DNA of 64,000 nt from the NCBI GenBank assembly GCA_900128585.1, contig LT642151.1, positions 1-64,000 of the forward strand, in the 5' to 3' direction. The notes beneath the pieces are model-generated. The model worked only from the letters and a program-made list of their open reading frames with translations, made no database searches and was not told the DNA's origin. Both the position numbers and the translations under genes were made by a program. This DNA is from Stramenopiles sp. TOSAG23-3. Its lineage: Eukaryota; Sar. Below, one piece after another: positions 1-64,000 of this stretch (within the stretch, counting starts at the first letter, position 1; every line of letters begins with the position of its first letter).

Positions 1-118
1 GCGAGCGAGTCGGTGCTGCAAGAGCTGTAACGCGGACATCGCTGATCACCCGCCTTCGCACAAAATGTGCAGCCGGTGCCTTGCCAAACCGAAAACCAAC
101 GTCGTTCTTTGTTTGAAA

Positions 119-745
119 ATGAGCTCTTCAAACCTAACAGCAGAACAAAGAGAACGAATGCGCATCAACAAAGAACGAGCACTGGCAAAAGTTGCGGAGA
201 GAAGGGAAAAAATAGCAGCACAGCAAAGGCTGCAACAGCAACAACAACGTCGAACCACTCAAACACATGATCAGCCCACGTCAACCACCACAACAGCAGA
301 ACAAAGAGAACGAATGCGCATCAACAAAGAACGAGCACTGGCAAAAGTCGCGGAGAGAAGGGAAAAAATAGCAGCACAGCAAAGGCTGCAACAGCAACAA
401 CATAAAAGACCAAGGACTCAACAACACCAACCGCAACAACAACGTCGAACCACTCAAACACATGATCAGCCCACGTCAACCACCACCGCTGCCTCGCCCG
501 CGTACTGCCCCGCAGCGCCACCCCTGAGGCCTGGTTCTACCACGCAAGTCGTAGCACATGTTGTCCCTCACCCACGTGCCTCGCCCAGACCTGTCGCTGT
601 ACCCTGCCCACCAATACCCACCCTACAAGCGAATACGAAAACCACTTTGACGGCGGAGCAAATGGATCGCATGAAAAAAAGTCGGGAAAGAGCATTGGCC
701 TATTGGTCTAGTCTATACTATTGCCAAGGGTATGATATTAAATAA
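119..745 (+). CDS. Small protein with three SMARCAL1-like RPA-binding motifs
   Basis: 208 residues from the ATG at 119; another in-frame ATG lies at 65, but the second gives a protein that begins just before the first motif. The pattern L-T-x-E-Q-R-x-x-M-x-x-N-K-x-R-A-L-A-K occurs at residues 6-32, again at 58-84, and in degenerate form from residue 177 near the C-terminus. It resembles the short N-terminal helix by which SMARCAL1/HARP binds RPA32. Between the copies lie Gln/Thr/Pro-rich, probably disordered linkers. No helicase or other enzymatic domain is present. The first two copies are almost identical in DNA, so they arose by a recent duplication. A role as an RPA-binding adaptor is inference; it could also be a broken piece of a larger repair gene. 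Confidence 0.55.
   Translation: MSSSNLTAEQRERMRINKERALAKVAERREKIAAQQRLQQQQQRRTTQTHDQPTSTTTTAEQRERMRINKERALAKVAERREKIAAQQRLQQQQHKRPRTQQHQPQQQRRTTQTHDQPTSTTTAASPAYCPAAPPLRPGSTTQVVAHVVPHPRASPRPVAVPCPPIPTLQANTKTTLTAEQMDRMKKSRERALAYWSSLYYCQGYDIK
136..490 (+). repeat. 156-bp tandem duplication inside the RPA-motif gene
   Basis: The segment beginning at 136 recurs at 292, a shift of 156 nt or 52 codons. Over the motif the copies differ by about one base. The second copy carries an extra 42 nt (14 codons) in its Gln-rich part. The frame is preserved, so the protein gains a second motif. Confidence 0.85.
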
Positions 746-1192
746 AAACCAATAATATTATCATCAATGATGATGATGATGTCGGAAAAAAAATATTTAT
801 ATTTAAAACAACAACAGCAGCACAGCATCAAGTAAAATCAATTCACACTAATTTTTTATATTATAATAAAAAAATAATATTTAATAATAATAATATAACT
901 AATAATAATAGTATTTACTTATTATAATATTTTAATAATAATACCAGGTCGGTAGTAGATACTATTAATACTAATAATAAAATAATAGTATAGGTCATTA
1001 TAATAATATAAAATATAAGGAAGAAGAAAAAATATTTACAATTTAAATTACGTCTGGAAAGGAATCATGGGAGATCATCTTCAAGAGGAGCAAAGGTCAA
1101 CCTTCTGTACCCATGTTCTACCATAGGAATTGTGGAAGAGAAACTTGTAATCGCCATCAAAGACAGGAACCCAAAACGTTGTTAGAAAAACG
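746..1192. other. AT-rich spacer, no gene seen
   Basis: AATAAA overlaps the stop of the preceding gene and could be its poly(A) signal. A short GAT microsatellite follows near 765-781, then very AT-rich TAATAA-type sequence to about 1040. The last 150 bases are less AT-rich and probably form the leader of the ABM gene. No coding frame or RNA gene is recognisable. Confidence 0.6.
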
Positions 1193-1816
1193 ATGCAATG
1201 CGTTTTGGCGAAATTAAAGTGCGGGTCGGACAGAACAAATCAATTTGAGCAGGCCTTCTTGAATGGGGCTGCTACCGTGCACGCGAATGAGCCTGGGTGC
1301 TTGGCTTATCAGTTGGCAAAAGATACAAAGAGGAAAGGTGAATATTACGTTTTAGAAGTCTACCAAAGCAAGGAATCTCTAAAAACGCATATGGTAAATT
1401 TGAAGAAAAATCCAAACAAAGCCCTGGTCTCCACATTAGCTGGACGGCCCGAGTTGAAAGTAATGAGCGTTATTGGGAACCCAGGAATAAAGGTTGGGTC
1501 CCCGTCGATTGCAATAGTTGCAGAAATTCCATGCAAAGACATGGATGGCATGAAAAACGCAATATTGCCTGCATTGAACCAGGTTCACACCAAGGAGCCT
1601 GGAAATTTAATGTACTGTGCAGCTCGAGACGAGAGCAACCAAAACATATTTTTTCTTGAGTTGTACACTGGCATGGAAGCCATTAAGACGCACGGCAAAA
1701 CGGAGTACTTTAAAGCCATGGGCAAACGCCAAGCACCACACATGGGCGGAAAAATTAAACTATCTATACTGCACACTGTTGGGCCTAGTGGGGCAAAGGC
1801 CAGTGCACGGTTGTGA
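1193..1816 (+). CDS. Tandem ABM-domain (dimeric alpha+beta barrel) protein
   Basis: 207 residues from an ATG start. Two similar halves each read as an antibiotic-biosynthesis-monooxygenase (ABM) domain: an opening beta strand, a helix, then E-P-G-x-L-x-Y, a second strand ending in E-x-Y, and a helix containing K-T-H. The first half is roughly residues 1-95 and the second 103-195. ABM domains normally pair as dimers to build one barrel, so the fusion would make a self-contained barrel. Family members include quinol monooxygenases, haem-degrading enzymes and proteins without known activity, and I see no residue that fixes the substrate. No targeting signal is obvious, so the protein is probably cytosolic. 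AATAAA lies about 65 bases past the stop. Confidence 0.75.
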   Translation: MQCVLAKLKCGSDRTNQFEQAFLNGAATVHANEPGCLAYQLAKDTKRKGEYYVLEVYQSKESLKTHMVNLKKNPNKALVSTLAGRPELKVMSVIGNPGIKVGSPSIAIVAEIPCKDMDGMKNAILPALNQVHTKEPGNLMYCAARDESNQNIFFLELYTGMEAIKTHGKTEYFKAMGKRQAPHMGGKIKLSILHTVGPSGAKASARL

Positions 1817-2061
1817 ACGCGGCCTGGAGTCACATTAAACAACAGGTTATAGTACACGTTAGTTTTGTAAAAATTTAAACAAAATAAACTTATCATTAAT
1901 TTAAGACACAACCTCTCGTACGAAGCAACATACTTCGTATTGTTAACATACCTCTCTCTGATATCGAATGTGAGCATAAGAGAGTATTCCTCAAAAGGCG
2001 CTTTAAAAACATACTTCTCTGAACGGGACAACTGTTAGAGTCAATCGGCGAGAAGTCCAAA

Positions 2062-2223
2062 ATGGGCAGAAAAAGAACGAAGAGCAAAAATGTGGCACCG
2101 CAAGTTAAGATCATCGTGGTATGGCATTCAAAAACTAGTCTTGACGTATACCAGTGTCCAATTTGGCAATGCGAAAAATATGGGATTATTTTTCTGCTAT
2201 TTGTTGTTGCAGACTCTTCGTGA
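2062..2223 (+). CDS. Possible very small basic ORF (uncertain)
   Basis: A 53-codon frame starts at an ATG with the basic N-terminus MGRKRTKSK and has a Cys-Pro-Ile-Trp-Gln-Cys stretch in the middle. The basic start loosely recalls the elongation factor Elf1/ELOF1, but the usual four-cysteine zinc ribbon is not complete. The sequence from about 2196 to 2212 looks like a polypyrimidine tract with TTGCAG, so a spliced gene or a decayed copy is possible. It lies between the ABM gene and the 3' end of the histidine phosphatase gene. Chance coding is quite likely. Confidence 0.15.
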   Translation: MGRKRTKSKNVAPQVKIIVVWHSKTSLDVYQCPIWQCEKYGIIFLLFVVADSS

Positions 2224-2336
2224 CCCATAGATGGTGCGGATTCTCTCTATGGAATTACCGAGTCTGCTTAAGGAATGCATTCAAAACGAGCGTGGAAGAA
2301 GAATTCAGGGCCTTACTTACTTGTTCTCCGTTTGGG

Positions 2337-3059
2337 CTACATAATTTTCTGGATCCTGTACATTTCCACTATTTTATTTAAGGCACCGACGCTTCCTTCG
2401 GTGGGCGCCCTGCCCACATCTACCGCCTCAACACAAAACCCGCACTCCTTTGGAGCATAAATGCTCTCTGGCAACAACATCTGGAGGCGCATGTTCAAAA
2501 AATCGGCGTGTGTGACAACTACGTTATTCTTAGCCTCCGTGCCATCACAGTACTGCCCCAAGGTCGTATGTACGTGCTTGACCCTGTCCGCAAACGCGCC
2601 AACCGTTTCATCGACCCCAGGCTGATTTTCTTCCCTGTTCCAAACAACGCGATCAAAGCCAAAACTCTTCGCTAAATCTTTCACTTCCTGTTCAGAGCAG
2701 TAGCACCAATCTTTTTCGAGCATATTGCTTTTGGAAAGGGCGCTTTTCACTTGTGTCATAACCTCGCCAAGTGAGTTGTCAATTATCAGCGTCGTAACTC
2801 CAAGACTTTGTCCCAGAATACACGCAGTTTGGAAACACCTCCTGAAGGGCGACGAAAATATTTTGTCTATATTGTACTGTTGAAGGTTTAAAGCGGCATT
2901 TTCTACCAGCTTTACATTGACTATCGGGGGATCATAAGGCCGAGAAGCCCGGTCTTCCCACGGACGGAGCGGCGTATTAGAGGACATGTCAGCACGGACG
3001 GAGTGCCTGAGAAGGCATACATACCTCCCCCGTGTCGTCCCTTCACTTGAAGCTGCCAT
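2337..3059 (-). CDS. Histidine phosphatase superfamily protein
   Basis: 240 residues from an ATG. The N-terminus carries the phosphate-pocket motif as L-R-H-S-V-R near residue 17, where most relatives have R-H-G. Further on come S-S-P-x-x-R-C-x-Q-T-A (the second pocket arginine) and V-V-V-T-H-A-D near residue 190 (the second catalytic histidine). The layout, including a D-x-P-Y/D-P-P region after the first motif, resembles the UBASH3/Sts and TFIIIC-tau55 branch rather than glycolytic phosphoglycerate mutase. The nucleophilic His and both Arg/His pocket elements are present, so activity is plausible despite the Gly-to-Ser change. The substrate is unknown; protein phosphotyrosine or a small phosphomonoester are both open. 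Confidence 0.75.
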   Translation of the reverse strand: MAASSEGTTRGRYVCLLRHSVRADMSSNTPLRPWEDRASRPYDPPIVNVKLVENAALNLQQYNIDKIFSSPFRRCFQTACILGQSLGVTTLIIDNSLGEVMTQVKSALSKSNMLEKDWCYCSEQEVKDLAKSFGFDRVVWNREENQPGVDETVGAFADRVKHVHTTLGQYCDGTEAKNNVVVTHADFLNMRLQMLLPESIYAPKECGFCVEAVDVGRAPTEGSVGALNKIVEMYRIQKIM

Positions 3060-3353
3060 ATAAACGCAAACAGCAGGAACCGGCCAACAGAAGAAAAAAA
3101 TCTAATTGACTCGCCAAACTTGATAATCTCAAATTTAATAAAGTAATAATTTCACCTTGCAGCTATTCGACCACCACCAACGTATGTTATTATTATCGAG
3201 GAGGGATCTCTACTTCGTATAAATTTGAAATTATTTTTATTTTTTTCTCATCATTGTTGTTGTTGTTGTTGCAAAATAATTATAATATTATTCTAGAAGA
3301 GAGAGAGGAACGATATAATATAATAATCGTATTATTGTAGTAGTAAACATTTA

Positions 3354-6300
3354 TTATGGAGACCTGCCTGCTCCCAGCCCGTCGCCTCCGCCACCTTCCA
3401 ACATGGTTTCGTACAAATTTGTGACTTCTCTAAGACTTTGTGCAGCGACAAGTTTTTGTTTTTTAATCTTTTCTTGCAGTGCCCCCAGATTCCGCCGTGA
3501 TAGACTTGCATCTTTAGAAGCCCTCGCTTCGCTCTCGGTAAGGCGGTCGACAGCACACCGAAGATCAAAGATGGTTTTGTCTTTTTTCTCAGCCTCGGCC
3601 TTTGCAGTCGTCAGCAAGCTGTCCACCCGAGACCGGTCGGAACCGGCCGCCTTCGCTTGGGCGGACAAAGTTTCGTTTAGCACTTTGAGTTTCTTCACGG
3701 CGTCCTTTTCTTTTTTCAACTCGTTTTTGAAGGTGGACATATGCGACCTAATGGAATCCATTTCGGACTCAATTTTTTGCAGGGTGCGCTCTTTTTTGCG
3801 AAGCTCACCTCGCATTCCATCCACATTATCGGCATCCAGTTCGCTTCTAAGGTTCTCTACGATCGACTCCAATTCTTCGCGAATTTGCAGAGACGAACTC
3901 AATTGGTCTTGGGCGACGGCAAGATCTTCTTCGTTCTCTTCCAAGCGGTCGCGACAATTCGATGCATCGTTCTCTGCACGTTTTAACGTGGACTTTAAGT
4001 CCTTGATGGTATCGTCTTTGTCGGCGAGCATGGCATCTTTGACACGCACGATGGTGCTTTTTTCATCCTCCATGCACTTGATGATTTCCTCCGACTTGGA
4101 CAGGCGCCCGTGAAGCGCACGGGTTTTTGCCTGTGCTTCTTTCATATCTTCCTCAAATTTTGTAAATGATTGGATCCGTTCCATCAAAACGTGCTTTTCT
4201 GCATTCAACTTCTTAATCTGACCGACCTGCTTCTGGAAATCGCTCTGTGCACTTTCTAGTTTCTTTTGAAATTCTGCCGCCGTCTCATCGCGTCGCTCTT
4301 TCCCCTTCAACGCGGCCGTCGCAATGGCGCTGTCGCTTTCCTTTTTCAGAATCATTTTTTCTTCTTTTAGCCTACGTATGGAGGTTCTCTGGTCTTCCAA
4401 CACTTGCTTCAAATCCTTAACAAGCGATTTTGCCTGCTCATCGTTCTGCTGCAAGGCAGTTACCGAGCGTCTCAACGTGGCATTCTCTTTCATGGAACCT
4501 TCGTACGCCGACTGAACCTTTTGCAACGCTGCTTTCAACCGGCCATTTTTTCCCGCGAAGCCTTCGTAAGTCTTTGTGGCCTCCGCCTTTGCATGTACAA
4601 GGCCTTCGTTGATGGACATGATCATTTGTTTTCGGACATCCAACTCCCCCTTTAAATTCTCAATGGCGGCATTCATTCTCTCAGCATCTGTGCCCCTGTC
4701 GCGCTTGCTTTGCTCTAACGATTGCAGCAGCCCTGTGTTCTGACGCTCCAACGCCCCGATCTTTTCGCCAAGGGAGTCTTTCACTCGGCCCAACTCTGCG
4801 TTCAGACTAATTAAGCGCTCCGACAGCGCCCCCTCTTGCTTTGCCATGCTTTGTTTCAACCCGAAGGACGTCTGCAATGCAGCTTCCTGGTGTTCCTTTA
4901 GCGCCGCCTCGGCGGTGTCTGCCCGCTGCGTTTCCAGGGTCAAACGCTGCAGGATTTTCACTTTCTCCACCTCCAGCTCCGAGCGCAGCATTGCTTTTTC
5001 ACGCTTTGCTTCTGTTTGCAGGTCGACCAGCATCGACTCTCGCTCTGCTTCGCACCGCTTCAATTTAAGCTTCAGGTCCGATTCTGCCATTTCCTTGTCC
5101 ACGAACATCTCTTGCTCTTGCGACTCGCATTTCATTTTCCACGAGCGGAGGTCACTGGTTACACGAAACATCTCATCGGCGTGCAGGGCCGCGTTCGCCC
5201 GCAGCTCGGCTTCGGCTTCCCTCCGTTGGGTTTCGACTTTCACGTGCATCTCATTGACCTGCTTGCGGCAGTTTTCCTCGAAATTTGCAGCTTGAGATTT
5301 CAGCTTGGATTCCCATTCGTTTGCCTTGTCTTGCAGGCCACCTTCAGCCTTCTTCAATTTTCCGGCGAACTCGTCGCGTTCCAGTTCCAACTTTCGTATC
5401 GTCTTTTCCAGCCCAGCAATCTTTTCTCCCACGGAAGAATCAACGACCACAGTGGCAGCCGCCTGGACCGTGGCGAGGTCTACCGTATCGGCGTCGAGCT
5501 TCCCGCCCCCTTCGGGTTGTTGCTCGCTCCCCTGTTGTTTGGGGTTTGTATCTAGCTCGACTTTGTGCCCTTGGACGCTCATTCCGGCATCGCTTTTGGA
5601 TGATCGACTGTTCCCCGAGTCTTCGCGCACATCCTGCACAGGTATTTGCCGCTGAACCCCAACAGCCGACGGTCCGTCGGCGTACTTTGAACGTTTCCCA
5701 GGCACCTTTGGGTTTCTAGTTTTCTTGTCTTTCCGCCATGGATTACTTTTGGTGCCCGACGCAGGCACGACGGCAGACTCCTTGTCTTCCACATCCGGGG
5801 CGACGCGCCCTTCTTGAGCCAGTTGCTCACGTTTCGCCTTTTCTTCTTTTGCTTTCCTTCTCATGTGGCGATGGCGGGCTTTTGTCGATTGAATTATCGC
5901 CAGGCGAGTTTCCAGTCGACGCAGTCGAAGATCGTTCTGCCCGTACGACGCGTCCTCGCCAGAGGGAAGCGGCGGCCTTTGGTTCCCATTCCGTTTGGGA
6001 GATTTCCCTAGTCGTTTTCGTGCAATCATTGTCGCTCTCTCTATTGCAGGGGTGCTGATTTCCTTAACACGTAATGGTTTCCCGTCCTCATCCACGAACG
6101 TCCTGGCCGTCTCGGCGCTGGGTGTTGTCTCCACCACGTTCGACTCGGGGCCAGAGTCTTGCGGGGATGTTCTAGGGACGACGTCCCTGCCGTCTGCCTC
6201 GGGGACCGCATCGCTTTTCTCTTGCAAGCATCTCGCTTTCTCTTCCTCGGCCTTCATTCTTCTAACAAACCTCAACAAATCGGACGCTTCATCCCCGGGC

Positions 6301-6983
6301 TTTCCGTTTCCAAGGGTCCCGTTTCCAGCTGTTCGAAGAGTCTCCGCAAATGGCTGCTCGTCCAGGACGGCAAGGCGAGGAAGACACTTTTGGACGACAT
6401 GAAGGTATCCCCTTTTCTGCGCCACCGAGTTCATCCGGTGCGCCCCGCGTCCGCTTCGCTGCTTTGTAGCGAAGACCAGACGCTCCAGCGTCGGGCATCT
6501 GTTCAAGTCCAGCAACTCCTCCAGGTCCCCAACGAAGTTTTCCCGAAGGTCCAATTCTCTGAGCTTGTGCTCCGGAGAGCACTGCTTCAAGCCTTCCAGC
6601 GACCGAATCCTGTTGTAGGCAAGATTCATGTATTCTAACTGCCGCAAGCTCGACAAGCCGTCGATTTCTGCGATGCGATTACACGCCAAGTCTACCCGTT
6701 GAAGACGAGAACAGGTCCACAACTCCGACGCGTCCATTACTTCAATCAAATTGGAGGACAGGTTCAAATTGACCAGCAGGGTCAAAGCACCAATGCCTTC
6801 CATAGAAGTAAGGGAGTTGCAGTGCAGGTTCAAATCAATAACGGTGCTGCTAAAGAGCGAATAGTTCGGCAACTGAACGATAGACCCCAACCCAGCGTCT
6901 ATTTCCGAGACTATTCGTGGCCCCGATTCCACCACATCATCGGCTTCAAATTCCCTGCCCACAGTGTGATACGTTGAAGCCAT
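3354..6983 (-). CDS. LRR + long coiled-coil protein, LRRCC1/VFL1-like
   Basis: 1209 residues from the first ATG at 6983. Four to five leucine-rich repeats of the SDS22-like type (L-x-x-L-x-L-x-x-N-x-I) occupy about residues 47-165, followed by the usual C-terminal cap region ending in P-x-L-x-x-L-D. A basic, low-complexity linker with several K/R clusters follows. From roughly residue 510 to the end the protein is almost continuous heptad-rich coiled coil. This order and length match LRRCC1/CLERC of animals and VFL1 of Chlamydomonas, which sit in the distal lumen of centrioles and basal bodies and set their rotational polarity. A role at the basal body is inferred from architecture; other LRR/coiled-coil centrosomal proteins are alternatives. 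Confidence 0.6.
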   Translation of the reverse strand: MASTYHTVGREFEADDVVESGPRIVSEIDAGLGSIVQLPNYSLFSSTVIDLNLHCNSLTSMEGIGALTLLVNLNLSSNLIEVMDASELWTCSRLQRVDLACNRIAEIDGLSSLRQLEYMNLAYNRIRSLEGLKQCSPEHKLRELDLRENFVGDLEELLDLNRCPTLERLVFATKQRSGRGAHRMNSVAQKRGYLHVVQKCLPRLAVLDEQPFAETLRTAGNGTLGNGKPGDEASDLLRFVRRMKAEEEKARCLQEKSDAVPEADGRDVVPRTSPQDSGPESNVVETTPSAETARTFVDEDGKPLRVKEISTPAIERATMIARKRLGKSPKRNGNQRPPLPSGEDASYGQNDLRLRRLETRLAIIQSTKARHRHMRRKAKEEKAKREQLAQEGRVAPDVEDKESAVVPASGTKSNPWRKDKKTRNPKVPGKRSKYADGPSAVGVQRQIPVQDVREDSGNSRSSKSDAGMSVQGHKVELDTNPKQQGSEQQPEGGGKLDADTVDLATVQAAATVVVDSSVGEKIAGLEKTIRKLELERDEFAGKLKKAEGGLQDKANEWESKLKSQAANFEENCRKQVNEMHVKVETQRREAEAELRANAALHADEMFRVTSDLRSWKMKCESQEQEMFVDKEMAESDLKLKLKRCEAERESMLVDLQTEAKREKAMLRSELEVEKVKILQRLTLETQRADTAEAALKEHQEAALQTSFGLKQSMAKQEGALSERLISLNAELGRVKDSLGEKIGALERQNTGLLQSLEQSKRDRGTDAERMNAAIENLKGELDVRKQMIMSINEGLVHAKAEATKTYEGFAGKNGRLKAALQKVQSAYEGSMKENATLRRSVTALQQNDEQAKSLVKDLKQVLEDQRTSIRRLKEEKMILKKESDSAIATAALKGKERRDETAAEFQKKLESAQSDFQKQVGQIKKLNAEKHVLMERIQSFTKFEEDMKEAQAKTRALHGRLSKSEEIIKCMEDEKSTIVRVKDAMLADKDDTIKDLKSTLKRAENDASNCRDRLEENEEDLAVAQDQLSSSLQIREELESIVENLRSELDADNVDGMRGELRKKERTLQKIESEMDSIRSHMSTFKNELKKEKDAVKKLKVLNETLSAQAKAAGSDRSRVDSLLTTAKAEAEKKDKTIFDLRCAVDRLTESEARASKDASLSRRNLGALQEKIKKQKLVAAQSLREVTNLYETMLEGGGGDGLGAGRSP

Positions 6984-7529
6984 CTTTTGCCGCCAACAGT
7001 CAGCCCACGAGCGTAGTTGGTGTACCAAAGGTCCCTTGCCGACTCGGCTTACTTGCCTCCCCTTACGCAATCGAACGAACGCCGTGGAATAGATATATTA
7101 ATCGAACGCTTGAACCGAAACGGGACTAACTATGATTCAAAACCCCAAACCACAACGTAGATGCAAGATTTCTTCCTCAAACATCTTATCTTTTCATCGA
7201 AGTTTGAAAATGAACATCTGATATCGTTTATTATACGATCCTTTTTTGATCCTTTTCTTTTTCTTTCTTCTTCCTACTAGTTTCTAACAACTACTAATAA
7301 AAATAATAATAATTTCAATTTTTTCAAATTAATTGTTGTTGTTATATTTTAATTATTTTTATTTTATTTCTATATTATAATTTTGTTGTAGTACGAAAGA
7401 AGAAGTTACAATATTTATTAGCAGCACCATCATCATTTTATTATTAAATTAAATTTGAATTTATTATTGTACTTAATAAGTGTTATTACCAATGTATAGG
7501 ATACAAATGATATTGAATCCCTATTGTTA
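6984..7529. other. AT-rich spacer between two minus-strand genes
   Basis: This holds the presumed promoter and leader of the LRRCC1-like gene and the 3' flank of the WW-methyltransferase gene. It is strongly AT-rich from about 7250 on, with poly-T, TAATAA and short GAA runs. No gene or recognisable RNA is visible. Confidence 0.6.
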
Positions 7530-9110
7530 TTATCGTTTTCGTTTCCGTTTTTTCTTTTCTAACAATGCTTGTGTTACTTTTTTTTGATGGCTAACTTTAT
7601 CGTTTTTTGGAGGTGCATAGGATAGTATGTAATCACTAAGTGAGGTATGGCCTTTGCTAAGTGCACTGTGGTGCGGCGCTTCCCCCCAACTGTTTTCTGC
7701 ATGCTTGTTTGCCCCGTACTCCAATAATAGTTCGACCACTCGAAAGTGCCCATTGTACGCTGCACTGTGGAGGGGGGTCCCCTTCTTGATGTTGGCTGCA
7801 CTTGGGTTGGCGTTGAAGTGGTCTATGAGTACGCGCACGATGTCCGCGTTGCCATTTTCCGCGGCATACATGAGAAGGGATTTGTGGTTCTCATCGAAGT
7901 GTTCCAAGTGATTCCTCGCACCATAGCACGTCCCGCCTTGGCGAAGACTGTATTTGAACATTTCGGCCGAGCCGTTTTGGGCGCTGGCCAACTTCTGTAA
8001 ATTCTTAAATTGCTTCTTGATGTAGTCCTGCTCCACGTCCTTGAGCAGTTGTATCTTTAAAACTTTCCGTTTGTGAATCGGGGTATACGTCCACACCTGG
8101 TTGGAATCCAAATAGACTGGCATCCCGTACTTCATTGACACCTCTTTCACCGCACGTTTTGTGCCCTTGTGCTCGAACCCCGCCCCTACTATGGTGTACT
8201 TCATTTCCCCCGTATCCGGGTCCAGCGGGACTCCCCACAGGTCGATGATCGTGTCCAAGTCCTGCCTCACACGTTCGTACTCGCGGTCGGCGTCCACGAA
8301 AATGACGTCGGGCACTACGCCTGCGGCATGCAAAAATTTCATGGAATCGCAAGTGTCTCCTTGGATCGCCGTCACCCCAGACACGCAATCGTCCCCCTTC
8401 ATGCCTTTGTTCAACCGCTCCCGGCAGCCCCATGTGTTTTGTAAAAAGCAATCTTTCAACGAGTGACGACTCACGTTCACGAGTTCGTTTTTGTCGTACT
8501 GGTTGCGATGGTTCTGCAGCAGGTACGAGCTGCTCCAAAGGTCAACGGCAAACACTTGCGCCCTGGGGGCCAACTCGGCCAAACGCTGTGTGCTCTTTCC
8601 GTAAAAGGCCCCCAATTCAACGATGCAGCGCACGTTTGTCTTCGAAAGAAGCTGGTCAAAAATGTATTTGTGGGACTCGTAGAACCAGCCCAGTACGTAC
8701 GCCCGGTGCTGCGGCCTGGCCGCGGGGTACGGAAGGACCTTGACCGACGCCGCAAGTTCGTCCTGCACTTTATCCCCTGGTTTCGTTGCCTCTGTCGCCT
8801 GGATTGGTGCCCCAGGGATCGACGTTGGCGCTTGAGGTGGTCCCCCGCGCGCGGCCGGGGCCGACCGCGCAGACGCGGCCGGCTGCCCCTGTGCCTTCCT
8901 TTGCGCCAACTCCTTTATCGCTTGGACCGAGTCTGCCTTCTCGTTTGTGTACACGTTAAAATAACGCTTTATATTGTTCTTCGTGTCTTTCCATTCGAAG
9001 ACCCACCCATCCGGCAAACCCTTCTCACTGTAAAAACTTTTCTTCAACGCACTGTTAAAGTAGTAAGGGACACCAGTAGACCGGGAGACGGCTCTTTGCC
9101 AACCGCTCAT
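7530..9110 (-). CDS. WW-WW-methyltransferase-ankyrin fusion protein
   Basis: 526 residues from the first ATG at 9110. Residues 3-30 and about 34-62 look like two WW-type modules (G-W-Q...P-Y-Y-F-N and G-W-V...R-Y-F-N), followed by an Ala/Pro-rich linker. Residues 130-350 read as a class I SAM-dependent methyltransferase of the Methyltransf_24 type: V-E-L-G-x-x-x-G-K-S-T is motif I (about 164-174), F-A-V-D-L is the acidic loop, and V-I-F-V-D-A-D-R-x-Y is the later strand. Residues 410-500 hold about three ankyrin repeats (T-P-L-H-S-A-A-Y-N-G-H). The last residues are a Lys/Arg run that could be a nuclear signal. WW plus methyltransferase recalls PCIF1, which binds RNA polymerase II, but its N-P-P-F catalytic motif is absent. 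The methyl acceptor is unknown. Confidence 0.7.
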   Translation of the reverse strand: MSGWQRAVSRSTGVPYYFNSALKKSFYSEKGLPDGWVFEWKDTKNNIKRYFNVYTNEKADSVQAIKELAQRKAQGQPAASARSAPAARGGPPQAPTSIPGAPIQATEATKPGDKVQDELAASVKVLPYPAARPQHRAYVLGWFYESHKYIFDQLLSKTNVRCIVELGAFYGKSTQRLAELAPRAQVFAVDLWSSSYLLQNHRNQYDKNELVNVSRHSLKDCFLQNTWGCRERLNKGMKGDDCVSGVTAIQGDTCDSMKFLHAAGVVPDVIFVDADREYERVRQDLDTIIDLWGVPLDPDTGEMKYTIVGAGFEHKGTKRAVKEVSMKYGMPVYLDSNQVWTYTPIHKRKVLKIQLLKDVEQDYIKKQFKNLQKLASAQNGSAEMFKYSLRQGGTCYGARNHLEHFDENHKSLLMYAAENGNADIVRVLIDHFNANPSAANIKKGTPLHSAAYNGHFRVVELLLEYGANKHAENSWGEAPHHSALSKGHTSLSDYILSYAPPKNDKVSHQKKVTQALLEKKKRKRKR

Positions 9111-10425
9111 GCCTTCAACGTGGGCTTGGGTACAGGTAGGCCCGGGAAAACACACGCAATCGATTACTGACCTCACTTCACAAAACGACGAAACACAAAC
9201 CACAAACACACGCGCGAGAACACTGTCTTCCTTTCATAGAATAACACACGCAGATATTATCTGAAGAGAAGAAAAACAGATAGATGGTAAGAAAAGAAAG
9301 TAAACATTCATTCCAAAATTTAACAAGCTGCTGCTCCATAATAATAATAATAATAAATCTAATAATAACAAAAAACAATATAATATTAATACCAAGAAGA
9401 AGTAAGAAGAAGAAAAAAAAAAGAAAAAATAATAATATATTATAAGAAGAAGAAGAGATTGGTATATAATAGACTAATAGACAGAGTAAAAGAAAAAAGA
9501 AGAAGAAGAGAAAAGTAAAAGAAAAAAGAAGAAGAAGAAGAAGAAGAAGAAGAAAAGAAGAAAAAGAAAAGAAGAAGAGAAAAGAAAAAGAAAAGAAGAA
9601 GAGAAAAGAAGAAGAGAAAAGAAAAGAAGAAGAAAAAAAGAAGAGAAAAGAAAAAGAAGAAGAAGAAAAGAAGAGAAAAGAAAAAGAAAAGAAGAAGAGA
9701 AAAGAAAAAGAAGAAGAAAAAAAGAAGAAGAAAAGAAAAAGAAAAAGAGAAAAGAAAAAGAAGAAGAAAAGAAGAAGAGAAAAGAAAAAGAAAAAGAAAA
9801 GAAGAAGAGAAAAGAAAAGAAGAAGAAAAGAAGAAGAGAAAAGAAAAGAAGAAGAAAAAAAGAAGAGAAAAGAAAAAGAAAAGAAGAAGAGAAAAGAAAA
9901 AGAAGAACGAAGAAGAATAGAAGAATAATGGAGTGGAGTGGAAGATTGATAGATATAATATAAGAATAGTATTATAATTATTAATAATCATTTCTAGACT
10001 CCTCGTACTCATACTAGTCTAAGAAGACCCTTTCTCCTGTTTCAGAAGACCGACCGACCGACCCTACTCCCTACTCCTCGTATTTATTTATTATATTGAT
10101 TTTAAATTACTACCAGGTATTAATACCACCCTGTACCTACCTGGAATAATACTTCTGAAGAAGAAGAAGAGAGAGAAGAAGAAGAGAAAGAAGAGGAGTA
10201 TTTATTATTATTAAATTACAATATAATAAATAATAATAATAAAATTGTTTCTTTTGTTTTGTTTCTTCTTTTTCGGTTGTTTCTTAATATTAGTGTATGT
10301 GTGTGCGCGTAATTTGCATTGATACAATTTGTCATCAATGGAGAAACGTTTGATATTGATTGCATTGAAGTTTTGAAGAAACGTTTATCCCTCCTTCCTC
10401 CCTCAAAACTGAAGAACGAAACATA
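9111..10425. other. Divergent spacer dominated by purine-rich repeats
   Basis: The WW-methyltransferase and eIF4E-fusion genes point away from here, so both promoters should lie in it. It contains TAATAA-rich sequence, the long purine run listed separately, GACC repeats near 10050-10063, and a second GAAGAAGA run near 10158-10198. The frame that reads as Phe/Ser-rich protein on the minus strand is only the translation of the purine run. Confidence 0.7.
9517..9907. repeat. 391-nt uninterrupted polypurine tract (GAA/GAAAA-type)
   Basis: Every base on the plus strand from 9517 to 9907 is A or G, arranged as irregular GAA, GAAAA and GAAGAGAAAA units. Such homopurine-homopyrimidine mirror tracts can form triplex (H-DNA). 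The tract is interrupted only at its flanks, by a T at 9516 and a C at 9908. Confidence 0.95.
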
Positions 10426-11652
10426 ATGGCGGCCTTGGCGATTCTGGAAGAGTACGTGGAGAAGAAAGGGACGCTGGACAACCTGTCGGTGGACGTGGCC
10501 CAAGAGAAGAAGAAGACCTCGTACTTTGTGCCAGTCCCGAACGGGAACTTTTCCGATTTCAAGGATGGCACAAAGATCAAGAAGAAGGTTCAACACTTCA
10601 GAGACGTCGCAGGCTGGATCCCAAGCACTCTCGAGCCCAACAAGATTGGAGTGGAGTCGGGTGTAAAACCTAGAAATAAAGAAATGGCCTGTTACTTCGG
10701 TGCCGGGGTTTCGATCGAGCAGGAGATCCCGGTGGACGTCATCCCAGGTGCGTACTACACGCTAATCATCCACGCCATCAAGTCCGCGGAATCTGCGGAC
10801 TACATCAAGTTGGAAATGGAAATGAAAGGGAAAGTCGTCGCCACGGGGAAAACGCCCAAGCTGAACAAGAAGTGGTGCGAGGGGAGCCTTCAGTACCAGG
10901 TCCCGGGCGGCACGAAGGACGGCCTGAAGCTCACCATCCGCCTGACGGCAAAGAACGCCTGGTCCCAGGTGTGCGCGATTCAGCTGCACGTCGGCGACAG
11001 CCCTGGCGCGTACAAGCGAAACTCCAAGGCGAAGGCAGAGATTAGCGAGCTGGACAAGCGGGAAGTGACGACCTACCCGAAGGAAAACCGCCTGAACACG
11101 GGGTGGTCCATATGGGAGCACAGGAAGCAGCAAGGCCGGTTCATCTCCGACGCGTACTTGGACTCCCTTGTCCGCGTCGCCGATTTCCGCACCGTCGAGC
11201 GGTTCTGGCAGCACTGGCAGCAGCTCCCATTGCCGAGCGAGTTTTTCAACGACGGAAACGGGGTGCGGCAGTTCACCAACCGCCAGATCGAAGGGTTTAG
11301 TGTGTTCCGGGAAGGGGTCGAGCCGAAGTGGGAAGACCCCATGAACGAGAACGGCGGAGAGTGGTACTTTAGAAGAGGCATGCAATTGGACAAATTCGAC
11401 GAGTTCTGGGAGGAGATCGTCTTAGCAATGATAGGAGAGGTGTTAGACCCGGGAACGGAAGAGATTTGTGGGGTCCGTATTGTAGATAAATCGCGCGATA
11501 ACCGCAGAGCGTACCGGTTGGAGGTATGGTTTCGCAATGCCCCCGGGGGGAAACCAGGGCCAGCCGGGGACGAAATCAAGCGAAGGATCGAAGAGGTCCT
11601 TGCCGAACGGGGCGGAAAGTTTACCTTTGATTTCAGGCACCACAAAGGTTAA
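10426..11652 (+). CDS. eIF4E class II (4EHP-like) protein with N-terminal beta-sandwich domain
   Basis: 408 residues from an ATG. Residues about 222-405 are an eIF4E fold. E-P-K-W-E-D-P at 299-305 gives the second cap-stacking Trp (W302), F-W-Q-H-W follows the first helix, and W368 matches the third conserved Trp. At the first cap-stacking position the residue is Tyr244 within S-D-A-Y, as in 4EHP/eIF4E2, not Trp. Residues about 35-190 do not belong to eIF4E. They look like a galactose-binding or jelly-roll beta-sandwich (N-G-N-F-S-D-F, G-W-I-P, Q-E-I-P-V...P-G-A-Y-Y-T-L, then alternating strands). 4EHP proteins bind cap without eIF4G and usually repress translation; that role is inferred here. 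The extra domain could bind a glycan, a nucleotide sugar or a protein. Confidence 0.8.
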   Translation: MAALAILEEYVEKKGTLDNLSVDVAQEKKKTSYFVPVPNGNFSDFKDGTKIKKKVQHFRDVAGWIPSTLEPNKIGVESGVKPRNKEMACYFGAGVSIEQEIPVDVIPGAYYTLIIHAIKSAESADYIKLEMEMKGKVVATGKTPKLNKKWCEGSLQYQVPGGTKDGLKLTIRLTAKNAWSQVCAIQLHVGDSPGAYKRNSKAKAEISELDKREVTTYPKENRLNTGWSIWEHRKQQGRFISDAYLDSLVRVADFRTVERFWQHWQQLPLPSEFFNDGNGVRQFTNRQIEGFSVFREGVEPKWEDPMNENGGEWYFRRGMQLDKFDEFWEEIVLAMIGEVLDPGTEEICGVRIVDKSRDNRRAYRLEVWFRNAPGGKPGPAGDEIKRRIEEVLAERGGKFTFDFRHHKG

Positions 11653-12555
11653 AGTAGGACGGACGGAAGGAAAACGCAGTCTCTTTCTTTCTACACCCTT
11701 ATGACAATCGATCTCTACCGTGTTGTAAACTTTTGGAAGTGAAACAGAGGAGTATATAAGATATATATTATGTTTGTTAAGTATAACGTATAGCTATGAT
11801 ATAATAAATAAATGAAGAAAACATCATAAAAAACAATCTCACTCTTCTCTTTTTCTTTCCATCATCGTTTTCTTTAAAAGCAATCCAATATGATGTACAA
11901 TACTTAATCGACACAATAATATATAAATATCAATAATTAGAGATTTATGGATGTATAATATATTAAACATTATTAAAACAATAGTCAGGAGAATCTATTG
12001 GGTGGTGCTTAGCCACCCAAAGGAGCGGAGCAAATGCTGTAGTAATATTGTAGTCTAATTAAAGAAAGCCCTATTATAACTAGCCCATTCCGAACGAGGA
12101 AGGAAGGGAAAAAAATGAACCCTATAGTAGTCTTATATATTAATATATTATAATAAAAATTACTATTTGAAGAAATACTTCATCAAGAAGAAGAAGAATA
12201 GAAGAATAAAGAACACATCCTAATAAAATCAATCGCTTTATTCTTCTTCCTCCTCCTCCATCATCATCAATCAATCATCAATCACAAGAACACAACAACA
12301 AAGAAGAGAAGAAGAAGAAAAAAAAGAAGAAGAAGAAGAGGAGCTAACCCATCATTCGAAGAAAAATATTATTCCTGTACTCGTTATATAGCTATTATTA
12401 ATTTATATGATAATTTATAGACTTGAATTGAATTGGGATTGGAATTTGAATGCTCCTCGTCAGCTTCATACAATAGATTTTAAACAATTTCGAATCTTCA
12501 TTTTGTTTTTTCCTTTTTTGGTTTGGTTTGTGTTCTATTTTTGTATAGTGTTGCG
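11653..12555. other. AT-rich spacer with GAAGAAG tracts
   Basis: This contains AATAAATAAA near 11805-11813 downstream of the eIF4E fusion (a likely poly(A) signal), long TATA/TAATA stretches, pyrimidine- and purine-rich runs at about 12240-12260 and 12300-12340, and at 12492-12523 one copy of a 32-bp direct repeat just upstream of the next gene. No coding frame is convincing. Confidence 0.6.
12492..12523 (+). repeat. 32-bp direct repeat, copy 1
   Basis: A T-rich 32-mer beginning GAATCTTCATTTTG is repeated exactly at 14344-14375. Copy 1 ends 32 bases before the ATG of the membrane-protein gene, so it probably lies in its promoter or leader. Confidence 0.85.
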
Positions 12556-14250
12556 ATGGAAACGTCGTCGTACGTGGCTCCGGCAACGGAGGAACCGGGA
12601 GGTGGTGCAAATGCCGTGCACGATGACGATGAGCGTCCAGGAAAGTATGCCTCCAAGTTCTTCCTTGGGCATAGCAGGCGTTTATCATTCAATACAAATG
12701 TGTTTGTGCGTTACTACGTCGTTGACATGCTCTCGAACGGGCTTGGTCCGCTGTCCTGGATCGTCGCTGTTCCTGTGTTCGGCAGAAATGGGGCAATAAA
12801 CATGACGTACTTGCCGAACAACTCCTTGAAAAGTTGGGTGGTTCTAACGCTCATGTCGCTGTTGTTCCAGTTTTTCTCTCTCGTCCCTCTGATCGAAACC
12901 GTACTAATTCTGACGGGCGTGCGCACAGAGAGCAACTACAACATTTTCAGCGAAGGCCTCATGGTCTTGGTAGGCATGTTGATCCAGCCCATCCCAAGCG
13001 GCGTTAAGTACGCGTTTATGCAGGAACAGCGTTTCAAAACGGAAGTGCTCGGGCCAAAAGTAACCGCGCGTATAGTGATGAACAGCGACTCGGACACCAC
13101 GACGGACGCCATCGGTCAATGGGTCCGGCCATTGCCAGAAGGCGTTCTCCGGAGCGAAGTGATACGGTCGTTATGGCGCAGTGGAGACCCAGAGGACGGG
13201 CAACGGTTGGGACTAACCTTGGACAAGAGGCGGCCGATTGACCGGGAAACCGGGGGCGGTGCGGAGAAAAGTTCGTTCCGACTGGGGGAACGGATCAGTT
13301 TGGAGAGAATTATGCTCGGGGTGATCCGGCGACAGAGCGGGAAAATGCAATGGCAGTTCAACCGTAAATTCCACCCTTACATATACTTTTGCGCCATCGC
13401 AATAATTGTTTCGGTCAACCCACTGTACAAGCGGTTCATCCTTGGACTCCCCCCGTTCGGGAGCGACACGCTTGAGGTTTTGGCGAGCGTTGCAACGATG
13501 TTCAATCTGTGCCTGATCTTGATGGCGGGAACTGTACTTCGGCCATTGATATGTGCGAGTGGTCATCTATCTCGAAATCGGCGAATTTTGAAAGACTACA
13601 CCCGGCTGCTGCTGCCCTCGCTCGACATAGGAAAGGGTTGGGCGACGCGGATGAAGGGTGGGGTGGACGGGATGGGGGAGTGCGATGAACTGGGCCTCCT
13701 TTCAAGGCCCGTCCCAACGGTTGAGATAACGAAACGAAGCATCAAGGTTTGGGCACGGGGACGGGAGGCGCTTCTCGAGTTTGGCAAAGTCTACTGGCTT
13801 CGCCTGTCTATTTTTGTTGGCTGCCTCCTGATCGAGGTCGGGTTTCTGGTGCTGGTGCTGTTCACGCAGTTGATACTTTCCCTTCTTCTCGGAACCCGCA
13901 TGCAAATAAGCGCGTTCGTTTTTATCGTCGCAGCACTTCTCGTCATATTTGTCCTGCTCTTTGGCCTGGTGGTTCTGGAAGGTATGCACACGACCCGGTC
14001 GAAGAAAATTTTGCGAACAGCGTTGCTGAGAACGGCGCGACATTTCTCTCTCTCCAAGGCGGGCGCCAACGACGACGCCGAGGGGGTTGAGAGTGAGCTC
14101 CGGAAAGTTGCCATGGAAATTGAAAGCGAACTGGTCTCCCACCCTGTTAAGCTTTTGGGCATGCCCTTGAACTTTACAATGCTGGAATCATTGGTTGGTG
14201 CGATCGTTGGAATGGGATTGGTTTTTTACCAAGTTACAATTAATAATTAA
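12556..14250 (+). CDS. Polytopic membrane protein of unknown family
   Basis: 564 residues from the first ATG at 12556. About six hydrophobic segments are visible: near residues 95-120, 275-300, 310-335, 410-440, 450-475 and at the extreme C-terminus. A charged loop lies between the first and second (about 155-270), and a second charged loop precedes the fourth segment. The N-terminal 40 residues are polar with no signal peptide. I cannot assign a family: there is no transporter signature, pore loop or catalytic motif. The layout, with hydrophobic hairpins separated by charged cytosolic loops, is compatible with a channel-like or scaffold protein, but that is a guess. The gene is flanked by the two copies of the 32-bp repeat. 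Confidence 0.75.
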   Translation: METSSYVAPATEEPGGGANAVHDDDERPGKYASKFFLGHSRRLSFNTNVFVRYYVVDMLSNGLGPLSWIVAVPVFGRNGAINMTYLPNNSLKSWVVLTLMSLLFQFFSLVPLIETVLILTGVRTESNYNIFSEGLMVLVGMLIQPIPSGVKYAFMQEQRFKTEVLGPKVTARIVMNSDSDTTTDAIGQWVRPLPEGVLRSEVIRSLWRSGDPEDGQRLGLTLDKRRPIDRETGGGAEKSSFRLGERISLERIMLGVIRRQSGKMQWQFNRKFHPYIYFCAIAIIVSVNPLYKRFILGLPPFGSDTLEVLASVATMFNLCLILMAGTVLRPLICASGHLSRNRRILKDYTRLLLPSLDIGKGWATRMKGGVDGMGECDELGLLSRPVPTVEITKRSIKVWARGREALLEFGKVYWLRLSIFVGCLLIEVGFLVLVLFTQLILSLLLGTRMQISAFVFIVAALLVIFVLLFGLVVLEGMHTTRSKKILRTALLRTARHFSLSKAGANDDAEGVESELRKVAMEIESELVSHPVKLLGMPLNFTMLESLVGAIVGMGLVFYQVTINN

Positions 14251-14731
14251 ATAAATTCGAAAAAAGTACGATAATAATCAAAATACTGGGGTACGCGGTT
14301 AGAAAACAATATTACGAAAAATATAGAATTAAGTCGAAGTGTTGAATCTTCATTTTGTTTTTTCCTTTTTTGGTTGTTGTTTATATATACCCTATTTGTA
14401 TCACTATAAAGAGAGATACCCTGTGCCCAAACTTATGCCTACACTTGTGCCCCGCCCTCCTCATTTCTTCCTCTCCAGATTATTTTTTTTTGTGTGTGTG
14501 TGTGTTGTTGTTGGTGGTGTGTTGTGTGTTTATTATTATTTTTTGACCCACCCACGATATTATATTTTCGATTAGACCTTTTTTTCGTGGTTTACAATTC
14601 ACAAACACTTTCGTTCAAACAATAAATATGGTTCAGTTCAATAATAACAATAAAGAAAAGCGCGTGCATATTATAGTATAGGAACATTACGTATATGTAA
14701 GAAATAAAACACCGCAAACGCAGTTTTCAAC
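14251..14731. other. Spacer before the NADPH oxidase gene
   Basis: This holds the second copy of the 32-bp repeat, a GT-rich run near 14490-14530, and AT-rich sequence with a TATATACC-like element near 14384. The final 130 bases should hold the NADPH oxidase promoter and leader. No coding frame is supported. Confidence 0.55.
14344..14375 (+). repeat. 32-bp direct repeat, copy 2
   Basis: Identical to 12492-12523 over 32 bases, in the same orientation, 1852 bp away. It lies 94 bases past the stop of the membrane-protein gene and 356 bases before the NADPH oxidase ATG. Confidence 0.85.
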
Positions 14732-16963
14732 ATGTTGACAACAGCACCGAGCGGGGAAGAGATTGCAACAGCGCCGAATGTGAAAGAAATAACGAGGGAA
14801 ATTTCGTTAACAGAAGTGTCTGTGGAAGTAACAAGCAGATCGGATGGGTATATGCCTCCTACGTTAGCACATGCAATGTCTAAGCATCAACTTGTTCTTC
14901 ATAAATCAGAACATATGGTGTCTGTACATGGTCAAACTGGAGGGTTAAAGGAGACATTTAAGTTGTTGGATACAGATGGTGACGGGGAAATTGACAAGTC
15001 TGAACTCTGTGAGTTAATAAACGCTGCGCAGCATAAATGTAATTTTCATTTGGATGAAATTACAATTCAAAAAATTGCAGATGCTTTGTTATCGGATGTT
15101 GATAAAGACGATTCTGGCACAATTGATGTGGATGAATTTGTTGGCATGTTCACCAAAAACAAGAAATTAATGGCCTTGTTTACCAAGCAGCCGGCTACCA
15201 CTGCAGAAAAAAATAACACTGGTGGTGGTAATGACAAAAATCACGATAATATGGGTCATAATAACAGTAGGAAAGGCAAACGTCCAACTTTACACCATGC
15301 GGATACGTACGCAGAACCGCGAATTTCGGTATGCGGCTCATGGGCGGAATCAAAACGGCATCAGTTAGTAGCCCTTCGAAATAAACGATTATATGGTTGG
15401 ATTACGTTTTACGGAATTGTTAATCTTGCATTTTTTGTGTACAAATATATAGAGTATTACAATCGGCCGGAAGCACAGGCGGTTATGGGGCATTGCATTT
15501 GCATTGCAAGGGGATCAGCACAAGCGATCAATTTCAATTCTTTTCTAATCTTGCTGCCAATGTGCAAGCACGTTATGACTTACATTAGGCAGTCAAGGTT
15601 ACGTTTTATTCTGCCGTTGGATTTATACCTTGAGACGCACATGATGATTGGCACGGCGCTTGTGATGTTTGCTATTGCACATGTATTTGCACATATCTGT
15701 GACTTTGTATTGATTGCAGATACTGAAAACGCGAGCGACAAAGAGCTCGAAGCCCTTTTCGGGGGCGGTGTGTCTTTTCCATCTACCTCGGGGGAGCGTT
15801 GGGGGGTATTATTAAGCAGTCGTGCTGCCATAACTGGGTTCTTAATGTGCCTGTGTTTTGCTGTTGCATACCCACTTTCGTTGACGCCTGGCTTTTTTCC
15901 TCGCATAAAAAAGGCGATACGTATGAAATCTGGTACTTTTTTCAACGCGTTTTGGTACGCGCACCATTTGTTTGTTCTAGCATTGGCGTTGCTGTGCGTT
16001 CACGGGACTCAAAATTTGTTGGAACATTTCCAAACTTTGTTTTGGGTTGGGGTGCCCCTTTTGTGTTATGTTCTTTCGAAAATACTCCGCGCCATTCAGC
16101 GACCAGTGAAGGTGATCTCGGCGACAGCAAAAAGTGGGGATGTGCTGGAATTACGGCTCGAAAAACCAGCGTCATGGAAGAAGTGGCCTTTATGCTTTGG
16201 GAAAGATCGTCTTCAACCAGGAATGTACGCCTTTCTTAATATCCCATCTATATCCTCAACAGAATGGCACCCGTTTTCTTTAACATCAGCCCCAGGGGAT
16301 GACTTTATCGAGTTTCATATCAGGTCCGTCGGGGATTGGACCAATGCGTTGCTGAAGACTTTTCAAAACGGGGGCGAGAAAGCCATGGAGACGACAAAGG
16401 TTTTTGTAGACGGACCGTTGGGGGCTAGCTCCGAAGGTTATCTAGACTATGATATTGTGGTATTAATTGGGGCTGGGATTGGCATCACACCAATGGCTAG
16501 CATAGTTCGGCACTTAATTTCAGAACGCGATGGTTTAAAGAAGGCTTACTTTTTTTGGGCAACTCGTGATCGAAGCGCATTTGGTTGGTTTAAAACAGTA
16601 ATGGAGGACTTGTATGAACACGACAAGCAAGGGGTCGCTGAGTTGCACAATTTTCTTACCCGGGCAAAAGAAGATTCAAGTGATTTAGGGACTGCTTTGT
16701 TAGAGTATGCTCGGGAAATCAAGTTTAAAAGCGCAGGGGAAGATCTTGTGCTTGGAATGCATTCAACAAGAATGCTCGAGCTTGGTCGGCCTAAATGGGA
16801 TAGTGAATTCAAGTTAATCCGGGACAAGGCTTTAGAGTTAGGGGTAAAAAAGGTTGGAGTTTTCTTTTGTGGACCCTTGCGAATGGGATCAGCGATCTCA
16901 AAATCTTGCGAAATCAAAGGCAAAAGCGGCGTCGAGTTTGTCTTTACGAAGGAGACATTTTGA
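14732..16963 (+). CDS. EF-hand NADPH oxidase (NOX5/RBOH type)
   Basis: 743 residues from an ATG. Two canonical EF-hands (D-T-D-G-D-G-E-I-D at about 80-91 and D-K-D-D-S-G-T-I-D at 124-135) precede a ferric-reductase transmembrane domain of about six helices (roughly 220-460). That domain carries two histidine pairs able to hold two haems: one helix with H...H in the H-M-M-I-G-T...A-H-V-F-A-H region, one with H-H-L...C-V-H-G. H-P-F-S-L-T-S-A-P near 513 is the FAD-binding signature, G-A-G-I-G-I-T-P near 580 the NAD(P)-ribose loop, F-F-C-G-P near 711 the nicotinamide end, and the chain ends F-T-K-E-T-F, close to the canonical aromatic C-terminus. The family moves electrons from NADPH across a membrane to O2, making superoxide, and calcium binding to the EF-hands switches it on. 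The coding sequence looks richer in A/T-ending codons than neighbouring genes. Confidence 0.93.
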   Translation: MLTTAPSGEEIATAPNVKEITREISLTEVSVEVTSRSDGYMPPTLAHAMSKHQLVLHKSEHMVSVHGQTGGLKETFKLLDTDGDGEIDKSELCELINAAQHKCNFHLDEITIQKIADALLSDVDKDDSGTIDVDEFVGMFTKNKKLMALFTKQPATTAEKNNTGGGNDKNHDNMGHNNSRKGKRPTLHHADTYAEPRISVCGSWAESKRHQLVALRNKRLYGWITFYGIVNLAFFVYKYIEYYNRPEAQAVMGHCICIARGSAQAINFNSFLILLPMCKHVMTYIRQSRLRFILPLDLYLETHMMIGTALVMFAIAHVFAHICDFVLIADTENASDKELEALFGGGVSFPSTSGERWGVLLSSRAAITGFLMCLCFAVAYPLSLTPGFFPRIKKAIRMKSGTFFNAFWYAHHLFVLALALLCVHGTQNLLEHFQTLFWVGVPLLCYVLSKILRAIQRPVKVISATAKSGDVLELRLEKPASWKKWPLCFGKDRLQPGMYAFLNIPSISSTEWHPFSLTSAPGDDFIEFHIRSVGDWTNALLKTFQNGGEKAMETTKVFVDGPLGASSEGYLDYDIVVLIGAGIGITPMASIVRHLISERDGLKKAYFFWATRDRSAFGWFKTVMEDLYEHDKQGVAELHNFLTRAKEDSSDLGTALLEYAREIKFKSAGEDLVLGMHSTRMLELGRPKWDSEFKLIRDKALELGVKKVGVFFCGPLRMGSAISKSCEIKGKSGVEFVFTKETF

Positions 16964-17458
16964 GTTTAAAACTTACCCCGACTGTGACCTTTTTGTATTT
17001 TCTCCCAGAAATTGATTTAATAAACTGCGACAGATAAAACTGACTTCCAAGTTAGTTAGACATCGTCTCAACATTTAAAATTTTAATTAATATAGACAAC
17101 GAGCCCCTTTAAAACATTTATGCCGCTGTGTACTTTTAAGACCAATCAATTGGAATCTTGACCAGAACTTGATAATTAAATTTAGCTTCGTCGTCTTGTT
17201 TTAAATATAAAAAAAATCTTAAGATTCAGCCAATTTTCTTGTTTTTAAAACAAGAAAATTGGCCAATTATTTAAAAAAATAATAAAAAGAAAGTTAAGAA
17301 GAACTTCACACTCCAGAACCATCTTGATTCTTAAGAATGATTTTCGTAATAATAACAAGCAAGAACCACTTCGTAGATATTATAATCTTCTTTCCTTTTC
17401 TGGAAGTAAATTCACGCGCCTGAGTTTCAGTAAAACTCATTCCTTTCACAACGCAAAG
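16964..17458. other. Repeat-bearing spacer before an assembly gap
   Basis: AATAAA near 17020 could end the NADPH oxidase transcript. From 17154 the spacer carries a dispersed repeat copy that includes a perfect hairpin (listed separately). Nothing else is recognised. Confidence 0.6.
17154..17270 (+). repeat. Dispersed AACAGCCAATTTTCTTG-family repeat, copy A
   Basis: AATCTTGACCAGAACTT at 17154-17170 matches the copy at 34896. TAATTAAATTTAGCTTC follows, shared with the copies near 18388 and 54150. A perfect 12-bp inverted repeat (17230-17241 with 17251-17262, 9-nt loop) is built on the core CCAATTTTCTTG. Confidence 0.75.
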
Positions 17459-17571
17459 ATGGGCATAGCTGGATCGCGTGATGAGCTCCGTACACGGTTT
17501 GAATACTTGGCAGTAGGTGTTGCTCTCCCCTACGTCGGTAGGGCGTTGGGAGATTTAGTGTTGAAAAAACT
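17459..17571 (+). CDS. Partial gene running into the assembly gap
   Basis: From the ATG at 17459 (good context, AAAGATGG) an open frame reads 37 codons and is cut by the run of N. The visible N-terminus starts MGIAGSRDELR and continues as a mixed charged/hydrophobic helix with a G-V-A-L-P-Y-V-G-R segment. No family is recognised. Because the gap is only 810 bases and repeat sequence resumes beyond it, the gene is probably short, or it may be part of a mobile element. Confidence 0.35.
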
Positions 17572-18381
17572 NNNNNNNNNNNNNNNNNNNNNNNNNNNNN
17601 NNNNNNNNNNNNNNNNNNNNNNNNNNNNNNNNNNNNNNNNNNNNNNNNNNNNNNNNNNNNNNNNNNNNNNNNNNNNNNNNNNNNNNNNNNNNNNNNNNNN
17701 NNNNNNNNNNNNNNNNNNNNNNNNNNNNNNNNNNNNNNNNNNNNNNNNNNNNNNNNNNNNNNNNNNNNNNNNNNNNNNNNNNNNNNNNNNNNNNNNNNNN
17801 NNNNNNNNNNNNNNNNNNNNNNNNNNNNNNNNNNNNNNNNNNNNNNNNNNNNNNNNNNNNNNNNNNNNNNNNNNNNNNNNNNNNNNNNNNNNNNNNNNNN
17901 NNNNNNNNNNNNNNNNNNNNNNNNNNNNNNNNNNNNNNNNNNNNNNNNNNNNNNNNNNNNNNNNNNNNNNNNNNNNNNNNNNNNNNNNNNNNNNNNNNNN
18001 NNNNNNNNNNNNNNNNNNNNNNNNNNNNNNNNNNNNNNNNNNNNNNNNNNNNNNNNNNNNNNNNNNNNNNNNNNNNNNNNNNNNNNNNNNNNNNNNNNNN
18101 NNNNNNNNNNNNNNNNNNNNNNNNNNNNNNNNNNNNNNNNNNNNNNNNNNNNNNNNNNNNNNNNNNNNNNNNNNNNNNNNNNNNNNNNNNNNNNNNNNNN
18201 NNNNNNNNNNNNNNNNNNNNNNNNNNNNNNNNNNNNNNNNNNNNNNNNNNNNNNNNNNNNNNNNNNNNNNNNNNNNNNNNNNNNNNNNNNNNNNNNNNNN
18301 NNNNNNNNNNNNNNNNNNNNNNNNNNNNNNNNNNNNNNNNNNNNNNNNNNNNNNNNNNNNNNNNNNNNNNNNNNNNNNNNN
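17572..18381. other. Assembly gap (810 N)
   Basis: An unbroken run of N. Repeat-family sequence lies on both sides (17154-17270 and 18384-18425), which would explain a failed join. Open frames that appear to cross it are artefacts. Confidence 0.99.
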
Positions 18382-18383
18382 GT

Positions 18384-18425
18384 ATCATAATTAAATTTTA
18401 GCTTCCTCATACCCTAATTCTTGTT
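18384..18425. repeat. Dispersed repeat family, copy next to the gap
   Basis: The stretch beginning ATCATAATTAAATTTTAGCT matches the reverse complement of 54130-54168, with one extra base and a 2-base deletion. It is followed by CTTGTTTTTAG, the end of the family core. Confidence 0.7.
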
Positions 18426-18560
18426 TTTAGATTCAATAAAGGTGGACTTAATTTTTTTCTTCCTTTTTTCATTTCAATACTACTACTCGCTCTTAAAAAA
18501 TATTCCTTGTACTTTAAAATTAAAAAACTTTTGGTGTATCTGCTAAAATATATTGCCTTT

Positions 18561-21500
18561 TTATTTTCTTAGAAAGGCCGTTTGTTTTTTCAATCTTTGG
18601 CGTAGAGAGTACGCTCGAGCCCCAACTGACTGCTGGCCCGAATAGGGCGACGATTGACTATTCACAAGGTTTTCGTTATTCAAATGGTGTGTAGGGGTTG
18701 GCCTTCCGCCGACAGTAGAATTCTGTTTCCCATACGCGCGACTTCTGTGGACGGCTGGGGTAACGTATGCACGGTTTTTCTCCCGTGAGCTGGACTGCTG
18801 CGACTCCTGATACCTTCGAATCGAATCAAGTTGCATTGAAATTTCGACCGAACCTGAACGGTGAAGGCGAACCATAGGCTCTCCCTCTCCTTTTCCGTGG
18901 GCCTTAGAATTGGTGCTTCTCGCGCTCCATTTGTTGTTGTCTCTGTTGATAATCCAACCCACTGCTTTATTATCAGAAAAGACAGGGGTCAGAATTTGGT
19001 CCCTCTCCTTCAATTGTTTTGACCGGTGCCGGCGTTGAGCAGGATGAACAGCAGGCTTGCTCTGTTTCGCTAGCAGCGATGCATCCTTCACTCTTACCCG
19101 TTCCTCGTTCTTTCTTTCCGTCTCCCTAAGCTTGAGGAGTTCCTTACGCGAAGCACTGGCGGTCGCAATTTTGTCGTCCGCTTTCCGCAGCAATTCCAGG
19201 TGTTCTCGTATCCTCTTTGCAGCCGAAACGGCATCCTCTGCCGACACATGTTTTAATCCCTCACTTGACTCTCGTTTAACACTAGCATCTACATTATCGC
19301 GGTCGATCGTGATACTTTCATCTTCATGACTGCCTTCATAAAATTGAAGTTCCTTGAGCATAGCGTCTTTTTCATTATCGTACGCATCCTTCGTTTCTAC
19401 CGAAGCAGCCGCTTTTCGTGCCGCAGATTTTAATTTTTCAGTTTCTGACGCCATTCGCTGGATTTGAATCATCGTCTCCTGCGTATTACTTGCTGCTTTG
19501 TCAATGTCTGATATGACCATGGGTGGGTCGTGCGGTTCTTTATGTGCATCTGCAAAAGTGCCGTCAACACTGGCATCGCTCTCTGTGCATACAGAGACGG
19601 TATTAGTGTCTGCGGTTACGCTCACACCAACATCAGCCGTGAGATTGAACGGCGCAGCTGCAGTCGTTGTACTAGATGTGCTTAGCTCCACGTTTGCAAT
19701 TGTGCCAACATCTGCCGACTTGTTTTCAGTCTGCAGCCCCACGTCAGCCCGCTCTGCCGGTTTAATGCGCGTTACCGTCGCGCTCGTGCCGGCATCTACC
19801 AACGCGGCATCGGTTTGTAACCCCACATCTTCCTGTGGTGTCGGTGGGAACTCCGCCAAGCTCGCACTCGTGCCAACATCTGACGAGTTATATTCGGTTT
19901 GCAGTCCCGTATCGACCTGTTCTACTGCGCAGAGGGACATGTCGGTGAGCGTTCCAATGCTTACATGGTCTATAGAATAGCGTGTTACAACCTCAGCGGC
20001 GACCGAACTCTGCGCAATCTTTTCCAATTCTGATATGTGTGCTGTCGCCTGCCGCAACCGTTCTTCCACCCCAACGCGAGCTTGAAACTCTTCCCCGAGA
20101 GCTTCTTCTGCAGCTTCTGCGCGTTCTTCTAGAGCAAGGCGCTTGGTTTCGTATTCTGCGCATTCCACGCTGTCTTTCTCCTTATGACCGTCTGCAGACG
20201 CCGTTGGCCCGTCTGACTGGACAGGCGAACAGAGCCCCACAGCATTGTTTTCGAACAAGTGCTCCGTTTGAAGTTTAAAAAACTCTTGCTGGATGGCTTC
20301 GCAACGCTCGTTAGCAGATTTTAAGGCATCTTCTGCGCATTTTCGGGCCACTATTTCTTTTGAAACGTTGGCTTCGGCCCCCATAGCTCGAATTTTCATT
20401 GCAGACAATTCATCCAAAACTTGGTCGTTCACTATTTCTAGATTTTCTGATGACAGGAGCAGAATATCATCGGTATTTACTGCAGCAGAGACCGTTTCGA
20501 CTGAGGCTGTTGTTCCCACTTCAACGTCAGGGCGCGCTAGCGTGTTGGTGGAGCTCGAAGCGGTCGAGCATGACGCCAATGTCCCTACGTCTGTTACTTT
20601 CTTTTCAGCTTTTCCCCCTTCTTCAAAACATGGCGACGTACCTACAGATTCAGTGTTTAACAGAATATCATCAGTATTTACTGCAGCAGAGACCGTTTCG
20701 ACTGAGGCTGTTGTTCCCACTTCAACGTCAGGGCGCACTTGCGTGTTGGTGGAGCTCGAAACGGTCGAGCATGACGCCAATGTCCCTACGTCTGTTACTT
20801 TCTTTTTAGCTTTTTCCCCTTCTTCAAAACATGGCGACGTACCTACAGATTTAGTGTTGCTTAACGCACTTCCACGAGCATTTGGGGCACTATAACGCTC
20901 GACGTAAGAATTTTCTGAATCTGCCTGAGTTTCTGCGTCCACGCCGCGACGACTTTCAGTGAGTGTACTTTTTGACACATTTGCTGTCGAAACAATGATT
21001 CCAATATGTGCCTTAGACACGACCTCGTCCTTCTCCACGGTGGTCATTGTGCCGGAAGATACCACTTGTGCCGGCTCTGCATCGGCATCGACTTGCGAAA
21101 AATTAGCGGTGCTTGACGTATTTTTAGTCTCGATTGTGGGTGTCATGGTTGCCTTGGTTTTCGACTCGAACATTTTAACAAGTGCTGGCACGCTTCTAGG
21201 TTTTGACAATTGGGACTGGTGTTGTCCACAGAAACCATTGTCATACGCTGCCGAAGAATTGACACACTGCTGTCCTTTATTTTCCCCGCTGGCAAGGATC
21301 CCCAAACAGCGCGTGGGGCGTTCGCTTCTGTCGTCATATGGAACATCGGGCTGTGTCATTGTCGAGGAATCGACAAGTAAAGCAGCGAAATCGATTGTAC
21401 CAGTCGCAGCGTTCGATTGGGAGAGACGAGCGGTCTGCGTGTCTTTGCATTCGTTTGCACAGGTAGCTTGGACAAGTTTGGCTTCGGCGCCTGTGCCAAT

Positions 21501-24500
21501 AGTTGTTTCCGTCGCAGCGTGTGCGATATCGGGCGGTACTGTTTGGATAGCTTTGGATTCGCTTGAGCTAGTCGTGGTTTGGATAATTTTTGAGTCGACA
21601 AGAGCCCCAATTTTAGCCTCAGCGCGTTCGGAATATTTTTTCAAGTGCTGAAGTTCTTCGTTCAGCTTGAATACGTTCTTTTTTTCTTCGTTGTACGCGG
21701 CTTTTAGTTTCGTTACTTCTCCAGTCTCTTGGCGCAGCTTCACTTCTAAGTCAACCATTTTCTTGTTCAACGTGTCCCATTCGCTTTTGCCTACCATATT
21801 TTCCAGGCCACCAGACTCTTTCTTCGCCAATCCGATTTCCTTAATGTCCTGTTTCAAGCCATCGATCTCCATGGAATAGGTATTCCTTGCCTCAAAAAAA
21901 CCTTCCTGGGCAGACTTTAGTTCAGATTCACGTTCTTTCAGTTTGTCCGTCGCAACCGCTAGCTTCGTAGAAACGTCGTTCTTCTCCCTAATCGCGGATT
22001 CCAACTCTGCCTCAGCCCTCCTCTTTTGACTCTCTTCCTCCGCCAATTCTTGTTTGTGGTCTTTTACAGAAGCCTCTAATTTCGACTCTAGCGATTCGAT
22101 TGTAGACTTGAACGACAGGGCAGACGCAGCGTGTGTCTCCTTTAAAAGCAACAACTGTTGCTCGGCCAACATGGATTTATCAGAAGATTGTAAATTTACA
22201 ATTCTTTTTTCCATTGCCTTCATATCGACTTCGTTTTTGGAAGCCAACAAGCTTTTCTCTTTTTGCAATAGCACGGTTTCATTTTGCAAGCGGGCAATGT
22301 CATCTTCATTTGCGTCCCGTGCCTCTCGTAGCTTTTCGTTCTCTACGAGTGCATCGGAAAGTTTTCCTTCGTACTTAAAAACTAGAGATTGGCTTTCGCT
22401 CAATTGCAGCGAAATGTTGGAGCATTTGTTCTCTAGGTTCTCAATAATGGTGCCATGTGTGAATGCAGTTGTAGTAATGCGCTCTAGTTTGCTTTCTAGC
22501 TCTTCGTTCTTTCCTTTTTCAATGGCCAGCGCACTTTCTGCTATCTCAAAACTTTGCTTCAGATTTTCGCACATACGCTTCTGCTCTTCGTTACTAGATG
22601 ATCGATCTTCCTTAAGTCGCTGGAACGCAGCTTGAAACTCTATCTTTTCTAAAGTGACCTGCTCCATTCTCGCTTCTAGCTCACTTTTTCCCCTAACAAA
22701 TAATTTGTGTGCTTTCTCAAGTGTCAAAACTTTACCATTCAGCTCTCCCACTTCTTCCGCAAACATCGCATTCGCGGACTCCAAGTTGTCTTGAATTTCT
22801 TCTTTATCCGCTCTGGCACTTTTCAGCTTTGCCGTTGCGGCATTCACCCTATCTTCTAAAGACGCACACGTTTCCTTTAATTCTGCCACTCTGCTATCGG
22901 ACGCTTTCAGGTCCAATCGGCATCGATCAACATCTCTTTGTAATTTCTCTTTTGTTGCAGTCATGGCATTTAAAAGCTCCTCCCGGTCTATCAATTGTTT
23001 TTGCAGATTGGCCTTAATATTTTGAAGGTTTTCAATTCTCATCTTGTTTTCCTCGCGTTCACCACTTAAAGCATCTTCGGAGGCAGACAGTTTTTCTTGA
23101 AGGTTTACTAAGCCCAATTCAAACGATTTCTGTTTTCCGGCAAACGACTGCTGCAATGTGTCATAATTTTCTTTTTTGGTTTTCGACATCAATTCGGAAT
23201 TGACCTTAAAACTCTGAACGACTTCTTGCAATTGGTTATCTCTCTCTTCCAACCTGCGATCAAAATCTTCCCGGGAACTTTTTAACTCAGACTTTAAGCT
23301 GTTTATTTTCGACACAAAAGCTTGCTTTTCGGCATTCCTTTCTTCCAATTCTGCAGCAACGTTTTCTATCGGCTTGGCGACAGCATCAGAAACTGGACCA
23401 ATTGCCATGTCTTCTTTTGCGGCCCGTTGTTCAATTTCAAACGTCGCTACTTGCGAAGACAGGGTCATGTTCTCTCGGACGAGCGTGTCACAAGAGGCTT
23501 GGAGTTCTTCAATCTTCTGCTTTTGTGATTTAACGATCGCTGAAATTTCTGTCGAAGATATTTGTTTGAAGTCTTTCAAATCACCAAGCTCTTCAATAGC
23601 TTTGGATTGGGCCGAATCTAACTCTGCCACTCCTTCTTGAAGTTGACCCAGAATGCGTCCGTGGGTTTTCGTGGAATCCAGTAACTGAAGCGACTGATTC
23701 TTTAGTTCCTGAATGAAAACATGTTCGCCTCTGCCTTTGCTTTGCAACATAGCGTTTTCTTGCCCGAGTTTCTGAAATTGCATGTTCATCTCCAATAGGG
23801 ATTTAGTCAGCTCTTTTTCTGTTTCTTTGCCCTGCTTTATTTGGTTCTCATAGACGCTCTTGAAAGCCCTTGTTTCTGCATTTTCAATCGCAAGGATCTT
23901 GTTTGATTCTTCTAGGGCTTTTACTCGGCTCAACAGTTCCTTATCCCCACGTTCGACCATCTTGCTCTTCAGATCTTGCATTCGTCGCCGCAGCTCCTCT
24001 GACGCATCGCTGGCATGCTGCAAATTGTTCTCCGCTATAATTCTCTTTTTTCTCTCCTTGTCAAGATCAGATCGCAGGCCATCCAAAGTCTCTTCAAACG
24101 TTTGGATAATTTCTGTCACCGATGAGACGGCGGTTGACTGAGTCGCGTGTTTATCCTCCAACGACGATAAATGTTTCTTCAGGACCAAAATTTTGTCATT
24201 TGCTAGTTCTAACGACTTAGTCATGATGTGAAGTTCTTCTTCCTTATCAACGTACTTTGACCGCATTGCATGAATCTCGAGCTTATCGTTACTGGCCTTG
24301 GCTCTTAAGCCATGGACCTCTTCGTCATTTTGGGATGCGATAAATATCTTTTCTTTCCCCAACGACTCGTTTTCGATTTTTAGAGTAGAAATAATTTGCC
24401 TCAGTTCATCTAAGCTTGTTTTCAATTCTGTTATGCTCAACACCTTTGCGTTCAATTCTTCTTTAAGACGATCCTCGGCCACAGATCTCGCCATATCGCG

Positions 24501-27500
24501 CTTCTCGTTGGTGGTAACCAAAGCAAATTTCTCTGCTTCGTGCAATTTTTGTCTGTTTTCGAAATCTTCCTTGCTTTTGGAAATGTGGTCTTCTAACTTT
24601 TGTCGATATACCTCTATCTCACTGTTCTTTCCCGCAATTTCTGTTTCATTTTTTGATCGGCTGGACTGCAACTCGGACTCTACCTTTGACAATTTTGTGA
24701 CCGCATTCATGTGATCCATCTGGGCGGCTTCCAAAGCCTTTTTCAAATGTTGTATTCTAGATATCAAAACAGTGCTGTCAAATTCATCGTGCGTGTTGGG
24801 ATTTGAAACGTCGGCCACCGCGGGTGTTTCTTCCTGGGCGATCGTGGACGCAGGCCTGAATGCAACTTCCTTGTTGCCTGAGTCAAGACTTTCGCCGATC
24901 GGTTCCTGGGGCAATTGTGTGTTCGTCAGTGCCGGTGCCCCATCAAGAGTGGACAAGCCAGTCTGTTTTCGATCGCGGATTCTTTCAAGCTCATAAGCCG
25001 ATTTGGACAGCTTTTCGTTCAGCTCAGCGATCGTGCATTTGAAGGCGTTATTCTCTAATGTACAAAATTCTAGCTCTTCTTTGTTCCTTTGAGCCTCAAC
25101 GCGCAATCGCCCATTTTCTTGGTTCGTTTCATTCAAAGAGTTTTGCAACTCACTCACGTGTTTCTGAAAATACTGCATTTCGAAGTTGGGGACTGGTTCC
25201 TTCGTAGCCAAAGCACTTTCCCCTTCTTCCTTTATCTCGTTCAATTGGTTTCGAAAGAATTCGGCTTCTTGCCGAGACGCTGCAAGTGCTGTTCTCAGTG
25301 TGTCCACCTCCGCCTCGTTGCGATTGTTTTTCGTTTCAGGTACGGCCTCTGTTTCCGTCGATACGGTTGCCTGTGGGTTTGCACTCTTACGTAAATCTGC
25401 AAGCTCTTTCTGGGAGGCTGCCAAAGCCGCTTTTAGGGCAATCACATCGTATTTGTTTCGTTTTGGTTCCAATTTCCGTTCACCCCCAGCGTCTGTGGCA
25501 GTAGAAGCATTGGAACGTTGCGTTCCCTTGTCTACTCGGTTACGGTTCTGGTTCTGCACAGCTTCCAATTCAAGAAGCAGCGCAGCAATTTTATTTGCAT
25601 TTTCTAGTTGCAATTGTTCGTGGGTTTCCTTCAGAAGGATTACGGCATGCACATGCCTGTCATTCAAATCATTTAATTTTCTTGCCATTTCCTTCTCTTG
25701 AATTTCCTGGTCTTCTCTTACTTTCTTCAAAACTTCCTCCGGAACAGATTTTGTAGCCATATCTAGCTTTTGCTGGTAGGAATCCTGAGTGGAGGCCACC
25801 TGGGCTTTTAAACAGGAAGCAAGCTCTTCTGCACTTGCGAGTCTCTCTTTCAAAGTACTGTTTGACGCTCTCAAACCCGTTGCGGTGGTTTCTAATTTGG
25901 TTAGCAGCTCGCTCTTCGCAACATTGTCGTCCGCCATACGTCCCGATTGGTGCTTGAACACTTCTATTTCTTTTTGCATCCGTTTCCGTTCTTCCTCACG
26001 CTGTTGATCGATGGCCAAAATGTTGCTTTTAAGATCTTCGATTTGCGTCTTCAGCACCAACTCTCTACGTTCCATTTCACGGTGTTTTTTCTCTGCCTCA
26101 ATTATCTCTGAAGCCGCACTCTCTTGGGTGGTGCTAATAACGTCCTTTTGAAACGCAACCTTCTCCTCGAAATCTTCGCGCTGGGAAATTAGCGTTTTTT
26201 CCAAAGTCTCGGTCATTAGCTCAGCCCTAGCAGCTCTGGCGTCGGCATTTTTGCACGCTGCTTTAGTGTTTTCCAGTATTTTAAATACGTCCGCTTCGTC
26301 AACTGTAACACCAGTCTCGCTTCGCTCCCTTTTGGGTTCTTTCAAACCTCCATCTTTTCGTCGCTGAAACTGTCTGGCCAACGATTCTGCCCTCGATGCC
26401 CTGGCCTCTGCATCAGCAGCTATCATCTCGGCCCTTTGTAACATTTTTGCGACTCTGTCGTTTTCGTACATTAGCCTTTCATTTGTTTTTTGGAGCTGGT
26501 CGGATTCCATTTCGACGAACGCCTGGGTTCCGCTGTTGTTCGTAGTGGGAGAACTGGTCTGCGTGCCGGTAGACGGGTCGTCTTTGGACCTCCTGCTTTC
26601 TGGGACCAAGTCAGATTGAGTCCCGTGGGTTTTTCTACTCGGCGGTGGAGTCTGGGTGCCGCTAGATGAACCACTCGACAGATCGCTTTGAAGGCCTATA
26701 GAAAACGACGGGGATTTGGGCAGAGCGATTGCATCGACCCCTCTGTCCTCTGTTCCCATGATTGTGATCGGTCTATCCTCCGTTGTCGTCATCACGCCGG
26801 AACTAACTGTACGCGCTCTGGGGGACTGCGTGCTTGAATCCTTGGAAACAGCGGCTCCCCGACGTGGCGTTTGCGTCTCTATGCTTGCTATTTGGCCGTC
26901 CTTCAAATTACTCTGAAGCCCGACAGAATGCGTTGAAACTCTTGACGGGGTGCTCATGCTCTGGATAGGATGGTCGCCCCCCGCCGACGAATCGATCAGA
27001 AGTGGCCCGCCCGCCAGTTCGGATCTCGGAGACGACCATCGAACCATCATGGGTATATCTTCGTCTAGAATAGAGCTTGTAATCTCAGCACCGGCACTTG
27101 AGGGTCTCTTTTTAACAGGGGTTGACTCCGGGGTTTGCGTTCCCATGTTTTGCATAGCACATTTCAAATCTGTAAAGAACGCCAAGTCGCTTTGCAATCC
27201 AACCGAGGACGGCGATGCCTGGCTCATGGCACTCACTCTGCACGTTTCGCGCTGCGATTGCTTCAATTTACTGTCCTTGTCTGCTGTTTCTTGCATCGCC
27301 GAGACGTCTTCTAACATTTCCAAGTACGACTCCGAGCGCTGCTCGGCTTCACGAGCCCTTTTCAGGGCCAGATTCTTTTCTTCGATGGATAGGTCAAGCT
27401 TAACAGAAAAATCATCTAATTTCTGCTGCAGCGCCTTTTCGTTTTCTTCTTTCCACTTCATTTCCATTAACGTTTTCTCCGCCTCCTGCAGCTCGCTAAC

Positions 27501-29222
27501 AACCGCCGCATACATGGCTTCGCACGTGGATAAGGCTTCTCTTACTTGCAACTGTTCGCAGCTCTGCTTGGTCTCCGTACCACCGACCGCGGAGGTGCTT
27601 TGTGGCGCATCTCCGATTTTGCACATCTTTTTGAGGCGTACCTGGCTCTCCGAAAGCTGGAGGGCGTTCTCGTTCAGGAACGAAATGTAGCGTTCCAGGG
27701 CCGACTGTGACCTCTGCTTTTTCTTCCCCGCAACGATTTCTTTGAAAAACGAGAGCAGGTCTACTGGCTTGTAACCCCCAACATCGGCGAGGCTTTTGTG
27801 TGACGTTTGAATTTGGAGTTCTTTCCATAGCTCATCGCACCGCATGCGAAACATCCTATTTTGTTCCCGTTCTTTGTTCAAATCGTCCTCCACATGCGCC
27901 AATGCGCCGTGGTGATTCCTTCCCCCGTACAATTCTGCAGCGCCGACCACGTGCAGTTCGGACAGGTGGTTCTTTGTCAATTCCAAATCGTCTGGGCGCA
28001 GGGACCTATCGTACACCCGCTTTTTTCGGCCTTGAATCTCATCGTTTAGCACGGCAGATGTCTTTAGTATGCCCATTTTCCCGCTGGTGGACTGCGCTGG
28101 AAAGCGATCTTGGCGAACGGTCGTCCCCGTCTCGTCGACGGCACTCGAAAGGTGGGACACTGAAGCCGACTCTTTTGTGCGGTCCACCAAAATGCTCCCA
28201 GGGACGGATTCTATCGGGCCGATGGTCGAGTAGAAAGGGTCGTCGATGCGCGTAAACGCCAGCTGCTGCTCTAGCCCGGACACAACCTCCCCGGCCTTGA
28301 CAAGAGCGTGGGCCTTTTTGTCCAACAAAAGGGTCTTGGTCTCGAGCTCCAACGCGACCTTTTCCTCCCGTACCGACAGTCCCGCCAACGTGCCCCGGGC
28401 GGCATTCTTCACCTCGTCCATTTCCTGCGTCACCCTATGGGCGACCTCTTCCGCCAATTGTGACCGCTTTTTCTCCTCGCTCAGTGCCCCCTTCAAGTAG
28501 TCGATCTCGTCGTTTTGAAAGACCCTCCTGGCTTCTTCCTTGTCCTGTATCGTCACGGCGGTGCCGTCGAGGGTATCTAAAAACTGCAATTTGTACACGA
28601 TGAATATCCTGGCGTGAGGCGCCATGACACACGGGTTTCCACGGATGCTCAACGACTGCAGGTTGTTCATCTCCTGCAGCTTCTTTAGCTCTCCTATATT
28701 TTTTATCTTATTCCTGCATATTCTCAAACTGTACAGCCGGGGCAAAGCGGCCCCGAAGGCAGGCGGCAGGCTTTCGATACAGTTCCCGCTCAGGTTCAGG
28801 CGTTCCAAAAATTTCAAACACTCATAGTTTTCAATTCTCTTTATCCTATTGTCGGACAGGTTAAGCTCCTTCAAGCTGGCCAAAGCCGCGAAATTTTCCA
28901 TTCTCTCGACTAGGTTGTCGCTCAAGTCTAACAGCTCTAGGCGTGGGACAAAGCGGAGGTTTTCGATCTTGTAGACCCGCCGGTTGTCTTTCCGGTTGGG
29001 GCGAACGACCAACTCCGTGACACCCCCTAGTGGGCCTCTCACGACGCCAGTCCTTCTTCTAATCAGGGCTTCTGTCATGTATTCGGGAGACGGCCGGCCA
29101 CGTTCAGCAGCATTTTCAGCACTCTCAGCCTTAGCCCCCTCCTCCCCCTTCTTCTTTGTGTTCGTGCGCGCGTATGCACGCCCAAGAGACTCGTCAAACT
29201 CTCGCTGAAGTCGAATCTCCAT
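18561..29222 (-). CDS. Giant LRR/coiled-coil protein, centriolin-like
   Basis: 3553 residues from the first ATG at 29222, in one exon of 10.7 kb. After a charged N-terminus, Y-M-T-E-A-L-I-R-R leads into about five SDS22-type leucine-rich repeats (residues about 80-230), then F-L-D-T-L-D-G and V-T-I-Q-D-K-E-E-A-R. That order closely follows the N-terminus of animal centriolin (CNTRL), a maternal-centriole and midbody protein. The rest is mostly coiled coil. Low-complexity blocks interrupt it: residues about 677-907 and 3087-3220 repeat the pattern G-L-Q-(S/T)-(D/N)...G-T-Q-T-P, about 2787-2920 hold a 67-residue tandem duplication, and about 2637-2668 hold a Cys3His zinc-knuckle-like motif. Length exceeds human centriolin (about 2300). 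A role as a long scaffold at the basal body is inferred; orthology rests on the LRR region. Confidence 0.7.
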   Translation of the reverse strand: MEIRLQREFDESLGRAYARTNTKKKGEEGAKAESAENAAERGRPSPEYMTEALIRRRTGVVRGPLGGVTELVVRPNRKDNRRVYKIENLRFVPRLELLDLSDNLVERMENFAALASLKELNLSDNRIKRIENYECLKFLERLNLSGNCIESLPPAFGAALPRLYSLRICRNKIKNIGELKKLQEMNNLQSLSIRGNPCVMAPHARIFIVYKLQFLDTLDGTAVTIQDKEEARRVFQNDEIDYLKGALSEEKKRSQLAEEVAHRVTQEMDEVKNAARGTLAGLSVREEKVALELETKTLLLDKKAHALVKAGEVVSGLEQQLAFTRIDDPFYSTIGPIESVPGSILVDRTKESASVSHLSSAVDETGTTVRQDRFPAQSTSGKMGILKTSAVLNDEIQGRKKRVYDRSLRPDDLELTKNHLSELHVVGAAELYGGRNHHGALAHVEDDLNKEREQNRMFRMRCDELWKELQIQTSHKSLADVGGYKPVDLLSFFKEIVAGKKKQRSQSALERYISFLNENALQLSESQVRLKKMCKIGDAPQSTSAVGGTETKQSCEQLQVREALSTCEAMYAAVVSELQEAEKTLMEMKWKEENEKALQQKLDDFSVKLDLSIEEKNLALKRAREAEQRSESYLEMLEDVSAMQETADKDSKLKQSQRETCRVSAMSQASPSSVGLQSDLAFFTDLKCAMQNMGTQTPESTPVKKRPSSAGAEITSSILDEDIPMMVRWSSPRSELAGGPLLIDSSAGGDHPIQSMSTPSRVSTHSVGLQSNLKDGQIASIETQTPRRGAAVSKDSSTQSPRARTVSSGVMTTTEDRPITIMGTEDRGVDAIALPKSPSFSIGLQSDLSSGSSSGTQTPPPSRKTHGTQSDLVPESRRSKDDPSTGTQTSSPTTNNSGTQAFVEMESDQLQKTNERLMYENDRVAKMLQRAEMIAADAEARASRAESLARQFQRRKDGGLKEPKRERSETGVTVDEADVFKILENTKAACKNADARAARAELMTETLEKTLISQREDFEEKVAFQKDVISTTQESAASEIIEAEKKHREMERRELVLKTQIEDLKSNILAIDQQREEERKRMQKEIEVFKHQSGRMADDNVAKSELLTKLETTATGLRASNSTLKERLASAEELASCLKAQVASTQDSYQQKLDMATKSVPEEVLKKVREDQEIQEKEMARKLNDLNDRHVHAVILLKETHEQLQLENANKIAALLLELEAVQNQNRNRVDKGTQRSNASTATDAGGERKLEPKRNKYDVIALKAALAASQKELADLRKSANPQATVSTETEAVPETKNNRNEAEVDTLRTALAASRQEAEFFRNQLNEIKEEGESALATKEPVPNFEMQYFQKHVSELQNSLNETNQENGRLRVEAQRNKEELEFCTLENNAFKCTIAELNEKLSKSAYELERIRDRKQTGLSTLDGAPALTNTQLPQEPIGESLDSGNKEVAFRPASTIAQEETPAVADVSNPNTHDEFDSTVLISRIQHLKKALEAAQMDHMNAVTKLSKVESELQSSRSKNETEIAGKNSEIEVYRQKLEDHISKSKEDFENRQKLHEAEKFALVTTNEKRDMARSVAEDRLKEELNAKVLSITELKTSLDELRQIISTLKIENESLGKEKIFIASQNDEEVHGLRAKASNDKLEIHAMRSKYVDKEEELHIMTKSLELANDKILVLKKHLSSLEDKHATQSTAVSSVTEIIQTFEETLDGLRSDLDKERKKRIIAENNLQHASDASEELRRRMQDLKSKMVERGDKELLSRVKALEESNKILAIENAETRAFKSVYENQIKQGKETEKELTKSLLEMNMQFQKLGQENAMLQSKGRGEHVFIQELKNQSLQLLDSTKTHGRILGQLQEGVAELDSAQSKAIEELGDLKDFKQISSTEISAIVKSQKQKIEELQASCDTLVRENMTLSSQVATFEIEQRAAKEDMAIGPVSDAVAKPIENVAAELEERNAEKQAFVSKINSLKSELKSSREDFDRRLEERDNQLQEVVQSFKVNSELMSKTKKENYDTLQQSFAGKQKSFELGLVNLQEKLSASEDALSGEREENKMRIENLQNIKANLQKQLIDREELLNAMTATKEKLQRDVDRCRLDLKASDSRVAELKETCASLEDRVNAATAKLKSARADKEEIQDNLESANAMFAEEVGELNGKVLTLEKAHKLFVRGKSELEARMEQVTLEKIEFQAAFQRLKEDRSSSNEEQKRMCENLKQSFEIAESALAIEKGKNEELESKLERITTTAFTHGTIIENLENKCSNISLQLSESQSLVFKYEGKLSDALVENEKLREARDANEDDIARLQNETVLLQKEKSLLASKNEVDMKAMEKRIVNLQSSDKSMLAEQQLLLLKETHAASALSFKSTIESLESKLEASVKDHKQELAEEESQKRRAEAELESAIREKNDVSTKLAVATDKLKERESELKSAQEGFFEARNTYSMEIDGLKQDIKEIGLAKKESGGLENMVGKSEWDTLNKKMVDLEVKLRQETGEVTKLKAAYNEEKKNVFKLNEELQHLKKYSERAEAKIGALVDSKIIQTTTSSSESKAIQTVPPDIAHAATETTIGTGAEAKLVQATCANECKDTQTARLSQSNAATGTIDFAALLVDSSTMTQPDVPYDDRSERPTRCLGILASGENKGQQCVNSSAAYDNGFCGQHQSQLSKPRSVPALVKMFESKTKATMTPTIETKNTSSTANFSQVDADAEPAQVVSSGTMTTVEKDEVVSKAHIGIIVSTANVSKSTLTESRRGVDAETQADSENSYVERYSAPNARGSALSNTKSVGTSPCFEEGEKAKKKVTDVGTLASCSTVSSSTNTQVRPDVEVGTTASVETVSAAVNTDDILLNTESVGTSPCFEEGGKAEKKVTDVGTLASCSTASSSTNTLARPDVEVGTTASVETVSAAVNTDDILLLSSENLEIVNDQVLDELSAMKIRAMGAEANVSKEIVARKCAEDALKSANERCEAIQQEFFKLQTEHLFENNAVGLCSPVQSDGPTASADGHKEKDSVECAEYETKRLALEERAEAAEEALGEEFQARVGVEERLRQATAHISELEKIAQSSVAAEVVTRYSIDHVSIGTLTDMSLCAVEQVDTGLQTEYNSSDVGTSASLAEFPPTPQEDVGLQTDAALVDAGTSATVTRIKPAERADVGLQTENKSADVGTIANVELSTSSTTTAAAPFNLTADVGVSVTADTNTVSVCTESDASVDGTFADAHKEPHDPPMVISDIDKAASNTQETMIQIQRMASETEKLKSAARKAAASVETKDAYDNEKDAMLKELQFYEGSHEDESITIDRDNVDASVKRESSEGLKHVSAEDAVSAAKRIREHLELLRKADDKIATASASRKELLKLRETERKNEERVRVKDASLLAKQSKPAVHPAQRRHRSKQLKERDQILTPVFSDNKAVGWIINRDNNKWSARSTNSKAHGKGEGEPMVRLHRSGSVEISMQLDSIRRYQESQQSSSREKNRAYVTPAVHRSRAYGKQNSTVGGRPTPTHHLNNENLVNSQSSPYSGQQSVGARAYSLRQRLKKQTAFLRK
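19560..19960 (-). repeat. Degenerate VGLQTD/GTSA protein repeats
   Basis: Within the centriolin-like gene, units of about 20-25 codons repeat the pattern D-V-G-(L-Q-T-x/T-S-A/T-I-A), about nine units in all. They are too diverged in DNA to be recent. A related G-L-Q-S-D...T-Q-T-P set lies at 26500-27190 in the same gene. Confidence 0.7.
20461..20862 (-). repeat. 201-bp tandem duplication in the centriolin-like gene
   Basis: Two head-to-tail units (20662-20862 and 20461-20661), 201 bp or 67 codons each, differ at only a handful of bases. They encode Ser/Thr-rich sequence with the phrase T-D-V-G-T-L-A-S-C. High identity indicates a recent in-frame duplication. Confidence 0.9.
21219..21314 (-). 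other. Cys3His zinc-knuckle-like motif within the centriolin-like protein
   Basis: C-L-G-I-x6-K-G-Q-Q-C, then after about 11 residues G-F-C-G-Q-H. The spacing C...G-x-x-C...F-C-x-x-H matches a short zinc-binding pattern common in endonucleases and other algal and viral proteins (DUF5763-like). Flanking sequence is unstructured linker, so this is a small island module. Confidence 0.5.
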
Positions 29223-30580
29223 CGCCCACCCGCCTTTTTTACCACCCCTCGTACGCTGCGTATGAACAACAAAAGGAGAACTCACTGACAAGGTGACCCC
29301 ACAGTTTTCAATCGAGGTATTGTGTGCACACACCTTTCAAACCCTTGGAAGATGTAAAGAACAAAAAATGGAAATATGTAAAGGGGTTAAAAGTTCTCCA
29401 CACACTTTCACTTGGTTTTAATACAAAAAAATATTATTATTATTATTATATTTATGATATATTTTTTTATTAAAAAAAAAAAAAGAGTAGTTGTTGTTGG
29501 TTTGTTTTTTTCTTCTCTTGAAAATAATATAATAATAATAAAAAAATAAATAATAATAACATAATAATAACAAGGAGGAAGGAGGTAAATATTTTCTTTT
29601 AAATAATATTTTTTTTTTCCTTCTTCTTCTCTTTCTTCTTCTTCTTCTTCTTCTTTCTTCTTCATTTTCAAATCTATTATTTATTTAAAGGAACAAACAC
29701 TATACATATATATACTTAAAGCAATTCCTATTTAAAAAAATCAAATTTTAAAATGGCGCCAACCTCAATCCTAACATAAAAACATAAAACTCTGAAAATC
29801 GATTTATTTATTCCAGTTATGTGGCTTGTATAAAAAATACGATTGATGACCATGATGGGAGTAGATAGGAAACAATCCAGGATAATTTTTTCTATTAAAA
29901 TATGCATGCTGTATATATATATTGATTCAATGACGTAAGTGAGGAGCGATCGTACTTAATTTGTATTCTATTAAATATGAGGTCTGTAGTCCTTCGTTTT
30001 ATTATTAATCCTTTGTATTTTAAATTAGATATTACCTATTGTGGTTCCCAATACGGTAATACCGGTAGAACTGGAAGAATGCATTTTTAGTTATTATTAG
30101 TTATAAAGTAAAGAGAAGTATAAAATATAAGAATTAATAGTCTGTTCTAATATATTATTATTTTGACTACTATATATAGGAATACAATAGAGATATATTA
30201 AATATGGGGACCGCACATTTTTTTTTATTCGTTACTGGTTTGTATACGTTAATACCTGTAATGTAGTAACCATGATGTTCGATTATAATAATTGTTTAGA
30301 TAGAGTTGTTTACCTATACTCGTATAGCTTTTAATAATTAATATTTTTATAAGAGAGAAGACAGACTGGCGGCGGCGAGACATGACATATAGATACATAT
30401 CCATTCACTCATTCCACCGATGGCACATTTGTTTTACATAATCGTTCGAATTCTATTGTGAATCCCATGGGCCTGTGTTTGCATTTGCGGGAACACTTCG
30501 TAGGTATTGTCATTCAAAACACGAAGTTAACGTTTCCACGTTTGAACAACGTAGTTCTGTCCAACCGATCGTATACAATC
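29223..30580. other. Divergent AT-rich spacer
   Basis: This lies between the divergent centriolin-like and coiled-coil genes. It contains ATTATT runs (29430-29570), a pyrimidine tract (about 29609-29663), and nearly featureless AT-rich DNA to 30440. In-frame codons upstream of 30581, including an ATG at 30467, could extend the following gene by 38 residues. No RNA gene is recognised. Confidence 0.6.
29609..29663. repeat. CTT polypyrimidine tract
   Basis: An uninterrupted C/T run made mainly of CTT units, in the divergent promoter region between the genes starting at 29222 and 30581. Confidence 0.85.
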
Positions 30581-31969
30581 ATGGCCCACCGTTCTCGCAA
30601 CAAATCGTTTTACCAAGGATCCAATATAACGGAAGTGCGCGACCAGTACGGCCGCGCACTCATGGGCAGCTCCATAGGGCACGAACAGAAGAATTGGTCC
30701 CCGAACACTTCGCCAACAAAGGCGCTGATACGATTGCCTGAAGACGCTTCCGTGAACCACGCAAAAATTGAGCGGTACCGAAAGTGGAAGAGCGAGCAGG
30801 ACAAACAGTCCCAAAGGCCCGACGACGGGGTGGTGTCCGTGATCGGCACGAACAATGTTATTCTGCGGCGAGAGATAGACGATTTAAAGAAACAAATGAG
30901 GCTGCTTGAAGAAACGAACCGGGGCCAGAGCGACCGTTTGTTGAGAATGACGAAGGCAAATGGGAAATTGGTCACTGAGGTCGAGACTAATAGAAAAGAC
31001 TTGCACCGAATGGCTTCGCTTAAAGATGGAGTGTCCACGCTAATAGAAAAGCACACCGAAACCAGGAACGAAGCAAAGACACTTCGTCGCCAACTAAACT
31101 ACGCGACGACTGAAAAGGTTAAGTTGGAGGAAGAGCACAAGCGAGTTTTGCAAGATTTCGGGGATTTAATGGCAAAGGCAGAAGCAAACCTACAACACAA
31201 TGCGCACTTGGAGGAACAGAATCGTAACCTGAAAGATAGGAATGCCGCCTTGGAAGGCCTGGTGGAAGAACTGCGGACAACTGCCCATGAAAATTTGAGG
31301 TTGGTACTGGAAGGAAAGGCTGAAATAGCAAAGTCTGACGGGGCACTCATGAAAGTCAAGAAAGAAGCCCAAGCCCTGACCAACCTGACAGTGGAACTGT
31401 CTACCAAGCTGCAAACGGCAGGCATCAATTTCAAGCTGTCCGAAGCGAGCGGCAGCACTCTCCAACTAGAACAAATAGAGATGGTGCCCGTCGAAGAGGT
31501 CGAAGAGGACGCAGATACAGTGAGCGTGAGGAGTCTGGGAACGGAAGAAAGCGACAACACGTACACCACAGAACAGATGCAAGTGATGGACACGGACTCG
31601 TCTTCGGTGGTAAGAATGTTAGAAAATCATGTGAATAGCATTCACGATTTTGACAGACGCTTAGGGAGCTTCAAGGCCTCCTCAGGCGCGACACGGCGAA
31701 AGAAAATCCCAGTAGTATCTGGGGAGAAGTTACTGTCATCACTTGGTGCAACCAGAAAACAGCCGAGCAACCGATCGACAGCAAGCCCAAACCTCGAGCA
31801 AGACGAAAAGTTGAGGCGTGAGGTGGAGTCTTTAGAGGTTTTGTTGAAGCACGCGGAGCAGATTCACGAGAGTGGCCACGACGACGAAGTTCGGTTACAA
31901 GAATATAGAGACTTGGCAAAGCAGCACTCAGGGGTAGGCAAGTTTCACGGTTTGGAGTTAGATGATTAA
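30581..31969 (+). CDS. Coiled-coil protein of unknown family
   Basis: 462 residues from the ATG at 30581 (start MAHRSRNKSFYQG); an in-frame ATG at 30467 would add 38 residues that look less protein-like. The first 90 residues are polar and probably disordered. About residues 90-290 are continuous heptad coiled coil (I-D-D-L-K-K-Q-M-R-L-L-E). An acidic, Ser/Thr-rich linker with V-E-E-V-E-E-D-A follows, then a short C-terminal helix. No enzymatic domain or membrane segment is visible. The neighbouring genes encode similar coiled-coil or centriolar candidates, which would fit a cytoskeletal role, but nothing specific supports it. Confidence 0.7.
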   Translation: MAHRSRNKSFYQGSNITEVRDQYGRALMGSSIGHEQKNWSPNTSPTKALIRLPEDASVNHAKIERYRKWKSEQDKQSQRPDDGVVSVIGTNNVILRREIDDLKKQMRLLEETNRGQSDRLLRMTKANGKLVTEVETNRKDLHRMASLKDGVSTLIEKHTETRNEAKTLRRQLNYATTEKVKLEEEHKRVLQDFGDLMAKAEANLQHNAHLEEQNRNLKDRNAALEGLVEELRTTAHENLRLVLEGKAEIAKSDGALMKVKKEAQALTNLTVELSTKLQTAGINFKLSEASGSTLQLEQIEMVPVEEVEEDADTVSVRSLGTEESDNTYTTEQMQVMDTDSSSVVRMLENHVNSIHDFDRRLGSFKASSGATRRKKIPVVSGEKLLSSLGATRKQPSNRSTASPNLEQDEKLRREVESLEVLLKHAEQIHESGHDDEVRLQEYRDLAKQHSGVGKFHGLELDD

Positions 31970-32674
31970 ACATGACCTTTTGATGGGCGTGAGGATTGAG
32001 CACTCTCTGTGTGTTTAATTGGTTTAAAAGAAAAAACCTTATTCAGTTTATCTAAATTATAAATTAAAAAAAAAATAAAACAAGAAAAATTGGCTGTTAT
32101 TTTTATAGTAATTAAAATTAAAGAAAATAACAGCCAATTTTCTTGTTTTTAATATATAATTTGTTTTGAAATTAAAGAAAAAAGAAGGTGTCAGTTCAAG
32201 AACAATATCTCCTCCTATTGCAGATCCTCCCCAAGTTCTGGTCAAGATGTTAAACCACTCAAGGTTAATTTGATGTTAAACCATTCAACGCTGTTCGTCT
32301 GATATGGAACCGACGCCAGACTCCTGAGGACCTTGTCTTGAAAAAAGTTCAGGTGAAGATAGTAGGGTCAACATTTCTTCGTCCGACGGCGAGCTGTCTA
32401 TCTCGGTTGAGGACTATTTTTTTTAAAAAGCTCTTTTAAAGTAAATTTTAATATTTTTATGCGCCATAAAACATTTAAAATACACACTCTCTACGAATGA
32501 ATTGCGAGTAAGAAGCGAAAAGCACGAACTCTATGTACCTCTCTCTCTATAATTTCGAAGAGGTGTCACAGATCCTCTACATAGTATGATATGATACACA
32601 CTCTATCTGCGTCCGTCCCAAAATTTACATGATTTCCAGGCGACCCAGCCTGTGCTTCTTTTCTTTAAGAATTT
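31970..32674. other. Convergent spacer with repeat copy
   Basis: The 3' ends of two coiled-coil genes face each other here. Positions 32078-32250 hold a dispersed repeat copy. The stretch 32250-32400 is less AT-rich, with two similar TTAAACCA(C/T)TCAA phrases (32252 and 32274), but has no usable frame. The remainder is AT-rich. Confidence 0.6.
32078..32250 (+). repeat. Dispersed AACAGCCAATTTTCTTG-family repeat, copy B
   Basis: Arms at 32081-32100 and 32127-32145 are inverted copies of ATAACAGCCAATTTTCTTG (one extra A in the left arm), enclosing 26 bases. Downstream, 32187-32248 is a block beginning GGTGTCAGTTCAAGAACAA and ending CTGGTCAAGAT. Its inverted copy lies at 34897-34958 with three mismatches over 62 bases. 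Confidence 0.85.
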
Positions 32675-34429
32675 TTACACGAGACGAAATTTCCGTTTTT
32701 TGGAAGGACGAATATTAAGAATGTTGGGTTCAGCATCCTTGCACTCTCTATCATTCGCCCCTGATGGCTTCGTGAGCAACGTTTGCATGTGAACATTTTT
32801 CTTGGGGTGTGTCGTTTCCATTTCAGCGATTTTTCTCGCCAATTTCACATTCTGGGTTGGGGTTAACCCAATCGTTTCAAGAAAGGACCTTAGCTCATTC
32901 GAATACTCCAAAATCTGTTTTTGCTTTTTTGCCAATGCTTTATCCTTGGCAGCCAAGGAATTGTCCATCTCTGTTTGGATTTTTTTCTTGGATTCAAGTT
33001 CCTCCCGGAGCCTATGAGCGAAGCTGGAATTTTCGCTCTCAACTTTCTCCAAACGCTTCTCCAAAACGGCCTTATCCTCTCTTAAATCGTCCAGTAGGTC
33101 CTCAAGAGCGGCCTTTGAGTTTTCCATGTCACTTATAATTTTTTTCTTGGACGTTAATTGAAACATACACGCCGAAACATCCTGCTTGTACCTGTCATTT
33201 TCGATTTGTGCACTGTTTAGTTCGGTCCGCATCTTTTGCACATCTTGGCTTATATTTTTCTTTTCGTGAAGAAGTTGGCTTTCCAACTCTTCAATGCGCC
33301 CTTTGAGTGTTTTAATCGTTCTTCTACTATTTCGCCTTTCTATGGAGCTCGACGATGACAGCTCCTTCGCCTCCTTTTTAAACTTTGAAGACATTTGTTC
33401 AAGATCTTTTTTACTCTTTTTCACACTCTGTTTGCTTGAGGATAACTGCAATTGGAGCGTCTCCAAACGCTTGTATAAGTATTCATTTTTCTTATCTAAG
33501 GTTTCTTGACTTTGATTCTGGAGCAACAACATTTTTCGTTCGATCTCCACCTGGCTCAATAAGTCTGCAATGCGCTGATTTTTCCTTCCGATTGTTTTCA
33601 AATTATTATGTTTGGCTTTAGTCAATTCCTCGTTTTTTCCTTGGAGTACGCTCAGCATTTTCAGTTGGGTTTCTACATTTTTTTGCTCCTTTAGCTGCTT
33701 TGAGAGGATTTTGGCTTCTTCCTTCAGCTGGCTGATTCGTTTCTTTGACTTTGCCTCGTCCGTTTGAAGCCTTTTGACGGCATCACGTTCTATTCTGAGC
33801 TTCGCTACGTTTTTTCCCGCTGCTATTTTAAGATTATGAATGGCTCTTTTCAATTCCTCGTTTTTGTTCCTTGTTACGTGTTTCTGGTCGGTTCGTTCCT
33901 TTGACTTTGCCTCGTCCGCTTGAAACCTTTTGACGGCATCATCACGTTCTATTCTCAGCTTCGCTAATAAGTCTTCTACGCGCTGTCTTTTCCTTCTAAT
34001 TGTTTGTTCATGATTACAAATAGCTCTTTTTAGTTCCTCATTTTTTCTTTTTTCCTGTTCGCTCAAGTCTTGGAAGAACCGAGACTGAGCCTTCATACTC
34101 GACGCATACGCCTCTTTCACATTCAACCTATCTTTTGCTTTTTCTAGTTGCATTGAGAAGAGAATGCTTTCGCAATTCAACTCGTTTATTCGTTCCTTTG
34201 ACTTTGCCTCGTCCGCTTGAAGCTTTTTGACGGCGTCCCTTTCTTTCCCCAACTTTACCACCAAAAGTTTCTTCTCTTCTACTTCAATTTCTAACCGGCG
34301 CTCTGCGCTCTCTAAAAGCTCTGACAAAACTTTCGCTTCATCGTCAGAATTTCTGGAAATACGCCTGGGAGGAGCAATTGCCCTTTTCCGACTGCTTTGT
34401 TTTGGCCGTTCACAGGCGTGCTCGGCCAT
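32675..34429 (-). CDS. Coiled-coil protein with internal repeats
   Basis: 584 residues from an ATG (MAEHACERPKQ). After a basic, disordered first 30 residues, nearly the whole chain is coiled coil rich in Lys, Glu and Leu. The phrase A-V-K-(K/R)-x-Q-(A/T)-D-E-A-K-S-K-(E/K)-R occurs three times (around residues 70, 170 and 225) with matching DNA at 34195-34235, 33895-33960 and 33735-33800. That indicates duplication of a segment within the gene. The C-terminus is short and basic (R-P-S-K-K-R-K-F-R). No globular domain is visible. It could be a cytoskeletal or centrosomal rod protein. Dispersed repeat copies flank it on both sides in opposite orientation. Confidence 0.7.
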   Translation of the reverse strand: MAEHACERPKQSSRKRAIAPPRRISRNSDDEAKVLSELLESAERRLEIEVEEKKLLVVKLGKERDAVKKLQADEAKSKERINELNCESILFSMQLEKAKDRLNVKEAYASSMKAQSRFFQDLSEQEKRKNEELKRAICNHEQTIRRKRQRVEDLLAKLRIERDDAVKRFQADEAKSKERTDQKHVTRNKNEELKRAIHNLKIAAGKNVAKLRIERDAVKRLQTDEAKSKKRISQLKEEAKILSKQLKEQKNVETQLKMLSVLQGKNEELTKAKHNNLKTIGRKNQRIADLLSQVEIERKMLLLQNQSQETLDKKNEYLYKRLETLQLQLSSSKQSVKKSKKDLEQMSSKFKKEAKELSSSSSIERRNSRRTIKTLKGRIEELESQLLHEKKNISQDVQKMRTELNSAQIENDRYKQDVSACMFQLTSKKKIISDMENSKAALEDLLDDLREDKAVLEKRLEKVESENSSFAHRLREELESKKKIQTEMDNSLAAKDKALAKKQKQILEYSNELRSFLETIGLTPTQNVKLARKIAEMETTHPKKNVHMQTLLTKPSGANDRECKDAEPNILNIRPSKKRKFRLV

Positions 34430-35079
34430 TTGAGGGCTTATATTTGAGGTGTTCCCTTGTTGTAACCAGGTTTTTGTAAAGAAAAAATACTTTATCGCAA
34501 AGAGATAAATAAACTATGGTCGTTCCTTTACGGTATTGTTCAAAGGACTATATATTCGTCCGTTCGATTGAACACTCACACAATGATGTACTTTCCCATT
34601 TCAAAAAATACAATCTCGAAATCCGATTATAATATAATTAAAATGATGCCCCCTTCGCTTCTTCTTTTTTGTTTTTTGTTTTTTTGTTGTTGTTGTGTTG
34701 AGAAGATGAGAATATTATAATAGTTATAATATTATTATTATTTATTGCGTCTCTCGTTGTTGTGTATTACATATATTAATAATATTAATATTAAGACTCT
34801 TCTACTATCTTACGTAATAATCCTAACTTGATTTTTTAATTTTGTTTCGTTGATTGTCGAATGCCACACGCTTTTCGGAGCTGCTTTGCATGGTGAATCT
34901 TGACCAGAACTTGGGGAGGATCTGCAAAAGGAAGAGATGTTGTTCTTGAACTGACACCTTCTTTTTTCTTTTTTATATAATTTGTTTTTTAATTCTTCGC
35001 TATAAAATAACAGCCAAGAACATACTATAAAATTTGTTTTTTCAAAATAACAGCCAATTTTCTTGTTTTTAATATAATT
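34430..35079. other. Spacer with inverted repeat copy
   Basis: Upstream DNA of the coiled-coil gene, then AT-rich sequence with TTGTTG runs (34660-34700), then repeat copy C (34897-35075), which reaches the 3' end of the transporter gene. No gene is seen. Confidence 0.6.
34897..35075 (-). repeat. Dispersed AACAGCCAATTTTCTTG-family repeat, copy C
   Basis: 34897-34958 is the inverted counterpart of 32187-32248. Further on are a partial ATAACAGCC at about 35007 and a full core ATAACAGCCAATTTTCTTG at 35048-35066, ending five bases before the transporter stop codon. Confidence 0.85.
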
Positions 35080-36927
35080 TCAATACGCAGGCGCGAGCTC
35101 GAGGCTCTTCTCAGGTTCCCCCCCCTGGTCCCCTGCTTTGTCGTTGTCGACAACTTGGTGATGTCTGCCTTGCGTCTTGTACAGACGCTTCAGCCGGTCT
35201 CCTTTGATTGGGTGATAAAACACAATTGCAAGTACGACCAATTTCATAATTGGTAGCCCGAGCAAGTACGTGTACCAAACAAAGTAAATGCAATCTTCTG
35301 ACATGTCCTTTGCAGCCAAGCGCGTGTCGCAGATTGGGTTATTTCCTACCAGAACGACACTTATTACGATAACTGAAACGGTAGAGCCTATTGCAATGCC
35401 AAAATTTAGCAGGCCCACAATGACGCCTTCGCGACGCTTTTTCCCAATACCAAATTTGTGGCAATCTTCATCGATTTGCCATCCTCTCACGCTGTTCCAC
35501 CAATAGTCATACGGAGAGTGCAGCATCCGTGTCAAAGCATATGCGATCAAAAGGCCGTGGTAACTTCCAACTTCGTCCCGCTTCGTCGGTTGGTCGACAA
35601 GTATTGCAACAAAATTGCACACTGCACACAAAGCGCAGCCGAGAATTTGCATGTTTCGTGGGTTCCTCGAAAGTTCCCGTCCCTTTGGGTTGACTTTTCC
35701 GTATATGTAACCAAACAGACCCGCTGCGATGATTTGAGTGAATAAACCACACAAAACTGTCAAAATGTACCCTGTTCCCGCATCTTTCGCTGGCACAAGT
35801 TTCACAATGTTTAAGTAATAAATAATTAGACCGGCTTGCAATCCCTGCCAAATCTGGGAAACAATAACATTTGCAAAGTTCCACCTCATTGCATCGTGAG
35901 TCCGCAGCAGTTCGTACCACTCAAACATGAAGAAGCGAGGCTTCTCTGACGACGGCTGCCGTGCATCTTTCAATGGAAAAACTGCCCCGATGCCCAAGTA
36001 GGTGCTCAGGAATCCGATCACGCCCGCCATCCACCGCGCCCTGAGGGCGCCATCGCCAGAAGGGTTAGTCCCAAATTCGCTACTGTTCTGAACGATCCCC
36101 GAAGTAATGACGGGAACGCTCACTCCTAAAATGGCAACCACAACACCTAAAGATGTTAGCTGGAGCCTCTCCTCCTTCCAAGGGTAAATTTCTATGCTAC
36201 CGCTGATATAAGAGGCATTGATGTTTTCAAAGCACCACATCCCAACAACAAAACAAAGGAACCAGTGGACCGCTATTCCTGGGTCCGAATACGCACATTT
36301 CCGAACGCCATCCTTAAAAGGCCAACAAAAACTCTGCTCCGACACCAACCCTTCGCATATACCTATGATTTCTTTTGCACCGTGCACCTCCCGGTCCCCC
36401 GATAGGGCAATAGTTTCGTTGAAAAAGTAAAGGGATTCTCCAGCCACGACAATGGGGCTCGAGCACACCAAACCATTTTTGTTGTCCAACGTGAAGTTGG
36501 AAGGGGAGAGCTTGGCGGTGTCGTCTACTTTCAATGCCATGTTCGCCCAGTTCGGAGGCAGCCATACCAGCAATAGTGGGAGGCTCATTAACGGTATGTA
36601 TACAAGCATGTGGGGGGCCCGTCGTCCCCACGTTTTTCTGGGGCACTTGGCCTTTTCAAAAACACTCTGACAGCACCCCGAGTCTTGAAAGTATCCAGCA
36701 AAAGCCGCAAAGAGGAGTGCTAAAAAGCCTGCTACCAACTGTAAAGTTCCAAATAGATTTCCATCTGCACGAAACGTATTCACCATAATCCCGGCAACTA
36801 TGGGAAGCCCAATCTGGCCAGAAAACGCAGACCACAACAACGTGGCAAATAGAAGTTTGTAGCCGCATACTTTGTGCCCACTATCTTCGTCCATCCCAAT
36901 CGCCCTTGTTTTCACAGGAGGTTCCAT
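35080..36927 (-). CDS. MFS_2 (GPH-type) transporter
   Basis: 615 residues from an ATG, with about twelve hydrophobic segments. After the second helix comes A-G-Y-F-Q-D-S...K-T-W-G-R-R-A-P-H, the loop 2-3 signature of the glycoside-pentoside-hexuronide:cation (MFS_2) branch. Near the end, Q-I-D-E-D...G-K-K-R-R-E-G-V-I-V-G matches the D-x-D-E...R-R-E-G-x-x-x-G signature of the same group. A large loop between helices three and four has two N-glycosylation sequons (N-F-T, N-E-T) and several cysteines, so it probably faces outside. Relatives import sugars or lipids by proton or sodium symport, and the substrate here cannot be read from sequence. The N-terminus is charged, with no targeting peptide. 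Confidence 0.8.
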   Translation of the reverse strand: MEPPVKTRAIGMDEDSGHKVCGYKLLFATLLWSAFSGQIGLPIVAGIMVNTFRADGNLFGTLQLVAGFLALLFAAFAGYFQDSGCCQSVFEKAKCPRKTWGRRAPHMLVYIPLMSLPLLLVWLPPNWANMALKVDDTAKLSPSNFTLDNKNGLVCSSPIVVAGESLYFFNETIALSGDREVHGAKEIIGICEGLVSEQSFCWPFKDGVRKCAYSDPGIAVHWFLCFVVGMWCFENINASYISGSIEIYPWKEERLQLTSLGVVVAILGVSVPVITSGIVQNSSEFGTNPSGDGALRARWMAGVIGFLSTYLGIGAVFPLKDARQPSSEKPRFFMFEWYELLRTHDAMRWNFANVIVSQIWQGLQAGLIIYYLNIVKLVPAKDAGTGYILTVLCGLFTQIIAAGLFGYIYGKVNPKGRELSRNPRNMQILGCALCAVCNFVAILVDQPTKRDEVGSYHGLLIAYALTRMLHSPYDYWWNSVRGWQIDEDCHKFGIGKKRREGVIVGLLNFGIAIGSTVSVIVISVVLVGNNPICDTRLAAKDMSEDCIYFVWYTYLLGLPIMKLVVLAIVFYHPIKGDRLKRLYKTQGRHHQVVDNDKAGDQGGEPEKSLELAPAY

Positions 36928-37468
36928 GGTCCCACAACGTGCGAACTAAGTCACTTTCAAGGGAAAATCTAAATGAACATGACCAAGCTTTTAAAGTAAG
37001 GGGCAGGGGGGTGGCGAATACACTTATCTTGATTCGAGTTTTCTACAATTAATTCTTCAAACTTGTAATTATAAACAGACAGCGAGCCGGTATTTCAATT
37101 TTTGTTTATATTTTTTGTTTATATTTGTTGTTGGTGTTGTGGTGTTGTGTATGGTGTGGTGATGAATAATGATGATGCTCTTTTCTTCTTCTTCTTCTTC
37201 TTTCTCTTTTTCTTCTTCTTCTTCTTTCTTCTTCTAAATAATTATTATAATACCTGGTATCTTCTTCTTCTTATTATTAATAATTTTTATTATTGGATTC
37301 AAATTTGAAAATTGTAGTGTGTGATGGACTCTCCACTTTCTTCCAAGAAGAAAAGAAATCATGTTTTTCCTTGGTCATTTAGTATACATGTATACACCAA
37401 TTCAGTTTCATAAACGACGCAACCAATATTAACCTGCCTTTCACTAAATAAGTTTGGTGCGTGTGGCA
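36928..37468. other. Divergent spacer with pyrimidine tract
   Basis: This lies between the divergent transporter and PP2C genes. TGGTGTTGTG-type sequence (37125-37165) is followed by a CTT-rich pyrimidine tract at about 37179-37235, then ATTATT sequence and a short mixed stretch before the PP2C ATG. No RNA gene or frame is supported. Confidence 0.6.
37179..37235. repeat. CTT-rich polypyrimidine tract
   Basis: An uninterrupted C/T stretch made of CTT and CTTT units, in the spacer between the transporter and PP2C promoters. Confidence 0.85.
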
Positions 37469-38371
37469 ATGGCAAGCCTTTCTGGTGATCCCAACACGCC
37501 ATTTCTCGTTAGTGAACACTCTATTCAAGGACGCCGTCCTCACCAGGAAGACCGCGTGTTTTCTTCTTATCTTTCCAAAACAAGGGGCGAAGCCTTTGCA
37601 TCAACCGCATTTGGGAAAAGAGGGTACAGTAGGTGTTCAATTTTTGTAGTGTGCGATGGGCATGCTGGCGACAAGTGTGCTAAGTTTATCGTTAGTCACA
37701 TAGAAGACTACGTGTGGCAAGCCCTTCAGCTAGCCAAGTTCCCGACTACGGATGAGCAAGAAAGTGAAACCTTAAAAGTGGCAATGAAAAGTATATTAAT
37801 GGGCATCCCAAAGCGGTTGGACGAAGAGTATTTAGCGGTAGCGCGCAAAAGTCGGGAAAAGGATGGCTCCTGCTTGCTTGTCTGCTTAATGTTGGACGAC
37901 AATTTGTTTTTTATAAATGTTGGTGATTGTAGAGCAGTGCGAATAAATGGCGGAAACAGCGTGTCCCAAATCACGAGAGACCACCGCCCAGGGTTAAATA
38001 AAGAGGAAGATCAGCGGATCAAGGACGCGGGGGGTGGTATATCAGACGGAAGAGGGGAAAAAAGGGTCTTGGCGAGGGGTATGAGGATGGCGATTAGTAG
38101 GGCCATAGGCGACCGCCTGCTGAAAGGTGTCAACAATAAGCATGATATTATTTCGAATGAGCCCGACTTGTTTTATGTTAAAATAACTGGGGATCTCAAA
38201 TACGTTTGCCTGGTGTCGGACGGGGTAACGAGCAGGTGTAGCAACAAGAAAATATTGGAAGTGCTAAGGAAGAGAGCAGGCTCCAACCCTGCGAAAGCTC
38301 TCGTGGAATGGGCGTACAACAATGGTTCAATGGACAATATCAGTGCCCTTGTACTGCAGTTTAAGAAGTGA
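37469..38371 (+). CDS. PP2C-family (PPM) protein phosphatase
   Basis: 300 residues from the first ATG at 37469. The motifs come in family order: R-R-P-H-Q-E-D (metal-binding Asp) near residue 22, V-V-C-D-G-H-A-G near 60, D-G-S-C-L-L-V near 135, N-V-G-D-C-R-A near 155, S-R-A-I-G-D near 212, L-V-S-D-G near 250, and D-N-I-S-A-L-V at the C-terminus. All four metal-coordinating acidic positions are present, so an active Mn/Mg-dependent Ser/Thr phosphatase is expected. The chain is nothing but the catalytic domain, with no membrane anchor or myristoylation signal. The motif usually written S-D-G-L-W-D reads S-D-G-V-T-S. Target proteins are unknown. Confidence 0.92.
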   Translation: MASLSGDPNTPFLVSEHSIQGRRPHQEDRVFSSYLSKTRGEAFASTAFGKRGYSRCSIFVVCDGHAGDKCAKFIVSHIEDYVWQALQLAKFPTTDEQESETLKVAMKSILMGIPKRLDEEYLAVARKSREKDGSCLLVCLMLDDNLFFINVGDCRAVRINGGNSVSQITRDHRPGLNKEEDQRIKDAGGGISDGRGEKRVLARGMRMAISRAIGDRLLKGVNNKHDIISNEPDLFYVKITGDLKYVCLVSDGVTSRCSNKKILEVLRKRAGSNPAKALVEWAYNNGSMDNISALVLQFKK

Positions 38372-38583
38372 GATTTTTATCACTCGCACGCCCGGCAGCT
38401 TTATTTTATTGCTGCTACCGCCGTACCGTGAAGCTGCTGCGCGGTGTTGTGGTATCGGCTAATGCATTTTGTACTTGTAGTAATATTTACGTACATAAGT
38501 TGGTATTCCCGTACAGTAAAACCTTCTTCCTATAATAATATAGTTTTAACGAACGCCCCTCATCATCCAGACAGATAGATAGA

Positions 38584-39207
38584 TCAGAGCACATTGCAAA
38601 AGGTAGACTTCTTTTTCTGTTCCCTCTTTACAGTAGCAATCTCATGCCACTCACCTACCGCCGTTAAAAGGTGAAGCCGCGGGATCCCACTTACGTTACT
38701 ATCCCCACACGAATCTAGAACATACTGTACGTCCTCTTCTGTTACTTCCACTTCCATGCTCATTCCAGCCGCCCCTCTGGCTTTGTCTTTCATTAAAAGT
38801 TCCAGTTCGTCGGCAGTGAGAAACCCCGATTTGTCCTTATCGTATTTTTCAAACAATTCATCTAGATATACCTTCTGCTTTAGGTAATGCCGGTACTTGC
38901 TGACAACACGAGCCAAGTTTTCTGGACTCACTTGAAGGTCTTCGCCTTGTGGGTGGTCAAGGTCTTTAAACGCACGCTGGAGCAAAAACTCTCCAATGGT
39001 ATCGTCAACTTCACAGTCTGGTTCTATATGGCGGAACAGTTTTGCGAGTTCATATTTATCTAACGAGTTGCTATTGTCTATGTCGAACATCTTGAACCAC
39101 CCCTCTACCTGTTTGCGTTCTTTTACCAGTTTTTCCTCCCTCTCTCTCTTCTGCCTTTCTTGCTTGGCTTTTCGACGCTTGGCGGCTAGGGCCGCTGACG
39201 CCGCCAT
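38584..39207 (-). CDS. EF-hand protein with C-terminal CaaX box
   Basis: 207 residues from an ATG. A basic helix (residues about 8-35, K/R/E-rich) precedes the first EF-hand loop D-I-D-N-S-N-S-L-D-K-Y-E (about 42-53). A second canonical loop D-K-D-K-S-G-F-L-T-A-D-E lies near 120-131, and degenerate helix-loop-helix segments lie between and after them. The chain ends C-N-V-L, a CaaX box whose final Leu favours geranylgeranylation, preceded by a Lys-rich stretch (K-R-E-Q-K-K-K) that would help membrane binding. A calcium sensor attached to a membrane by a prenyl group is the natural reading. Partners are unknown; the NADPH oxidase and kinase fusion in the same window are only suggestive. Confidence 0.8.
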   Translation of the reverse strand: MAASAALAAKRRKAKQERQKREREEKLVKERKQVEGWFKMFDIDNSNSLDKYELAKLFRHIEPDCEVDDTIGEFLLQRAFKDLDHPQGEDLQVSPENLARVVSKYRHYLKQKVYLDELFEKYDKDKSGFLTADELELLMKDKARGAAGMSMEVEVTEEDVQYVLDSCGDSNVSGIPRLHLLTAVGEWHEIATVKREQKKKSTFCNVL

Positions 39208-40425
39208 TGTTCTTCAAACACAAATAATAAGTGTGACGGCGCAGCCTAGAGAGGAAAAAGAGCTTTGCAAGTCTTTAAATCCTCTGTTACGGTTGGTTCC
39301 CACAGAAGCAATTAGTCTTGATAGTTCATAAATTGTTCCCCTCTCGATTATTATTTGTATTATATTATATATTCATACAGAAGAAGAAGTGGTGTATTAT
39401 TAATTAATATTACCTTGGTAATATAATAATAATAGACGACTAGTCGTTCTATTATGAGCAGAAGATGATGATATAATAATAATATTATTTACGGGGGGGG
39501 GGTAAGGAGGATGGTTAGCAGGGAAAACCCTAAACAACAAAAAGGAGTTTGAGTTTGAGTTTGAGTTAGAGAGTTTGAGTAAAGAGAACAAGTGAAAAAA
39601 AAAGCTCTTCTTCTTCTTCTCAACGAACATATTTTTTTTTATATTTTTATTTGACAGGAGGATATATATAATACTGTAACGTTATAATATAAATAAATAA
39701 TAATAGTCCAACAACACAATCTTGTATTATAACTCTGTATAATAATAAAATATTAATACTAACCTCTTACCTCGCACTTGGTTCCCGCAAGAGGTGCAGT
39801 TTCTTGAGCATTTCGTTCTTTCGTATAGTTGTAGTAGTTCGATAGACGATTCTGGGGGAACCGTTTCTAAACTGCGAGCCTGTTGTTGATTTGTACATAG
39901 GCTATCGTATCAGATAGAAATTCTAATAATTTAATTAGGACTAAATAATAATATAATACCTCCTGTGCATGTTGCTACCCACCATCAAAAACCGTTCTTC
40001 CAGGGCCGCGGGGTAAAATTAATTAATTATTATTATTAGACTATAAAAAAAAATATTATTATTATGTTGTTATAATATTATTTTTTGATGAGAAGAGAGG
40101 AGTAAGAATACGAAGAAGAATAGAAGCAGTAGTCGTCATCTTTCTACTACTACTATTTTTTTTGTGCTCTGGTTTCTACATTACGTTACTACATTCCTGA
40201 CAGTTAGCAAGAAAGAAATGCATAGTAACAAACCTGGTGCAGCCAAACATAGACTTGTCGATTTGTAAAGCAACGTTAAGATTTTCTAAATAAAGATTTG
40301 GTCTGGGGGCGAAACTAGAGTTGTGCGGAGGGGACACAGACCGTGTATATACTTTGGGGGGCGCGTACTCCATTTTTGACAGCCGGTAGTGGCGGCGCTG
40401 GTTTTTGTTGTTTGCTTTTAAAACC
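39208..40425. other. Divergent AT-rich spacer
   Basis: This lies between the divergent EF-hand and STPGR genes. It contains TAATAT-rich DNA, ten consecutive G at 39493-39502, a (GAGTTT)n run at about 39545-39580 and scattered GAAGAA. From about 40180 to 40425 the composition is more gene-like and includes a 65-codon minus-strand frame (listed among rejected items). No RNA gene is recognised. Confidence 0.55.
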
Positions 40426-42201
40426 ATGTTTTGGAATGAGTCTATGAAAGGAACAAGGCTTGCACCAGATTTTCGTGGCTCGAGCACTTTACGTTCAAAT
40501 GTAAAGCACACTTATGCCGTAGAAGAGCATGGAGATTTTTTCGGTAAACTGCCCGGTGGAAGGGAGCCTTTGCACCCCAACGCGAGGTTTCATAGGAGAA
40601 AGTTGGAAATACGAGCTTTTGCACCAATGCAAAAGCCAGACCATGTTGATTACGACCACTTTAAAACCCTCCAGGGCCAAGTGGAGGGGCGAAAAGGTGG
40701 TCGATTTTTGCTGGGCGAACGCTTTAGCAGCCAATCAAAATTAACAAATGGCACGCCAGGTCCAAAATATAATATTGTAGAGCAGAGAGGTGGTTATTCG
40801 GGGTACGTCGCTATGTCACGGCCGAGGGATTTGGCCCAAAACGACAGTGTTCCTGGCCCTGGTCAGTACGACGTATCGTCTAAGCAGACGACTTGGACAA
40901 GCGGAGAATTTGGAAAGGGGCTTGGACGGGACGATGACCCGTCTCTGAAGAACAAATGGGCTGCGGAAACACCTGGACCAGCCGACTACTCCGCGCGGCC
41001 ACAGCGTGTTTTCAAGTCTGGGAAATTCGAAAAATCGGACCGAGGAGGGAATGAAAGAGAGCTGAGGAACAGTGCATCCCTGCCCGGCCCTTTGCACTAC
41101 TACGGGTACGAAAAATTTGAAGAACACGATAACATTAAAGGTGGAATAATCACCAAAGGCTTTGTGCCGACTAGCCATGATCTTAAGGTCATAAACGCCG
41201 CGAAAGAGCCTGCACCGCACGATTATGGAAGGGCCTCCATGCCAGAATGCACCCCTGGAGGGTTTATACCCAAGGATCAACAGAGTGATTGGGACCGCAA
41301 GTTGGCACATAGTGCATCGGAGCCTGGACCTCTCGACTATCAGCCATTTTCCGATAAAACCAATGAAACATTCCGCGGTGGCGCTTTTGACAAATCCGAT
41401 AGAATGAAAGCAGACGAGGCTGAAGTTCACATCACCCCTGGGCCGAGCGATTACAAGGTGCAGGAAATTAGGCCGAGTCCCCATGGTGCCCCATTCGGAA
41501 AATATTCAGAGCAGCGAAACGTAGACCCCCTGGCAAAAAATGCGGCTGAGATACCAGGACCGCAAGACTATACATTGCCGAGCACAACATCGAGCATTAA
41601 AGCGCCAATGCTGAGTCGCGCAGCAGACTACGACGAAATCAGACGTTGGAACGATCGAAACCAGCCCTTATACTATGATACCCGCTCTTCACACAAGTAT
41701 TTGGAACCGAAAAACAGCTATAAAATGTCTGCACCTTCAACTTGGGAGCCGACCCCATTTGTTACCCCAGCGCCAGACCGGTACAAACCAACAGCGACAA
41801 CAGTTGGAAGCTTTGGGGCCATGCGAATCGGGGTAGGAAATGGCTCGTTTGCCGTTCACTTTAATGCCCCAGCTGCGAGGATACGATCACGCCTGGAGCC
41901 ACCCTCTACAGACCAAGGCGGTGGGGGGCCCGGCGTTTGTCGGTCAGATGGGGCGTTCGGAAAACGCGCGCACGCATTCCCCCCCTTGCCTTCGCCAGAC
42001 AAAATTATAATGAAAGGGTCTCCCCCACAGAGCCCTGGGCCTACGAGCTATGATGTAAATTGGCACAGCATAGAGACAAAATTGAAGCAACTAATGTGGA
42101 AAGAATCTGCTCAGAAGAAAGCAAAAATTTCAAAAGCAAGGGTAAATACGTGGAAGTGGAGACAGAAAAATAGCGGGAGTGAGATCATTTATAAGTTTTA
42201 G
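40426..42201 (+). CDS. Sperm-tail PG-rich repeat (STPGR/SHIPPO) protein
   Basis: 591 residues from the ATG at 40426. At least nine copies of the short motif (T/S/E/L)-P-G-P-x-x-Y are spread along the chain (T-P-G-P-K-Y, V-P-G-P-G-Q-Y, T-P-G-P-A-D-Y, L-P-G-P-L-H-Y, E-P-G-P-L-D-Y, T-P-G-P-S-D-Y, I-P-G-P-Q-D-Y, S-P-G-P-T-S-Y), separated by 40-60 residues, often with G-x-F-x-K between them. This is the sperm-tail PG-rich repeat found in axonemal and microtubule-inner proteins such as ODF3/CIMAP. There is no other domain; the last 40 residues are basic. An association with flagellar microtubules is expected from the family and agrees with other flagellum-related genes in the window. Confidence 0.88.
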   Translation: MFWNESMKGTRLAPDFRGSSTLRSNVKHTYAVEEHGDFFGKLPGGREPLHPNARFHRRKLEIRAFAPMQKPDHVDYDHFKTLQGQVEGRKGGRFLLGERFSSQSKLTNGTPGPKYNIVEQRGGYSGYVAMSRPRDLAQNDSVPGPGQYDVSSKQTTWTSGEFGKGLGRDDDPSLKNKWAAETPGPADYSARPQRVFKSGKFEKSDRGGNERELRNSASLPGPLHYYGYEKFEEHDNIKGGIITKGFVPTSHDLKVINAAKEPAPHDYGRASMPECTPGGFIPKDQQSDWDRKLAHSASEPGPLDYQPFSDKTNETFRGGAFDKSDRMKADEAEVHITPGPSDYKVQEIRPSPHGAPFGKYSEQRNVDPLAKNAAEIPGPQDYTLPSTTSSIKAPMLSRAADYDEIRRWNDRNQPLYYDTRSSHKYLEPKNSYKMSAPSTWEPTPFVTPAPDRYKPTATTVGSFGAMRIGVGNGSFAVHFNAPAARIRSRLEPPSTDQGGGGPGVCRSDGAFGKRAHAFPPLPSPDKIIMKGSPPQSPGPTSYDVNWHSIETKLKQLMWKESAQKKAKISKARVNTWKWRQKNSGSEIIYKF

Positions 42202-42977
42202 CTGAAGTAAAGACTGAGAGGAATAAATAGAAAAGAAAGAGAGTGTACAAGAGACGTCGTTGTTTAGTTTTCATTATTGTCTAACTATTTCCTTCCTATG
42301 TAAATAATACAAACCCATTATATATATACATATCTTCATTACTTCAAACGTATTTGTAATAAATAAAAATATACATTTATATACGTAGTTTAGAAAATAT
42401 CATTTGACTTGAAGTTGTGAAAAAATCATCAAAAAACAAAAACCAACAAAATATTATAAGAAAAGAAGAAGAAGAAAGAAGAAGCAGAAGAAGAAAGAAG
42501 AAGAAAGAAGATAGAAGAAGAAGAAGATAGAAGAAGAAGAAGAAAGAAGAAGAAGAAGAAAGAAGAAAGAAGAAAGAAGAAGAAGAAGAAAGAAGAAGAA
42601 GAAAGAAGAAGAAAGAAGAAGAAGAAGAAGAAGAAAGAAGAAGAAAGAAGAAGAATGCCTCTTCTTCTTCTACTACCTCCGTATTAAATATAATAGTAAT
42701 ATTATACGGTAGTAGTATATAAAAATAGAGAGTAGTGGAAAATTAGAGAGAGAAAAAAAATCTAGATAAAGAAGAAGGAAAACTTCTGTTAGAATTGAAT
42801 GCAGTTAAAAAAACAGGTGTACAATCAGAATCCACTATATCAACCCCGTTTGTTTTTCAAGAAACGAATAAGAAAACGCTGCCTGCTTGCTCCATAGTAT
42901 ACATATATTTGCCTAGTGAGTGTGAGTGTGCGTCGTGTTTCTTTGTTTCTTCATAATACACCATACAATACCTTGGG
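42202..42977. other. Spacer with GAAGAA tract before the dehydrogenase gene
   Basis: AATAAATAG 20 bases past the STPGR stop is a probable poly(A) signal. AT-rich DNA follows, then the purine tract listed separately, then about 320 bases holding the dehydrogenase promoter and leader. No coding frame or RNA gene is supported. Confidence 0.6.
42458..42655. repeat. GAAGAAA purine microsatellite
   Basis: About 200 bases of GAAGAA/GAAAGAA units on the plus strand, broken only by a C near 42485 and two T (GATAGA) interruptions. Same class as the 9.5-kb tract. Confidence 0.9.
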
Positions 42978-45155
42978 ATGTTAACCTTCCAGAACGTTGC
43001 CAGGACGATCCGTTCTACTAAACAGCAACTGCGGCATTATAATTTTGCATCTACAAAATACAAAGAATGTTTCGGTGGTTTACCAATAGCCGACGGTGTT
43101 AAGCTGCGGCAGGACACTATCGCGTACTTGGATACGTTTGATCCTCAGTCGTGGTATACCGATCCAGTTACCTCGATTGTGAACGGGGAATACCTAACCG
43201 ACGGGACCCCCACCGCCACCCAGGATGCTTTCAACAACGACAATGGGGTTATCAACTTGGCGACAGAGGCCGAGGTGGACAAAATTATTGCTCACATGAA
43301 GAGCTTCGCTCCTGGCCGTGATTACCGCGAAAAGGTAAGGCTGGTCGAAGAGGAGATATTTGAAAAATTCCCTGCGCAACTTATCGGCAACCAGGCCGTG
43401 GACTTTCGCAAGCAGGACGGCGTGACGGAAATCGAAGAGAGTGTGCAGGCTAACCTTGTTGAACGCCGCCTGAATGATCTGCTACTGGCGGATGAATCCG
43501 CCGGGCGAATCAAGATATCCCGTGCTCCAGCGTACGTTGGTTGCGTATCTAACTTTTCGAACTTTTTAGACCTATCGAGAAAAGTATTACGAAATATTGA
43601 GCTTGGCGTCCCTGCAGTCGTTCTGTCCAGGAGTAATACGACCCAACATATGTTTCGATGGACCCAAATGTTGCTCCCCTTGATGGAAAAGCATGGAGTG
43701 AACAAGGGGCTTCTTACGTACGCTGCGTGTTCAATTGAAGATATCCACAAAATGTTTGAAAATTGTAAGGATGGTGCCATGTACGTCACATGCAGCCGAG
43801 AAATCGCTGCGTCCATACGGGAGTCTCACAGCAATGTGTTGTCCTCGACCGGCGGCCCGAACACGCTAGTGGCAGCGTCTATGACTGACGAAATTCGCGA
43901 TGCCATACAGCTGAGTGCGATGATTGAGAATTCTGGCCAATGCACCGCTTTGCGACATGCATGCATAGGCGGTGCAAGTGAGGAAGACATGGAAGCGATG
44001 TTCAACGACGCGCCAGTTGTCACTACGCCCCAAGATGCCCTTCGCAATGGTGCGTTTGCCGGCATATACGATGGCGATTACTCGGCCCCATTCGACTTGG
44101 CGGAAGGATATAAGACCCACCCGTCCCATAGCAACATTGCATATCGGGTAAGCGAAGACCTGCCCTCCGATGGAATAAATGAGCAGTGGAGGCAAGTGTA
44201 CGTGGACATGACTTCCCCTTCCCCAGACGATTTTGGCAGCGACAAGCAGTTGCAGGACCTGGCTGGGTGGTTGGTGCGGAACCAACCAATCACGTTGGCA
44301 ATGAATACCGTCAACAGTGAAATGGCTTACGCCCGAAAACTGTTTGAGTTGACTGGACAAGTTGTTTACACAGTAGGTTTCGAAGGGAATGTAGCCTTAA
44401 CGTGCCAAGCCCGACCACAAGAGGGTGAGGTTTTTGGGGAATTCCCCGTCAGGCGAGACCTTGCCAAATATACAAGGTACCCAGTAATTATTCCAAGTCC
44501 CACTCCAGCCTACAACTCCAACTATGAAATCAGCTACTTGGAAAGTGTGGGAGAAGGCACTTGTGATGACCAAGGCTTGAAAGAAATATTATCTGGCATC
44601 AATTCGATAGCTGTGCGGGGGTTCTGCATTTTACTGAAAGAATACCTGGCGGACGCGTGTGGTGCAAATCGTGGGGACGGAAAAAACACAGGTGGGCCAG
44701 ATCGCTCCATTTTGTACGGTTTGCAAAGGCCACCCCTAAATGGGCAAGCTACCGTGATTCGTTGCGATGCTGAATCTACGTGGGACGAACTGGCGCCAAC
44801 GCTGATTCCGTTTTACGCGACGAACGCATTCTCTGGCATGTATGTATCTTGCGACCCGCAAAACAAAATTATGCTCGAGCAATTGCAAAAGCTGGATGAG
44901 ATGAGCAGCAAAGTGCATTTGGAGACTGATGAAGAATTTGAAACTTGTTGCGAATCAAATGAGTTTTACAACGTCGTGACCCCAGGTGCGCTAGCCGATA
45001 ACAACAATACATCTTCTACGGAAGAATTTCCCATGGTCGGTCAATTTGTCTCGTTATATTTTCCCATGGGGCACATCAAGAGCACCCGCCAAGACGATGA
45101 GGAGTTCATCAAATATTTTTCAGAGAGCGAGAAATGGCTTCAAATGCGCAATTAA
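42978..45155 (+). CDS. Aldehyde dehydrogenase superfamily protein, P5C dehydrogenase-like
   Basis: 725 residues from an ATG. The first 25 residues (R/K/Q-rich, no acids) look like a mitochondrial presequence. The body is an aldehyde dehydrogenase fold: S-N-F-S-N-F...A-V-V-L-S-R-S-N-T-T for the dinucleotide-binding region, S-S-T-G-G-P-N-T-L where the general-base motif belongs, and S-G-Q-C-T-A-L-R with the catalytic Cys near residue 325. T-G-G-x-N and S-G-Q...A-L-R are closest to the proline-utilisation (PutA) P5C dehydrogenase group, which oxidises glutamate semialdehyde to glutamate in mitochondria. The Glu before T-G-G in PutA proteins reads Ser here, so activity or base identity may differ. 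About 250 further residues after the core are poorly matched to any family I know. No proline dehydrogenase domain is seen. Confidence 0.7.
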   Translation: MLTFQNVARTIRSTKQQLRHYNFASTKYKECFGGLPIADGVKLRQDTIAYLDTFDPQSWYTDPVTSIVNGEYLTDGTPTATQDAFNNDNGVINLATEAEVDKIIAHMKSFAPGRDYREKVRLVEEEIFEKFPAQLIGNQAVDFRKQDGVTEIEESVQANLVERRLNDLLLADESAGRIKISRAPAYVGCVSNFSNFLDLSRKVLRNIELGVPAVVLSRSNTTQHMFRWTQMLLPLMEKHGVNKGLLTYAACSIEDIHKMFENCKDGAMYVTCSREIAASIRESHSNVLSSTGGPNTLVAASMTDEIRDAIQLSAMIENSGQCTALRHACIGGASEEDMEAMFNDAPVVTTPQDALRNGAFAGIYDGDYSAPFDLAEGYKTHPSHSNIAYRVSEDLPSDGINEQWRQVYVDMTSPSPDDFGSDKQLQDLAGWLVRNQPITLAMNTVNSEMAYARKLFELTGQVVYTVGFEGNVALTCQARPQEGEVFGEFPVRRDLAKYTRYPVIIPSPTPAYNSNYEISYLESVGEGTCDDQGLKEILSGINSIAVRGFCILLKEYLADACGANRGDGKNTGGPDRSILYGLQRPPLNGQATVIRCDAESTWDELAPTLIPFYATNAFSGMYVSCDPQNKIMLEQLQKLDEMSSKVHLETDEEFETCCESNEFYNVVTPGALADNNNTSSTEEFPMVGQFVSLYFPMGHIKSTRQDDEEFIKYFSESEKWLQMRN

Positions 45156-45204
45156 AAATTAAGTTTAGCGCTTATATAAAAACGAAATATAATCTTTATG
45201 AATT

Positions 45205-45230
45205 AATAACAGCCATAATTTTGTTTTTAA
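45205..45230. repeat. Dispersed repeat family core, copy D
   Basis: AATAACAGCCATAATTTTG, a variant of the family core with two changed bases, sits in the 71-bp gap between two convergent genes. Its TTTTTAA end provides the TAA stop of the TPR gene on the other strand. Confidence 0.7.
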
Positions 45231-48200
45231 TCTTCATGATTAAATGAAGTTGTACTCTTTCCGTTGTGCCCCATAACTGTTGAAGACACCCTGGCTAAAT
45301 CCCAACGCGGGCCGTTTGGGGTAATTTGTTGTAAAGCAAGCTTCGCTTCTAAGTGGTCAGGGTTTGCTACGAGGGCCTTCTTAAACCACTCCATCGCCCC
45401 CTTGAAGTCTTGCTCTCGGTATGCTACTACCCCCAAATTATTGAATACAGTTGGGTGGTGTGGTGCGCCTTTCAGAACGATTTCGTATTGATTTCTTGCT
45501 TCGCGAAGATGGCCGGCGCGCAACAACGAATTGCCATAATCAATTCTGGCTTGCAAACGGGTCTCGTTGTCTTGGGACGTGCGCAACTCCATGGACTCGT
45601 ACATAAATTCTATCGATTCAGTGTGCCGCTCTAACTCGGACAGCAAACTGCCTAGTTCGCTCAAGGTGTTAGCAATAGCATTGGTATTTGAGGCAGAGCG
45701 AAAATGACGCAACGCATCTTTATATAACGCTACAGCCGCATCATAGTTACCGTGGGGGTCCTTTACTATAGTTTTAGCAAGCCGAAGCTGTATTTCTACC
45801 TCCGCGATAGCTTCCAGGTCACCATCTTTTCTAGCTTTTCGGCACATACGGATCGCATGGCGAAAATGCCTTGCTGCAGCCCGAACTTCACCGCATTCGT
45901 CCAAGAAGGCACCCAAGTTGAACCGTGAGTGACAGCCGTCGTCTATCTTTATCGACCTTTCTATCAATTTCTGGGCTTCGTCTTTCCGCCCCAGTTGGTA
46001 CAGGGCGACCCCTAAATTATTGTTTATGTGTGAATCGTCGGGTTGCAGGGCGAGGGCTTGAGCAAGCACTTGCGATGCTTCCAGCACCGTGCCATTTTTT
46101 AGCAAAGACGACCCTAGCATGTAATACAATTTTCCGTCCACCTTTGCCGTGGTCGCATTTATTGCTTTTCGGTACGCGCCAATGGCCATGTGGTAAAAGT
46201 CTTGTTCTCCCGAATCTGCGCGTTGCTTGTAAACATCACCAAGCAAACGTAGACCTCTAAAAGTCAACTTTCGTTTTATGTGGCCATTTCCCGTTTCACG
46301 GTAAAAAAATTCAAGCAAAATCTTCTCCGCCTTCTCCAAGTCGCCTTGCAAAAAGTACGCGTGGGCTTCTAGCTCAGACGAACGCACATAAACTTCGTGG
46401 TTTTCAACCCCAGCCCTGCTGGCCATCGAACGAGCCAAGTGCAACGACTCGATTCCGCGCTCGTACATCTGGGCGTTGATATCGCTTGTCCCAACATCAA
46501 GAGCAACCTGCAAAAGAGTATCAATGTCAGATTTTACAAGGGCATTGGACACCATATCCTGTCCCATTAGTTGCTCGGTTGCTTTCTGAAGGTATCCTAC
46601 AGCCGTGTGCATTGAATTTTTGATGCCCTTCATGTAAATTTCTATCAGAGAAGACAGTGCTACAATATCTTGAGGGCTCTCATTCAGCCAGATTTCACAT
46701 TGCTTCTTTGCCTCTTCCCAGTTTCCAAGGAAAGCCAATACGCGCACAATCCGTTGCCATGCAAGTTTTCGGGAGGTTCCTACTTTGTTGCGGACAAGAC
46801 CCAATTGCTTGAACACGGGAATCGATGAATTGGTCGGCAAATCGTCGGTAACAATTGGTGTAGTCTTGAGTACTGATTCGCTTAGTCGCACGAGTTCTGT
46901 CAGTTGGTCAATGTCCAATGCTGCAATATTGCTTCCTTCTACTTGTTCCGCCAGCTCCAGAAGGGACCTCGTTGTCGGTCGTAGAGCTATTGATTGGCGC
47001 AGGTAAAGTTCGGCCTTGTCCGAGTACCCGTGAAATGCGTACACGGACGCGATCTCGTTCATAAACGCCCATTTTCTGTTTTCCGGAGCAATGTTTATTG
47101 CGACTTCTGCACCATCCACTAAACCTTTGTTTTCCATCGCACTATTGACATGTTTTTGAGCGTCGTCGATAGCGGCTTGCTCTTTGATTAGCGACGACAG
47201 CAATTTGACGTATTTAAGTTTGTCAATGTCTTCTTTGCCTTGCGAGACTGAGCGGATAAAATCGATGGCTTCGCTAACCTCGCCACATTCTACCAAGTTG
47301 CTTGCTAAACGGTCGGCTTTCAAAAATGAAACACGTTTTTCTATGCTTCGGAGTTCTCTGTAGAAAAGTACGGCTTCCGCGCAACGATTGGAACTAAACA
47401 GTTTGTTCATGAGCAAGGTGAGGGCGCGCGAAGTAAAACCGCCTCCGGCCGCCTGCGCCTTCAAAAGCCTGTAATAAATGGTAATGGCCATTTCGGGTTG
47501 TTTATCCTTTGCCAACAGTTGCGCTAGGCGGTAGTAAGCATCAAACCCAGACGGGTCCGCGTCGATAGCTGCCACATACAAATTTGCAGCCCTCTGCAGA
47601 TTGCCTTGGTCCGCGTGAACAATTCCAGCATCAGCAAGAAGACTCGCAGTTTCCTGGGGAGTCAACGAGGGGGAAGACGTTTTCGTAGCTTCGTCCACTA
47701 AATAAATTGCTTCGTCAAAAAGGGCCACTGCCTTTGCTGTGTCGCCACTTAAGTGCGCGGTTCGCCCAAACGCGTGATACACTGCAGCGGACACGTCGTT
47801 CATGCCGCGTTTGCGTCCAAGAACGGCATTTTCGTATGCTGCAGCTGCGCGCGCCCATTCTCCTCTCTCTTCCATCCCTTTGGCGCGCTGGATGATGGAG
47901 AAATACTCACCATCAGACATCGACGCCTGGGGAGGAGCACCGTTGCTCGCAATTCCCCCCTCGATATTGAGGGCGGCTAGCCCAGGTTCAATTTTACTAT
48001 TGCTCTCCTGCCCTGGAACAACCATTGCTGGCATGTTAACAAAACTTTGCGAGTCAATGCCAGCGATGCTGGGACCGTTCCCTCCGATTGGCTGCTGTAT
48101 GCTGTTTTTGGCTTTTGGTTTGGTAACATTTTTTGGCTTCTTTTGCCCCACAATGGAATGTACCATGCCCGTCATCCAGCTCATCCAGCTCCCGGAAGAT

Positions 48201-50302
48201 TGTTTCTGCGACATCAAGATTCCATTTATATTCTTCATGACGGAGGAACCGATTTTTCCGGGGTTCAGGCGCAAGACCAGTGGCACAAAAGGGCCCAAAT
48301 CGCCAGTTGAACCGGAGTACTTGCGAGAACAAACCCAAAACCCGAAGGCGTTACGAAGTTGAACCGTAGAAGCTCTGTCCACGGCTTCGATGCCTTCGTT
48401 TCCCTCTTCTAGGTGAACTATGCCAAGGTTATTTTTGATCGAGTACTCAGGTTCTTCGCACCCTTTGGGCACCATATGAAAGGACACGTTAAGTCCGGTG
48501 CGAACCTTTACCATCGTCTCGTCCACATTGGGCCCCGGGGTATGGACGCGCACAACGGCAAGGTTGTTCAGGCATATCCCCTGTACTAAATCGTGGATCT
48601 CTGAAGGAAAATAACCCTTGCTGCCACTACCGTCGCTGATGCAAGCCTTGAAGGAATCGATCGCTTGGCTCCACTGCCTTAAGGCAGCATGAATACTCCC
48701 TTTCAACAGATGAAGTTCTCGCGATTTCAAAAGGTCGGGGCTTGGAGAGCTGTGCAAAAATTGCTCCGCGGTGCTCAAGGTGTCTAGGACTTTCTTCACT
48801 GCGAAACTGCCCTCTTCAACTTGGACCATGGCCAGGGTTGCGTAGCATTCCCAGCAGCGATCGTCAATCCATACAGAGCGTTGGGCGACTTCGATGGCTT
48901 CGTCTACCTTTCCAGCAAACAAAAGAAATCGTGCAAACTTACTATACGTTCGAGCGTCCTGATTCTTCACGCGGATGACGGAGCGCATGTGGAGAGCGGC
49001 GGCCACGGGGCTATTTCTCCTGGACAACACGTCCGCCAATTTCTCCTCCACGGTTGCAACGCTGCCTGGTTCTATTTGGGCGTTCGCGCCCTCCGAGTAC
49101 AGTTCAAGGAGCTGGATCAGGTACACCTTTGCAGCTTTGTCGTTGCCCTGTTGCACCAGGACGTCGGCCATCAGCGCAAGTGATTGCTTCCTGGCCCCCA
49201 GGTCGCTTTGCTCGGACGACAAGAGAACCGCCTTTTGCGAGTGGGAGTGGGCTTCCTTGTACCGCTGCTCCTTCGCAAACAGCACGCCCAGTTTCAAATG
49301 CGCTTTCAGCAGTTTATCATTAAGCCACGTGGCCTGCTGATAGTGCGATATTGCCCGCGAGATAATTCGAAAAATTTCGGACGTGTCGGCCTGTTGGCTG
49401 TACTGCGACAGCAGTTGCGCGTGCTTGTCGTGGCAGTCCCCGAGCGAGAGCTGTATCGTCGCCGACTTGGGCGCCATCCGGGTGGCCTTTTCTAAATTTT
49501 TCGTCCCCTCTTCCCAATTTTCTGCAAAGCACAAGAGGTTTCCGAGGCGGACGTACATGGTCACGTCGACTGCGCTGGGCGCCATGCTCCCAATGCCATT
49601 TTTAAGGATCGACGTCGCCAAACCGACGTTGTTGTCGTTTACTGCGCACTCCGCCAGGCCCAAGACCGATACGCCCAGCAGCCCCTCCTCGACCTTCCCG
49701 TCCTTGGTTTCGGCAGACTTGTAATATTTGCACGCCTCGGTCTTCTCCCCCATGAGCGACAGGGTATGGCCTGTTAAAACATCAAGACTGCTCAGCCTAT
49801 CGTTTTTGCTGACAGCTTTCAGAAACGCGTCCCGGGCTTTCCCCAGCGTTTCTGTGTGCTTCTGGGTGACGTTGGCCGGCAGAGCCTTTAGGTACGAGAA
49901 GCCTAGCTTGCAGTGCCCCTCTGCCATATTCGGCACCAACAGGGACACCACCTTGAAATACTTGACTGCACTATGGTACTCGGACGACGCCAATGACTGG
50001 GCCCCCTTCTCCCAATTTTCCAACGCGCGTTCGAGGCGGCCCTCTTCCTCCACTATTCGACGAGCCTGCTCGTAGGAATGTGTTTGGCTATTCGCCACGT
50101 TGACCCCGCTGGGCACACTGGAGAGTTTGGCCATTTGTTCTTTGATATACAGCCCGCCACCGTCGCACGCACGCAAAACGTGCGTGCCTACAAGACTCTG
50201 AGGTGCAACATGCCCCGATAGAAAGGCGAGAACAATCGCGCCAAATGCAGCACGGAGCCCAAACAACCCCCTACCACCAAAAAAGACCTGCCGTGTCGCC
50301 AT
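45227..50302 (-). CDS. Long TPR-repeat protein with N-terminal signal/anchor
   Basis: 1691 residues from the first ATG at 50302. Residues about 15-35 (F-G-A-I-V-L-A-F-L) are hydrophobic and follow two Arg, so the protein has a signal peptide or signal anchor. The chain is then built mainly of tetratricopeptide repeats, the clearest at the C-terminus (N-N-L-G-V-A-L-Y-Q-L-G-R-K-D-E-A and N-N-L-G-V-V-A-Y-R-E-Q-D-F-K-G-A). I estimate 20 or more, including degenerate ones. Around residues 650-780 a non-TPR segment, with G-S-S-V-M-K-N-I-N-G and a Lys-rich linker, splits the array. No glycosyltransferase (OGT) or kinase domain is present. With a signal sequence the repeats would face the ER lumen or outside, unusual for so long a TPR array. 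Function unknown. Confidence 0.75.
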   Translation of the reverse strand: MATRQVFFGGRGLFGLRAAFGAIVLAFLSGHVAPQSLVGTHVLRACDGGGLYIKEQMAKLSSVPSGVNVANSQTHSYEQARRIVEEEGRLERALENWEKGAQSLASSEYHSAVKYFKVVSLLVPNMAEGHCKLGFSYLKALPANVTQKHTETLGKARDAFLKAVSKNDRLSSLDVLTGHTLSLMGEKTEACKYYKSAETKDGKVEEGLLGVSVLGLAECAVNDNNVGLATSILKNGIGSMAPSAVDVTMYVRLGNLLCFAENWEEGTKNLEKATRMAPKSATIQLSLGDCHDKHAQLLSQYSQQADTSEIFRIISRAISHYQQATWLNDKLLKAHLKLGVLFAKEQRYKEAHSHSQKAVLLSSEQSDLGARKQSLALMADVLVQQGNDKAAKVYLIQLLELYSEGANAQIEPGSVATVEEKLADVLSRRNSPVAAALHMRSVIRVKNQDARTYSKFARFLLFAGKVDEAIEVAQRSVWIDDRCWECYATLAMVQVEEGSFAVKKVLDTLSTAEQFLHSSPSPDLLKSRELHLLKGSIHAALRQWSQAIDSFKACISDGSGSKGYFPSEIHDLVQGICLNNLAVVRVHTPGPNVDETMVKVRTGLNVSFHMVPKGCEEPEYSIKNNLGIVHLEEGNEGIEAVDRASTVQLRNAFGFWVCSRKYSGSTGDLGPFVPLVLRLNPGKIGSSVMKNINGILMSQKQSSGSWMSWMTGMVHSIVGQKKPKNVTKPKAKNSIQQPIGGNGPSIAGIDSQSFVNMPAMVVPGQESNSKIEPGLAALNIEGGIASNGAPPQASMSDGEYFSIIQRAKGMEERGEWARAAAAYENAVLGRKRGMNDVSAAVYHAFGRTAHLSGDTAKAVALFDEAIYLVDEATKTSSPSLTPQETASLLADAGIVHADQGNLQRAANLYVAAIDADPSGFDAYYRLAQLLAKDKQPEMAITIYYRLLKAQAAGGGFTSRALTLLMNKLFSSNRCAEAVLFYRELRSIEKRVSFLKADRLASNLVECGEVSEAIDFIRSVSQGKEDIDKLKYVKLLSSLIKEQAAIDDAQKHVNSAMENKGLVDGAEVAINIAPENRKWAFMNEIASVYAFHGYSDKAELYLRQSIALRPTTRSLLELAEQVEGSNIAALDIDQLTELVRLSESVLKTTPIVTDDLPTNSSIPVFKQLGLVRNKVGTSRKLAWQRIVRVLAFLGNWEEAKKQCEIWLNESPQDIVALSSLIEIYMKGIKNSMHTAVGYLQKATEQLMGQDMVSNALVKSDIDTLLQVALDVGTSDINAQMYERGIESLHLARSMASRAGVENHEVYVRSSELEAHAYFLQGDLEKAEKILLEFFYRETGNGHIKRKLTFRGLRLLGDVYKQRADSGEQDFYHMAIGAYRKAINATTAKVDGKLYYMLGSSLLKNGTVLEASQVLAQALALQPDDSHINNNLGVALYQLGRKDEAQKLIERSIKIDDGCHSRFNLGAFLDECGEVRAAARHFRHAIRMCRKARKDGDLEAIAEVEIQLRLAKTIVKDPHGNYDAAVALYKDALRHFRSASNTNAIANTLSELGSLLSELERHTESIEFMYESMELRTSQDNETRLQARIDYGNSLLRAGHLREARNQYEIVLKGAPHHPTVFNNLGVVAYREQDFKGAMEWFKKALVANPDHLEAKLALQQITPNGPRWDLARVSSTVMGHNGKSTTSFNHED

Positions 50303-52022
50303 AGTTACGCACGAACTTGTTTGCGCGCTTTCCCCCGTGCTTGGCCGTGCACTCACCACTGCACTGCTTCTCGTTTGACACACTTGGTACCCGTAAGGAG
50401 CGAATATGTTACAACTAAAACCACTCTCTTGTATTCCGATGCGTACGCAACCGGCTTTGTTGGCGTTGATTAAACTATTCGTCTTTCTACACTCTACATT
50501 ATCTTTTTAATTATTTACGTTTGCTTGTACCTAAAACTATTGCAAACATAAACATCAAATTTTCCTCACAATCCATCCATCTTCTAATTTTTTTATTTTT
50601 TTAGACCGACGACCATTGGTGGTACTTGGTACAGTAGTATAATAATAACTAATAATAACTGACCTTATAATCATCATCTATCTCCTGACGTATTTAACAA
50701 CTAATAGAAGAAGAAAGAAAGAAGAAAGAAAGAAAGAGAAGAAAGAAAGAAAGAGAAGAAAGAAAGAAAATTATGATGATCATCGATCATTAAATTATAT
50801 ATCTTTCTTTTCTTTTAAAGTATATTATAGATAGGGTTATTATAAATGAAAGTATATTTATTTGTTATGTTTATGTGTATTATTAATTCTTTATTTATAA
50901 TGTAAATATGTTTTAATTATAAATTATATAGGTAATGTTTATGTTTTCAAATCGTTCTTTTTCTTTTTTATGATGATGGACTCTCCAAGCTGGTTGATAG
51001 GGAGGGTATTAACCCAATGGTATTCATATGTACTTAGAAAGAGATAAGTTAAATCAGAAAAAATCCGCATCGCTTTTGTACCACATATATTGTACATATA
51101 CTTGTACAGCATCAACTAAAAAAAGGGCCAATCAAACCAAGTAAAAGAACAAGCACAAATTACTGTATTCAAAAAAACTCATACCTATCTAATTTTAGCC
51201 ACGTAAAAATAAACAAGAGAGCCAAAGCTCTTCTTTGCGAATTTCTTCAATAGAATCTTATGTACGCTGTGTATATGTATTAATATACCATGAATTCGTT
51301 TTCTACTATTTTATTTAGAATATTATTTTGTGACGACAAGCTAACTCTCCTAAATTATTATTTTTAAATTATTATCTTGGACGAGTGTGTCATCTATTTT
51401 CTTCGCAATTTATTTGATTGGTTCGTGCGAAAGAAGAAAGTTTTACGAAGTACGGTAAGCACTAAGGATTGTGTTGTGGATTTTCATATTTTGTTTTTGT
51501 TATAGGTTTTACATATATTTTTAGATTATTATATACAGTGTACGTATATATATTAAATTATTATAAATGGAATCTTAAAGATGCGGATTCTCATATCCTC
51601 CTCACTGCCTTAAAATTCTTGTTTGTATTTTTGCTTAGCTGAGTCGAGACGTGTAACGTAACGGCGTTTCTTTTGCTGAAATCGAAGGAGGAGTTTATTT
51701 TTTATAATAATATTTATACGTGGGGGCAGCAGAGGAGGAAGTATAAAGTTTAGTTGAAGTCTAGAGCTGTACTACTGGTACAGTACATGAAGTAGTAATT
51801 ATACGACTATATCGATGACAATAATATGGTGGGGAAGGCGGGCGGCGGGGGGGTTAAAAAAAGATTAATATAAAAATAACAAATATATTTTAAGTTTTAA
51901 GTTATTAACAATCCAAGAAGATAACATTTTGTAAGGGAAAAATAGTTTTGCCATAATTGTTAGCAAACGTTACATGGGAGGTTTCCACGGCAAGGTAAGA
52001 AGAATTTTAGTTTGAGGCAAAC
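50303..52022. other. 1.7-kb divergent spacer, AT-rich
   Basis: This separates the divergent TPR and phosphodiesterase promoters. It contains a GAAA/GAAG purine tract at 50706-50770, TAATAATAAC runs, ATATATAT-like stretches and a G8 run near 51848. Nothing resembling a tRNA, snRNA or coding frame was found. Confidence 0.55.
50706..50770. repeat. GAAAGAAG purine microsatellite
   Basis: An uninterrupted A/G run of GAAA/GAAGAAA units in the spacer between two divergent genes. Confidence 0.85.
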
Positions 52023-53900
52023 ATGTGGACAAAACAATCGCCGACGAGGAAACGGGGAAGGCGACGGTCCACGAAAACAATTCCAAAGGTGCGGACGGAT
52101 GCATCAAACGTACTTGGTGAAAGGACATTGAGCTGCAAAAAAATACCTCGGTCGCCATCGTGTACAACTTCACCAACCATCTCTCCTCCTCCCCTAAAAC
52201 TGTCCCCTTCCCATTCGGTTAGTACATCGTTCTGGACGTCTCCAAGGTTGCAAAACTCGCCGCGTCGACCCGAAGTCAACCATGTAGACGGGGACAATGC
52301 GCCGAGCAACAAGTCGCCATTAAAGGCCCGAAGGGTCGTCTCGGTGAAGAAACTGTTGGCACAAGATCAACCCAACAACCAGCAAGAGCAGGGCAGTGAG
52401 CCTGGACAAAAGGCAACTTTGGGCAACGAGAAACGCAACGAGCAACGCAACGAGAAACGCCGGTCGTCCATTCACCTATTGCAGGCAGGCGCAGACGGCG
52501 CCCACAAGGAAGGAAATTCCCATGTTCACGTTCTGAAGGAGAAATTAATGCATAAAATGGCCACCCTGGCGATGGATGACGACGAAGCAGTTCACACTGC
52601 AAATGTAGAATTGAGCATGCTAGACGTGCACGACCTGATCTCTACGCTAGCAGAGTTTGAGTCTATGCTGTCCATGGGGAACGTTCATGTGGACGACTTC
52701 GACGATGTCAGCACAAAAGAAATTATTGGAGAGTACTCCCCTAGTACTAAATCAAACAAGACGTTCGCGATGCGGAAATGGGGAAAAGCGTTAAAGAGCA
52801 TTTCAAACAAAATACACCCCGACAAGAGAAAAGACCACGTTCAGTTTTTCAAATCGCTAAAAGTCCTCAAGGTGCCGGCCAGCACCATCAAAACTGCCCT
52901 AGGCCTTTTGCAAGATTTTGGAAAATGGCATTTAGACATTCTAGAACTTGGCGAAATATGCGGTAAAGAGACGTTTGCTTTCTTGGCACATTTGGTCTGT
53001 CAGAGCCTCCCGTTGGATCTAGACTCCATCAATGTAGACCCAGAGGTCCTGCACAACTACATGGAGGCGATTGCAAGGCATTACCGTGAAGACAACCCGT
53101 ACCACAATGCGCTGCATGGCGCAGACGTTGGGCATGCCGTGTTTCATTTTTTGACAGTCGAACATTGGGACGAATTCATGAAGCCCCTCGAGGTGTTTAG
53201 CTGTGTTATGGCCGGGTTCTTGCACGACTGTGGTCACCCAGGCGTGAACAACGCTTACCTCGTCAACACATCTCACATGCTGGCACTGCGGTACCATGAT
53301 CGCTCGCCATTAGAAAACATGCATGCGGCGATAGCAATGGAGACTTTGAAAGAGGATGGGTGCAATTTTATGGCCACCATGACGCGGGGGAGCAGGAAAA
53401 CGTTTCGTAGTATTCTAATTGAAACCATCCTTGGGACCGACAACGCGCTGCACTTCGACCACATCATGAGACTGCAAGATAACTTGATGAAAGGCCATCA
53501 GAAAGACAACCCCTTTACAGTGGGCGACGAGGGCAGTCGAATGTTTATTCTGCAGCTGCTCCTGCATTTGTGCGATTTGTCCAACCCTGCGAAACCATTG
53601 TCAACTTATTTGCAGTGGTGCGACCTCGTAATGGCAGAATTTCACATGCTTGGAGACAAAGAGAAAGAAGCCGGGTTGCCCGTGGGACATATTTTTAAAA
53701 GGGAGACCCCTTTGCACGATGTGCAAATTGGGTTTGTAAAGTATTTGGTGAATCCGTTCTACTTAGAGATGAACAAAATTGGCGGCGTTGACCTGAAAAC
53801 ACAACTTTCGTGTATAGACATTAACCTTAAGTACTTTCAGGACATCAAGAAGCTAAAGGAGGAAGAGGAAAAGAAGGAGAACGACGCAAAGAAGGAGTAA
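52023..53900 (+). CDS. 3',5'-cyclic nucleotide phosphodiesterase (PDEase_I)
   Basis: 625 residues from an ATG. The first 200 are basic and Ser-rich with several R-R-x-S-like sites, probably disordered and regulatory. Residues about 330-600 form a class I catalytic domain: Y-H-N-A-L-H-G-A-D-V near 360 (the catalytic His motif), F-L-H-D-C-G-H-P-G (metal-binding H-D) near 400, Y-H-D-R-S-P-L-E-N-M-H, L-C-D-L-S-N-P-A-K-P (the second metal Asp), and Q-I-G-F-V near 575 with the purine-holding Gln. The C-terminus is a Glu/Lys-rich helix. The enzyme should hydrolyse cAMP or cGMP; specificity cannot be read from the Gln alone. No GAF, PAS or membrane domain is visible. Flagellar cyclic-nucleotide signalling is one plausible setting. 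Confidence 0.92.
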   Translation: MWTKQSPTRKRGRRRSTKTIPKVRTDASNVLGERTLSCKKIPRSPSCTTSPTISPPPLKLSPSHSVSTSFWTSPRLQNSPRRPEVNHVDGDNAPSNKSPLKARRVVSVKKLLAQDQPNNQQEQGSEPGQKATLGNEKRNEQRNEKRRSSIHLLQAGADGAHKEGNSHVHVLKEKLMHKMATLAMDDDEAVHTANVELSMLDVHDLISTLAEFESMLSMGNVHVDDFDDVSTKEIIGEYSPSTKSNKTFAMRKWGKALKSISNKIHPDKRKDHVQFFKSLKVLKVPASTIKTALGLLQDFGKWHLDILELGEICGKETFAFLAHLVCQSLPLDLDSINVDPEVLHNYMEAIARHYREDNPYHNALHGADVGHAVFHFLTVEHWDEFMKPLEVFSCVMAGFLHDCGHPGVNNAYLVNTSHMLALRYHDRSPLENMHAAIAMETLKEDGCNFMATMTRGSRKTFRSILIETILGTDNALHFDHIMRLQDNLMKGHQKDNPFTVGDEGSRMFILQLLLHLCDLSNPAKPLSTYLQWCDLVMAEFHMLGDKEKEAGLPVGHIFKRETPLHDVQIGFVKYLVNPFYLEMNKIGGVDLKTQLSCIDINLKYFQDIKKLKEEEEKKENDAKKE

Positions 53901-54276
53901 GAGAAGGATAATATGCATACACGAAAGCACAAACTAACATAGTGTGCACAAACAGTATCATAGCCACAATTTTCTTGTTTTAATGTAAAACAGCCAATTT
54001 TTTGTTTTTAAACGTAACCTCTAATTGGACAAAAGCTGAGTAGATTCATTTTCGCGGTATTATAAAATGAGGAAAAGCTAAATTTTAATTTCTGTGTCTA
54101 AATAAAAAAAAAACAAGAAAATTGGCTGTTAGGATTAGGGTATATGAGGAAGCTAAATTTAATTATACTTAAATAACAGCCAATTATTTTTGTTTTTATA
54201 AGTTTTTTCGTCATTTTAGCCTGTTATTAATAATATTTCATGTAAAATATCATTGGTAAAGAAAACAGTGTAATCT
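53901..54276. other. Convergent spacer made largely of dispersed repeats
   Basis: The 3' ends of the phosphodiesterase and kinase-fusion genes face each other. Most of the spacer is the repeat cluster at 53960-54200. AATAAA is present on the minus strand near 54277 (read as TTTATT). No gene. Confidence 0.65.
53960..54200. repeat. Dispersed AACAGCCAATTTTCTTG-family cluster, copy E
   Basis: Four core copies: 53962-53982 and 53987-54012 (plus), 54114-54131 (minus) and 54172-54198 (plus). The last two form an inverted pair enclosing a block beginning GGATTAGGGTATATGAGG that matches, inverted, the sequence beside the assembly gap. Confidence 0.85.
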
Positions 54277-57200
54277 TTATTCAATCATCGGCATGTACGG
54301 CTGGGCATACAATGCAGCGTCCGCTTCGTCTTTCAGCCCTTTCAACCACTCCTTTCGCTCAAAATGATCCTGTATAATGCCCTCATCGTCGCTTTCTGTG
54401 CCTGGAAGCGCTTCCACACCAAGCCCTGAAACTGCTTCCCCCGCCGCCAATGCCTCTTCTCGGATGCAATGGTTGTACACTTTTTCGTACGTGACTTGAT
54501 CTTTCTGCACCTTATTCACCAATTTTCCGACGAGTTCTGCACTTTTCTGTGGGTGAAGCAAGTCATGAAGGCCAGGAGAAGACAACTTAACCGCAGACTG
54601 GTACATGTTTTCGCTTTGTATGGATTTCAATGCCGATGCATCGATGTGCCCACGGCCATCTCTGTCGAAAACCTGAACAAAAAGGCGCACCGACCGTGCA
54701 ATGAGATTTGGAAGCTCAATGTGTGCACACTCGCGGACGCCCTCCCACGGGCTTTCAATAGTTTCGATCCCTTTTCGAGTACGCTTCAACTTGCATGCAT
54801 CGTACAGCGTAAACATAGCGGCGAACAAACGTTTTTGCAAAGCATTCGCAAGCGATTCAAAGCGATTGATAAGGTTTCTGATTCCAAGCGCTATGTTATC
54901 TTTATGCACAGCATCTTTTTTTCGTAAGACGACGACCTTTTCGAAATCGACCAACAAGCAGCGGATATTAGGCTTAAAATCGTCTGCATCATATGCTATT
55001 AACAAGCTCGACCCAAAAAAGTCCATGTTGTTATGTTTTGATTGTAGTGATTCAAGCCGCGTCTTTAACGTTGAAACGATTTCTCTCAGCAGATCTATGC
55101 GAACGATTGTTTTGCTGGAACCTAGCGTCAGGAAATGCTCAAAAGAGCAGTCAGTCTCGTCGTCTGCGCCAATATCAACAAACTGCTCAAAGTCAGGGTT
55201 CCACATGCGCATGCCTACCAGTTCGTATGCATCACCCAGTCCTAATTTTTTTCCTTGCTTGTCAGAGCCTATCTTTACGTCCATTATACAAGGGCTCGAG
55301 AAACCTTTTGAAATATTTTCTATACTAACGTACTTGACAGCGTGATGATAGCAAATGCCACCAAATCTTGGAATAATCCTTCTAATAGCAGTGTTTGTTG
55401 CCGCCATGTGCTCGTAAAACGCTTCCTCCACCTCGGTTGTGTGCTTGCCGATGAATCGATCGGTCTTGTTCGGCCAAACAAAGCGCACACTCCCGTCCAC
55501 CGTCTTTTCCTTACCCCCAATGCGATCAATGTACTCCCGGCTGACGTTATCATTTCGCGATACCTTCCCGCTTCCTTGCTTCTGTCTAACCAGGTACTTT
55601 TCGTTCAAGCCGCATAAAAATACTCGAAGTTCGTCCTGGCTGATTTCGTCCATGGAAGCGGTGCACTTTACGGGCAATATGGTCAAAGTTGACCAGTACC
55701 ATTCGGGCTCCAGAAGAACCCTAGCCGTTGCACAGAGTTCAAGCTTTTCCTTAACAATGGGATCGGTTACGTAATGGATTATGTTCACCTTCTTTGTGGG
55801 CGCATACTTGTGCAAATCCAACTTTTCAACACGCATGATGGTGTACAAATTGTTCAGTGCCTGATTCAAATCGTACTCTGGGCTTGCTCTTGGGTATTGT
55901 TTCACGTCCGTTCGAAGCTTGACGTGCCCCCATCCCGCGCACAGACCGGCACAATAAATGACCATTTCGTCGTAGGTAATTTTGATTTCTATCGCATCTA
56001 GTGCTTCCTCCAGCGTTTGGCCCTCTGGCAGTACGTAGGAATGTGACGCGAGTTTCTTTGATTCCAAGGCCAGCAGAGTCTGCTTCAAACAAAGGAAAAG
56101 ATCACGGTCCTGCTCCCGCAGCTGAAGAATAGGCGTTAAGGTTGCAATTTCAGACAAAGCATAAGGCTCGTCCAGCTTGTCAATTATTGATTGCAAGGGT
56201 ACAGGCGCATCTTTTGAAAACCCAGAAATATCATAAAATGCGTCCAAAGTAGCAGAAATTTCTTTCAGCATTTTCATCGCTTCCTTCACGTTCAAAACTA
56301 CTGAATTCTGGGCTGCCACGACACCGCTGCAAAACCCACGAACTTCTTCGAACGTGACAAAGCCATCGTTGTCGGTATCGATAGCCATTAACGTTGCCCA
56401 GAATGCGCGGGGTTTTAGCAGAGGTTGTAGTGGGGCGCATTTGCGAATTATGTCTCGAATATTGTCTTTGTGCAAACCATGCATCAAATCAACTTTTGTT
56501 ATTTTACGCTCTGCCCCGTGGCCCATGGCCTCGAACAATTCCATCAGTATGGACTTTAAATCGTTGTGCACGTCTTTTTGAGCTTCCCTGTTCTCTAAAT
56601 CAAAATCAGATTCTTCCAGGGCGCTCATAGCCAAATCGCTCTTGACGGCAATGTCTTTGCTCGCGTCCATTGAGTACATGCCTGTACAGAACATACGCAA
56701 CTCCTGAAAATCTACGCTTCCGTCATGGTTTGTGTCCATTGCATTAAAAGTTTCCTTGTAAGTCCGGGGGTGCAAAAGGGGTTTGAGAGGGGGGCACTCA
56801 TTTATCATTTCGCTCACGGCGGGTTTACCTAGCGACATCATGATGTCTTTTTTTGAGATTTTCCCTTGCCCATGCTTGTCAATTGTGTCGAACAACTCCT
56901 GCAGCGAATTTTCCAATTCCCGAACGTCGCTGTAAACATTTGCAAAGTGCTTCTTGCGCTCCTGGGTCCGCTTAACAGCAATCGCCCGCTCTTGACGACC
57001 GCGGGCTATGTGCTGGATTTTGGCCGCCGCGTTCTTTTGTTTTACTAGCATTTGTCGGTCTGCCTTGCCACGTTGGAGTTTTTGGATCTTCGTCGCAGCA
57101 AGGGCTCGCTGCTCTTCTTCAAGTGCTTCCGTGTCGTCCTGATCAGTTTCCATAATGTCGTTGATGTGGCTCAAAACATCGTCGTCTCCAGGTTTAATTT

Positions 57201-60200
57201 CCGAGGCATCTGTAATTGAAACTTGCACACGGCGAAGCGATTTTTCTCTTCGCTTTTCAAGTAGCAGTTCCCGCCTCGTCATTTGACTAACGGGCTTGTT
57301 GCGCTTTGCAACCTTTTCCTCCATCTCAAGCCGGTCGCTGTCCTTGAGCGCTTTCAAAGCTTGTTGGTGGGCCATTTCGGCCTCGATCCTCATTTCCTCC
57401 TCTCGCTCCTTCAGTTTTGCCACCTTTGCTTCCTCAATACGCCGCTCCTCTTCTAAAGCCTTGTCCCGAGCTTCCTGTATCTGCCGTTCTTCCTCTTCTT
57501 TTTCGGCCAATAACTTTTCTGCAGCCATTTTTGCATCGTGCTCCTCTTTCCTACGATTTTCTTCAAATTCACGCTGCGCGCGAGCCTCGTCATCAGCGAC
57601 TTCTTTGGCTTCCTTAACCTTTAACTGAGCCCGTCGCTTCGCAATTTCCGCTTCCTGTGCTTCAAGCTTTGCAGCGTGTGCTTCTTCATCCGCTAGTTTT
57701 TCCATGGCGCGTGCTTCCTCCTCTTCTTTGTGGTACAGGTCCAGCGCATTCTCTGCGTCTCTCTCCGCCTTCTCCGCGTTCTTCAACGACTCGTGAGCAC
57801 GCTGCCTCGACAACCGGGCTTCCCGCTCCTCTTTCTCTAAAATTGCTCGCGCGTACTCACTAGTGTCACCGCGCCTTTCCATGTCCTCCCGGGCACGGGT
57901 GGCCTCTTCTTCCTCCGCAGCGGCTTCTTTGAGCGCCACCTCAGCTTCCCGGCGTGCTATTCCTGCAAACCGAGCTTTTTCTTGGGCTATCTTTTTTGCC
58001 CTGTCGGCTTCGATTCTCTCCTTAAGGGCAAGGGCGGCATCTTTTTCTGCAAGGGCAATGGCAGCCTCAGCTTCCTTCTGTTCTTTCAGGGCCTCCGCGG
58101 TGGCTTCATCTAGTTCATCGTTGCCTTCTCCGAACGATCCAGTGGGGGCCGCCATTCCTATAGACGCCCATTTTTCACGAAAGTGTTCGTCCGATGCCGT
58201 AACGGCTTCTAGGACCCAGTCGCAGAGGGGGGCAAATGCGCAGTATTTTTCATCTTCCACCAATGTCTCGGGAGAAAAACGAGGGTGGTGGGTCACACGC
58301 TGCAACCGATGAAGGGTTTCCTCGGTGACGCTGGTAGCGTTAAACTTTCGTAAGCGATCACGAAATTCGGGCTCATTCACAATACGTTGCGCCACCAACC
58401 ACGTAGGGTTTTCTCCGACAAGCATGCACACCGACCCCAATATTCGCATTATCAACGGCGGGGGCTTTGGCCCATCCGCCGTGCACAGGGCAGCGATGGC
58501 CCGCTCGTCGAGTTGATCGAACGTCGCGCTTTTCACGGGAACCGCCCGGCCAGGGACGCCAATATCTGAGCTTGGAGTCTTTACCATTGCCCGAAGTCGC
58601 CTTGCCTGCTCCGCTTGCTGCCGTTGCTTTGCTCTCATCAGCCATGGCTGAGGCCCGGTGGACTTTTCGGGAGACGGGACGGGAATGGACGGCGTGCTGA
58701 TTTCTTTCTGAGGGGCCTTCGGCGATTTTTTCTTGAGAATTTGTACTGCCCCTGGCTTGTCCAATTCCAATTTTAACGTTTTGTCCAGGGACGGGACCGG
58801 TGATAACTTCTGTTTTAACGGCGACTTGCCGGTCTTCTTCTTCTTCTTTGCTGAACCGGCCTGCAACTTCTTCGCGTGTCGTCCCTTTTGCTTTTCCCTC
58901 TCTATCCTCTCTTTCTCGATGACCGCAAGCTCTTGGTATTTGATGTACCCTGATGAGCGGTGGTCAAGCTCTTGAAGCAGCACGTTTCGCTCGTTTTCGG
59001 ACCCTGAGAACCCTACTGCCACGAGCGCGTCAGAAAAGTCGTCCCTACTGACAACACCGCGCTTTTCACCGTCCCGTTTCATGCACTCGGCCAGCAGTCC
59101 CGTGATTTTGGAGTCTACAATTTTGCCCAGCTCTTTGAACCCAGCCTCTGCCTCCAACGCTTCCCGGCTCTTCACCGCCCCGCTTCGGACGGCGGCGTTG
59201 ACGGCGACACGGGCACGCTGGGCGTCGAGCGTGTCGGGCTTTTCGAACCCACCCCCAGTGCGCTTGACGGAGGTGTCGTTTTTTTTCTTTTTTGGTGCTC
59301 CAACGTACGTGCCATCGTCCCCTTCGCTATTTAAATCTTGCCGGGGCCTCATCTCGTACTCGTTGCCGTTCCACGGCGGCCGCTCCCTCAAAACGTCCTT
59401 TTTCTTTTTTCTCCTTGAACGCTTCTTGCGCTGGGTGCCGTTCGAAAAAGTACTATTTTCTTTCAGCGTTGGCAACGGGCCGGACGACGGGAGGACAATA
59501 CTGCGCTCTGCCAATTCTCCCGGCGATATGGACGTGCTCGGCGGGGGGCTCCCGCCGACTTTAGGGCTGTTGCTTCCCGAGCTGCTCGTGGGCGAAAATT
59601 GGCGGCGGCTGTTGTTCGGGTTTTCAATCTCTTCTTTCCACCCCATGTTCTGCGCGACGTTTGGGGGCACCAGCCACTTCGGAACGCTTTGCTTTTCATC
59701 TTTCTTCTTTCCCCAAACTTCGTAGTGGGCATCGTCGCTTTTGATCATCTGTTGCGTGTACGGTGTCTTCATCAGCTTCTTGAGCTTTTTCGTAACCGCC
59801 CTCCTCTTCCTCCTCCTGTGCCTGCTTTCCCCAAAAGACGCAGTGGACATTCCTGCGGAGCTGGCGATACTGGATAAACTATCCGGGGCGTCTATCCCCC
59901 CCGCGCCCAGGGCGAGCAGGCTGGCCCCTTGGCGAGCCCTCGCTTTGTTCTGCAATAGGACAGCCCGCTCTTCCAAAAGTTTTGATTTTTCCGTCTCGAT
60001 GGACGACAGCAAGTGTGCCTTTCGTTCCATCTCTTTCACCAGGGCGCGGTTCTTCCTTATCTTCTCGCGCTGCCACTCATTAAACGCGTTCACGGCCGCT
60101 TGTCGCTTGGCTTCCTTCTCGGCCAAGTCCTGCTTCGACGTGTCCGGCTTCTTCCCTTTTTTTTTCTGCAGCACTTGCTTCTCCTTGTTCCATACCTTCC

Positions 60201-60507
60201 AGCGCTCTTCTGCGTCCTTCTTCCGGTTTGCCCGTTTCCGGGCCTTCGCGGCCCTCTCCTCCTCGGTCTCCGGGACGGTCGTCATGGACATTGGCAAACG
60301 GCCGGTGCTGGACCGTGATATCTTCGATTTCTTCAGCTTTGCGTTCCATGTCTTTGCCATTTCCTTTGTGACTGTATTGTTCTTGATTTTCTGTTTCAGC
60401 GATAGATCTGTCTTTATCTTTCCACGCTTTCTTCGCGGGACGAGCAGCCGCTCTGCCCACTTGTCGTTTGGCTTTAACGACTTTTCAACTAACCCGAGGT
60501 ACGCCAT
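54277..60507 (-). CDS. EF-hand / dynein-stalk-like / IQ / inositol polyphosphate kinase fusion
   Basis: 2076 residues from the first ATG at 60507, one exon. In order: a basic N-terminus with helical W-x-x-W/K segments; a degenerate EF-hand pair (about 470-530); a module at about 665-770 (K-P-P-P-L near 681, then L-V-G-E-N-P-T-W and, near 758, L-C-D-W-V) matching the pattern of the dynein heavy-chain stalk tip; Ala/Glu-rich coiled coil (about 800-1050); two IQ motifs (about 1138-1170); EF-hands with D-T-N-H-D-G-S-V-D (about 1256) and D-T-D-N-D-G-F-V-T (about 1376); then at about 1690-1890 an inositol polyphosphate kinase domain. That domain shows P-C-I-M-D-V-K-I-G near 1739, S-S-L-L-I-A-Y-D near 1832 and V-D-F-E-K near 1851, matching P-x-x-x-D-x-K-x-G, S-S-L-L and I-D-F. 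A last EF-hand (D-R-D-G-R-G-H-I-D) follows. A calcium-controlled, microtubule-linked inositol kinase is inferred. Confidence 0.8.
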   Translation of the reverse strand: MAYLGLVEKSLKPNDKWAERLLVPRRKRGKIKTDLSLKQKIKNNTVTKEMAKTWNAKLKKSKISRSSTGRLPMSMTTVPETEEERAAKARKRANRKKDAEERWKVWNKEKQVLQKKKGKKPDTSKQDLAEKEAKRQAAVNAFNEWQREKIRKNRALVKEMERKAHLLSSIETEKSKLLEERAVLLQNKARARQGASLLALGAGGIDAPDSLSSIASSAGMSTASFGESRHRRRKRRAVTKKLKKLMKTPYTQQMIKSDDAHYEVWGKKKDEKQSVPKWLVPPNVAQNMGWKEEIENPNNSRRQFSPTSSSGSNSPKVGGSPPPSTSISPGELAERSIVLPSSGPLPTLKENSTFSNGTQRKKRSRRKKKKDVLRERPPWNGNEYEMRPRQDLNSEGDDGTYVGAPKKKKNDTSVKRTGGGFEKPDTLDAQRARVAVNAAVRSGAVKSREALEAEAGFKELGKIVDSKITGLLAECMKRDGEKRGVVSRDDFSDALVAVGFSGSENERNVLLQELDHRSSGYIKYQELAVIEKERIEREKQKGRHAKKLQAGSAKKKKKTGKSPLKQKLSPVPSLDKTLKLELDKPGAVQILKKKSPKAPQKEISTPSIPVPSPEKSTGPQPWLMRAKQRQQAEQARRLRAMVKTPSSDIGVPGRAVPVKSATFDQLDERAIAALCTADGPKPPPLIMRILGSVCMLVGENPTWLVAQRIVNEPEFRDRLRKFNATSVTEETLHRLQRVTHHPRFSPETLVEDEKYCAFAPLCDWVLEAVTASDEHFREKWASIGMAAPTGSFGEGNDELDEATAEALKEQKEAEAAIALAEKDAALALKERIEADRAKKIAQEKARFAGIARREAEVALKEAAAEEEEATRAREDMERRGDTSEYARAILEKEEREARLSRQRAHESLKNAEKAERDAENALDLYHKEEEEARAMEKLADEEAHAAKLEAQEAEIAKRRAQLKVKEAKEVADDEARAQREFEENRRKEEHDAKMAAEKLLAEKEEEERQIQEARDKALEEERRIEEAKVAKLKEREEEMRIEAEMAHQQALKALKDSDRLEMEEKVAKRNKPVSQMTRRELLLEKRREKSLRRVQVSITDASEIKPGDDDVLSHINDIMETDQDDTEALEEEQRALAATKIQKLQRGKADRQMLVKQKNAAAKIQHIARGRQERAIAVKRTQERKKHFANVYSDVRELENSLQELFDTIDKHGQGKISKKDIMMSLGKPAVSEMINECPPLKPLLHPRTYKETFNAMDTNHDGSVDFQELRMFCTGMYSMDASKDIAVKSDLAMSALEESDFDLENREAQKDVHNDLKSILMELFEAMGHGAERKITKVDLMHGLHKDNIRDIIRKCAPLQPLLKPRAFWATLMAIDTDNDGFVTFEEVRGFCSGVVAAQNSVVLNVKEAMKMLKEISATLDAFYDISGFSKDAPVPLQSIIDKLDEPYALSEIATLTPILQLREQDRDLFLCLKQTLLALESKKLASHSYVLPEGQTLEEALDAIEIKITYDEMVIYCAGLCAGWGHVKLRTDVKQYPRASPEYDLNQALNNLYTIMRVEKLDLHKYAPTKKVNIIHYVTDPIVKEKLELCATARVLLEPEWYWSTLTILPVKCTASMDEISQDELRVFLCGLNEKYLVRQKQGSGKVSRNDNVSREYIDRIGGKEKTVDGSVRFVWPNKTDRFIGKHTTEVEEAFYEHMAATNTAIRRIIPRFGGICYHHAVKYVSIENISKGFSSPCIMDVKIGSDKQGKKLGLGDAYELVGMRMWNPDFEQFVDIGADDETDCSFEHFLTLGSSKTIVRIDLLREIVSTLKTRLESLQSKHNNMDFFGSSLLIAYDADDFKPNIRCLLVDFEKVVVLRKKDAVHKDNIALGIRNLINRFESLANALQKRLFAAMFTLYDACKLKRTRKGIETIESPWEGVRECAHIELPNLIARSVRLFVQVFDRDGRGHIDASALKSIQSENMYQSAVKLSSPGLHDLLHPQKSAELVGKLVNKVQKDQVTYEKVYNHCIREEALAAGEAVSGLGVEALPGTESDDEGIIQDHFERKEWLKGLKDEADAALYAQPYMPMIE

Positions 60508-61315
60508 TATTCCTGACCCGATGTACCCACTGCGTGCGACGCACAATGTCGGAGGAGATAGAATTCAAAGGCAAGAGGGAACAACAAAGACGGGATTGTT
60601 CCGGTTTGTACAAAACAATATGGTGTCTATAAAATGTGTACCTCTTTTTACTAAAATAGTCTTTGGTTGATCAATAATTCTTGTGGGGGAGCATATTTGT
60701 AGTCAATATGTTTCAGCGGATAAAATAGTTCTCGTACTTCTTCTTCTTCGCTAAAAATTATTATTATTATTATAATAAAAAAAAATAATAAAAAAAGAAA
60801 GATGATGATGATGTTGCCATGTTATGTGTAAAGCTTTATGATGAAATATTTTATAACGGTGGGATTGGATTGTTGTTGGAGGGGGAAGGAAGGAAGGGAA
60901 GGAAGGGGGTGATTTGTTTTTGTTTTGGGATTTCATTCTTCTCAGATTTCACAGGAAGAATAGTGTGTATAAATTTATGTTAATAAAATAGATAGGGTTA
61001 ATAATGTATTATAAGTATATTTTCATGTATACTATTCATTTTATAAATATGGGAATCGGGGGGGGGGGGGGTAATAATATTTTCTTTTTCTCTTCTATCG
61101 CTCTCTGTCCTTATTCACCTGTAGAATGCACATAATTAAACCGATGCTATGCAATGTATATTTGGGTATTTACATAGTATTACATAGAAATATCATGAAA
61201 TAATATCGAGATAGCAAGCGTACATTTCAAAATACCCGTCATATCATTGAATGCTATGATGACCTATTTTAAAAATGGGACCAACGGCTTTCCTTTTTTC
61301 CTTTCCTTTCCCACA

Positions 61316-61353
61316 CAAACAAAAACAAAAACAAAAACAAAAACAAAAACAAA
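61316..61353 (+). repeat. (AAAAAC)n microsatellite
   Basis: About six head-to-tail AAAAAC units in the spacer upstream of the secreted-protein gene. Confidence 0.85.
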
Positions 61354-61681
61354 TATCAATACAAGTATATTAATACTACTTATATATGTATTCTTATTAT
61401 ATATTAAAACCTATTTATTTATCTTTAAAAGAAGGAAAGATGATTTTCTCTTTCTATAAAATTAAAACTAGAAGTGGGGGGGAGGGCTGGTGTTGTTTTT
61501 GTTTGTTTGTAATAATACAGGCTTGTATTATGGTATAATATAATACGTACGTCAGAAACAGAGAATAGGTAGGAAGAGAATAATGGAAGTAAATAGGATT
61601 GAGAAATTTTTAAATGGATGAAGAAACTAATTGCAAGATTGGTCAATTAATCGATTCAGATATGTACTACGTGAACATGGT

Positions 61682-61689
61682 TATAAAGG
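61682..61689 (+). promoter_or_regulatory. Candidate TATA box
   Basis: TATAAAGG lies 108 bases before the ATG of the secreted cysteine-rich protein, in a stretch less AT-rich than the surrounding spacer. Position and sequence would suit a TATA-driven, strongly expressed gene. This is inference from sequence only. Confidence 0.35.
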
Positions 61690-61789
61690 TGAAAAGTTAT
61701 CCGTGCGTTTACGTGCCATTTGAAACGAAACCAGTCAGTAGACAAATTAAGAAAGTTTAATTGCTATAAATTACTTTAAATTGTTTAAG

Positions 61790-62128
61790 ATGAAGTTCAC
61801 TCTTTTCATTGCGTTAGTATTTGCCTTAGTTGCCGCCGCCCTCGGTGCAGACGTCCGAACGGAAGAACCAGCAGCAACTGGTGGTGCCACCGGCGGCGCC
61901 ACTGGTTTTGATGGATCGATCTTGGAACCAACCGAACGATCCAAAGAGATCGAGCGTAAACGAGGAGGTAGTACTATCAAGCCAAAGCCCACTTGCAATG
62001 GCCAATACGGAAAACCATGCACCCGCAACACCGAGTGCCCATGCACAAACTTCTGCTACTTCGCCACTGAAACCACTATTGGCCAAGGTAAATGCGAGAT
62101 GTACGACCGCAAGAAACACAGTGCCTAA
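61790..62128 (+). CDS. Small secreted cysteine-rich protein (prepropeptide-like)
   Basis: 112 residues from the ATG at 61790. Residues 1-19 are a textbook signal peptide (M-K-F-T-L-F-I-A-L-V-F-A-L-V...L-G-A). A short Gly/Ala/Thr-rich, acidic stretch follows, ending in a basic R-K-R-G-G site of the kexin/furin kind near residue 60. The remaining roughly 54 residues hold six cysteines with spacing C-x7-C-x5-C-x1-C-x3-C-x12-C, enough for three disulfides. The chain ends in a Lys/Arg/His-rich tail. This layout of signal, pro-region, basic cleavage site and disulfide-rich mature part is that of secreted peptides generally, including adhesion, defence and signalling peptides. I recognise no family and see no basis for a specific activity. 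Codon use is strikingly uniform, suggesting high expression. Confidence 0.8.
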   Translation: MKFTLFIALVFALVAAALGADVRTEEPAATGGATGGATGFDGSILEPTERSKEIERKRGGSTIKPKPTCNGQYGKPCTRNTECPCTNFCYFATETTIGQGKCEMYDRKKHSA

Positions 62129-62931
62129 TTGTGCGATGAATGTGGAATGCACAGTTACGTAGAAGCAATCAGACCGAAAAATGCTTAAGCATAGTCACAA
62201 CGGATAGGATTCAGGTTTGCTAGAATAGACACCCTTGTTTTACTTGTACACTAAATATGTTTGCAATAAGTATTTTCTTGTCACCAACAAACGCAACACA
62301 CTTTTAGATAAAAAAATCCCCCTCTACGCATACCTGGGCAACGAACCGTTTCGTGCACATGAACCACTCCGTTGTGCCACGTCAAACTCGAACCCTCCCT
62401 GGCATAGCATCACCATCGTCCTCGCCTTTTCTTTCCATCAACATTCTTTCGGAGCATTTCAATTGTTCCTTCGGTCCCAAGAGCAAGAATAGTGTAATTT
62501 TTTCTTCTCAAAAAGGGGACGATGGTCCTCCCGAAAGTGAACGTATTGTGTTTCATTACAAGTACAAATATTTATTAAATACCTATTAAAACAAACATTG
62601 TATAGAATAATTAAATAGTATTGAATTATAATAGATAAGTTTATGTTATATACAAATATTATCTATCGAAAGTATACTGCATCTGTTATAATAAGAATCT
62701 TAAATTCTGAAGAGAAGAGTGCAAGAGCTGAACCCCGTGTTCCAATTAAATGTTTTTTTTTTTCATTTGCTTTCTTAGTTGTGGTATATAAAATTCATGA
62801 ATTAATTTCCTTTTTACCGAGTGTTAAAGGAATGCGCGAACATCATTTCAACAGGTTCTTTCCTGCTAAATTGAACGAACTGGGATTTTACACTTTTCTT
62901 TCTCTGCGTTACAGATCGTGTCGTCATCATA
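62129..62931. other. Spacer before the atlastin-like gene
   Basis: Positions 62300-62540 are less AT-rich than typical spacers here, with frames on both strands, but none has protein-like composition. The rest is AT-rich. A TTCTTTCTCTGCGTTACAG stretch at 62896-62914 resembles a splice acceptor just before the atlastin ATG, so a leader intron is possible. Confidence 0.5.
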
Positions 62932-64000
62932 ATGTCTGGAAATGGCGACTTCGAGGAGGAGTCTTATGGCACCCCCCTTCAAATTATATCCATCGATGAG
63001 GAAAATAGCAAATTCAAATTAAACGAGGTAGAACTTGAGCAGGTCATGGCGCGGGTGCCGAAGGGTATGAAGCTCTCTGTTGTCAGTATTGTAGGCGCTT
63101 TCCGCACCGGGAAGTCTTTCTTGCTAGATTTTTTCCTCAAGTACTTGCGCCTGCCGCAAACGAAGATTGGCCGCGAGGCTTGGAGCAACCTGTTTACCTC
63201 AAAATCTTCAAAGTTGGAAGGGAACTCCAACGAGAAGGTGTCCGAGGGTGACAAGAACAATGACAGCGGGTTTTCGTGGAGGAGTGGCACGGAGCGGAAC
63301 ACCATGGGAATATGGCTTTGGAGCAAACCGTTTGTCCGCAAGGTGAAAGAGACAGGGGAGTCCGTGGCAGTCCTGTTGGTAGACACCCAAGGAATCTTTG
63401 ACAGTCGCCTGACCCAGATGATGGCGGCATCCATTTTTGGGCTAAGCACGCTGCTTTCGTCGTACCAGATATACAACGTGCAGAACAGGCTGCAAGAAGA
63501 TCACTTGCAGCACTTGGCCCTGTTCACCGAGTACGGCCGGGTGACGTTGCGGGCCCAAGAGTCAAGCGGGGACAACAACAACAAGGCCAAGAAGGCGGGG
63601 ACGGACGAGCAACCGTTCCAGGTCTTGCAATTTCTCGTGCGCGATTTTCAGTTCGAAAGCAAAGACCGGAGCGAGGACAAGATGACCGAGTACTTGCAAA
63701 ATTTCTTGTCGGTCGAAGACCGGCAACAGAAAGACCTTCGCGAAATTCGTGAGCACATTCGCGATTCGTTCGAAAAGGTGAGCATTTTTCTCCTCCCTCA
63801 CCCTGGCTTTGACGTCCCGGACCCAGAGTACGACGGCGAAGTCAGCAAAATTCGCGACGTGTTTCGAGAGATGCTCGAGCAGTACGTGCCGCTGGTGTTT
63901 AACAGGGAACTGCGGCCGAAGACGATCAACGGTAACTTTATTACGTCAATGGAGTTCAAACATTTCATTCGCGCCTTCGTTAAGATTTTCGCTGATGGAA
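62932..64000 (+). CDS. Atlastin-like GTPase (partial, runs off the window)
   Basis: 356 codons from the ATG at 62932, still open at the window end. The order is that of the atlastin/GBP G domain: P-L-Q-I-I-S-I-D near the N-terminus, G-A-F-R-T-G-K-S (P-loop) near residue 56, G-T-E-R-N-T-M-G-I-W (switch I, with the conserved Thr and G-I-W) near 120, V-D-T-Q-G (G3) near 150, and L-V-R-D-F (the R-D guanine-specificity motif) near 240. R-E-L-R-P-K-T-I-N-G-N near residue 325 is the start of the atlastin middle domain. Atlastins fuse ER tubules by GTP-driven dimerisation and end in two membrane helices and an amphipathic tail, all beyond the window. The full N-terminus fits the family, so the gene begins here without an internal intron. 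Confidence 0.92.
   Translation, partial: MSGNGDFEEESYGTPLQIISIDEENSKFKLNEVELEQVMARVPKGMKLSVVSIVGAFRTGKSFLLDFFLKYLRLPQTKIGREAWSNLFTSKSSKLEGNSNEKVSEGDKNNDSGFSWRSGTERNTMGIWLWSKPFVRKVKETGESVAVLLVDTQGIFDSRLTQMMAASIFGLSTLLSSYQIYNVQNRLQEDHLQHLALFTEYGRVTLRAQESSGDNNNKAKKAGTDEQPFQVLQFLVRDFQFESKDRSEDKMTEYLQNFLSVEDRQQKDLREIREHIRDSFEKVSIFLLPHPGFDVPDPEYDGEVSKIRDVFREMLEQYVPLVFNRELRPKTINGNFITSMEFKHFIRAFVKIFADG

Follow-up and report, generated by a model that had tools for sequence, protein, structure and literature searches.

A single-chain protein combining EF-hands, a dynein MTBD-like module, IQ-like motifs and an inositol polyphosphate kinase fold

Entamoeba EhIP6KA and human IPMK are stand-alone enzymes, and the animal IP3 3-kinases (ITPKA/B/C), which have the same inositol polyphosphate kinase (IPK) fold, are enzymes with Ca2+/calmodulin input in which calmodulin is separate. 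In CDPKs, an EF-hand module regulates the kinase in cis. The Terrestrivirus inositol pyrophosphate kinase TvIPK (PDB 8t8u and others) is described as a minimalist IPK of viral origin that produces inositol pyrophosphates, and the accessible part of the report on this small enzyme mentions no EF-hand, IQ or MTBD part (PMC10897400). An EF-hand sensor and an inositide kinase share one chain in Plasmodium PI4P5K, which carries NCS-type EF-hands; however, this is a lipid kinase of another family, for which the accessible text mentions no MTBD or IQ (PMC10543664). The 2076-aa protein analyzed here, encoded in a window of 64,000 nt (the whole stretch of DNA under study), contains EF-hands, a dynein MTBD-like module, IQ-like motifs and an IPK domain in one chain. 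Like a CDPK, it carries EF-hands on the same chain as the kinase that they would regulate, whereas a CDPK is a protein kinase with a different domain order. Searches of the open-licence literature brought up no protein with the domain order reported here, and within that scope the same statement in a first-pass annotation of this DNA was borne out.

The coding sequence is a single ATG-start open frame on the minus strand, running from 60507 to 54277 with 2076 codons and a stop (Table 1). Its own frame scored above the other five by codon usage in each of 21 segments, and a near-copy, P0002, differed at 8 of the 2076 positions. Three further full-length homologues (P0003, P0004, and P0005) showed the same domain order in one chain, so that the conservation for which the annotation had proposed to look in related sequences was found, and Pfam, motif and homology evidence upheld its claim that the named modules belong to one protein. 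Pairwise identities among these four proteins were 45–55%, except for one pair at 79%, and the identity of the N-terminal region was 67% with P0005, 49% with P0003 and 50% with P0004. A fragment, P0006, from a source named "merc" that we take to be a marine metatranscriptome assembly, linked EF-hand unit C to the IPK domain. As the order is kept in three homologues and the coding signal runs without a break, the architecture is not an assembly accident, and the arrangement of EF-hand, MTBD, IQ, EF-hand and IPK, as read from the sequence, is nearly certain. The homologue searches covered lengths of 0.55–1.75 times the query and left out IPK proteins of about 460–1140 aa; a shorter EF-IPK protein could therefore exist unseen. 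One search scored only those 7997 candidates that had most words in common with the query, and P0005 was missed by one search and recovered by another. A viral connection was also considered: viral contigs contained 49 pattern matches for the IPK alignment and 48 for the MTBD alignment, none of them a confirmed relative, in a scan that used two short patterns per alignment and is no proof of absence. No Rfam family matched the window at gathering scores, and no tRNA was found in it.

Table 1 Features of the 2076-aa protein and their coordinates in the window (all on the minus strand)
Feature	Residues	Coordinates	Basis or remark
Whole coding sequence		54277..60507 (-)	2076 aa + stop; own frame best in 21/21 segments
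N-terminal basic region	1-295	59623..60507 (-)	No Pfam domain over cut-off; conserved
First EF-hand pair	483-527	58927..59061 (-)	EF-hand_8 best stretch; loops non-canonical
Dynein MTBD-like module	637-766	58210..58599 (-)	phmmer and profile matches
Putative long helix/coiled coil	789-1071	57295..58143 (-)	Proline-free run; composition
Tandem IQ-like motifs	1141-1177	56977..57087 (-)	Motif pattern; under Pfam cut-off
EF-hand unit A	1196-1280	56668..56922 (-)	Second loop canonical (1258-1269)
EF-hand unit B	1315-1399	56311..56565 (-)	Second loop canonical (1377-1388)
Degenerate EF-hand unit C	1546-1634	55606..55872 (-)	Unit HMM; no canonical loop
IPK domain	about 1675-1890	54838..55485 (-)	
PCIMDVKIG (D1743, K1745)	1739-1747	55267..55293 (-)	Motif
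SSLLIAYD	1833-1840	54988..55011 (-)	Motif
VDF	1853-1855	54943..54951 (-)	Motif
Possible EF-like segment after kinase	1946-2014	54466..54672 (-)	1.2 bits; not significant

A Pfam scan of the 2076-aa protein placed EF-hand_7 (66.9 bits, best stretch 1199-1271, within unit A), EF-hand_6, EF-hand_1, EF-hand_8 (42.1 bits for the whole protein, best in the first pair) and EF-hand_5 over their cut-offs. Only two canonical EF loops were present, starting at 1258 and 1377; the pattern was found neither in the first pair nor in unit C. By sequence, the Pfam matches and the canonical loops assign the protein to the EF-hand superfamily. A unit HMM, built partly from units A and B themselves, gave 137.9 and 136.0 bits for these training rows and 24.4 bits for unit C, which was not a training row, while the EF-like segment after the kinase reached 11.4 bits in P0004. 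The IQ pair, about 500 residues upstream of the kinase domain, consists of a full consensus at 1141 and a relaxed one at 1164. The Pfam IQ model was not listed for the protein at E<=1 and stayed under its cut-off of 20.3 bits in P0003, P0004, and P0005 (16.3, 15.5, and 14.3 bits). Among 2000 shuffles within 60-residue blocks of the protein, the observed count was reached in 0.3% for two relaxed IQs and in 0% for two EF loops. The annotated EF loops (two canonical ones) and IQ pattern thus stood, and of the profile searches proposed with them IPK and EF-hand exceeded the Pfam cut-off but IQ did not. The IQ pair directly precedes the EF-hand units, which may therefore serve as an internal calmodulin in place of a recruited one.

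Residues 637-766 matched the MTBD of axonemal dynein heavy chains, with a phmmer E=1.7e-7 to DNAH6 and E=9.7e-11 for a four-sequence profile against dynein. The homology is to heavy chains of the DNAH6/DNAH2 type, but the protein is not a dynein: no AAA family, as expected of an AAA+ motor ring, appeared in its Pfam scan at E<=1. The Pfam dynein-stalk model PF12777 was not listed at E<=1 for the protein, P0003, P0004 or P0005, and in the genome search it gave the protein 21.0 bits against a cut-off of 24; the stalk-tip module proposed earlier was therefore upheld by phmmer and profile homology but not by the Pfam threshold. The predicted model of the module was poor (pLDDT 49.4) and too weak to judge microtubule contacts; dynein MTBDs were the first structural matches of this low-confidence model, and Foldseek returned no match at E<=0.001 with it. 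The module lies in the best conserved region, residues 619-790, with 69–78% identity across homologues. It is followed by a charged, Ala-rich, proline-free run of 283 residues (identity across homologues 57–60% over residues 791-1075), which probably forms a single long helix or a coiled coil. A different use of the module is conceivable, in which it docks a protein, such as a light chain or an axonemal partner, and the whole acts off microtubules as a cytoplasmic or basal-body scaffold. In its favour, matched long stalk arms are missing, with a short predicted helix before the module in the low-confidence model and the proline-free run after it, and one dynein MTBD structure (PDB 6l4p) includes a bound light chain, going by the title of its record. 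We nevertheless regard this use as unlikely, as the module occupies the most conserved part of the protein and aligns across the MTBD core of axonemal dyneins.

The kinase domain was identified by Pfam IPK (PF03770) with 55.8 bits against a cut-off of 22.2, and with 47.9, 49.0, and 55.3 bits in P0003, P0004, and P0005. The kinase motifs named in the first-pass annotation were all in place, and the predicted model of residues 1655-1915 (pLDDT 78.5, pTM 0.80) adopted an IPK fold, with IPK structures far nearer than any other fold, in agreement with the annotated fold of residues 1680-1900. The observed count was reached in 0.1% of the shuffles for the SSLL motif and in 2.4% for PxxxDxKxG; the xDF pattern alone, reached in 18.7%, was uninformative. 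D1743 and K1745 were invariant in the four-protein alignment, as was K1688, a candidate N-lobe lysine of the catalytic triad, and D1854 in VDF is presumably the metal-binding Asp. A pseudokinase through motif loss was not supported, the catalytic motifs being intact. DVKIG at 1743-1747 conforms to the D[I/V]K[I/L]G motif stated to be present in all IPK members, and VDF at 1853 to the [V/I]DF type, whose role in IPKs is treated in the accessible part of the same report (PMC10897400).

Fold scores for the IP3K, IPMK and IP6K subfamilies were tied. Among solved structures, EhIP6KA (47.0 bits) and IPMK (42.6 bits) were the best matches of the family profile, ahead of ITPKA (35.4 bits), and both were among the top structural matches; a single-sequence phmmer search gave ITPKA E=0.048, TvIPK 0.062 and IPMK 0.28. 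A tree of IPKs grouped the five family rows (100/99), and its other branches were long and uninformative on subfamily. The IP-binding segment comprised 16–18 residues in the six family sequences covering it, compared with 31–33 in four other IPKs (C514, P0008, P0009, and P0010); judged by unaligned residues, the element is also longer in EhIP6KA and IPMK. From those four sequences, the 31–33-residue length would appear to mark the IPMK/IP6K subfamilies, a mark that the short segment lacks. The segment was free of helix in the kinase model, and the loop was lysine-rich in the 2076-aa protein, P0003, P0004, and P0006 but not in P0005. It recalls the short loop-type IP element of TvIPK, as far as that is described in the accessible text (PMC10897400); the TvIPK loop is basic, so the loop of P0005 weakens the likeness. 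By analogy with TvIPK, the shortness of this loop would make a higher inositol phosphate of the IP5/IP6 type, which may yield pyrophosphates, a more likely substrate than IP3.

The reduced IP-binding segment would also suit an IPK fold that had become a binder, making the protein a Ca2+-responsive microtubule scaffold that holds an inositol phosphate as structural cofactor. The remainder of the protein resembles a scaffold, the same genome encodes a second, ordinary IPK, and for a doublet protein of Trichomonas an IP6 ligand is given the role of stabilising cofactor (PMC11398567, accessible part). However, D1743, K1745 and D1854 do not vary among the four full-length proteins, a conservation that an inactive domain would not need, and the viral TvIPK with its loop-type IP element is reported as active (PMC10897400, accessible part), so we give this explanation a rather low probability.

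The IP-binding lobe of IP3 3-kinases is large and helical. No such lobe was found in the 2076-aa protein, and 80 residues of ITPKA (1w2f_B) were without counterpart in the kinase model. A specific kinship with the animal IP3 3-kinases, to which the annotation compared the kinase, was not supported, given the weaker profile match of ITPKA and the short segment: with the segment cut to 16–18 residues, no feature identifies the protein as an IP3 3-kinase. An enzyme that would terminate IP3 signalling in the animal manner, stimulated by Ca2+ through a built-in sensor, is hence improbable, even with the IPK fold, the EF-hand and IQ elements nearby and the rank of ITPKA above IPMK in the single-sequence search. 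A split of the frame into more than one gene, or a join made in assembly, can be set aside almost entirely: the homologues are predicted proteins, but the conserved order in three other single chains, the near-identical P0002 with an unbroken coding signal, and P0006 all oppose it.

We tentatively favour, at somewhat short of even confidence, a microtubule-tethered, Ca2+-regulated inositol phosphate kinase, whose enzymatic activity and substrate, response to Ca2+ and hold on microtubules are inferred. The dynein-type module would hold the protein on the microtubule lattice without a motor, possibly on an axonemal doublet, and the long helix would space the C-terminal half from this anchor; the tether is perhaps axonemal. 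Ca2+ on EF-hand units A and B could then alter their clamp on the IQ helix, as a built-in calmodulin, or else alter the binding of calmodulin to IQ, in either case gating the kinase, which would phosphorylate an inositol phosphate at the tether site.

The same genome encodes another protein, C518 (L020:2160-4916, 918 aa), whose two EF-hand units scored 33.6 and 35.7 bits with the unit HMM and whose dynein MTBD matched an axonemal dynein at E=1.5e-17, exceeded the PF12777 cut-off and was 38% identical to the 2076-aa protein over residues 666-766. C518 thus shares EF-hands and MTBD with the 2076-aa protein, but no IPK was found in its Pfam scan. The IPK may have been added to an older EF-hand and MTBD protein type that is still kinase-free in this genome. 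The host is probably flagellated. An exact 18S rRNA primer-site pattern had no match in its partial genome. A photosynthetic host was not supported, as the partial genome gave no chlorophyll a/b-binding match, a search in which only Synechococcus matched among 14 control genomes. PI-PLC-X, RYDR_ITPR and Ins_P5_2-kin had no match in the partial genome or in the controls; lacking a working control, these negatives say little on the IP3 pathway of the host.

Inositol phosphates seem to have a role in cilia and axonemes: the accessible part of one report describes a ligand resembling IP6 in the doublets of Trichomonas, and places Ipk1 both at basal bodies and in the ciliary beating of zebrafish (PMC11398567). 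A relative of the dynein MTBD is used outside a motor twice in this genome, both times with EF-hands. The combination of enzyme, Ca2+ sensors and dynein MTBD relative, kept in a few related microbes, suggests that the cell may produce an inositol phosphate signal at one set location, and a kinase with its own sensors and microtubule grip would make local production directly testable. In a bolder and doubtful version, a dynein grip domain taken off its motor would pin a Ca2+-gated synthase of inositol pyrophosphates to microtubules, in all likelihood those of the axoneme, where a Ca2+ spike would yield a local (pyro)phosphate signal or doublet cofactor. Under that reading the protein would belong, again as a possibility we consider unlikely, to a new class of second-messenger enzymes of the cytoskeleton.

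Single-chain proteins combining EF-hands, a dynein microtubule-binding domain (MTBD)-like module, an IQ region and an inositol polyphosphate kinase (IPK) are conserved beyond this contig. A homologue search with the IPK region retrieved three proteins and a search with the MTBD region four, giving four full-length records in combination (P0002 to P0005); since P0005 was missed by the IPK-region search, these searches were not exhaustive. P0002 differed from the subject protein at 8 of 2076 positions, whereas identities to the subject protein were 54.8% for P0005 (2007 aligned positions), 48.1% for P0003 and 48.4% for P0004. P0003 and P0004 shared 79.1% identity with each other, and 44.5% and 45.6% with P0005, respectively. 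The order of EF-hands, MTBD-like region, IQ region, EF units and IPK was common to P0003, P0004 and P0005, so the arrangement sought in other proteins does recur. A further search with an IPK alignment yielded five proteins, including two fragments of the same family (P0006 and P0007) and three other IPKs (P0008, P0009 and P0010).

The first-pass annotation had placed all these modules in one frame, and this held: the 2076 codons are uninterrupted, the order is kept in P0003, P0004 and P0005, and a codon-usage score trained on nine other frames of the window preferred the gene's own frame in 21 of 21 segments. Judged from sequence, the frame is one gene conserved as a unit. Third-position GC along 54277-60507 was 0.64-0.74 in the first seven of the 21 segments versus 0.43-0.65 in the remaining 14.

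Coordinates of the subject gene, its window neighbours and related loci of the host genome
Feature	Position	Strand	Description
Subject coding frame	60507-54277	minus	ATG start, 2076 codons, stop-free
Cyclic nucleotide phosphodiesterase gene	52023-53900		neighbour converging with the subject gene
EF-hand and ferric reductase/NADPH-oxidase-type protein	14732-16963		EF-hands joined to the reductase part; Nox5-like by layout
3590-aa frame	18561-29333		leucine-rich repeats towards N-terminus as sole Pfam match at E<=0.001
Guanylate-binding-protein GTPase domain	62932-63999		207.9 bits; frame continues past window end
C518	L020:2160-4916		918 aa, without kinase; clear dynein MTBD accompanied by two EF-hand units
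C85	L021:1649-2272		207-aa frame; dynein stalk model 41.5 bits, over cut-off

Pfam matches over cut-off in the subject protein were to IPK and to five EF-hand models, confirming these parts of the proposed architecture; the IQ model was not listed for it and fell under the cut-off in P0003, P0004 and P0005. By motif, the sequence at residue 1141 agrees with the IQ consensus and that at 1164 nearly does. The pair was retained in P0003 and P0004, and in P0005 only the second motif matched even a relaxed pattern. Residues 637-766 matched the dynein MTBD among sequences of solved structures, with E=1.7e-7 for the single sequence and E=9.7e-11 for a four-sequence profile. The Pfam dynein-stalk model PF12777 was not listed at E<=1 in the Pfam scan and, when the whole genome was searched, scored 21.0 bits, short of its 24-bit cut-off; the module is therefore regarded as diverged. 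Outside its training rows (EF units A and B, taken from four proteins), an in-house HMM detected a degenerate unit at 1546-1634 (24.4 bits) and, in P0003 (86.6 bits) and P0004 (91.3 bits), an additional unit towards the N-terminus. C-terminal of the kinase it gave no more than an EF-like hint, at 1.2 bits in the subject protein and 11.4 bits in P0004.

Over residues 619-790, the MTBD region, the subject protein was 78/69/71% identical to P0005/P0003/P0004. The corresponding values were 60/58/57% for the probable long helix (791-1075), 64/55/59% for EF unit A (1196-1280), 73/59/58% for EF unit B (1315-1399), 52/49/48% for the IPK and 29/27/28% for the final EF-like part.

In line with the first-pass annotation, no protein with this domain order was described among the papers listed in searches of open-licence literature; the terms EF-hand, fusion and domain architecture do not occur in an IP kinase review (PMC8024741). 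Plasmodium PI4P5K (PMC10543664) likewise joins an EF-hand sensor and an inositide kinase in a single chain. The domains being known ones, the novelty would lie in their combination and not in a new kind of domain.

Across the host genome (12.9 Mb in 660 contigs), the dynein stalk model gave 14 matches, comprising 11 long frames, the subject gene and two other short frames. The 11 frames (1315-4616 aa) were taken for dynein heavy chains, from which the host is probably a flagellate. Five of them exceeded 4000 aa and were stop-free, which suggests an intron-poor genome. The MTBD of C518 matched axonemal dynein (E=1.5e-17), so the EF-hand and MTBD combination also exists there without a kinase; C85 is a possible stand-alone stalk tip. 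At C446 (L022), two adjacent long frames, one of 1666 aa and one of 1101 aa that the contig start truncates, both bear an EF-hand unit of the subject protein's type; one contains DUF4537 and one a CH_2 match under the cut-off. C514 (L001) is a second, ordinary IPK of 314 aa, which scored 139.6 bits when the genome was searched. The IPK model also exceeded its cut-off in one of 14 control genomes, that of the archaeon Methanosarcina acetivorans.

The best-supported picture is a microtubule-held, Ca2+-gated kinase, its parts read from sequence and each function drawn from family knowledge. The dynein grip domain would hold the kinase on microtubules, the long helix would serve as a spacer, and Ca2+ may gate the kinase via the EF units and the IQ helix. 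The assignment of IP6 in Trichomonas doublets (PMC11398567) would make a local axonemal role reasonable.
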